Shown here: piece by piece, positions 1-33,458 of the stretch
Layout: each line of letters starts with the position of its first letter
Position numbering within the stretch: the stretch's first letter is position 1
Virus record (IMG/VR): IMGVR_UViG_3300025132_000152
Span: 1 to 33,458 of that record
Source: a virus
DNA length: 33,458 nt
Direction: 5' to 3' (one strand)
Position numbers and translations under genes: made by a program
The notes under the pieces: generated by a model
The model's input: only the letters and a program-made list of their open reading frames with translations
Database searches by the model: none
What the model was told of the DNA's origin: nothing

Positions 1-602
1 TGATTTGCACGAGGGGTTATTTCAATATCAGAGCAAAGATCATAATAAGGACTATCTTTTTTAAAACGTATTCCAGCAATCTTTTTCTCACCGCAATGCT
101 TTAATCTTGCAAAATGCCAGTCAAGTTCAAGGTTCTTAAGTTGTTGTTTTTGTATATCAGTTTGAGTTTTAGCAGCGTCTTTACATTGTTTAGTTAACTG
201 TCTATCTAACGGAATAGAAAAGTTTAAGGTTATACCAGTACCTAGTGCATAGCTATCTTTATTTGTCCCAGAATAATTTATTTGTTCATAAAGTATGACC
301 CCTGGGTTATCAGGTGTACCATCTCCTATAGCGTTGCCATCATCATCAAAATCACCAACTATATCTGTCTGGTCATATACTGGTGTGGTGTAATAATCTC
401 GATAAGGTTTTCTGTAATTTGAATTAAATGTAGTGAATGGAGTTATGGTCATCATTGCTCCTTGACATACAACACCACCTCCATATTGGTTCGTATGAAA
501 ACTACCATTATTTACGTTCCAATTCTGATTAGTTACTGATCCACTATTACTTTGACTTACAGCATTAGCTAAAACTCCTGTTGGCAAGAGGGCTATTGAA
601 AT
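1..602 (-). CDS. Exported cyanophage-type protein, truncated by window edge
   Basis: An uninterrupted minus-strand frame runs from about 602 to the window edge, so the C-terminus is missing. It begins with a hydrophobic stretch (YLCISIALLPTGVLANA) that looks like a signal peptide cut after ANA. Next come an N/G-rich segment with NNGSFHTNQYGGGVVCQG, an Asp-rich stretch (FDDDGNAIGDG) and a Cys-containing C-terminal part (LKHCGEKKIAG, SPYYDLCSDI). The whole pattern resembles a secreted protein family I recall from marine cyanophages; its function is unknown to me. No ATG, GTG or TTG lies where a start is needed: the frame overlaps the end of the upstream gene (593-1018), and the nearest candidates are rare codons such as ATT at 602-600 or ATC at 626-624. 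A frameshift or sequence error is possible. The reading frame is certain; start and role are not. Confidence 0.7.
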   Translation of the reverse strand, partial: MSIALLPTGVLANAVSQSNSGSVTNQNWNVNNGSFHTNQYGGGVVCQGAMMTITPFTTFNSNYRKPYRDYYTTPVYDQTDIVGDFDDDGNAIGDGTPDNPGVILYEQINYSGTNKDSYALGTGITLNFSIPLDRQLTKQCKDAAKTQTDIQKQQLKNLELDWHFARLKHCGEKKIAGIRFKKDSPYYDLCSDIEITPRAN

Positions 603-1018
603 ACAGAGGTAGTAGTAACTACGGATTCTGTGTCTATTTGACGATTTATAGTTGTGACGTTCTGAAGCCCTGGGCCAGAATAGGTTTCCGTAAACTGAAA
701 GGCATTTCCTGAGGAAGGATTGGTTTGTGTCCAGTTTGGTTTTGTTGTCATATTTGCTCCTGTCCATGTATAACTTTGCCCTCCTACAGTTCCTGTAACT
801 TGAGTTGCATCGGGTGACATATCTCCTCCATCGTGAGATATACCAACCCCAGTAACTGTATATTCGTAACCAGTTTTATAGTCTTTACTTGTAATAGATT
901 CTGTAATAGATGTTGTAGTATTTGTAGTGCTGGACATGGTTCCTGTAGTAAAATTAGGAACAATGTTTGCATTAGCTGGTAAAACATATAAAAAGAATAG
1001 TAATAAAAGCTTTCGCAT
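593..1018 (-). CDS. Small exported Thr/Ser-rich protein
   Basis: A 141-residue protein with a clear signal peptide (MRKLLLLFFLYVLPANA, cleavage after ANA). The mature part is a Thr/Ser/Gly/Asn-rich, beta-prone chain with YTVTGVGISHDGGDMSPD and YSGPGLQNVTTINR, ending in a run of Val and Thr. It lies 6 nt downstream of a similar exported protein (1025-1504) and overlaps the next one (1-602), so the three look like a co-transcribed set derived from related beta-rich modules. In this position, beyond terminase, such proteins could be virion appendages or surface-acting factors; that is inference. No clear Shine-Dalgarno sequence precedes the ATG. I recognise the type from cyanophage genomes but know no function. 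Confidence 0.72.
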   Translation of the reverse strand: MRKLLLLFFLYVLPANANIVPNFTTGTMSSTTNTTTSITESITSKDYKTGYEYTVTGVGISHDGGDMSPDATQVTGTVGGQSYTWTGANMTTKPNWTQTNPSSGNAFQFTETYSGPGLQNVTTINRQIDTESVVTTTSVFQ

Positions 1019-1024
1019 AATTCA

Positions 1025-1504
1025 TCAGTCTACCGTCACAGAAGTCACATAAGAACCTGTGGCCGTAGTACCAGCCGAACCTGCTGTTAAGCCGATCACA
1101 TGGTTATCAATAGTACCAGCTAAGTTTGTAGCGACCCCTCCAGAAGTACTAGTCAAATCACCAAAAGGACTTACCTCACCAACCGTAAGAGATGTTGCAA
1201 TTGTATCTCCAGTGGTGTGTGAAACGGTGTAAACGAAACTTTCTCCGTCAGTTAACTGGCTTGCAGTAATTGGTGTATAAGCGTTTACACCATTAGTGGC
1301 TGCTCCTAGTCCACCTACACTACCAGCAGTTGTACCATCTGTAGTATTAACTCCAGTTCCAGAAACACTATATGAATTTCCTATACGGTCTGCTGTAGTT
1401 CCTGGGGCTGCTACTTCAAGCTTGATACTTGAAGATATTGACGAAGTAATGTCTGCGTATATCGGACTTGCTAAAAGCAATGGCAATAATAATAGTTTTT
1501 TCAT
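1025..1504 (-). CDS. Exported Gly/Thr/Ser-rich beta protein
   Basis: A 159-residue protein with a signal peptide (MKKLLLLPLLLASPIYA) followed by a low-complexity mature chain of Ser, Thr, Gly, Val and Ala. Short motifs such as NSYSVSGTGVNTTDG and TATGSYVTSVTVD echo the YTVTGVGISHDGG motif of the neighbour at 593-1018, suggesting the two are distant duplicates. The ATG overlaps the TAA of the membrane protein gene upstream (TAATG arrangement), so translation is probably coupled. It contains no Cys. A structural or adhesive role outside the cytoplasm is likely from composition alone. No enzyme motif is visible. Confidence 0.75.
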   Translation of the reverse strand: MKKLLLLPLLLASPIYADITSSISSSIKLEVAAPGTTADRIGNSYSVSGTGVNTTDGTTAGSVGGLGAATNGVNAYTPITASQLTDGESFVYTVSHTTGDTIATSLTVGEVSPFGDLTSTSGGVATNLAGTIDNHVIGLTAGSAGTTATGSYVTSVTVD

Positions 1505-1764
1505 TAAGTAATTACCTTAGTTTCTTTATTATCATTGATTTTAGGCGGTTTTGCATTTCCGTTATTGTTGCCCTTCTTACCAATAGACAAACCCAAGCTG
1601 GCAGTTGATGCCGAAAAAATCGAAGCAATGAAAGTTGGGTCAAAATCTACTATTTTTTTACCATCTGGAGGTTCATAGTATGAAAGTGTTAATAACCCTG
1701 CCGACCACAGAAGTATAGAAACTTTTACAATAGTCTCTATCTTGCTAGTTTCTTGTTCATCCAT
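1504..1764 (-). CDS. Small two-helix membrane protein, possible holin
   Basis: An 86-residue protein with two hydrophobic segments, roughly residues 13-30 (VKVSILLWSAGLLTLSY) and 45-62 (TFIASIFSASTASLGLSIG), separated by a short charged loop. The C-terminal tail is charged and Asn/Lys-rich. Size, two helices and a charged tail fit a class II holin, and T7 also places its holin gene (17.5) beside the terminase genes. No endolysin gene is seen next to it, so the holin call is an inference. The gene is translationally coupled (TAATG) to the exported protein gene that follows. Confidence 0.6.
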   Translation of the reverse strand: MDEQETSKIETIVKVSILLWSAGLLTLSYYEPPDGKKIVDFDPTFIASIFSASTASLGLSIGKKGNNNGNAKPPKINDNKETKVIT

Positions 1765-1827
1765 ATTAAAAAACTGCCTTAGTGTGTGAGGAGTAAGCGG
1801 TTGACCACTGCTTTCTGCAAGGCAGCT

Positions 1828-1856
1828 ATGACAAACGTAGCAAATATTGGTATGTT
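1828..1856 (+). promoter_or_regulatory. Candidate sigma70-like promoter for the 1880 gene
   Basis: ATGACA (1828-1833, five of six bases of TTGACA) and TATGTT (1851-1856, four of six of TATAAT) are separated by 17 bp, pointing rightward. The predicted start, near 1863, lies just upstream of the small plus-strand gene at 1880. This would let that gene be read although both of its neighbours are on the opposite strand. Confidence 0.4.
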
Positions 1857-1879
1857 GTAAAGTATTACTACTTTAAGGT

Positions 1880-2038
1880 ATGTTAAAACTTTTAAAACCG
1901 ATTCTTTTTAGATTCTTTTCTACGACTGCTGTAAAACGACTTTTGGTGGATATGCTTCGCACAATTTCTAAGCAGACCTCGAATAGTCTTGACGACAAAG
2001 CTGTAGATATTTTAGAGCAGCAATTATTTCCTAAGTAG
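1880..2038 (+). CDS. Small amphipathic protein nested in the minus-strand block
   Basis: A 52-residue frame beginning MLKLLKPILFRFF. The N-terminal half is hydrophobic and basic and could form an amphipathic or membrane-associated helix; the C-terminal half is charged (NSLDDKAVDILEQQLFPK). I recall similar short proteins in marine phage genomes near lysis and terminase genes, without known function. It is the only plus-strand gene left of 4.3 kb and ends 1 nt before the stop codon of the convergent gene 2039-2257. AAGG sits almost directly before the ATG, too close for an ideal ribosome binding site. A candidate promoter lies at 1828-1856. It could be a lysis or membrane-active protein, but this is a guess from shape. 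Confidence 0.55.
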   Translation: MLKLLKPILFRFFSTTAVKRLLVDMLRTISKQTSNSLDDKAVDILEQQLFPK

Positions 2039-2257
2039 TTATAGTTTCATAACTGTAGGAAATTTTGGAAATACTTGAAATGCTTTTACTTCAAAGTCTA
2101 AAACTTCCCAATCTTGTGTAAATTGAGCAAGCTTTACAGCTTCTTCTTCGTTTAATGCCTGGATTACAGTTTGAAATCCTGTGGCGTTTATTTCTTCCAA
2201 GCCTATGTAAACGGCTGGAACTCTAATCACCCAAGCTCTGATTTTTAAATCCTGCAA
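2039..2257 (-). CDS. Small hypothetical protein after terminase
   Basis: A frame of about 72 residues overlapping the 3' end of the large terminase gene. I chose TTG at 2257, which has AAGGA about 10 nt upstream and keeps the whole first strand (KIRAWVIRVPAVYIG). GTG at 2230, overlapping the terminase stop, is an alternative. The longer frame up to ATG 2326 is less likely because its first 23 residues lie wholly inside terminase coding sequence. The product looks like a compact alpha/beta protein: a beta strand, EEINATGFQTVIQAL, then a helix EEEAVKLAQ and a strand DWEVLDFEV. I do not know a function. Confidence 0.6.
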   Translation of the reverse strand: MQDLKIRAWVIRVPAVYIGLEEINATGFQTVIQALNEEEAVKLAQFTQDWEVLDFEVKAFQVFPKFPTVMKL

Positions 2258-3968
2258 GGGAGATCCATCCTTCTTCCGTTTCGGCTTGCGGAATTTGATC
2301 CAGGGGGAGGCCCAAAATTCTTGCATCTAAAGCTCCTTGTATATCCCCATTGTAAGCAGCAATTTCAAGATCCCACAACTCTGCGTTACGTTCTTGCATT
2401 GCGTTCTCTTCATCTATAGCTAAAGAATCATTCCAATATTCGACTGCTCCAGCCAAAGCATCAAGCCTATCGTCATGTTGTAGTGAGTTTCTATCGACTG
2501 TCAAATGGGTTAATTGATGAAATAATTGATAAGCCAGGGATGTTTCTACGCTATCTTCGTCTTTTGCCTTACTATCGTTCTCGACAACCGACCTATTTAT
2601 AATTAATCGGTGTTGGTTCATCACAGGTTCTAGCGCATTTATAATTCTTCTTTCTTTTTGTACGTTACTTCTAGCTGGTTCTACAGTACATGGGTATATT
2701 CTGCGCAAATATGGCTGCAAAAGGCTCTGTAACATCCCCTGACCAAATTGATCTTCCAGGATGATTAAGTTTACCTCTTTTCTTTTAGCAGCTTTTGCAA
2801 GTCCTTCTAAAACAGGCTCTGTATATCCTTCTCTAAATGATCCTACCTCTAATACAAATAGATTTCCGTTAAGTTGAGCAACTATAGCGTATGCTGTTTC
2901 ATCCATACCTTTACCAGAAGGATCAACAAACATTACGCATCCGTCAAACTCTATCCATTCTCCGTGTATATAAGCTGGTCTGTGGTAGTAATCTCCACTA
3001 AATCCTACAGCTGGTAAGTCTCCTATCCTATATTCTGCACCTGACGACCATATAATCTTCTCTGGAGCGTGGTCATCGACCTCCATTACGACTAAATCTG
3101 ATAAACGTAAAGGGAATCTTTGTAAATCTGACAGACTAGTGTCTAGTTGAAACTGTAAAACAAACTGTGATCTACCATAACTGGCTTCTCTTTCTAACAA
3201 ATCTATCTCAGAAAATCTATCTGGATCTGTAGGTTTACCTGGGTTGTCCTTACATCCGTCTAAAATTACCTGAGCTAACGCATCTCCGTACTTTTCTGGC
3301 TTCTTTGGGTAACGACTTGTCCATATTTTGCAGTCATATCCCCTCATTCTTAGCTTGTTGTAGATACTTTCCTCTGTTTGCGGTGTACCTAAGAACAAAA
3401 TATCTCCACCAGGTTTAAGAATAGCGTTAAATTCACCGACACAAGCTATAAGTTTCTCTCTCATACCTACTGTCCAGGCTGTATTCGGTACTTCACAGTC
3501 ATCAGCAAGTATTAAATCAGCACGACTACCTGTTAACTGTCCGAAAACACCTACACTTTTTACAGATGCCGACTGATCTGGGATAGCTGGCCTTACATCA
3601 AACCTGTTACTCGCACTTCTTTGCTCTTCTCGATCAGGTTCTAAGCATTGCAGTATAGGCATCTCTCTAATAAGCCTTAAACAAAACTGTGCAAAGTCAT
3701 CTGCCCTGGTCTTCGAGGCCGACACCACCATTATCTTCTTTTGTGGATCATTTCTTAGTAACCATAAAGTATAAGCAGCTGCCATCCACGACTTACCCAC
3801 TCCTCTAAACGCTTCAATAATCCTACGTTTCTGTCCATTCTGCATATACCCTGCAATATCTAACTGTATAGGCGTTGGATTAGGAAGTTGTAGATGCTTC
3901 CATACAATCACTAAAAAATATCTAAAGTCTTCATCGTAGGGTTTTGGTAACTTATCCCACTTCTTCAT
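2223..3968 (-). CDS. terL: Terminase large subunit (gp19-like packaging ATPase/nuclease)
   Basis: A 581-residue DNA packaging motor subunit, the size of T7 gp19 (586 residues). The N-terminal ATPase has a Walker A-type loop RGVGKS (residues 55-60) and a Walker B segment DLILADDCE with acidic residues 156-157. The C-terminal RNase H-like nuclease shows FVDPSGKG with Asp349, ILEDQFGQG in the middle, and HDDRLDAL with Asp503, matching the usual metal-binding acidic residues. It would bind the portal, pump DNA into the prohead and cut concatemers in the cytoplasm. The gene overlaps the probable small subunit gene upstream by 4 nt. It lies on the minus strand, opposite to the rest of the virion genes, whereas T7-type genomes usually keep terminase collinear with them. 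Confidence 0.95.
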   Translation of the reverse strand: MKKWDKLPKPYDEDFRYFLVIVWKHLQLPNPTPIQLDIAGYMQNGQKRRIIEAFRGVGKSWMAAAYTLWLLRNDPQKKIMVVSASKTRADDFAQFCLRLIREMPILQCLEPDREEQRSASNRFDVRPAIPDQSASVKSVGVFGQLTGSRADLILADDCEVPNTAWTVGMREKLIACVGEFNAILKPGGDILFLGTPQTEESIYNKLRMRGYDCKIWTSRYPKKPEKYGDALAQVILDGCKDNPGKPTDPDRFSEIDLLEREASYGRSQFVLQFQLDTSLSDLQRFPLRLSDLVVMEVDDHAPEKIIWSSGAEYRIGDLPAVGFSGDYYHRPAYIHGEWIEFDGCVMFVDPSGKGMDETAYAIVAQLNGNLFVLEVGSFREGYTEPVLEGLAKAAKRKEVNLIILEDQFGQGMLQSLLQPYLRRIYPCTVEPARSNVQKERRIINALEPVMNQHRLIINRSVVENDSKAKDEDSVETSLAYQLFHQLTHLTVDRNSLQHDDRLDALAGAVEYWNDSLAIDEENAMQERNAELWDLEIAAYNGDIQGALDARILGLPLDQIPQAETEEGWISLAGFKNQSLGD

Positions 3969-4201
3969 GCAGATTTACGCTTAAAAGCTACAACCTTATC
4001 TATATCTGGTAAAGCTTTAGCAAGATCATCAATAGCACTTCCCTCTGTAACTGTAGCTGTTATCTGATTATCCTTAAGAAACTGCCTAATCACATTAAGA
4101 TCAGCGACTGTCGCCTCTCCACTGTCCAACAAACTAGCTAAATGTCCAGCAAGATTAGCGTGTAGATTACTTAGCTGTTCTGCTACATCTTTTTGTTTCA
4201 T
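3965..4201 (-). CDS. terS: Probable terminase small subunit (gp18-like)
   Basis: A protein of 78 residues from the ATG at 4201 (MKQKDVAEQLSNLHANLAGH), close to T7 gp18 in size (89). Its helical first half, central segment (VADLNVIRQFLKDNQI) and basic end (VAFKRKSA) are consistent with a small terminase that recognises DNA and feeds it to the large subunit. The stop overlaps the ATG of terL by 4 nt, supporting the assignment. A GTG at 4324 would add 41 hydrophobic N-terminal residues with no clear homology or ribosome binding site, so I prefer 4201. Identification rests mainly on position, size and coupling. Confidence 0.7.
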   Translation of the reverse strand: MKQKDVAEQLSNLHANLAGHLASLLDSGEATVADLNVIRQFLKDNQITATVTEGSAIDDLAKALPDIDKVVAFKRKSA

Positions 4202-4526
4202 AACTTTCTGTAATTCTGTAGGGAACTCAACCCACCACGGAAAGATCCCTAAGAGTGTAAATGCGGAGGTAAAACACATCCTTAATATAACACTTATATA
4301 ACCTTTGTATTGCTGATTGTCCACTATAGAAGAACAGGGAGATATACAGGGAGTAGTCTATCTTAGATATATCTTAGATTTTAGTTAGAAAAATCTGAGG
4401 GGTTAACGTATAGACGTTGCTGCCTCTTTACCCCCCTAGGGGGTGTCCAAGATATGTCCAAAAACAGTCTAGGGGGTCTATAGTCCTTGCTCTCACTAGG
4501 TTATTAGTCCTTGAAGTATTGTTATA

Positions 4527-4554
4527 TTGACAGTACTACAGGGTTTTTTATGGT
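4527..4554 (+). promoter_or_regulatory. Candidate early promoter (host sigma70 type)
   Basis: A perfect TTGACA (4527-4532), a 16-bp spacer and TATGGT (4549-4554, four of six bases of TATAAT) point toward the early operon. Transcription would start near 4562, on top of a tandem TCCTGGATTCCTGGA element that could be an operator. T7-like phages use host-type promoters for their first genes, so the position is as expected. Confidence 0.6.
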
Positions 4555-4658
4555 TTTATCCTGGATTCCTGGACTATTTATATTTTTATTTAAGAATCTT
4601 TGTAAGTCTAGCCGCCCATTACTTGCAATAAGTCAAACAATAGACTAGACTCTAATAG

Positions 4659-4674
4659 GATTCTAAATAGAATC
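4659..4674. repeat. Perfect small inverted repeat in early leader
   Basis: GATTCT and AGAATC flank AAAT, giving a 6-bp hairpin in the RNA leader about 30 nt before the first early start codon. No T-run follows, so it is not an intrinsic terminator. It could be a processing site or operator. Confidence 0.45.
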
Positions 4675-4702
4675 TACTATCAACCCACCAGGTTAATTTA
4701 AA

Positions 4703-4882
4703 ATGCAGGAAGAACAACTTACAGCTGGAGCGCTTCGATGCCTTAACGAGTATTGGAAGCCTCAACTAGGAACACTTCAGAAAGATGCTAACGGATCTTA
4801 TTTAATCCCAGGCTCTCGAGGCTTAGAACCTATGAACAATAAGGATTTAAATTCTTATGCCGTGTTTATGGGGTTTAAATAA
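4703..4882 (+). CDS. Early hypothetical protein, 59 residues
   Basis: The first gene of the early operon. It encodes 59 residues beginning MQEEQLTAGALRCLNEYWKP, mixed alpha/beta in character, with a Gly/Ser turn (IPGSRGLEP). No Cys cluster or enzyme motif is visible. Its TAA overlaps the next ATG (TAATG), which supports it being translated. The element CTATCAACCCACCA (4677-4690) precedes the start and recurs before the gene at 5502. No strong ribosome binding site is seen. Function unknown; early T7-like genes of this size commonly modify host processes, but nothing here shows that. Confidence 0.55.
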   Translation: MQEEQLTAGALRCLNEYWKPQLGTLQKDANGSYLIPGSRGLEPMNNKDLNSYAVFMGFK

Positions 4883-5016
4883 TGAGCAAAGATCTAAAAT
4901 TTATGGGATTCAATCTTTTTATTATCCTTCTTTGTATGGTTCTTTCTTCCTGGGGTAATTATCCTCCAGGAACAGAACCAACAAGAAAAGTAAATCAAAC
5001 CTACCAATTAATTTAA
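4882..5016 (+). CDS. Single-span membrane peptide, 44 residues
   Basis: A 44-residue frame with one strongly hydrophobic segment (FNLFIILLCMVLSSWG, about residues 9-25) between a short charged N-terminus (MSKDLKF) and a polar Pro/Thr-rich tail (YPPGTEPTRK). It starts in TAATG overlap with the preceding stop and ends 1 nt before the ATG of the next gene, so it is tightly packed in the operon. A small inner-membrane protein is the simplest reading. Function unknown. Confidence 0.5.
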   Translation: MSKDLKFMGFNLFIILLCMVLSSWGNYPPGTEPTRKVNQTYQLI

Positions 5017-5017
5017 A

Positions 5018-5422
5018 ATGGAAACTTTAACAGCAAACAAAAAAATTGAAATGTACGCCAGGATCAAAAAGCATGGGGAAGATATTAAAAAGATCTTTTC
5101 TATGCCAGCAGATACCGACCCTATAAAACTTTGTAAGAGTTTAAGAAGGTTGGAAAATAAAGCCGAAGGAATCCAGGAACTACACGGAAGCGGAAGTTAT
5201 GAGGAAGCAGCCAGGGAAGAAGCAGCATTGATAGTTAAATTAAAAAATTTATTAATGCCAGATGCAACGCCTAATGAGTTTCTTAAGTTCGGGATCTTTC
5301 TTAATACTGATCCTCGAGGCTATGCGCTAAAGATCCCAGATGAAATAGTAAAAGAAAATAACTGGACTATTCATAAAGACTGGGGAGAGTTCGGGATCAT
5401 TGCGCCCGACCTTAACGAATAA
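5018..5422 (+). CDS. Conserved phage hypothetical protein, 134 residues
   Basis: A soluble 134-residue protein. The N-terminal half is helical with LCKSLRRLENKAEGIQE; the C-terminal half has IFLNTDPRGYALKI and DWGEFGIIAPDL. This pairing of a 'LRRLENKA' helix with 'DPRGYALKI ... DWGxxGIIAPD' belongs, as far as I recall, to a hypothetical family common in environmental phages; no biochemical role is known to me. It follows the membrane peptide gene by 1 nt and is followed by a strong hairpin, suggesting an early transcript that is processed or attenuated after it. Confidence 0.75.
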   Translation: METLTANKKIEMYARIKKHGEDIKKIFSMPADTDPIKLCKSLRRLENKAEGIQELHGSGSYEEAAREEAALIVKLKNLLMPDATPNEFLKFGIFLNTDPRGYALKIPDEIVKENNWTIHKDWGEFGIIAPDLNE

Positions 5423-5431
5423 TTCTAACCT

Positions 5432-5456
5432 GGAGGCGTTCCAGCTGGTCGCCTCC
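5432..5456. promoter_or_regulatory. Long near-perfect hairpin between early genes
   Basis: GGAGGCG (5432-5438) pairs with CGCCTCC (5450-5456), and inside it CCAG (5441-5444) faces CTGG (5445-5448). The arms match except for one extra base (TT opposite T). A loose T-rich stretch starts near 5465. It could be an RNase III-type processing site, as between early T7 genes, or a weak terminator; the AT-rich tail is too far for a classical intrinsic terminator. Confidence 0.5.
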
Positions 5457-5501
5457 CTGGTAGATTTATTTCTATCAATCCACCACATAAAGGAGTTTTA
5501 A

Positions 5502-5705
5502 ATGTCTCATTGTCTAACGATTAAAATACAAACCGATCCTGTAAACGATGCCTTTACTAATGGCAATATGGGGAACGAGTTAAGCAGGATATTAATTAAA
5601 TACGCTAACTCAATTAAAGAGGTCGGAGATTCTGACCTGTTCGCCCTGGATTCTAAGTTGTACGATTACAACGGAGCGCCAGTTGGAAGAGCGGAGCATA
5701 AATAA
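5502..5705 (+). CDS. Conserved phage hypothetical protein, 67 residues
   Basis: A 67-residue protein with a very good ribosome binding site (AAAGGAG, 5489-5495, 6 nt before the ATG). The sequence reads as a strand (LTIKIQTD), a helix with GNELSRILIKYANSI and a C-terminal LYDYNGAPVGRAE. The pattern 'elaRIL..yA..i ... D.NG.pvG' is one I recall in many phage hypothetical proteins, often near replication or early genes, without known function. It shares the upstream element CTATCAATCCACCA with the first early gene. The stop codon abuts the next ATG (5706). Confidence 0.75.
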   Translation: MSHCLTIKIQTDPVNDAFTNGNMGNELSRILIKYANSIKEVGDSDLFALDSKLYDYNGAPVGRAEHK

Positions 5706-5885
5706 ATGCACCAGGAAATAAAAAGTCACGGCACAGAGCCGATCAGATATTACGAGGGCTTCATTATGAACAAATCATTTAGGGATTGGTTAGAGTCCTG
5801 CCCGATTGAATACAACTGGCAAATGAACCAGGTTACAAAAGACCGAGGCACTTACACATTTGTACTAGATGAGGAGGAAGAGTGA
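5706..5885 (+). CDS. Early hypothetical protein with acidic tail
   Basis: A 59-residue frame starting directly after the previous stop. The core FRDWLESCPIEYNW, a strand pair ending in YTFVLD and a terminal DEEEE run recall short acidic phage proteins of unknown function. An internal ATG at 5767 (MNKSFRDW) has no better ribosome binding site, so either start may be used. The end overlaps the GTG of the next gene (GTGA). It has a net acidic C-terminus that could mimic nucleic acid or bind a basic partner, which is speculation. Confidence 0.55.
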   Translation: MHQEIKSHGTEPIRYYEGFIMNKSFRDWLESCPIEYNWQMNQVTKDRGTYTFVLDEEEE

Positions 5886-6034
5886 ACAAGAAAAGAAAAC
5901 AATTAAACATTAAGTACGGAGCGTTGTGGGATGACTTTCTTTTCGAGAGTCCTCCCGATGACGTTTATAAGAATCAATTAAACCTACTAGACCAACAGAA
6001 GGAGGAACTAGAAAAAGATGACAACGTATCTTAA
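5882..6034 (+). CDS. Early hypothetical protein, 50 residues, GTG start
   Basis: A 50-residue frame with a GTG start overlapping the preceding TGA (GTGA). GAGGAGGAAGA just upstream, inside the acidic codons of the previous gene, serves as a ribosome binding site. The product is basic at the start (NKKRKQLNIKYG), aromatic in the middle (LWDDFLFESPPDD) and helical and acidic at the end (LLDQQKEELEKDD). Its 3' end carries AAGGAGGA (5999-6006), the likely ribosome binding site for the overlapping gene at 6018. Function unknown. Confidence 0.5.
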   Translation: MNKKRKQLNIKYGALWDDFLFESPPDDVYKNQLNLLDQQKEELEKDDNVS

Positions 6035-6212
6035 TTCAGAGTCGGAGCAGTTCGCAGCTGCTCACGCCCTGGCCGAGGAATTGCCCAGGGATCTCAGGGT
6101 AAAGCTTGCAGTCCTGCTTATAACTGATGAACTCAGTCCTGCGGATGTTAAAGACATGGCTCTTAAGCTGCTCAACTTATACAATCAGTTAGTCCTGGAA
6201 CAAAAAGTATGA
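6018..6212 (+). CDS. Early helical hypothetical protein, 64 residues
   Basis: A 64-residue, almost wholly helical protein (FAAAHALAEELPRDLRVKLAVLLIT, then LSPADVKDMALKLLNLYNQLV). It overlaps the preceding gene by 17 nt and uses AAGGAGGA about 11 nt upstream. It ends in an ATGA overlap with the next gene. Leu/Ala heptad-like spacing suggests a helical bundle or dimer. No DNA-binding or catalytic motif is evident. Function unknown. Confidence 0.6.
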   Translation: MTTYLNSESEQFAAAHALAEELPRDLRVKLAVLLITDELSPADVKDMALKLLNLYNQLVLEQKV

Positions 6213-6394
6213 AGTCCTACCAAATCATCTACAACCATGTAGATATTGAACACCCTAGCAGTCCTGTTGTGGCCTCTAGGGTTATCTTTGCGCCTGATAT
6301 CACCGAAGCTCTCAAGAAATTCCTTCACGAATGGAACGGAGCATACGATGAGATCAAAGAAATTAAACTTTACAAGCCAACTAAAAAGAAATGA
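6209..6394 (+). CDS. Early hypothetical protein, 61 residues
   Basis: A 61-residue protein read from an ATGA overlap. It has alternating beta and alpha segments: YQIIYNHVDI, VASRVIFAPDI, then a helix TEALKKFLHEW, a strand IKEIKLY and a basic tail KPTKKK. The shape fits a small alpha/beta fold similar to phage 'function unknown' proteins in which a strand is followed by an 'apditEAlkkF' helix. The lysine tail may bind nucleic acid. Its stop overlaps the ATG of the following gene. No assigned function. Confidence 0.6.
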   Translation: MKSYQIIYNHVDIEHPSSPVVASRVIFAPDITEALKKFLHEWNGAYDEIKEIKLYKPTKKK

Positions 6395-6723
6395 CAATCA
6401 ACACCGACCAGCAAATTTATTTACTTGCAGAAAAGAAACCTAACAGAGCGCACGCTAACAGTAACGGCCACGTTCTTTATTATTATTCTCAGTCAAACAC
6501 CTGGATAGGCTCTAGTTATAGCTTCAATCCAGAGGGTGCAACCCATTGGATGATGTTACCCGACAGTCCTGCGCCAACTAAACCACCAGAAGAGTTGCAA
6601 GATGAGGCGTTTAACGCCTGGTTAAAAGAAAAGTATGTGGATGTAGTCATTAGAACTGCTATGTATCCAACACTTAAAGAAGTATTTTTATTAGGAGTTA
6701 AACACGGAGAGCCACAATTATGA
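6391..6723 (+). CDS. DUF551-like hypothetical protein
   Basis: A 110-residue protein. Residues about 20-60 contain HVLYYYSQSNTWIGSS followed by THWMMLPDSPAPTKPP, which strongly resembles the 'vlvY ... THWMPLPePP' signature of DUF551-type phage proteins. The C-terminal half is a helical segment (FNAWLKEKYVDVVIRTAMYP, then a Leu/Val-rich helix). It starts in ATGA overlap with the previous gene and ends the same way into the next. DUF551 proteins are typically encoded among phage accessory genes and have no proven role. The assignment is from motif memory only. Confidence 0.6.
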   Translation: MTINTDQQIYLLAEKKPNRAHANSNGHVLYYYSQSNTWIGSSYSFNPEGATHWMMLPDSPAPTKPPEELQDEAFNAWLKEKYVDVVIRTAMYPTLKEVFLLGVKHGEPQL

Positions 6724-6830
6724 ATACATATATATTTTTTCCTGATCGAGAATATTGGAAAACAAGCAAAACAGAAAAAGATTACAAAAAATTATTTATT
6801 AAAATAAAAATTAAAAACCAGGAAAAATAA
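6720..6830 (+). CDS. Possible Lys-rich mini-protein, 36 residues
   Basis: A 36-residue frame beginning MNTYIFFPDREYW and continuing almost entirely with Lys, Ile, Thr and Tyr. It starts in ATGA overlap with the preceding gene, which favours translation. The codons from 6770 to 6830 are so A-rich that the same stretch may instead be an AT-rich spacer or unwinding element. I recognise no homologue. Low-confidence gene. Confidence 0.35.
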   Translation: MNTYIFFPDREYWKTSKTEKDYKKLFIKIKIKNQEK

Positions 6831-6833
6831 AGA

Positions 6834-7031
6834 ATGGAAACAACTAAACCAAAAGGAGAAAAGGTACAGGCAACACTTAGCTCCGAGACTTTTCGCAGGG
6901 TCAAGGCACTAGCTAAAGCTAAGAACATATCTGACAGTGAGGTTATGAATTACATAGCGCAGTCCTGGATGGTCGATAACTTCGATAAAGAGTATGGATT
7001 TTGGAAGAAGAAAATACAAGAACAGAGTTAG
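6834..7031 (+). CDS. Ribbon-helix-helix regulator (CopG/Arc type)
   Basis: A 65-residue protein with a ribbon-helix-helix pattern: a strand VQATLSSETF followed by two helices (RRVKALAKAKN and SDSEVMNYIAQSWM). Such proteins dimerise, place the paired strands in the DNA major groove, and act as repressors or partners of other DNA-binding proteins. The gene overlaps the start of the RNA polymerase gene by 31 nt, so translation of the two is linked. It could set the early-to-middle switch or act on host promoters. Its targets cannot be read from the sequence; the short palindromic or repeated elements near 4.36-4.57 kb are candidates. Confidence 0.6.
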   Translation: METTKPKGEKVQATLSSETFRRVKALAKAKNISDSEVMNYIAQSWMVDNFDKEYGFWKKKIQEQS

Positions 7032-9382
7032 ACCAGGAGAAACTTGAAAGGGAGATGCTAACTCTAGGCTGCGATAGAGTTAGACTCCTGGGTAATCGAC
7101 AAAAGAAAAACAAAATGGAGTCTCTCTCTAAATGGGGTGAGGCTCTATCTGCACATGGATGCAATGAAATAGTCCTGCACTTGCGAGCTATCCGTAAGAA
7201 GATAGAGAAGGGAGTAGCTGGTAAGAACTTTGCTAGTCTTATGCCCTTAACTTTTCTTCCTGCTCAACAAGTAGCTGCTTGTGGGGTGCGTACAGTAGTG
7301 GATAGTCTCAGTGCTAATCCAACTTTGCACTCTGTTGCTACAGATATAGCTGATAAATTATGGATAGAGACAATGCTCGATAGGGCAAGCCTCCTAGAAT
7401 TAAAGAACTTTAGGCGTGGTAGAAGTAGAAAGGCACATAAGATGGCTTACATCAGGAGGATGGAGGCCACAGAAAACTGGACTCCTAAAGAAAGGATGGC
7501 ATCAGGAGTCCTGCTCATTGAATTGATAGAAAAATATACTGGATTGATAGAGATAAAGCTAGACAAGGCAGTTAAACCACCGAGAAGAATAGTCTTGCCG
7601 ACTGAGCAATGCCTTGAATGGGTAAGTAATGTAAAAGACCAGCAAGAATTGATGACTCCTAACTGGTTGCCTATGTATATTCCTCCCCGACCCTGGACTA
7701 GCACCCTTGATGGAGGTTACAGAAATAAAAATCTACCGCTAACTCTTATGAAGAGTAACTCTGAGCTAGTAGCACAGAGAACTACAGGTAAAGAACAGTT
7801 TATACAGGCAGCAAACGTACATCAATCAGTACCCTGGATGGTAAACAGTTGGATGTTGGAGCAAGTTACCCACGCATACGAAAGAAACATAGAAGTTGGC
7901 TGCTTATTACCAAGGGAGGGGTGGCCTGTTGATCCATACCCCAAGCATTTACCAGAAGATCACCCAGGTATTATCAAATGGAGGTATAAAGCTAGAGCTA
8001 TACACGAAAAGAATGATAAGACCAGGGGTGGAAGGATCGCCCAGGCTAAAACATTATGGGTAGCACAGAAATTCAGAGAAGAGAAAGAGATATATTTTCC
8101 TATGAGCCTAGACTTCAGAGGCAGATACTACTACCGACCTCCTTACCTCAACCCTCAAGGTAATGATGTATCAAGGTCGCTATTATTATTTGCTAATGGT
8201 ACTAAGATAGATAGTCCAGAGGCAGAGAACTGGCTACGCATACATGGTGCTAACTTATATGGCCTGGGGAAATCAGATTGGCAGACCAGGATAGATTGGA
8301 CTGAAGAAAAACTTAGATATATCTTAGATGCTGGTAAAGATCCCTGGACTAACGCAGAATTTTGGATGAGAGCAGATAAACCCTGGTCATTCTTAGCTTT
8401 TTGTCGCTCCTTCTATCTATACAGGACAATTCCAGATTACAAATGCAATTTACCAGCGATGTTGGACTGCACTTGCTCTGGAATACAGCATTATGCCTCG
8501 CTTTTAAGGTCAAAAGAGATGGGATTGCTAGTTAATCTTGAGAATGATGAGACACCAAGGGATATATATGCAGAAGTAATCAACAAAGTTAACAATAGAT
8601 TGCGTAAAAGTGACGATCATCGAGCAAAGAAGTGGTTAATGCTGCAACCTGATAGGTCACTAGCCAAGCCGTGCGTTATGACTACTCCTTACTCTGCTAC
8701 AAACACGGCATTTTATTTCTTTGCTTACGATTGGGCTACAAAAAGAGCTAAAGATTTGTATGGTCACGGCAGCTGGACTACAAAGAAAGGATCAATGTCG
8801 ACTATGCACTACATGGCACGCATATTACATACAGAAGCAACGTCATTAATACAGCCAGCAGTCGAAGCAATGAAGTGGTTTAAGTTTATAGGTAAGGAAG
8901 CAGGAAAGAATGATGTAGCACTTGAATGGACTACGCCTTCGGGGTTGTTAGTGCATCAGGAGTACAGCGACACAAAGTTATCGAGGATCAGGCTTAAGTA
9001 TTTATCAGATATTTATTTAGATATACGAACACAAGTAGATAAACCTGGCCTAGATAGCAAGAGAATGAGTTATGCTTTATCTGCAAACGTACTTCATAGT
9101 TTTGATAGCAGTCACATGGCAGCTACAACTGTGGATTCAATGAAATACATACAAAATATAGGAGGCATACACGACTGCTTTACCACCACTCCAGCAGAAA
9201 TGTCACAGCTAAGAGATTCAGTAAGAAAAACTTTTGCAGATATGTATGCACATGATTGGTTGTCAGATATAAAAGTAAAGCTAACATCACAAATACCAGG
9301 CACTAAGGGTATGCCTAGTGAGCCACAGCACGGAACTCTTGACCCTAATATCACACGTCATTCAAATTATTTCATCACATGA
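7001..9382 (+). CDS. T7-type single-subunit RNA polymerase (gp1)
   Basis: A 793-residue DNA-dependent RNA polymerase (T7 gp1 has 883) that would transcribe the replication and virion genes. Visible landmarks: LDFRGRYY near 370-377; the catalytic Asp489 in LDCTCSGIQH (T7 Asp537); AKPCVMTTPY with Lys556 and Tyr564, eight residues apart as are T7 Lys631 and Tyr639; and GGIHDCF with Asp725 (T7 Asp812). The C-terminus ends in aromatic YFIT, recalling the FAFA end of T7. The start is TTG at 7001, overlapping the ribbon-helix-helix gene; ATG at 7055 is possible but would cut a conserved-looking N-terminal helix. The stop overlaps the SSB start (ATGA). The N-terminal promoter-binding domain is shorter than in T7, so the promoter is not predictable from T7. 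Confidence 0.96.
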   Translation: MEEENTRTELDQEKLEREMLTLGCDRVRLLGNRQKKNKMESLSKWGEALSAHGCNEIVLHLRAIRKKIEKGVAGKNFASLMPLTFLPAQQVAACGVRTVVDSLSANPTLHSVATDIADKLWIETMLDRASLLELKNFRRGRSRKAHKMAYIRRMEATENWTPKERMASGVLLIELIEKYTGLIEIKLDKAVKPPRRIVLPTEQCLEWVSNVKDQQELMTPNWLPMYIPPRPWTSTLDGGYRNKNLPLTLMKSNSELVAQRTTGKEQFIQAANVHQSVPWMVNSWMLEQVTHAYERNIEVGCLLPREGWPVDPYPKHLPEDHPGIIKWRYKARAIHEKNDKTRGGRIAQAKTLWVAQKFREEKEIYFPMSLDFRGRYYYRPPYLNPQGNDVSRSLLLFANGTKIDSPEAENWLRIHGANLYGLGKSDWQTRIDWTEEKLRYILDAGKDPWTNAEFWMRADKPWSFLAFCRSFYLYRTIPDYKCNLPAMLDCTCSGIQHYASLLRSKEMGLLVNLENDETPRDIYAEVINKVNNRLRKSDDHRAKKWLMLQPDRSLAKPCVMTTPYSATNTAFYFFAYDWATKRAKDLYGHGSWTTKKGSMSTMHYMARILHTEATSLIQPAVEAMKWFKFIGKEAGKNDVALEWTTPSGLLVHQEYSDTKLSRIRLKYLSDIYLDIRTQVDKPGLDSKRMSYALSANVLHSFDSSHMAATTVDSMKYIQNIGGIHDCFTTTPAEMSQLRDSVRKTFADMYAHDWLSDIKVKLTSQIPGTKGMPSEPQHGTLDPNITRHSNYFIT

Positions 9383-9993
9383 CTACTAAAAGAAAAACAC
9401 TAATCACAAAGACACCAGTTTGTAGATTCCAATACACCTGGGTAGTAGAGGCAGACACTAAGTATGAACCAATGTGGAAGGTTACTTGCCTTATACCTAT
9501 GGATAAAGCACTCGACTTAGAAAAAGAACTGGAAGGATTCCTTGAAGAACATAAGCAAGAGGTTAAAGCTGCTGATCCTGACAAGAAATTTAAGTTAGCT
9601 AACAAGCCCTGGAGTTATGAAAAGATAGACGATGGAGAAGGAGAACAGGATTACTTTGTTGTAAAAACTAAGATGCCAACAGGAGGTATCAATAGAACTA
9701 CAGGAGAGCAATGGCACATGACACCACCTGTATTATTTAATGCAGATAACCAACTGATGACAGAAGAGGAGAAGCAGAAGGTTAACAAGTGTGGTCAAGG
9801 TACACTAGGACAAGTCAACTTACGCTGCCAAGGTTACTCTGGTAATTTTGGGGTGGGTGTAAAGATACAACCACAAGCAGTAAAGATACACAAACACGTT
9901 GAGTATGTTAAATCAGCCCAGGACTTCGGCTTCGATGCGCCAAGCAAAGCAGTCATACCACTCGAAGCGGACTTCGACTCAAACGAGTTCTAG
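9379..9993 (+). CDS. ssDNA-binding protein (gp2.5-like)
   Basis: A 204-residue single-stranded DNA-binding protein of the T7 gp2.5 type, with an OB-fold-like middle and the signature acidic tail ending in an aromatic residue (EADFDSNEF). In T7 this tail contacts DNA polymerase and primase-helicase, and the protein coats ssDNA and promotes annealing. Here it is kept although no phage polymerase gene is seen. The gene starts in ATGA overlap with the RNA polymerase gene, and its last 59 nt also encode the start of endonuclease I. The assignment rests on position between RNA polymerase and gp3, size, and the acidic/aromatic tail. Confidence 0.88.
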   Translation: MTTKRKTLITKTPVCRFQYTWVVEADTKYEPMWKVTCLIPMDKALDLEKELEGFLEEHKQEVKAADPDKKFKLANKPWSYEKIDDGEGEQDYFVVKTKMPTGGINRTTGEQWHMTPPVLFNADNQLMTEEEKQKVNKCGQGTLGQVNLRCQGYSGNFGVGVKIQPQAVKIHKHVEYVKSAQDFGFDAPSKAVIPLEADFDSNEF

Positions 9994-10375
9994 ATATAGA
10001 AGTAAATTCGAGGCAACTGTTGCTAAGAACCTTGATGACAACAAAATTAAATTCTCTTATGAAACCCTCAACATTGATTACATCCTCAATAGCAGTTACT
10101 GCCCTGACATCATCTTCGATAATGGGATTATATGCGAAATTAAAGGCGTACTCGATAAGGAAACAAGGAGAAAACATCTTGCGGTCAAGGCGCAACATCC
10201 CGAATTAGACATACGTTTTGTATTTCAGAACAGCAAGAACAAACTAACTAAAGCTAAAGGAAGTCTGACTTACGCCAAGTGGTGTGATAGGCACGGCTTC
10301 CTATACGCTGACAAAATTATCCCACCAGAATGGTATGCAGACAAGCAAATACATAAGCAAAGAGCCTTGCCCTGA
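9935..10375 (+). CDS. Endonuclease I, Holliday-junction resolvase (gp3-like)
   Basis: A 146-residue protein from the ATG at 9935, close to T7 gp3 (149). Conserved features: YRSKFEATVAKNL with the first catalytic Glu, the CPDII Asp, and the CEIKG motif (E-x-K) of the metal-binding site, then RRKHLAVKAQHPELDIR and a C-terminal IIPPEWY, all matching T7 gp3 in order. It resolves branched DNA before packaging and helps degrade host DNA. AGGA lies about 10 nt before this ATG; ATG 9905 or TTG 9899 would extend it further into the gp2.5 gene. The 3' end overlaps the primase-helicase gene by 41 nt. Confidence 0.93.
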   Translation: MRQAKQSYHSKRTSTQTSSRYRSKFEATVAKNLDDNKIKFSYETLNIDYILNSSYCPDIIFDNGIICEIKGVLDKETRRKHLAVKAQHPELDIRFVFQNSKNKLTKAKGSLTYAKWCDRHGFLYADKIIPPEWYADKQIHKQRALP

Positions 10376-11951
10376 GTGTCAATCAAAAGATAACGTAGCT
10401 GTCTATGACGATGGACATAAGTATTGTTTTGGCTGCGGTTGGCAGTTCCAACCACCTAAAGATAAACCTATTAAGTTTGAGAAACCATTTAAGATGAAGG
10501 TCACACCTCTACTTCCATTCGTTACACCAAAGGAATTGCCTAAACGTGGAATCACCAAAGAAACTTGCGAACTATATGACTATGGGTATGCAGAATTTAA
10601 CAACCAGGTAGTCCAGGTTGCTACATACCACGACAAGATAGGCAAGCCTGTTGCACAGCATCTTCGATACAAAGATAAAAGATTTGGATGGGTCGGAGAC
10701 ACTAGCAATATGCAACTTTGGGGTCAAAAAATTTGGAGACAAAACCACGGAACTGAAACCAATATCTTTGCTGTAATCACAGAAGGAGAAGTTGATTGTC
10801 TTACTATCTCACAGATACAAGGTAATCGTTTTCCTGTAGTTAGTTTGCCAAATGGCTGTCAGTCGGCTAATAAGTACATAGCTGCAAACTTAGAATGGTT
10901 ATCACAATTCAATCGTATTGTTATTTGTTTCGATAGTGACGAGCCTGGCATGGCTGCTGCCGAGAAAGCAGTTGAAATCCTACCTCCTGGAAAGGCAGCT
11001 ATATGTAGATTGCCAAGAAAGGATGCTAACGAAATGCTCCTCGCAGGAGAAGGGGAAGAACTTAAGGATCTCTTATGGAAAGCAATCCCTGCTAGACCAG
11101 ATGGAATACATAACGCCTATGATTTATGGGAACAACTGATAAAGAAAGACGAGACAGGTGTATGTAGTTATCCATATCCAATACTTAACAAGATGTGCCA
11201 GGGGTTTCGTAAGCAAGCACTCGTAACTATCTGCGCAGGAACAGGGTCGGGAAAGAGTTTACTCTGTCGAGAATTTGCTTATCACTTTTTAAACAATGGA
11301 TTAAAGGTGGGTTGGATTGGATTGGAAGAGAGCAGTAAGAGAAGTATGCAAGGCATACTGTCTGTTGCATTAAACAAACCATTGCATCTTAAGCAGGAAG
11401 AAGTAGATGAAAAAGAATTACGCCAGGCATTTGACTACTTGTTTGCTGGCAATAGGTTCTTACTCCTGGAACATTTTGGTTCACTAGATCCAGATAGGTT
11501 ACTAGAACAGATAACATACATGGCAACAGGAGAGAACTGTGACGTTATCTTCCTTGACCACATTAGTATTGTTGTCTCAGGATTAACTGTTGGAGATGAG
11601 AGAAAGCAAATTGATGTATGTGTTACCAAGCTAAGACAAGTAGTAGAGAAGACAGGGGTAGGTTTAGTTATGGTCAGTCACTTGCGTAGGACTGATGGTA
11701 AACCAGCTGAAGATGGAGGCGACATAAATCTAGCTAGCTTGAGAGGAAGTTCAAGCATAGCCCAGTTATCCGACCTCGTAATTTGCGGCATCAGATCACA
11801 GACTGACGAAGAAAAGAACAATGAACTACAACTAAAAGTGTTAAAGAATAGACACACAGGTTGTCTAGGGATGGCAGATAAACTTACATATACAGAAGAG
11901 ACAGGTAGACTTGCAGCTACAGCTGCGGATTTTTTTGGAGAAAAATTATGA
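10335..11951 (+). CDS. Primase-helicase (gp4-like)
   Basis: A 538-residue bifunctional protein (T7 gp4 has 566) that primes and unwinds DNA at the fork. An N-terminal zinc ribbon has Cys12, 15, 31 and 34. The Toprim primase core shows TEGEVD (Glu150, Glu152) and DSDEPG (200-205). The RecA/DnaB-type helicase has Walker A AGTGSGKS (301-308), Walker B DVIFLDH (403-409) and a VSHLRR motif. I chose the ATG at 10335 because it directly precedes the zinc ribbon; an upstream frame extension lies inside gp3. The C-terminus (TAADFFGEKL) lacks the long acidic tail by which T7 gp4 contacts DNA polymerase. The stop overlaps the exonuclease ATG by 4 nt, where T7 would have gene 5. Confidence 0.95.
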   Translation: MQTSKYISKEPCPECQSKDNVAVYDDGHKYCFGCGWQFQPPKDKPIKFEKPFKMKVTPLLPFVTPKELPKRGITKETCELYDYGYAEFNNQVVQVATYHDKIGKPVAQHLRYKDKRFGWVGDTSNMQLWGQKIWRQNHGTETNIFAVITEGEVDCLTISQIQGNRFPVVSLPNGCQSANKYIAANLEWLSQFNRIVICFDSDEPGMAAAEKAVEILPPGKAAICRLPRKDANEMLLAGEGEELKDLLWKAIPARPDGIHNAYDLWEQLIKKDETGVCSYPYPILNKMCQGFRKQALVTICAGTGSGKSLLCREFAYHFLNNGLKVGWIGLEESSKRSMQGILSVALNKPLHLKQEEVDEKELRQAFDYLFAGNRFLLLEHFGSLDPDRLLEQITYMATGENCDVIFLDHISIVVSGLTVGDERKQIDVCVTKLRQVVEKTGVGLVMVSHLRRTDGKPAEDGGDINLASLRGSSSIAQLSDLVICGIRSQTDEEKNNELQLKVLKNRHTGCLGMADKLTYTEETGRLAATAADFFGEKL

Positions 11952-12691
11952 CGCTATTAATTGATGCTGATTGGCTAATCTATTCTTCTTGCTGTGCTTG
12001 CGAGACAGATTTTAGGGCTGACGATGGATCGCATTTACTGCACAGTACAGAAAAAGACTGCATGGATCTAGTCGACTTACGGATAGAAGGATATAAGAAG
12101 TTAACTAATGACAACAGCGGAGTGATAATGTGCTTCACTCAATACCCAACCTTTCGTCATGGGATATACCAGGACTACAAAGCTAACAGGGTAGGCAAGC
12201 GTCATCCACTAGCATTGCGTGATGTCATACAAATAACTAAAGAGTGCTATCACTCTGTTGCTTTTAACGGACTCGAAGGAGATGACGTAATGGGATTATT
12301 GGCAACGAATGGTCAGCATGATAATCCTATTATTGTTTCTCCAGATAAAGATATGAGAGGAGTACCTTGTACCCTACTTGCTAACGATGACCTTGAATTA
12401 ATTACAAGAAAGAAAGCAGATAGACATTGGATGCAACAGGTATTATCAGGAGATCATACAGATAATATCGAAGGACTTGTAGGAGTTGGGCCAAAGACAG
12501 CAGAGAAAATGTTAGAAGGTGCAACTACTGTCGAAGAGATGTGGGATAAGGTAGTGAAAAGTTACGAAAAGAAAAACAAAACCTATGCCGATGCAATAAT
12601 GACAGCCCAACTTACTCGCATCCTTCGGGATGAAGAGTACAATTACACTACAGGAGAGGTACAGTTATGGCAGCCATTGACGATACAGTAA
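11948..12691 (+). CDS. 5'-3' exonuclease (gp6-like, FEN/PIN fold)
   Basis: A 247-residue 5' nuclease of the FEN superfamily, shorter than T7 gp6 (300). Metal-binding acids are in place: Asp6 and Asp8 (LLIDADW), Glu110, Asp112 and Asp113 (LEGDDVMG), Asp133 and Asp135 (SPDKDMRG), and Asp169 and Asp172 (SGDHTDNIEG). A helix-hairpin-helix follows (VGVGPKTAEKML). In T7 the enzyme removes RNA primers and degrades host DNA to supply nucleotides. It is immediately downstream of primase-helicase with a 4-nt overlap. In the absence of a phage polymerase it may work with host DNA polymerase I or III. Confidence 0.92.
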   Translation: MTLLIDADWLIYSSCCACETDFRADDGSHLLHSTEKDCMDLVDLRIEGYKKLTNDNSGVIMCFTQYPTFRHGIYQDYKANRVGKRHPLALRDVIQITKECYHSVAFNGLEGDDVMGLLATNGQHDNPIIVSPDKDMRGVPCTLLANDDLELITRKKADRHWMQQVLSGDHTDNIEGLVGVGPKTAEKMLEGATTVEEMWDKVVKSYEKKNKTYADAIMTAQLTRILRDEEYNYTTGEVQLWQPLTIQ

Positions 12692-12867
12692 ACGAAGGCT
12701 ATCCAGCTATTGACGAAGCACTTATTATTAAACTTAAAGAGCTATTTCCAGATCGCTGCCCTACGATTGATATGACGGATCGTGAGATTTGGTTATATTC
12801 TGGTCAGGTAAAGCTGGTAAAAATTCTTGAATCAGTTTATATTGAACAAAACAACCTACAAAATTAG
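12667..12867 (+). CDS. Small hypothetical protein between exonuclease and virion genes
   Basis: A 66-residue protein with a strong ribosome binding site (AGGAGAGG, 12651-12658) inside the end of the exonuclease gene, which it overlaps by 25 nt. The sequence is helix-turn-helix-like in layout: IDEALIIKLKELFPDRCP, then MTDREIWLYSGQVKLVKILESVY. This resembles small proteins encoded just before the portal module in cyanophages. I have no function for it; a helix REIWLYSGQVKLVKIL could be a DNA- or protein-binding surface. Confidence 0.65.
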   Translation: MAAIDDTVNEGYPAIDEALIIKLKELFPDRCPTIDMTDREIWLYSGQVKLVKILESVYIEQNNLQN

Positions 12868-12871
12868 AGCT

Positions 12872-13288
12872 ATGTGTAGAGGTGGCGGTGGTGGTAACGA
12901 CAAGGCGGAAGCCGAAAGGAGACACCAAGAGCAAATGGATCTGCAAAGGGAGCAAATGCGTATCCAACAGGAACAGTTTGAACAAAACTTAGCCTTACAA
13001 CGTGAAAGGTTTGAGCAACAGCAAGCAGCTGCTATAGCTGATCCTCCTGCTCCTCCAGAAGAGATAGCAGAAACTGCTGCAAGTGCAACAGAAGTAGCTC
13101 CTGCTCCGTTAGCTGATCCTTCTGCTCAAGGTGCTAACGCACAAACAGCAGCTGGTGCAGCATCTATGCAAATAGGTACGACTTCTGCTAGACCTTTAAC
13201 CAAATCGGGATCAGGAAGAAGACAGTACAGAACTGATTTAATTCCTAGTGCTGGTGGTTCTGGTGGGTTATCTATTCCTAACGTGTAA
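12872..13288 (+). CDS. Probable virion assembly protein, gp7.3-like
   Basis: A 138-residue protein starting MCRGGGGGNDK. Residues about 10-55 form a Gln/Glu/Arg-rich coiled coil (EQMRIQQEQFEQNLALQRE); the middle is Ala/Pro-rich and disordered; the end is SGSGRRQYRTDLIPSAGGSGGLSIPNV-like, Gly-rich with basic residues. T7 gp7.3, a tail assembly and host-range protein encoded just before the portal, has the same kind of basic and Gly-rich C-terminus (GGGINI), so I call this gp7.3-like. Gene position agrees. The MC start is shared with the internal virion protein at 20802. The next gene begins right after the stop. Confidence 0.65.
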   Translation: MCRGGGGGNDKAEAERRHQEQMDLQREQMRIQQEQFEQNLALQRERFEQQQAAAIADPPAPPEEIAETAASATEVAPAPLADPSAQGANAQTAAGAASMQIGTTSARPLTKSGSGRRQYRTDLIPSAGGSGGLSIPNV

Positions 13289-14995
13289 ATGAAAATTAAA
13301 CTTACTAATAATGTTGATGCACAGTCAGCGTTGTACGGCACGCCTAATGGTACGGCTTCGCAACGCTACGAGCAGCTGCGAATAGATAGAGATTCACAGT
13401 TAATGCGTGCAAGAGATTGTAGTAAAGTTACTATTCCTGGACTAATTGAGGATGAGAACTATGGAGATGCTGGTAGGTTGCCAACTCCATACCAATCACT
13501 AGGTGCAAGAGGTGTTGGTCACATGACCAGTAAGCTCGCTGGTACTCTTTTCCCTACTAACGAAAATTTTTTTAAATTAGAAATAGATAGCTTGGCTTTG
13601 ATGGCAGATCAACAAGATCCGCAAATGATTACTGAGTTTGATACTGCATTAGTCAAGGTAGAACAGGCAGTAATGAGATTGTTAGAGACTATGGGTGGGC
13701 GTGCTGCAATGCACGAAGCAATAAAGCATTTACTTGTAGGTGGTAATGTTCTGTTGTATGTAAGTGACGAAGGAATAAAGGTTATACATTTAGATTCTTA
13801 TGTACTTTGCCGTGACCCTATGGGTAACGTGACAGAGATAGTGGTAGAAGAAGAAATATTTAAAGATGCACTTCCAGATGAATACCTAGAGGAAGATGAA
13901 GAAGACGAAGAAGAGATGGAGAAACGCATGGTTAAGATATATACCTGTGTTAAATACATGGATGATTACTGCTATTGGTATCAAGAGATAAAAGGTAAAG
14001 AGATACCAGGCACTCATGGTAAATGCAAAGCAGATGTATCTCCCTGGATCGCATTAAGGCAAGATCGAGTGGATTCAGAAATGTACGGAAGGTCGTATGT
14101 CGAGCAGTACTATGGCGACTTACTTGCACTAGAGAATTTATACAAAGCTATACTGGAAGCGAGCGCAAGTCTTAGTAAAGTTTTATTTTTATGTAACCCA
14201 AATGGCACAACAAGGCCACGCACACTTAGCCAGGCATCGAATGGATCTATCGTACAAGGCAATGCAGCAGATGTCACAGTACTCCAGGCTGCTGGTAAAT
14301 CACAAGATTTACAGATAGCAAATCAAACTATAGAACGAATAGAAAATAGACTTGCCCTTGCGTTTATGCTTAACACAGCGATACAAAGACCAGGGGAAAG
14401 AGTTACAGCAGAAGAAATAAGATTTATGGCACAGGAATTAGACGCTGGTATCTCAGGATTGTATTCCATACTTAGCCAAGAACTACAGTTACCACTTGTA
14501 AGAAGGCTGACTCACATACTACGCAAGAAGCGTAAGTTACCTGACTTTCCTAACAGCGAGATAACAGGAGAACCATTAATTAAAGAGAAGGCAGTTACAG
14601 GTATCGAAGCTATAGGGCGTGGCGATGACCGCAATAAACTTGTAGACTTTATTCAAACAGCCAACAATGCGCTTGGCCCAGAAGCAATGATGAAGTTTCT
14701 TAATGTCGAAGAAGCACTACGCAGACTTGCGGCTAGTGGTTCAATAGATACAACTAACTTAGTCAAGACTTCTGAGCAGCTACAGCAAGAAGCTATTGCC
14801 CAGGCACAAGCTTCACGTCAAGAGCAACAACAGTCGTTACTTGAGAAGGGAATACAATCCCCTGCTATGGCACAAGCAGTTAAAAACTTCCAGGGTACAA
14901 CCCCTGATAGGGCTGCTGAAGCACTAACTGCAATTACAAATCAAGGAGGAATTGATGCCGACCAGTTCGCAGAAACCATCCAAGAAACAGGCTAA
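13289..14995 (+). CDS. Portal, head-tail connector (gp8-like)
   Basis: A 568-residue portal protein (T7 gp8 has 536). It forms the dodecameric ring at one capsid vertex through which DNA is packaged and ejected. Supporting features are size, position before scaffold and capsid, the N-terminal PTPYQSLGARGVGHMTSKLA region, a central stem and wing region with SYVEQYYGDLLALE, RPGERVTAEEIRFMAQELD typical of gp8 connectors, and a Gln-rich C-terminal barrel (EQLQQEAIAQAQAS). A very acidic loop (EEDEEDEEEMEKR) lies near residue 205. The last 41 nt overlap a small gene (14955). No Shine-Dalgarno is obvious; the start follows the previous stop directly. Confidence 0.94.
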   Translation: MKIKLTNNVDAQSALYGTPNGTASQRYEQLRIDRDSQLMRARDCSKVTIPGLIEDENYGDAGRLPTPYQSLGARGVGHMTSKLAGTLFPTNENFFKLEIDSLALMADQQDPQMITEFDTALVKVEQAVMRLLETMGGRAAMHEAIKHLLVGGNVLLYVSDEGIKVIHLDSYVLCRDPMGNVTEIVVEEEIFKDALPDEYLEEDEEDEEEMEKRMVKIYTCVKYMDDYCYWYQEIKGKEIPGTHGKCKADVSPWIALRQDRVDSEMYGRSYVEQYYGDLLALENLYKAILEASASLSKVLFLCNPNGTTRPRTLSQASNGSIVQGNAADVTVLQAAGKSQDLQIANQTIERIENRLALAFMLNTAIQRPGERVTAEEIRFMAQELDAGISGLYSILSQELQLPLVRRLTHILRKKRKLPDFPNSEITGEPLIKEKAVTGIEAIGRGDDRNKLVDFIQTANNALGPEAMMKFLNVEEALRRLAASGSIDTTNLVKTSEQLQQEAIAQAQASRQEQQQSLLEKGIQSPAMAQAVKNFQGTTPDRAAEALTAITNQGGIDADQFAETIQETG

Positions 14996-15131
14996 GAAAC
15001 CTGTATCGGATGCACCTGTAGTACCAGGAGTTAAAGAGATAGTCATTAAAGGTTCTGATTTTGTAGAACCTGATACACCACAGCCGACTGTTACTCGTAA
15101 TCCTGATAAAAACGAAATCATTATTAGTTAA
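14955..15131 (+). CDS. Small basic/Pro-rich protein after portal
   Basis: A 58-residue protein with the best ribosome binding site in the window (AAGGAGG at 14943-14949, five bases before the ATG), which strongly supports its being real although it overlaps the end of the portal gene by 41 nt. The N-terminus is basic (TSSQKPSKKQAKKPVSD), followed by VVPGVKEIVIKGSDF and a Pro/Thr-rich end. It sits between portal and scaffold, so a minor head role is plausible. I recognise no family. Confidence 0.7.
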   Translation: MPTSSQKPSKKQAKKPVSDAPVVPGVKEIVIKGSDFVEPDTPQPTVTRNPDKNEIIIS

Positions 15132-15136
15132 AAATT

Positions 15137-15934
15137 ATGCCAGAAGCTATTACCATCAAAGATGAACCTACCACAGCTGTAGATCCTGCATCAGTAGAGG
15201 AACAACAACTTACTCAAGATGATAATGTTGAGATCCAGGGTGAAGAAAAACTACTAGCTGGTAAATATAAGAGCCAAGAAGAACTAGAGAAGGCTTACAT
15301 CGAACTGCAAAAGATGCAGAGTCAACCTTCAGAATCAGAAGAGCAAGTTACTGAAACACCACAGGGAACTGCTAAAGAAATTTATGGAGATTTAGTAGGC
15401 AGCAAGCTAGAAGAAGCTGGTGTTGACTACGGCAATATGAATGAGCGTTGGCAAAAGAACGGCAAGCTAGAGGATTCAGATTACGAATCACTACAAGGTG
15501 CTGGATTCAGTAGAGATATGGTTGAGTCATACCTTGATGGATTACAATACAGAGCCACAAAAGATAATGAGCTAAGTGTTCAGCAAGCTAATGATCTACA
15601 GAATGAATATGGAGGAGCAGAAAGATACAGAGAAATGGTAACTTGGGCAGGACAAAACTTTACTGAAAAAGAAAGAGCAGCTTACGACAAAGCTATGAAG
15701 TCAACTGATGTTGATTACGTTAAGCTTGCAGTCGATGGACTCCAGGCACGTTACATGGCAGCAACAGATCAAGAGCCAAGGCTAATTGGAGGCAGAGCAT
15801 CTAGAGGTGGAAGTAATGATAAGTTTGAATCCAATGCACAGTTAGTAGAAGCTATGAATGATCCTCGTTATCAGAAAGATAGTGCGTACAGAAAGAAGGT
15901 TAGTGAAAAGTTAGGTCGATCTAACATACTTTAA
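15137..15934 (+). CDS. Capsid assembly scaffold (gp9-like)
   Basis: A 265-residue, acidic, mostly helical protein between portal and capsid genes, as T7 gp9 (307). It carries LLAGKYKSQEELEKAYIELQK, the characteristic 'laGKyks.eeLeKAY' motif of phage scaffolds, and a basic C-terminus (SAYRKKVSEKLGRSNIL) of the kind that binds coat protein. It directs prohead assembly and leaves before or during packaging. The last codons overlap an inverted-repeat element (GTTAGGTCGATCTAAC) belonging to the leader of the capsid gene. Confidence 0.92.
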   Translation: MPEAITIKDEPTTAVDPASVEEQQLTQDDNVEIQGEEKLLAGKYKSQEELEKAYIELQKMQSQPSESEEQVTETPQGTAKEIYGDLVGSKLEEAGVDYGNMNERWQKNGKLEDSDYESLQGAGFSRDMVESYLDGLQYRATKDNELSVQQANDLQNEYGGAERYREMVTWAGQNFTEKERAAYDKAMKSTDVDYVKLAVDGLQARYMAATDQEPRLIGGRASRGGSNDKFESNAQLVEAMNDPRYQKDSAYRKKVSEKLGRSNIL

Positions 15935-15985
15935 ACGCTATAGTTAGATCAACCTAGACCTTCTAACAGAAGCAAAGCCCTTTGC
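15910..15985. promoter_or_regulatory. Structured leader before the capsid gene
   Basis: The 110-nt gap before the capsid gene, plus the end of scaffold, has four GTTAGA-type half-sites in 58 nt: GTTAGGTC (15910), its near-complement GATCTAAC (15918), GTTAGATC (15943) and TCTAAC (15962). GATCTAAC and GTTAGATC can form an 8-bp perfect stem with a 17-nt loop; GTTAGA and TCTAAC can form a competing 6-bp stem. A further hairpin GCAAAG-CC-CTTTGC follows at 15972-15985. In T7 a strong promoter and RNA processing sites lie here, so a regulatory role is likely. Confidence 0.5.
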
Positions 15986-16044
15986 GAAGGACACCTATGC
16001 AGAAGTAATGGTCTGGATAATCATTAATTCTAGGTATTTAACCG

Positions 16045-17031
16045 ATGGCTAACTTCACGTCATCAAGGCTCGGACTTGTTAACAATACAGGTACTGGCTA
16101 TGATGCACTTTTTCTTAAAGTCTTTGCAGGAGAGGTACTTTCAAGTTTTAGAAAGGCAACTATCTTTGAAGATTTACATACTGTCAGAACTATAAGTTCT
16201 GGAAAATCAGCACAATTTCCAATTATTGGACTCTCTAGTACTGCTTATCATACGCCAGGCACACAACTTACTGGTAATGCTATTAAGCACGCTGAGGCTA
16301 CAATAAATATTGACGACAAATTAGTGTCGAATACATTTATTGCAGACATTGACGAGGCCAAGAATCACTACGATGTGAGAAGCCAGTACTCAGTTCAGAT
16401 GGGAAATGCTTTAGCATACCAGTTTGATCAGAACGTAGCTGCTTCAATAGCTCAAGCTGCAAGAACAAGTACTAACTTCAACACCGATCTTCCAGGTGGT
16501 ACAAGAGTTAAGATCCTTAAATCAGGTACAGCTGACACAGCTGCTGCTGTCGCTGCCGTTACTGGCGCTGACTTAGCAACTGCTTTGTTCTCTGCTGCTG
16601 AACAGATGGATGTTAACAACCTTCCAGAAGAGGACAGATACTGTGCTTTAGATCCAGCAAACTATTACAAGCTTGCTAAAACTACTGATGTCATCAACAG
16701 AGATTGGGGTGGACAAGGAGCATACGCAGAAGGAGAAGTCCTTAAGGTTGCAGGAATCCACATTGTGAAATCTAACCATTTACCTAAGACAAACAGATCA
16801 GCGGTAACTGGAGAGAACAACACATACCACGCTAACTACACCGATAACATTGGTCTTGTATTTAACAAGCAAGCTGTTGGTACAGTTAAGTTGATGGATC
16901 TTAAGATGGAGCAAACAGGAGCAGATGTCCACGCTTTATACCAGGGAACATTCCTTGTTGGAAGCATGGTTCACGGAACAGGCGTACTTCGCCCAGACTG
17001 TTCAATCGAACTCTATGCAGCTAACTCATAA
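16045..17031 (+). CDS. Major capsid protein (gp10-like)
   Basis: A 328-residue major capsid protein (T7 gp10A has 345), HK97-type fold, which builds the icosahedral shell. Typical features include the N-terminal LKVFAGEVLSSFRKATIFED, the SGKSAQFPIIG segment, KLVSNTFIADIDEAKNHYDV, and the C-terminal QGTFLVGSMVHGTGVLRPDC. It follows scaffold and is followed by an intrinsic terminator, as in T7 between gene 10 and gene 11. The ATG has only a weak ribosome binding site (AGG about 11 nt upstream), so the upstream structured leader may matter for expression. Confidence 0.96.
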   Translation: MANFTSSRLGLVNNTGTGYDALFLKVFAGEVLSSFRKATIFEDLHTVRTISSGKSAQFPIIGLSSTAYHTPGTQLTGNAIKHAEATINIDDKLVSNTFIADIDEAKNHYDVRSQYSVQMGNALAYQFDQNVAASIAQAARTSTNFNTDLPGGTRVKILKSGTADTAAAVAAVTGADLATALFSAAEQMDVNNLPEEDRYCALDPANYYKLAKTTDVINRDWGGQGAYAEGEVLKVAGIHIVKSNHLPKTNRSAVTGENNTYHANYTDNIGLVFNKQAVGTVKLMDLKMEQTGADVHALYQGTFLVGSMVHGTGVLRPDCSIELYAANS

Positions 17032-17042
17032 GCCGTTAATAT

Positions 17043-17070
17043 AAGGGGGCATAACAACCCCCTTTATTCT
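17043..17070 (+). terminator. Intrinsic terminator after the capsid gene
   Basis: AAGGGGG (17043-17049) and CCCCCTT (17058-17064) form a 7-bp GC-rich stem with an 8-nt loop, followed by TTATTCTT. It lies 12 nt after the capsid stop, at the place of the T7 late terminator. Partial read-through would set capsid messages above tail messages. Confidence 0.75.
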
Positions 17071-17071
17071 T

Positions 17072-17149
17072 ATGGCTCCTTATGGCAAAGGTACTTATGG
17101 TACTAAGGTAGGCAGACCTCCTAAAAAGAAAAAGAAAAAGAAAAAGTAA
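17072..17149 (+). CDS. Lys-tailed mini-protein, 25 residues
   Basis: A 25-residue protein MAPYGKGTYGTKVGRPPK followed by a run of lysines. Although tiny, it matches a short basic protein that I recall after the capsid gene in cyanophages (PYGKGTYGxKxGRPPKK), and its TAA overlaps the next ATG (TAATG). The GRPPKK core resembles an AT-hook, so minor-groove DNA binding or a role in head DNA condensation is possible. The start lies directly beyond the terminator T-run and has no visible ribosome binding site. Confidence 0.6.
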   Translation: MAPYGKGTYGTKVGRPPKKKKKKKK

Positions 17150-17310
17150 TGGCAAAAAAGAAAGGACTTTACGCTAACATCCACGCAAAGCGTAAAAGAA
17201 TTAAAGCTGGTTCTGGAGAGAAGATGCGTAAGCCTGGAGCAAAGGGCGCACCTACTGCTGCCAACTTTAAAAGATCAGCAAAGACCGCTAAGAAAAGGAA
17301 GAAAAAGTAA
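17149..17310 (+). CDS. Conserved highly basic small protein, 53 residues
   Basis: A 53-residue protein (MAKKKGLYANIHAKRKRIKA) rich in Lys and Arg, ending in KKRKKK, with almost no acidic residues. I recognise this 'KKKGLYANIHAKRKRIKAGSGEKMRKPGxKGAP' protein from marine cyanophages and related podoviruses, where it is a conserved small gene next to capsid or tail genes. The charge suggests nucleic acid binding, for example with packaged DNA, but I know of no proof. Both ends are TAATG overlaps with neighbours. Confidence 0.8.
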   Translation: MAKKKGLYANIHAKRKRIKAGSGEKMRKPGAKGAPTAANFKRSAKTAKKRKKK

Positions 17311-17915
17311 TGGCACTTAATCGCACTAGCTTTTTGCAAGCAGTAAATAGAGTTCTGCAAATGCTTGGAGAAGCGCCTGTTAACAGTTTGCAAGGTCAAT
17401 TTGGTTTAGCAAAACAGGCAGAAGACTCACTAAATAATGTAAGCAGAACATTGCAAACAGAAGGCTGGTCGTTTAATACAGACTTAGAAAAAACATTGGA
17501 ACGGACATCGACTAACGAGATAGAGTTATCGAGTAATGTAAGTCGAGTTGTAGTTGATAACCTGGAGTACCCAGATATAGATGTAGTGCAACGAGGAGAC
17601 AAGTTATACGACAGAAGAAATAATAGATATACATTTGAGTCTGATTTAATAGTTGATATGACAACTATCCTTGAGTGGGATTTACTCCCCGAACACGCAC
17701 GGCAATATATAACTATTAAAGCAGGAAGGCAATTACAGGAAGCGATTATTGGTTCTTCGGATCTTACTAAATTAAACTTGACTCAGGAATTGGAGGCTCG
17801 AAGTGCTTTCCTGGAGGAAGAAACAACACAGACAGAACACAGTATGTTAAGAGGCCACTTAAACAGAACAAGCCCTATTAATACTTATCTACCTTCTCGT
17901 ACACTTGAGCGTTAA
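17310..17915 (+). CDS. Tail tubular protein A (gp11-like)
   Basis: A 201-residue protein, the size of T7 gp11 (196), in the expected place after the capsid. N-terminal LQAVNRVLQMLGEAPVNSL is the standard opening of this family; later come NVSRTLQTEGWSFNTD and RAFLEEE-like helical segments (LEARSAFLEEETTQTEHSML). It forms a dodecameric adaptor ring between portal and nozzle. The ATG overlaps the preceding stop (TAATG), with AGGAAG about 10 nt upstream. Confidence 0.94.
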   Translation: MALNRTSFLQAVNRVLQMLGEAPVNSLQGQFGLAKQAEDSLNNVSRTLQTEGWSFNTDLEKTLERTSTNEIELSSNVSRVVVDNLEYPDIDVVQRGDKLYDRRNNRYTFESDLIVDMTTILEWDLLPEHARQYITIKAGRQLQEAIIGSSDLTKLNLTQELEARSAFLEEETTQTEHSMLRGHLNRTSPINTYLPSRTLER

Positions 17916-17917
17916 TC

Positions 17918-20338
17918 ATGCCATTAATTAGCAGTTCTATTCCTAACCTTATTAACGGAGTAAGTCAGCAACCAGCAGCCTTACGCTTGGCATCACAGGC
18001 AGAGGAAGTAATTAACTGTATGCCTAGCCCTGTAGAGGGGTTAAAGAAAAGGCCACCAATGCAACACCTTAAAAAATTGTTTGCAGGATCAGCTGGTTCT
18101 GGTAGACCCTTTACTCATATTGTTGATAGAGATGGAACTATTAGATATTTAATTGTTATCCAGGATAATGCAATTAAAGTATTTGATTTAGATGGTAATG
18201 CACAAACAGTATCTACACCAAATGGTACAGCCTATTTAGATATAACAGGAGATCCTAGTTCTACGTTTAGAGTTGCTTCTATTGCTGACTTTACTTTCAT
18301 AGTAAACAGAGAGAAGACAGTTCTTATGAATACCAGTAGTAATTCATATAACTGGGGTACAAAGTCTATGGTGTTTATAAAATCTGCTGACTTTTCTACT
18401 ACATACAGAGTAAATTTAAATGGTACTGAAAAGAGTGTAACTACAGGTAACTCTTCTGGATCTGCGCCAGATACTGTAACTATTGCTAGCGACTTAGCAA
18501 CAGCACTAAACACTATTTCTGGTTTTACTGTTACAAGTACTGACTACATAATTAGAATTACAAAGGATGACGGAGGAGACTATACCTTAGAAAGTAGTGA
18601 CACTAAAACAGCTACCGCAACGTCAGCAATTAAAGGAACTGTTGGAGATATAACTGACTTGCCTACTATTGCAGAGCATAACTTTATAGTTAAGATACAA
18701 GGTTCTGCTACTACAGCTTTTGATGACTACTACGTTAAGTTTGAAGCAGTTGCTGGAAGTGGCTTTGGCTCTGGCGTATGGAGAGAAACAGTTGCACCTA
18801 ATATTAATTACTTACTAGATGCCACAACGATGCCACACACTTTAGTTAGAAATGCTAACGGCACGTTTACCTTTGCACAATTTAATTACTCAGGTCGTGT
18901 AGCAGGAGATTACACAACTGCACCTAACCCTACATTTGTAGGAAGCAAGATAAAAAACATTAACTTATTTAGAAACAGACTTGTATTTCTAGCAGATGAA
19001 AACGTAATACTATCAGCAGCAGATGCTTTTGATAGGTTTTTTCCTGAGACAGTACAGACATCTTTGGACTCTGACCCTATTGATATTAGTTCTGGTGGTA
19101 CGTCAGTTAACTTTTTAAACAGTAGCCTAGCGTTTGCTAATACATTATTACTGTTTAGCTTACATGGTCAATTTAGATTAGATACAGGAACTACAACTAT
19201 AGGTACATCTCTTACTCCTAAGACTGCAACGATAACAGCTATAACTACATTTGATATTGTTGATACAGTAGACCCGATAGGTGTAGGTCGTACTGTTTAT
19301 TTTGGAATACCTAAAGGAGACTTTAATGGTTTACGAGAATACTTTTTGCCTGACGCTAGTGGGCCAATACCTTTATCAGAAGAGGTAACATCCTCTGTAC
19401 CAAGGTTTGTTCCTGACAATTTAGTTAGCTTGTCTCCTTCTGTATCAGAAGAAATAGTAATTATGATAAGCAAAGATCAACCTCGAAGGGTATATCTTTA
19501 TAAATTCTTTTTTGACAATGACCAAAAGTTACAATCCTCTTGGTCTTATTGGGAAGTAGCTGCTAACAAAACAGTACTTAGTGGCAATGTTCTTGATAGT
19601 GATTTATATACAGTAGTCGAGTATGCAGATGGAGTATATCTAGAAAAAACACAGCTAAGACCAGAGACTGTAGACAGCGGTACTGACTTTGAAGTATTGC
19701 TTGACAGAAAAACTACTGAAGCATCTTGCTCTACATCTCTTATTAACTCAGGCGCATTAGGAGTTCAGACTGTTATTACATTGCCTTACCCTATGGCTAA
19801 TACAGGAACAATGGCAGTAGTGGGCAGATACGATGCGAGTAATACTATTCGTCATGGTCAAGTTATTAAAGCTACTGCTGAAACATTGACAGGTGGAGCT
19901 AGTGGCAATGGAACTATGACAGTTCTTGGGGATTTAAGTAGCGCAAAGTTTTATGTAGGAGAAATATATAATATGACTTACGAATTTTCTACACCATACT
20001 TAAAAGAAACTCCTCCAGGTGGAGGATTAGCTGTAGTAGCTGGCCCAAGATTGCAGTTACGCACCTGGACTATAGTGTTTGATGATACGTCTAACTTCAG
20101 TATAAAAATTACACCAGCACAAAGAGATGAGTTAACTTATTTCTTTAATGGTTACAAGATAGGTAGTGGTCAGTTTCCTGTAGGTACACCTTCTTTGGCT
20201 ACAGGTAAGTTTAGAGTTCCTGTGATGGCACAGAATATAGAAGCAAAAATTGTACTCTTTAGTGATTCTCCGCTACCCTGTAGGGTACAGTCAGCTGAAT
20301 GGGAAGGATGGTATCAGACCAGAGCATCAAGACTATAA
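17918..20338 (+). CDS. Tail tubular protein B, nozzle (gp12-like)
   Basis: An 806-residue beta-rich protein (T7 gp12 has 794) that forms the hexameric nozzle of the short tail. It opens with the family signature (SSSIPNLINGVSQQPAALRL, then AEEVINCMPSPVEGLKKRPP). Later it has the typical IKNINLFRNRLVFLADENVILS and SWSYWEVAANK segments. The gene starts 2 nt after the gp11 stop and overlaps the following gene by 40 nt. Confidence 0.95.
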   Translation: MPLISSSIPNLINGVSQQPAALRLASQAEEVINCMPSPVEGLKKRPPMQHLKKLFAGSAGSGRPFTHIVDRDGTIRYLIVIQDNAIKVFDLDGNAQTVSTPNGTAYLDITGDPSSTFRVASIADFTFIVNREKTVLMNTSSNSYNWGTKSMVFIKSADFSTTYRVNLNGTEKSVTTGNSSGSAPDTVTIASDLATALNTISGFTVTSTDYIIRITKDDGGDYTLESSDTKTATATSAIKGTVGDITDLPTIAEHNFIVKIQGSATTAFDDYYVKFEAVAGSGFGSGVWRETVAPNINYLLDATTMPHTLVRNANGTFTFAQFNYSGRVAGDYTTAPNPTFVGSKIKNINLFRNRLVFLADENVILSAADAFDRFFPETVQTSLDSDPIDISSGGTSVNFLNSSLAFANTLLLFSLHGQFRLDTGTTTIGTSLTPKTATITAITTFDIVDTVDPIGVGRTVYFGIPKGDFNGLREYFLPDASGPIPLSEEVTSSVPRFVPDNLVSLSPSVSEEIVIMISKDQPRRVYLYKFFFDNDQKLQSSWSYWEVAANKTVLSGNVLDSDLYTVVEYADGVYLEKTQLRPETVDSGTDFEVLLDRKTTEASCSTSLINSGALGVQTVITLPYPMANTGTMAVVGRYDASNTIRHGQVIKATAETLTGGASGNGTMTVLGDLSSAKFYVGEIYNMTYEFSTPYLKETPPGGGLAVVAGPRLQLRTWTIVFDDTSNFSIKITPAQRDELTYFFNGYKIGSGQFPVGTPSLATGKFRVPVMAQNIEAKIVLFSDSPLPCRVQSAEWEGWYQTRASRL

Positions 20339-20799
20339 GGGCGTATCATCGACCTTCTATAATTAAAGATGTTTCTTACATAGGAACGCACATGAGAAAA
20401 GAAGATGCAGAAGAATGTTTTGCTTTCTCAGGTTCTTCTCCTGTTCAATCTTTATTTGAGTGCTTCTTTGCAAGTAAACCCTGTATGACTATGGTTAGTA
20501 GGTATGGAAATCTTATGGGAATGTGGGGAATAATAAAGCAACCTAACAATTCTGGACAGGTTTGGATGCTAGGTTGTAAAGATATGCTTGAAGATACTAG
20601 AGACAAACGTGAGTTTTTAAGGCAATCTAGGATAGAATTAAAAAAATTACACAAAGAGTTTCCTGTTTTATTTAATTACATTGATGCACGAAACACAGTA
20701 CATCTTAGGTGGTTAAGGTTTATGGGGTTTACCATAATAAAAAAACATGAAAGATTTGGGTATGAAGGCTTACCTTTCTATGAATTTGTAAAGATTTAA
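20299..20799 (+). CDS. Internal virion protein A (gp13-like, GNAT-like fold)
   Basis: A protein of up to 166 residues in the place of T7 gp13 (138). The end VLFNYIDARNTVHLRWLRFMGF followed by a strand motif aligns well with the T7 gp13 end (WNYVWVGNTSHIRFLKTIGA), which resembles the last part of an acetyltransferase fold. gp13 is needed for infectious T7 particles, though its exact role is unclear. The start is uncertain: ATG 20299 or 20308, or near 20390 (MRKEDAEECF), since the family usually begins with a short TIR-x-Y strand, found here at residues 12-16. Confidence 0.8.
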   Translation: MGRMVSDQSIKTIRAYHRPSIIKDVSYIGTHMRKEDAEECFAFSGSSPVQSLFECFFASKPCMTMVSRYGNLMGMWGIIKQPNNSGQVWMLGCKDMLEDTRDKREFLRQSRIELKKLHKEFPVLFNYIDARNTVHLRWLRFMGFTIIKKHERFGYEGLPFYEFVKI

Positions 20800-20801
20800 T
20801 T

Positions 20802-21452
20802 ATGTGTAGTGCTGTTGCTATTGGTATTGTTAGTGGAATTATGAGCATAGGTCAAGCTATTGCTCAAAACGCTGCACAGAATAGGCAGATAGAAGTAGCA
20901 AATTTATCTGACGAGTTTCAATACGATTACAATAAACTCTCTGCTGCTAATCAAAGAAACTTTGAAGCTAATCAAGAAACACTTAGAAATCAAGAGATGG
21001 AAATGAACGAAGAGTTAGCGTTAATAGCAGAAGCAAATAAATTAAATCAAACTAATTTACAGTTAAGAGAGATACAACAAAAAACTGCCCAGGAGAAAAG
21101 ACAAGCATCTTTAGAAGCTAAGAAACAACAAGGTACAATACTTGCAACAGGAAGGATAGGGGCTAACGTAGCTAATTTATTGGCAGATGTTAACAGACAG
21201 TTAGGACAATACGATTACTACAGCGATAAGAATTTAGCTTTTGCTACAGCTGGTAAGCAACAAGAAAAAGTAGGTTACATAACGGAAAGAGCCAGCAGAA
21301 TAGCAAGCATATCTCCATATCTTAAGAAAACTATTCTTGATCCTATGAAACCTGTACCTCGACCTAAAGTAAGCGTAAGCCCATTTTCTATCGGTGCTGG
21401 CATTATGAGTGGTGTTAACGCTGGTGTTAATTACAAAATTGCTAACTCCTAA
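20802..21452 (+). CDS. Internal virion protein B (gp14-like)
   Basis: A 216-residue protein, similar in length to T7 gp14 (196). It starts MCSAVAIGIVSGIMSIGQAIAQNAAQ, a hydrophobic helix like that of gp14, followed by a long Gln/Asn/Glu-rich helical region (to about residue 150) and a Gly-rich end. T7 gp14 is ejected first and forms the pore in the outer membrane. The MC start is shared with the protein at 12872. It begins 2 nt after the gp13-like stop and its own stop overlaps the next ATG (TAATG). Confidence 0.88.
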   Translation: MCSAVAIGIVSGIMSIGQAIAQNAAQNRQIEVANLSDEFQYDYNKLSAANQRNFEANQETLRNQEMEMNEELALIAEANKLNQTNLQLREIQQKTAQEKRQASLEAKKQQGTILATGRIGANVANLLADVNRQLGQYDYYSDKNLAFATAGKQQEKVGYITERASRIASISPYLKKTILDPMKPVPRPKVSVSPFSIGAGIMSGVNAGVNYKIANS

Positions 21453-24274
21453 TGGCAAAACTTTCTCTTGGTCAAAGCACAGGCGACACTAGCCGTAAGA
21501 CATCTAAAAGGTTATTAGGTCAATATGGCGTTGACTCTACTATTACTACGCAATCTATAACTCCTCCTGGACTAAAGCCTTCTGCTTCTATTGTTGACAC
21601 TTACCAGCAAGTAGAAAAGATGAACGTACCTAGCGTGCAGCTAGGAAGGTTTGCAGATATGAGCGTAGGGTTTGATAATTCAAAAGATTTACAAAATTTA
21701 GCTAACTCACTTGGACAATTTAATAGTCAACTGCAAACTACAGTTGGTACTTTAGCTAAAAGAAAGAAACAAATAGATACAGAAGCGAAAGATTTTAGTA
21801 AGAGTTTGGTACTGCAAAACTTTGGCAGTAAGAAATCTCCTGTAGAAATATTGCAAGATACCAGGCAAGATTTAAGTAATGTTATTGCAGATAAAACAAC
21901 GTCTTTAGAAGAAAAGAAGGCAGCAGAAAAACAATTAGATTATATAGACGCTAGAAACAATATATTAATACCTCACTTACAGTCGCAGAACAGAATAATA
22001 ACTATACAAACAAACGCTGCAAGCTTATCTGGCAAGGCAAAGGGTGCAATGGTAATAGCACCAGATGGAACAGAAGTGCCTTTAAGCTCTCTTCGACCAG
22101 ATAGTGATTTATATATGCAATGGAGAAAAGAATCTGTTTATGGAGATAGCAATGGGAACATAATACCTTTGACAGATAAAGAAGGGAAAGAAGTATCGGC
22201 TACTGTCGTATCTGCCTACGCAAATGATATTAATAGGCAAGAAAAAGCAGTTATACAATACAACAAAGATAAGTATGAAGATGAATCTTTAGTACACGTT
22301 GATGCTTTGGCAGGGATGCACATAACAGGGAACAGCCCAGACGATGTAATTACAAAATTAAATAATATATTAGATGACTCTAGATTTATGCAGCTGTATA
22401 GAACTAAAGAAGATAGAGATGAATTTATTAAAAAGATATTAGTCCAATGGAATCAAAAGCTTTTACTACATGGATTGCAAAACAATAAATTCCTAGAGGC
22501 AGAAGAAGCTTTTGCTCCTTGGGAGCAGCTAATGACAGGTAAGAAAGAAGACAGGATAATAACTGACAAGAAAACTGGAGATGAAACTATAAATGAAAAT
22601 TTAAAATGGTATAAGACGCAAGCTCCTGGATGGTTAATTAACACACAAACTGCATACACAAAAGCTTTAAAAGAATACAAAAGCCTTAATAAGACTACTC
22701 AGGAACAAAAAGGTAATCAAGCTATTACAGATGGTTTTACAAAAGACATACTTCCTTTGTATAAAGATATAGATAAGATGGCAGGAGAATCAGAAGATGG
22801 TTTTGCAGATCCAAAAGTAGGTCTTGAATTAAGAAAAGCTAATGAAAAGTATCAAGAGTTAAAAGAAACAATTACTGCAAACGTACCATTAGAACATCAA
22901 GCTAAAGTTCTAGAGTATGCAAACAAACTACAAAAAACTAACGATTCCTTATTTTTTGGCGCAGAAAGAACACAACTAAAAAATGACTTAAGAAAAGAGT
23001 TTAGGCAGATATTTCAAAATCCAAGATTAGCAATTAAGTTTAGAGAAAAAGTTACACGATTAACTAATGAAGGAGCTATATCAGAAGACTTTGGTATGAA
23101 TTTTATAAACAGAAGTAACAACCTTGTAGAAGGTGTAGCTGAACCTTCACAGAATTTTGCTAATGAATTAATTAGTAATGAGATGGAAAGATGGACAGGG
23201 AAAGATGGTTTCTTTTTCTCTTCTGCTTCTGGCTCAAGTGAATTTACTCTTGATGAAATGGGTGCAGCTAACAAAGCGGAAAATATGATGATTGATATGT
23301 CTAGCGATATAATTCAAAAAGGATTAAAGGATGGTAAATCAGATAATGAGATACAGGCAGAGCTAACAGAACTATTCCAAAATAATAATTTTGGCTTAGT
23401 ACTTCCAGAAAATACAGATGCAAGTGTAGGAATAACTTTTAAATCAGTTAATGATTTTAAGAACCAATATTTTGGCAGAAATTATAAGAGTGGCATAGAT
23501 AGTCAAGAAGCAAAACGACTCAAGGAAATGTATAAAAGCAATCAGCCAATGTTTGCAGAAGATGTATTTATAGAATTATTAGATGAATGGAATACCAGCG
23601 GTAAAGTTGATAGAGATGTTCAAAAGTTAATTAGAAGTTTAGGTAAGATTAATAACGGAGTAGATCCAGAAACCTTTTTTATAAATCAACTAGGCAAACA
23701 TAATATGACAGATAAAGTGCCAATAAATAATATTAAAAAATTTAATCGTGAATATGCACTACAAGAGATTGTTCCCAGGCAGCCATCATTTATAGAAAGA
23801 TTTGCTGCTGTACCTGTTAACTTATTATTTGGTGGTGCAGCTAATGCAGGAGAGTTAAGAAATACAGATCCATATAATTATCAGCCTCCAGAGGGAACAC
23901 AGACAGTTGCAGACATATTAAAGATAAGTTTAACCTCTGACTTTACGAGTGATGAAGCTGTAATTATGGCAGCCATAGGAATGGCAGAATCTAGTGGTAG
24001 ACCACTTGCACATAACACAGAAGGGGATGATAACAGTTACGGAATATTCCAAATAAATATGTTAGATAGACCTGGATTTATGATGGGAGAAGAGCGTAGA
24101 GGTCAATTTGGGTTAAACTCAAATGAACAACTGTTTGATCCATTAATCAATGCTAAAGCTGCTAAGTATATTTATGATATGCAAGGCTTTGAAGCATGGA
24201 CAGTTTACAGAACAGGTGCTTACTTAAAGTATCTACCAGCAGCGCAAGAAGCTCTAAAATCACTTTCTAATTAA
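21452..24274 (+). CDS. Internal virion protein C (gp15-like) with C-terminal lysozyme domain
   Basis: A 940-residue protein (T7 gp15 has 747). Residues 1 to about 800 are mainly helical, as expected for the gp15 ejectosome tube in the periplasm. The last 110 residues form a lytic transglycosylase (SLT/lysozyme-like) domain: MAESSGRP with the probable catalytic Glu846, NSYGIFQIN (861-869), and FEAWTVYRTGAYLKYL near the end. It would open peptidoglycan for DNA entry. In T7 this activity lies at the N-terminus of gp16, so here the domain sits on the other side of the gene boundary. A Pro-rich and Gly-rich linker lies at about 800-825. The stop is 2 nt before the next ATG. Confidence 0.9.
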   Translation: MAKLSLGQSTGDTSRKTSKRLLGQYGVDSTITTQSITPPGLKPSASIVDTYQQVEKMNVPSVQLGRFADMSVGFDNSKDLQNLANSLGQFNSQLQTTVGTLAKRKKQIDTEAKDFSKSLVLQNFGSKKSPVEILQDTRQDLSNVIADKTTSLEEKKAAEKQLDYIDARNNILIPHLQSQNRIITIQTNAASLSGKAKGAMVIAPDGTEVPLSSLRPDSDLYMQWRKESVYGDSNGNIIPLTDKEGKEVSATVVSAYANDINRQEKAVIQYNKDKYEDESLVHVDALAGMHITGNSPDDVITKLNNILDDSRFMQLYRTKEDRDEFIKKILVQWNQKLLLHGLQNNKFLEAEEAFAPWEQLMTGKKEDRIITDKKTGDETINENLKWYKTQAPGWLINTQTAYTKALKEYKSLNKTTQEQKGNQAITDGFTKDILPLYKDIDKMAGESEDGFADPKVGLELRKANEKYQELKETITANVPLEHQAKVLEYANKLQKTNDSLFFGAERTQLKNDLRKEFRQIFQNPRLAIKFREKVTRLTNEGAISEDFGMNFINRSNNLVEGVAEPSQNFANELISNEMERWTGKDGFFFSSASGSSEFTLDEMGAANKAENMMIDMSSDIIQKGLKDGKSDNEIQAELTELFQNNNFGLVLPENTDASVGITFKSVNDFKNQYFGRNYKSGIDSQEAKRLKEMYKSNQPMFAEDVFIELLDEWNTSGKVDRDVQKLIRSLGKINNGVDPETFFINQLGKHNMTDKVPINNIKKFNREYALQEIVPRQPSFIERFAAVPVNLLFGGAANAGELRNTDPYNYQPPEGTQTVADILKISLTSDFTSDEAVIMAAIGMAESSGRPLAHNTEGDDNSYGIFQINMLDRPGFMMGEERRGQFGLNSNEQLFDPLINAKAAKYIYDMQGFEAWTVYRTGAYLKYLPAAQEALKSLSN

Positions 24275-24276
24275 TC

Positions 24277-27200
24277 ATGCCAATAGAAATTTATAAAGAC
24301 GAAGAAGGCAACGAAAAGAAGCGTTACGTTCTACCTCAAGGGGTAGCTGTTGAAGAAGAGTCACAAGTACAAGATCAAGAAACAAGTAATAATGACGATG
24401 ATTTTGGAGATGCTATAGGAAGAACTCTTGCACAAGGTGGTCGTGATTTAATACAAAACATATACGATGCAGGATATGACACTTTAGCTGACTTAGGTTT
24501 TCAAGATAACGCAGGAAAAACAGATAGATTTACAGGAGAAGAAGCACCTCCAGGGTTGCAATTTGGTTTAAGAAATCCATTCCAGGGAGAAGACGAGGCA
24601 GGAAATGATTACAGAGGGCTAATGCGTCTTAACCCTTTAATGAAATACAGAGAAGAAGGAGACAACAGAGGATTACTAGGTTTAACTCCTACATCTTTTG
24701 ACAAGCCTGACGCACCTTTACCTTTGTATGGAAAGCCGTTACCAGAGTTTGCAGAGAACGGAGCAGAAAGATTTGTTGGGCAAATGATTTCTTCCATATC
24801 GCAGTTTATGATTATTGCGAAAGGATTAAAAGCTAGAGGAATAAAAGTACCTCAAGTACCTATTGGGGGAGCAAAAGCAAAAGCATTATTAAAGACTCCT
24901 GGAGCAAAAGGAATAGTACAAAGAACAGGAGGTAGGTTTATTAGAGGAGCGCAAGAAGGATGGTTGCCTGGTGCAATAAATGATGTTGCGCTAGAAGATC
25001 CTTGGGATGGTAACGCTGCAACTATGTTTAGCGCAATGCTTCCAGATGGAGAAATTAAAGAATTAGTAAATGCTTTTCAAGTAGACGAAGACGATAGCCG
25101 AGCAGAGGCTATGTTAAAGAATGGAATTATAGGTACATTCTTAGCTGGCCCATTATTAGGAGGTGCTGTAGAGCAGATTGGTGGTGCAAAAAGAGAAGGC
25201 GTAATATTAGTAAATGCTTTTGCAGATTATTTAACTAAAGGAGCAAAGGTAGCTAAAAAATTAGATATAGAAAGAGGTGTAAAAAATCCATTCAAACCAG
25301 CTACAGATAAACAAGTAGAAGAGATAGGAATAGTAAAACTTACAGGTAGAGAAAAGAAATCAGCAGCAGATCAAGCTGTAGAGATAATTGAGAAGCAAGA
25401 CAAGATACAAAAATCAAAAGATTTTCAAGGAACAACAGGAACACAACTAAGAACAGATGGAATATCAGAAGAACAGCTAGGTACTGGAGAAGCGTTGCGA
25501 CAATACGAAGCAGCAGAGAAAAACTTAAAGACTGTTATATCGAGAACAAAGCACATAGCAGAATTACAAGGAGGTATTGACACAACTAAAAATGTAGATA
25601 TACAGCCTCCTACTAGCGAAAGTATGGCGACTATAGATACCAATAGTATTCTTGTAGATCCAAAAAGATTTCAATTTAAAGATTTGGGTAGGTTAAATAA
25701 AGTTGGTACAAGTGGATCTTTAAGAAATATTGCTACATATAACAGCGATTTAGCTGGTGTAATAAGTGTGTGGAAAGACCCTGTAGACGGACAGACTTAT
25801 GTGGTTAATGGTCACAACAGATTAGCAGCTGCAAAGATAAATAACTTTCCAACAATGAATGTTAGATACCTAGAAGCTCCAGATGCAGAAACAGCAAAGG
25901 TAAAAGGTGCTATGCAAAACATTGCAGAAGGCAATGGTACAGGTGTTGACGCAGCAAAAATAATGAGAAGCACAAAGATGGGTGCAGCAGAAATGATGAA
26001 GCAAGGTATAAGCCCAAGTGGTGCTGTAATGAAAAAAGCAATACCTTTGTCTAAACTTCCAGGGTCTTTATTTGACCAGGTAGCTGCTGGAAAAATGACA
26101 GAAGATATGGGAGCAGCTATAGGAAGTAGCAATGCACCAGATCAAGTAATGTTTGACTTAGCTAAAGCTGCTAATAAGAAAGGTTGGAGTGCTAATAAAA
26201 CAGCAGAAGCTGCAAGTATTGCTCAATTTGCAAAGGTTAGCGAAGGTGTAGACCCTAACGCATTGCCTTTACCTGGCTTCGATAAGCTTATAACTTCTAA
26301 TTTTGAAAATATATTAAACGTCAGAATAGCTATAAGGTCGCAATTAAGGTCAGAAATTAACGCATTAGGTGTAGCTGCTAACGCAAAGAAAGCAGGAACC
26401 TTAGAAAGTGTTGGTAATGTAATTGATGTTGACGCAAGTAAAGCTGCAAGAGATGAATCTATGCAGGGAGAATTAATATTTAACAGGCTTGCAAATTTAA
26501 GTGGGCCATTAAATGATGTTATCAATGAGTTAGCAAAGAAAGTAAAAGGAAACACTAGGGCAGCTACTGTCGTACAAGGCAATATTAAAAAGATTAAAAA
26601 CGCTATAACTCAGGAAAATATAAAACCTCCAACACCTGTAAAGCAAACTCCTATAGCTCCAGAAAACGTAGTTAAAAACAATCCTACAGAAATTAACAAA
26701 AAACCTGATTTAAAAAATGTTCAAGTTACTGTAGAGCCAACAAAAGTAGGAACTACAAACACAACTGTAGAGCCAACACTTCCTAAAGATTTAAAAAGAA
26801 AAGATATTAACTATAGAGGTATGCGTGTATCTTTTGCTACTGACATTGATTACGCTGCATACGTTGTAACTAAAAAAACAGGTGGAGTAATTCGTGTAGA
26901 AACTCAAGGAGGTAGTAAAAGAAATGCTGATTATTTAAACTTTTTAATGAATGATGTCGGTTTTACAGAGCAAGATATTATTAGAATAAAAAGCAGAATA
27001 TTAGAAAATCTTTCCAATAACTACGCATCTGGATCAACATGGCGTTTTACAGGTAAAGGTAATTATTATTTCTTAGGATTAAAGCCTGGTCAACTTAATT
27101 TAGATCCTCTTAATGGAATAAATCCAATACACAAAAGATCTTACGGAACTTTAGGTAACGATTACTCAGGAGCTACTTTATTAAATTACAGAGAAAAGTT

Positions 27201-30200
27201 TGAGTTAGTAGAAGAGATAGAAAGAATGGCTGGAAAAGGTGTAAATATACAGTTTGTGAGAGAGTTGGAAGGCACGCTTACAACTAAACAAGCAGCAGAT
27301 TATGGACTAACAGAAGGAGATAGTTATAGCGCAGCTGGAGAATTTATTTCTGGTAAGAATCCAGCAGATGATTTGATAATGATTTCTATGTTTAGTAAGG
27401 GTGGTTATAGAGGATTTAGCAGTTTACTAAGAACTGCTTTTCACGAATCATTCCACAGGATACAAAAAAGATTACTTAGCAAAGCAGATAAAGAAGCTCT
27501 TATTGCAGGAGAGAAAGAAATAAGAGAGTTAGCTGCTAAAACTATGCCAGAGTTTAGAGAAAGCATCCTTGATGGCACATTAGGTAGACAAGAAATAGAA
27601 GCTATAGCGTTTAGTGATTGGTATATGCGTAATACAGATTATCCAAAAGCAACCTGGTCAGAGCCTTTTAGAAAAATTGCACAGATTATTGAACGTACTG
27701 GCAACTTCTTAAAAGGTAGAGGTTATCAAACCTGGGATGACGTATTTGAAAGATCAATGCGTGGAGAAACAGCAGAGCAAGCTTTAGGAGACAGTATATC
27801 TGCACCAGCTACACAATTAGCTATAGATCCTCCAGACCCAGACTCATTTACAAAAGCATTTGACGACAACTTAGAGGCAATAAACAACGGAGATATGTCT
27901 ATCGAGGATGCACTAGCTAACGATGCAAGAAGATTAATTAGTCGTAGTGGTAAAACACAATATGTAGAATCTCCTACTGAAGCAACGCTTGCAGCAAATA
28001 AAACTATTAATGATGTACTTTACCAGCATCTTTTTGATAGAGCAGAAGCTACAGGCATACCTACTCTTAGCCAGGCTGTTGTTTTTAGAGGTGCTATAAA
28101 CTTTTTAAAAGAACACGGAGGAGATGCAGAGACATTAATACCATTAGTAGAACGTGCATTAAAAGGTGATCTTAAATCACAAGAAGATTTAATAGCTATA
28201 AGAGCATTGCAAATACAAAGAGATAGAGTTCTTAAGAAGTTAGGAGTACAAGCCCAGGCTTACATGAGTGCAGCTGGAACAGAAAAGGCGACTGAATTAC
28301 AAGGATTAAAAGCAATGTTAGGAGATCAAATAAAACTAGATATTGCTTATATGAGTCCATTAAGAAAGTCAGCCCAGGTTTTAAATCTTGGTAAAACTAT
28401 GTTTAGAGATGACATAGACTTAGCTGATTTACCTAGTGAAGTAACACTTAGAAAAGGTACATCTAAAGAAAGCGGAGAAAAAGCACTTGCAGATGGTTTT
28501 GACACAACGCAAGAAACAGGATCTATGGGTCAAGCTGTTTACTTTACTACTGATGAAGGCAGCATTAAATTACAAGATGGGTTTGACAATGCAGAGGTAT
28601 ATGGCGATTTGATAAACGACATAAAAATATTAGATTTATCTGCAATGAATAAAAGGGTAACTGACCTTATAACTGATTTAGGTTTAGGACAACCTAAGAA
28701 AACAAAAAATGGATTGGAACTGACACCAGAACAAATAGAAGGTGTAAAAGCATTTTTAGCAGAAAGAGGTTATGCAGGAATAAGATATGAACCTAGAGAT
28801 ACTGGTCGCCCTAATGCGCCAGCAGATGAAATAGCTATCTTTGATAACAATTCTGCAAACAGAATAGTAGGTTCTGATGCAAGCGTACCTCCAACAGCTA
28901 CTCCTGATGCGCCTAAGAGAACATTATTAGAGCAAGCTATCAGTAAATCTAATGATGTATTAAATGAAAAGCTAGATCCAGACTTATTAGAAGCTATTGA
29001 TAACGGAAAATTAACCCCAGAAGCAGAACAAGCTGGCGATGTAATGGTTGCTATTACAAATTATGCACAACAAAACAAAGGTTTTAATAAGCATTTTACT
29101 GATCTTATAGAACAGACACCAGACAAGTCACTTACAAGTAAAAGACTTCTTAACTACTATCGAGGCGCAATTTTATTATCAGGCGAAACTACCTGGAAAA
29201 TGATGATAGGTGGTTTATACAGAGCAGCTACATTGCCTGTAATACAAAGCATGGGAGGCTTTACTCAAGGTTTTGCCCAATCACTCAAAGGAAATAAAGG
29301 AGCAGCATATAAGAGCTACAGAAGGGCAAGGTTAAGCGCAATGCTTTATGGAAAATACTATCAAAATCTAGGTAATGCTTTACGCCTAATGAAAGCAACT
29401 ATTTTAGAAAACGAAACATTTGGAAATTTAGGCGTGGATCAAATGCAACTAAGAGGAGAAAGCAAATATAACCCTGTAGAACAAATGAATTTAGGTAGTT
29501 CTAATTTAGAAATAAACAAAAAGAATGATATATGGTACACAGATCCAAATAATAAAAACTGGATTGCTAATACACTTGTAAGAGTTGCATCTGTTGTTCC
29601 TAAAACTACAGGTAGATTAGCTGGATCTGTTGATACTCTTATGAGTTCATTGGTTGGGCCAAGTCAAGAATGGGTTAGATATGTAGACCAGGAGTTATAT
29701 AAAGCAGAGACAGTATTAGGTATGCGCCCTGGATCTAACGAAGCTTGGGAGTACGCAAGCAATAAAGCAACTGAACTAGTAAAAGCTGAAATGGTTGACG
29801 TTACTTTATCTAGTGGAAAAACAATACAAAACGCAGCACTTACAGGTCAAAATGGAAAATACGTTATGGATTGGGTTAACTTTACTGACTCTTTAGATGT
29901 TGTTCCAGCACCTCGTACTTACGAATATGGAGTTAGAGAGGCAAGAGAAAGTGGTATAACTGATCCTACTGAAGTCCATAACCACGCAAAATCGTATGTT
30001 GATAACGACTCTAATATTTTTAAAGAAAATAAAGTCGCAGGAGCAGCACAATTTTTAGGTGGCATACCTAAAGCTATGGGTAATCTTGTAGAAAATAACC
30101 CTGCCTTTGGTCTTATTTATCCTTTACCTAGAGGGCCAGTAAACATTGTAAAAGCAAGTGCAAGGTCGTTGGGTGTTACTGCACCATTAGTAGATACATT

Positions 30201-31494
30201 TTGGAGAGATTTAACATCAGAAGATGTATTTGCTAGAGATAGAGCTATAGGAGAAATATCGTTTGGTATTACTACTCTTATGTCAGGAATTGCTTTATAC
30301 AACACAGGTTTAGTAGAGTTTACTGGGTTTAGGTCGCCTAATTACAGACGTAGAGAGATAGGTGCTGAAGGTACAGAAAGAGGTAGAGAGCCAATGAGTA
30401 TTAGATTTAAAAATCCATTTTCTGATGGAGAAGAATGGTCAGACTATTATTCACTGCAAACATTAGATACATTGTCTAATATTTTTGGATCAATAGGTGA
30501 GTATGTAGAGTTTGGTAATAGCGTTACAGAAGAACAGAAAGAAGAAGCTTTATCAACACAAGTATTAGCTATAGCTCATGTAGCAAGATCGCTAGGTGCT
30601 GGTCAGTTTACAAAATCTATACTATCTAGTATTACAGAGTTGTTTGACGTTGTAGCTGGCTTCGACCAAGACTCTCAAAGAAAATCTAAAAAAGGTACAA
30701 CTGATTCATTTAGTAGGTACATAGAAAGAAGATTGTCAGGATTTATGCCAGCATTTGTTAGAAAAATGAACACAGGAGGTATGAGAAGAGACATTGTTGC
30801 AAGTGAACTACCGTATCCATTTAGTATTGTTGAGAACACTTTTTCAAGATATGTACAACAAGTACCTGGATTTAACGAAGCAATACCTCCTGTACTTCAT
30901 AATTTTTCTGGAGAGCCAATAAACGAAAGACATTATGCTGGTACAAACGCAATACCAGAAGATATGCCTTGGATGAAGTATTTATATAACTTACTAACTC
31001 CTGCTTCTGCTTTTCCTAGTCGCACTAAATCAGCACATCCTGTAGATGTAGAGCTAAGTAAGCTTTATGGTAAAGGTGCTAACTATTTACCCTGGCATAA
31101 CAACATATTTAATATTCCAGGAGAAGTTTTAAATAAAGATGAATTAAATAGATTAATAGTTATAGGTACACAAGAAATTAAAAACTCAGCAGGAAATACT
31201 TTATGGGAAGAGCTAACAGATTTAGTGACAATAGATTCAACTTATGCTGGTTTACCTTATGATGTAAGTAGTGAAATCGAGTCTGGAAGAATGACTATGA
31301 TTAAAGAAAAAGTTAAATATTTTAGAGAAACTGCAATGAAACAATACTTAGAAGAAAGACCTGATATTAAAAAGTTATTAGACGAAAGAGATCAAAAGAT
31401 TGTAGACAAGAACTTTATGAGGGATAATCTAAATAAGATACGAGAAAAACAAAATCGTATTGAATCTAAGCAATTCCTAGACCAACTTAACTAA
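24277..31494 (+). CDS. Giant internal virion protein D (gp16-like) with effector-like domains
   Basis: A 2405-residue protein, nearly twice T7 gp16 (1318). Position after gp14- and gp15-like genes and before the tail fibre makes it the gp16 equivalent, which is ejected and spans the inner membrane. Visible parts: an acidic N-terminus and helical regions (1 to about 440); a ParB/Srx-like domain about 450-600, with VVNGHNRLAAAK (GHNR 512-515); a long linker rich in Pro, Thr and Lys (about 775-840); an alpha/beta domain from about 845 leading into a zincin-like HESFH (1056-1060) with a possible third ligand Glu1106 or Glu1108; an ADP-ribosyltransferase-like domain about 1380-1530 (LRKGTS 1391-1396, GQAVYFTTD 1418-1426, DEIAIFD 1517-1523); and a long C-terminal gp16-like region (about 1545-2405). 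No lysozyme domain was seen here. The gene is one uninterrupted frame and its stop overlaps the tail fibre ATG. Domain calls are from motif reading only. Confidence 0.85.
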   Translation: MPIEIYKDEEGNEKKRYVLPQGVAVEEESQVQDQETSNNDDDFGDAIGRTLAQGGRDLIQNIYDAGYDTLADLGFQDNAGKTDRFTGEEAPPGLQFGLRNPFQGEDEAGNDYRGLMRLNPLMKYREEGDNRGLLGLTPTSFDKPDAPLPLYGKPLPEFAENGAERFVGQMISSISQFMIIAKGLKARGIKVPQVPIGGAKAKALLKTPGAKGIVQRTGGRFIRGAQEGWLPGAINDVALEDPWDGNAATMFSAMLPDGEIKELVNAFQVDEDDSRAEAMLKNGIIGTFLAGPLLGGAVEQIGGAKREGVILVNAFADYLTKGAKVAKKLDIERGVKNPFKPATDKQVEEIGIVKLTGREKKSAADQAVEIIEKQDKIQKSKDFQGTTGTQLRTDGISEEQLGTGEALRQYEAAEKNLKTVISRTKHIAELQGGIDTTKNVDIQPPTSESMATIDTNSILVDPKRFQFKDLGRLNKVGTSGSLRNIATYNSDLAGVISVWKDPVDGQTYVVNGHNRLAAAKINNFPTMNVRYLEAPDAETAKVKGAMQNIAEGNGTGVDAAKIMRSTKMGAAEMMKQGISPSGAVMKKAIPLSKLPGSLFDQVAAGKMTEDMGAAIGSSNAPDQVMFDLAKAANKKGWSANKTAEAASIAQFAKVSEGVDPNALPLPGFDKLITSNFENILNVRIAIRSQLRSEINALGVAANAKKAGTLESVGNVIDVDASKAARDESMQGELIFNRLANLSGPLNDVINELAKKVKGNTRAATVVQGNIKKIKNAITQENIKPPTPVKQTPIAPENVVKNNPTEINKKPDLKNVQVTVEPTKVGTTNTTVEPTLPKDLKRKDINYRGMRVSFATDIDYAAYVVTKKTGGVIRVETQGGSKRNADYLNFLMNDVGFTEQDIIRIKSRILENLSNNYASGSTWRFTGKGNYYFLGLKPGQLNLDPLNGINPIHKRSYGTLGNDYSGATLLNYREKFELVEEIERMAGKGVNIQFVRELEGTLTTKQAADYGLTEGDSYSAAGEFISGKNPADDLIMISMFSKGGYRGFSSLLRTAFHESFHRIQKRLLSKADKEALIAGEKEIRELAAKTMPEFRESILDGTLGRQEIEAIAFSDWYMRNTDYPKATWSEPFRKIAQIIERTGNFLKGRGYQTWDDVFERSMRGETAEQALGDSISAPATQLAIDPPDPDSFTKAFDDNLEAINNGDMSIEDALANDARRLISRSGKTQYVESPTEATLAANKTINDVLYQHLFDRAEATGIPTLSQAVVFRGAINFLKEHGGDAETLIPLVERALKGDLKSQEDLIAIRALQIQRDRVLKKLGVQAQAYMSAAGTEKATELQGLKAMLGDQIKLDIAYMSPLRKSAQVLNLGKTMFRDDIDLADLPSEVTLRKGTSKESGEKALADGFDTTQETGSMGQAVYFTTDEGSIKLQDGFDNAEVYGDLINDIKILDLSAMNKRVTDLITDLGLGQPKKTKNGLELTPEQIEGVKAFLAERGYAGIRYEPRDTGRPNAPADEIAIFDNNSANRIVGSDASVPPTATPDAPKRTLLEQAISKSNDVLNEKLDPDLLEAIDNGKLTPEAEQAGDVMVAITNYAQQNKGFNKHFTDLIEQTPDKSLTSKRLLNYYRGAILLSGETTWKMMIGGLYRAATLPVIQSMGGFTQGFAQSLKGNKGAAYKSYRRARLSAMLYGKYYQNLGNALRLMKATILENETFGNLGVDQMQLRGESKYNPVEQMNLGSSNLEINKKNDIWYTDPNNKNWIANTLVRVASVVPKTTGRLAGSVDTLMSSLVGPSQEWVRYVDQELYKAETVLGMRPGSNEAWEYASNKATELVKAEMVDVTLSSGKTIQNAALTGQNGKYVMDWVNFTDSLDVVPAPRTYEYGVREARESGITDPTEVHNHAKSYVDNDSNIFKENKVAGAAQFLGGIPKAMGNLVENNPAFGLIYPLPRGPVNIVKASARSLGVTAPLVDTFWRDLTSEDVFARDRAIGEISFGITTLMSGIALYNTGLVEFTGFRSPNYRRREIGAEGTERGREPMSIRFKNPFSDGEEWSDYYSLQTLDTLSNIFGSIGEYVEFGNSVTEEQKEEALSTQVLAIAHVARSLGAGQFTKSILSSITELFDVVAGFDQDSQRKSKKGTTDSFSRYIERRLSGFMPAFVRKMNTGGMRRDIVASELPYPFSIVENTFSRYVQQVPGFNEAIPPVLHNFSGEPINERHYAGTNAIPEDMPWMKYLYNLLTPASAFPSRTKSAHPVDVELSKLYGKGANYLPWHNNIFNIPGEVLNKDELNRLIVIGTQEIKNSAGNTLWEELTDLVTIDSTYAGLPYDVSSEIESGRMTMIKEKVKYFRETAMKQYLEERPDIKKLLDERDQKIVDKNFMRDNLNKIREKQNRIESKQFLDQLN

Positions 31495-33458
31495 TGGCTT
31501 ACGCACAACGCATTATAACTAGCAACTCTGCTGGAGATCAGGAATTTACTTTTACCTTTCCTTACATAAAAGAAGAACACATAAAAGTATTTGTTAACTT
31601 TGTAGAAAAGAATCAAGGTACTGGAAGTAGTGAGTTTCAAGTAATAACCAATACTACTCCTAAGAAAATATCTTTAAATACAGGATTAGCTAGTGCAAAT
31701 ACTAGGGTAGAAATAAGAAGAGTATCGTCAATCAATACTGTATTAGTCGACTTTGAAGATGGCTCTACTCTTACAGCAGCAGACTTAGATACAAACAGTA
31801 AGCAAAGTTTGTTTATAGCCCAGGAGTTAGATGACGCACAGAAGCAAGGACTATCTATAGATTTAACAACTGGTGTACCAACACTAAACAATCAAAGATT
31901 ATCTGGGGTTGTTGATCCAATTAATGCACAAGATGCGGTAACAAAAAATTATTTAGAAAGAACTGGAAGTATTACTTCGACACAAATTCTTGATGGAACT
32001 ATTGTTAATGCCGATATAAATGCAAGTGCAGATATATCTGTAAGTAAATTAGATCACGGTACAGCTAGACAGATACTACAAACTAATGCTGCTGGTAACG
32101 GAGTTGAATTTACAAGTAATGTTGATATTCCAGGAACTTTAGATGTAACTGGAAATGTAGATGTAGACGCTAATTTAAATGTAGATGGTACAACAACTCT
32201 TGACGCTACAACTGTTGACGGAACTCTTACTGCAACTGGCGTTACTGTTGGTGGATTAAATATATCTTACGCAGATGTAGTTGGTGCTGCTGGCGGCTCT
32301 AAACTTACTCATAGTGGAACAGATGATTTAAGGCTACAAATTGCTGGTAATCAAATAATTTTTGAGAAAACATCTGGTGAAAACTTTATGTCAATGACGC
32401 ACTCAGATGGGAGTGTAAAAATTTCACATGCAGGCAGTGGTATTAAAATAAGGACTGCTACAGGTGGAGTAGAGGTAACAGGTAATGTTGATCTAGATGG
32501 TATTACAGGTACAGGTGTTGTAACTTCTGGTACTTCTACCAGTGATACGCAAGTTTATTCCTCTAAACGTGCTGGTGAGATATTTTATCAAAAAGATACT
32601 TTAGGAGAAATTCAATCAGGTGAAACTTGGAGTAGTGACGATTTAAAAGTTGCAACTACAGCAGCTATAGATGCAAGGATAATAGACCTTGTAGATGATG
32701 TCGGTGGTTTTGTACCGATAGCAAACGAAACAAGTTTTCCTAATGCTAACCCTGATGTAAACAATGGTACTGGTACTCTTGTCAGCGTACCTTTAGCTAA
32801 CAACCTTACTTCTAATGGTAGTGGTGTTATTTCTATATCAAATGGTACTGTAGGCAACTCTACAGTTACTATTAATGGTGCTACAGCCAGTACAACTTTT
32901 ACTCAAGGTTTTGGAATAATAGTTGAGACAACATCAACTCTTAATACTTATACATTCCATAGATATGTACCAAAAGCAACTGAAGTAACTACTGTTGCTG
33001 GCAGTATATCTAATGTCAATACAGTTGCTGGTGCGATTTCTAATGTAAATGCAGTTGGTACAAACATATCTAATGTTAACTCTGTAGCTGGTAATGCAAC
33101 CAATATTAATAGTGCAGTATCAAACGCAAGCAATATTAACTCTGCTGTAAGTAACGCAAGCAATATAAATACCGTAGCTGGTATAAGTGGCAATGTAACT
33201 ACAGTTGCAGGTATATCTTCTAACGTCACTACAGTTGCTAATGATGCCACAGATATAGGTAATGTCTCAAACAGCATTACAAACGTAAACACTACAGCAG
33301 GTTCAATAAGTAATGTAAATACAGTCGCAGGGTCTATTGCTAACGTAAACACCGTTGCAGGTAATAACAGTAATGTTTCAACTGTTGCAGGTATAAGTGG
33401 AAACGTCACAACTGTAGCTGGTATTAGCAGTAACGTAACAACAGTCGCTAATGATGGT
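31494..33458 (+). CDS. Tail fibre (gp17-like), truncated by window end
   Basis: Open for 655 codons to the window edge, so the C-terminus is missing. Residues 1 to about 150 (AQRIITSNSAGDQEFTFTFPYI; DLDTNSKQSLFIAQELDDA) match the T7 gp17 N-terminal domain that attaches fibres to the tail. Then comes a beta-rich shaft (DVTGNVDVDANLNVDGTTTL) and, from about residue 501, a 10-residue tandem repeat of the SNVNTVAGSI type. The missing end should carry the receptor-binding tip. Its ATG overlaps the gp16-like stop (TAATG). Confidence 0.93.
   Translation, partial: MAYAQRIITSNSAGDQEFTFTFPYIKEEHIKVFVNFVEKNQGTGSSEFQVITNTTPKKISLNTGLASANTRVEIRRVSSINTVLVDFEDGSTLTAADLDTNSKQSLFIAQELDDAQKQGLSIDLTTGVPTLNNQRLSGVVDPINAQDAVTKNYLERTGSITSTQILDGTIVNADINASADISVSKLDHGTARQILQTNAAGNGVEFTSNVDIPGTLDVTGNVDVDANLNVDGTTTLDATTVDGTLTATGVTVGGLNISYADVVGAAGGSKLTHSGTDDLRLQIAGNQIIFEKTSGENFMSMTHSDGSVKISHAGSGIKIRTATGGVEVTGNVDLDGITGTGVVTSGTSTSDTQVYSSKRAGEIFYQKDTLGEIQSGETWSSDDLKVATTAAIDARIIDLVDDVGGFVPIANETSFPNANPDVNNGTGTLVSVPLANNLTSNGSGVISISNGTVGNSTVTINGATASTTFTQGFGIIVETTSTLNTYTFHRYVPKATEVTTVAGSISNVNTVAGAISNVNAVGTNISNVNSVAGNATNINSAVSNASNINSAVSNASNINTVAGISGNVTTVAGISSNVTTVANDATDIGNVSNSITNVNTTAGSISNVNTVAGSIANVNTVAGNNSNVSTVAGISGNVTTVAGISSNVTTVANDG
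32994..33458 (+). repeat. 30-bp tandem repeats coding decapeptides in tail fibre
   Basis: From 32994 to the window end the codons repeat every 30 nt, giving at least 15 units of consensus VAGxISNVNT (for example VAGSISNVNT, VAGAISNVNA, VAGISGNVTT). Unit starts are seen at 32994, 33024, 33054 and 33084. The units differ mainly at synonymous or conservative positions, so the array is old but kept in frame. It extends beyond the window. Confidence 0.9.

Follow-up and report, generated by a model that had tools for sequence, protein, structure and literature searches.

A marine T7-like cyanopodovirus of the MPP-C lineage without a DNA polymerase gene and the altered helicase tail of its pol-less clade

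The DNA analysed here (the window, 33,458 nt, GC 38%) is a linear, incomplete record of an uncultured virus from which ca. 4 kb of its own genome is absent. Its replication module is summarised in Table 1. The first-pass annotation had described an ATGA overlap between the primase-helicase and exonuclease genes with no polymerase gene between them, and this arrangement is seen directly in the sequence (gap of -4 nt). The primase-helicase also matched the Pfam families Toprim_2 (1.8e-10), Helic-prim_T7_N (6e-14) and DnaB_C (1e-16). That the phage keeps its own primase-helicase, single-stranded DNA-binding protein (SSB), exonuclease and resolvase, as had been proposed, was borne out by Pfam or PHROG matches for all four. 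The dN/dS values of the replication genes ranged from 0.05 to 0.22, indicating that the RNA polymerase (RNAP), SSB, primase-helicase, resolvase and exonuclease are under purifying selection and thus still work. The primase-helicase had the lowest value (0.049) among the seven genes compared; as the most constrained of them, it is in use. No separate lysozyme gene was present between endonuclease I and primase in the window, unlike T7 and pelagiphages. A 940-aa protein in a T7 gp15-like position (21452-24274) has a C-terminal lysozyme-like domain (SLT_3, 6e-13).

Table 1. Features of the replication module in the window
Feature	Coordinates	Strand	Evidence
T7-type single-subunit RNA polymerase	7001..9382	+	PF00940 1.2e-73; phrog_414 1e-176; dN/dS 0.09 vs P-SCSP1u
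gp2.5-like ssDNA-binding protein	9379..9993	+	phrog_112 5e-17; C terminus ...DFDSNEF, acidic, terminal Phe
T7 endonuclease I-type resolvase	9935..10375	+	PF05367 1.3e-41
T7 gp4-type primase-helicase, 538 aa	10335..11951	+	phrog_239 1e-162; ends ...AATAADFFGEKL, without acidic -[DE]F tail
T7 gp6-type 5'-3' exonuclease	11948..12691	+	PF02739 1.1e-13; PF01367 8.7e-11; phrog_107 9e-57
ATGA overlap, primase-helicase stop/exonuclease start	11948..11951	+	sequence; kept in related assemblies

The replication region of the window shared ca. 84% DNA identity over 9-14 kb with 17 complete P-SCSP1 genomes, and its primase-helicase was 95.7% identical in amino acids to that of P-SCSP1u, which falls in the window's 85% identity cluster. 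Compared with the whole window, P-SCSP1u (37,861 nt) aligned in collinear blocks of mostly 71-83% identity, and the map opening point differs between the two records. The window has a T7-like architecture with a single-subunit RNAP, has no DNA polymerase gene when the missing ca. 4 kb is judged from P-SCSP1u, and was placed with P-SCSP1 and P-SCSP2 in both the primase and exonuclease trees; the published MPP-C phylogeny is based on a nine-gene tree (PMC9860041). The window is therefore most of a genome of a marine T7-like cyanopodovirus of the described lineage MPP-C, as judged from its sequence, and the pol-lacking lineage named in the first-pass annotation was the right one. The absence of the polymerase gene (pol) from MPP-C is already known, and nearly half of all surface-ocean reads from cyanopodoviruses are reported to belong to this lineage (PMC9860041); the window adds a member. 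None of psbA, hli, rnr, talC, thyX and mazG was found among the window proteins scanned, which represent part of the frames, ca. 4 kb of the genome lying outside the window. The large terminase gene and the gene preceding it (2223-4324) lie on the minus strand, likewise in P-SCSP1u and unlike T7 and P-SCSP2. Two adjoining small proteins encoded on the minus strand at 593-1504 have signal-peptide-like N termini (MKKLLLLPLLLASPIYA and MRKLLLLFFLYVLPANA).

Profiles of family A (PF00476), family B (PF03175) and family C (PF07733) polymerases gave no match in the window. PF00476 was positive in 9/9 pol-bearing T7-like phages used as controls (E of 1e-32 to 1e-51), so the search was sensitive enough, and it gave no match in P-SCSP1u, P-SCSP2 and MedDCM-C159 or among 20 related contigs from IMG/VR (31-39.7 kb). 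In pol-bearing relatives, the primase-exonuclease interval measures 1.8-4.2 kb and contains pol. The segment that the window lacks has its counterpart at ca. 28.6-33.1 kb of P-SCSP1u, where the remainder of the tail fibre, another tail-fibre-like protein and small frames are encoded and no polymerase match was obtained. These results, including the profile check of the missing part through its P-SCSP1u counterpart, agree with the earlier claim that the window carries no polymerase gene.

The record is linear and incomplete, and the missing pol could in principle be an artefact, caused by an assembly deletion at 11948 or by the location of pol in the unsequenced remainder. However, P-SCSP1u and all close IMG/VR relatives read have the identical 4-nt overlap, and the junction shows short gaps or overlaps in P-SCSP2 and MedDCM-C159, which represent diverged lineages. 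Since the junction is common to independent assemblies and complete isolates, an assembly deletion was ruled out, and the P-SCSP1u counterpart likewise ruled out a polymerase in the missing part; an artefact is extremely improbable. A hidden family B or C polymerase was dismissed because neither profile matched. A phage-encoded polymerase too diverged for recognition is listed as possible in PMC9860041, and profiles cannot exclude an unrecognisable enzyme; the window contains a 2405-aa frame (24277-31494) with no Pfam match. This frame, however, occupies a T7 gp16-like position and matched phrog_21 of the head and packaging category (4e-46), the other large frames match virion or tail proteins, and the unassigned early and middle frames are all at most about 140 aa, which together make such an enzyme improbable. 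In the window, the remaining long frames that carry no enzyme name occupy the positions of virion proteins, and most of them match virion or tail proteins; the large P-SCSP1u frames without an enzyme name are virion- or tail-like or match no polymerase family. The phrog_21 match of the 2405-aa protein is local (residues 418-762), and its P-SCSP1u equivalent has 2563 aa.

The junction was compared among 283 loci of an IMG/VR scan including references, each containing a primase-helicase end and the downstream exonuclease. As counts that mirror the queries rather than abundance and include some contigs entered twice, 157/283 loci had no pol and 126/283 had it; apart from two loci, the former had gaps of -4 to +6 nt, and the latter had gaps of 1.8-4.2 kb. 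In a maximum-likelihood tree of the primase-helicases of 57 representatives (12 pol-less and 45 pol-bearing), from which the tail columns had been removed, the pol-less rows formed one clade with a support of 100/100, and they did so in the exonuclease tree with 100/99. The first-pass annotation had suggested trees of the RNAP and capsid proteins for this placement; the trees run were those of the primase-helicase and exonuclease, and they recovered the pol-less clade. Because the T7 outgroup and all other lineages are pol-bearing, one loss of pol is the simplest history, and the sequence trees are consistent with it. The 12 pol-less representatives at 85% clustering cover a GC content of 34-61%; so wide a clade implies an old, stable absence of pol and no recent defect. 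Three IMG/VR contigs of the clade (L161, L162 and L165) have GC contents of 58-61%; L162 comes from a 39.7 kb contig that shares synteny with the window, the reversed terminase included, and in which pol was not found. From the GC content of these members, hosts beyond high-light Prochlorococcus are likely. L161 and L165 are the pol-less loci with longer intervals (214 nt and 919 nt). Inspection by eye of these intervals for polymerase remnants revealed nothing polymerase-like. At this position, where relatives have pol, both loci have by eye an NrdR-like zinc-ribbon frame, and L165 also has an HNH-like frame.

In T7, the acidic tail of gp4 and its terminal Phe bind the gp5 polymerase (PMC12593628; PMC12230644; see also PMC5997990 for the helicase-polymerase interface). 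A terminal [DE]F was found on the helicase at 104/126 pol-bearing loci and at 0/157 pol-less loci. The window helicase ends in ...DFFGEKL and has no T7-type acidic Phe-ended tail. Among the representatives, the helicase tails had a median of 9 residues and a charge of -0.5 in the 12 pol-less phages, as against 14 residues and -3 in the 45 pol-bearing phages. In contrast, the [DE]F terminus of the SSB, which served as an internal control, was kept in 109/114 pol-less loci. Since the helicase is without the tail that in T7 tethers gp5/thioredoxin, coupling at the fork must differ from that of T7. The pol-less tails RLSVPMF and RLKLPLF were considered as sliding-clamp-binding peptides, a motif in which Gln is the key residue; they were rejected as this Gln is missing and RL is inherited from pol-bearing relatives.

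The primase tree holds seven changes of the tail in all, those other than on the pol-loss branch falling among pol-bearing phages; a helicase without -[DE]F also occurs in several lineages that carry pol, e.g. HTVC119P. In HTVC119P (L034), a pol-bearing pelagiphage, the helicase ends in EHEEI and the SSB in KEDFI, with Ile in place of Phe in both, a hint from sequence of a common docking pocket for both tails, which would then change in concert. In the pol-less clade, pol and the tail changed on one branch, a coincidence of n = 1, and with only one independent contrast no statistical test of tail against pol is possible. The expectation in the first-pass annotation that protein contacts had been rewired towards host factors was thus upheld in part: the helicase docking tail is gone and the SSB tail is kept, which is specific support, from a single event. 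We infer that the loss of pol led to the tail change; the link could also be due to chance, or the tail change could be a by-product of the overlap newly formed with the start of the exonuclease.

The by-product reading holds that the tail change is unrelated to the polymerase: once pol was deleted, the primase reading frame simply extended into the region where the exonuclease starts, and its last codons were reshaped by that region. FGEKL of the window is encoded by TTTGGAGAAAAATTATGA, a likely ribosome-binding site and exonuclease start, and Shine-Dalgarno-like letters lie within 18 nt of the exonuclease start in 96/155 pol-less loci. However, the charge was lost along the whole tail after TGRL, beyond the overlapping codons and including a Glu near the tail start that is present in most pol-bearing phages, and it was also lost where there is no overlap (gaps of +2, +6, +214 and +919 nt). 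Codon overlap could thus explain part of the tail change but not the whole-tail charge loss, and as a full account it is possible but doubtful.

Three options for the enzyme that copies the genome, host Pol I, host Pol III and an unrecognised phage polymerase, have been offered without experiment (PMC9860041). In the mechanism proposed here, the ancestor of MPP-C would have lost the family A polymerase gene and adjoining small genes once; the phage, keeping its own helicase-primase, SSB, exonuclease and resolvase, would borrow a host polymerase, its helicase opening the fork and priming while the host enzyme synthesises DNA, Pol III holoenzyme more likely than Pol I. Copying of the MPP-C genome by a host polymerase is our inference, and Pol III was ranked above Pol I on the grounds that replication calls for a replicative enzyme and that the tail for docking on a family A partner has been lost. 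The reported latent periods (12-15 h; pol-bearing phages infecting the same host take 6-8 h; PMC9860041) are compatible with a borrowed host polymerase. DnaA boxes, a sign of host-type initiation, gave 1 match against 4.5 expected and hence no evidence of it. Host Pol I, which belongs to family A like gp5, might instead stand in for the phage polymerase, but it is mainly a repair enzyme. Moreover, the helicase tail that docks on the family A partner in T7 is absent, which mildly disfavours a like-for-like swap, and host Pol I is without the thioredoxin-binding domain, at which the second docking site of T7 lies. Pol I is thus unlikely as the substitute, even though it was put forward in PMC9860041.

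Taken together, it is very probable that the window derives from an MPP-C phage whose ancestor lost pol once, and which kept its replication genes and would be copied by a host polymerase, with the fork coupling altered through the helicase tail. More tentatively, the loss of pol may have been followed by remodelling of the replisome interface, in which a short neutral tail couples the helicase to the host replicase and the SSB tail is kept for other partners, in a lineage that may extend past Prochlorococcus phages to high-GC hosts. What is new beyond the published absence of pol is the single pol-less clade that includes contigs of 58-61% GC, together with the loss of the helicase tail while the SSB tail is kept. 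The tail comparison raises a concrete question, namely whether a T7-type helicase without its polymerase tether now works with the host replicase. Two points deserve to be followed, namely that the tether was selectively lost throughout the pol-less clade and that this clade includes high-GC phages.

Among known phages, the Prochlorococcus phages P-SCSP1a-u (MPP-C; OM416763-OM416779; PMC9860041) resemble the window most in gene order and reversed terminase genes, and share the order RNAP-SSB-endonuclease I-primase-helicase-exonuclease with the identical 4-nt overlap, the absence of pol and a primase-helicase of ca. 96% amino acid identity; their DNA identity to the window (ca. 84% over 9-14 kb; ca. 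71-83% across the blocks that align with P-SCSP1u) is lower than the 95% by which populations were delimited in PMC9860041. P-SCSP2 and MedDCM-OCT-S08-C159 (Jalkavirus) likewise have the primase-helicase followed by the exonuclease, with no pol found and no acidic helicase tail, but share only ca. 51% amino acid identity in the primase-helicase; in P-SCSP2, endonuclease I is not recognisable, an integrase is present and the terminase is forward. The pol-bearing marine Autographiviridae P-SSP7, P-RSP2, S-CBP42, the pelagiphages HTVC109P/HTVC031P and CRP-361 have the same order of the replication module flanking pol, but carry a family A pol in an interval of 1.8-4.2 kb and a helicase with, in most cases, an acidic -[DE]F end. 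Coliphage T7 has homologues of the RNAP and, as gp2.5, endonuclease I, gp4 and gp6, of the other module proteins, and differs in its gene 5 polymerase, which works with host thioredoxin, and in its gp4 tail ending in ...SNDTDF. Of the T7-type replisome, the window thus has the gp2.5-like SSB with an acidic Phe-ended tail and is without the family A polymerase (gp5) that the T7 helicase tail binds.
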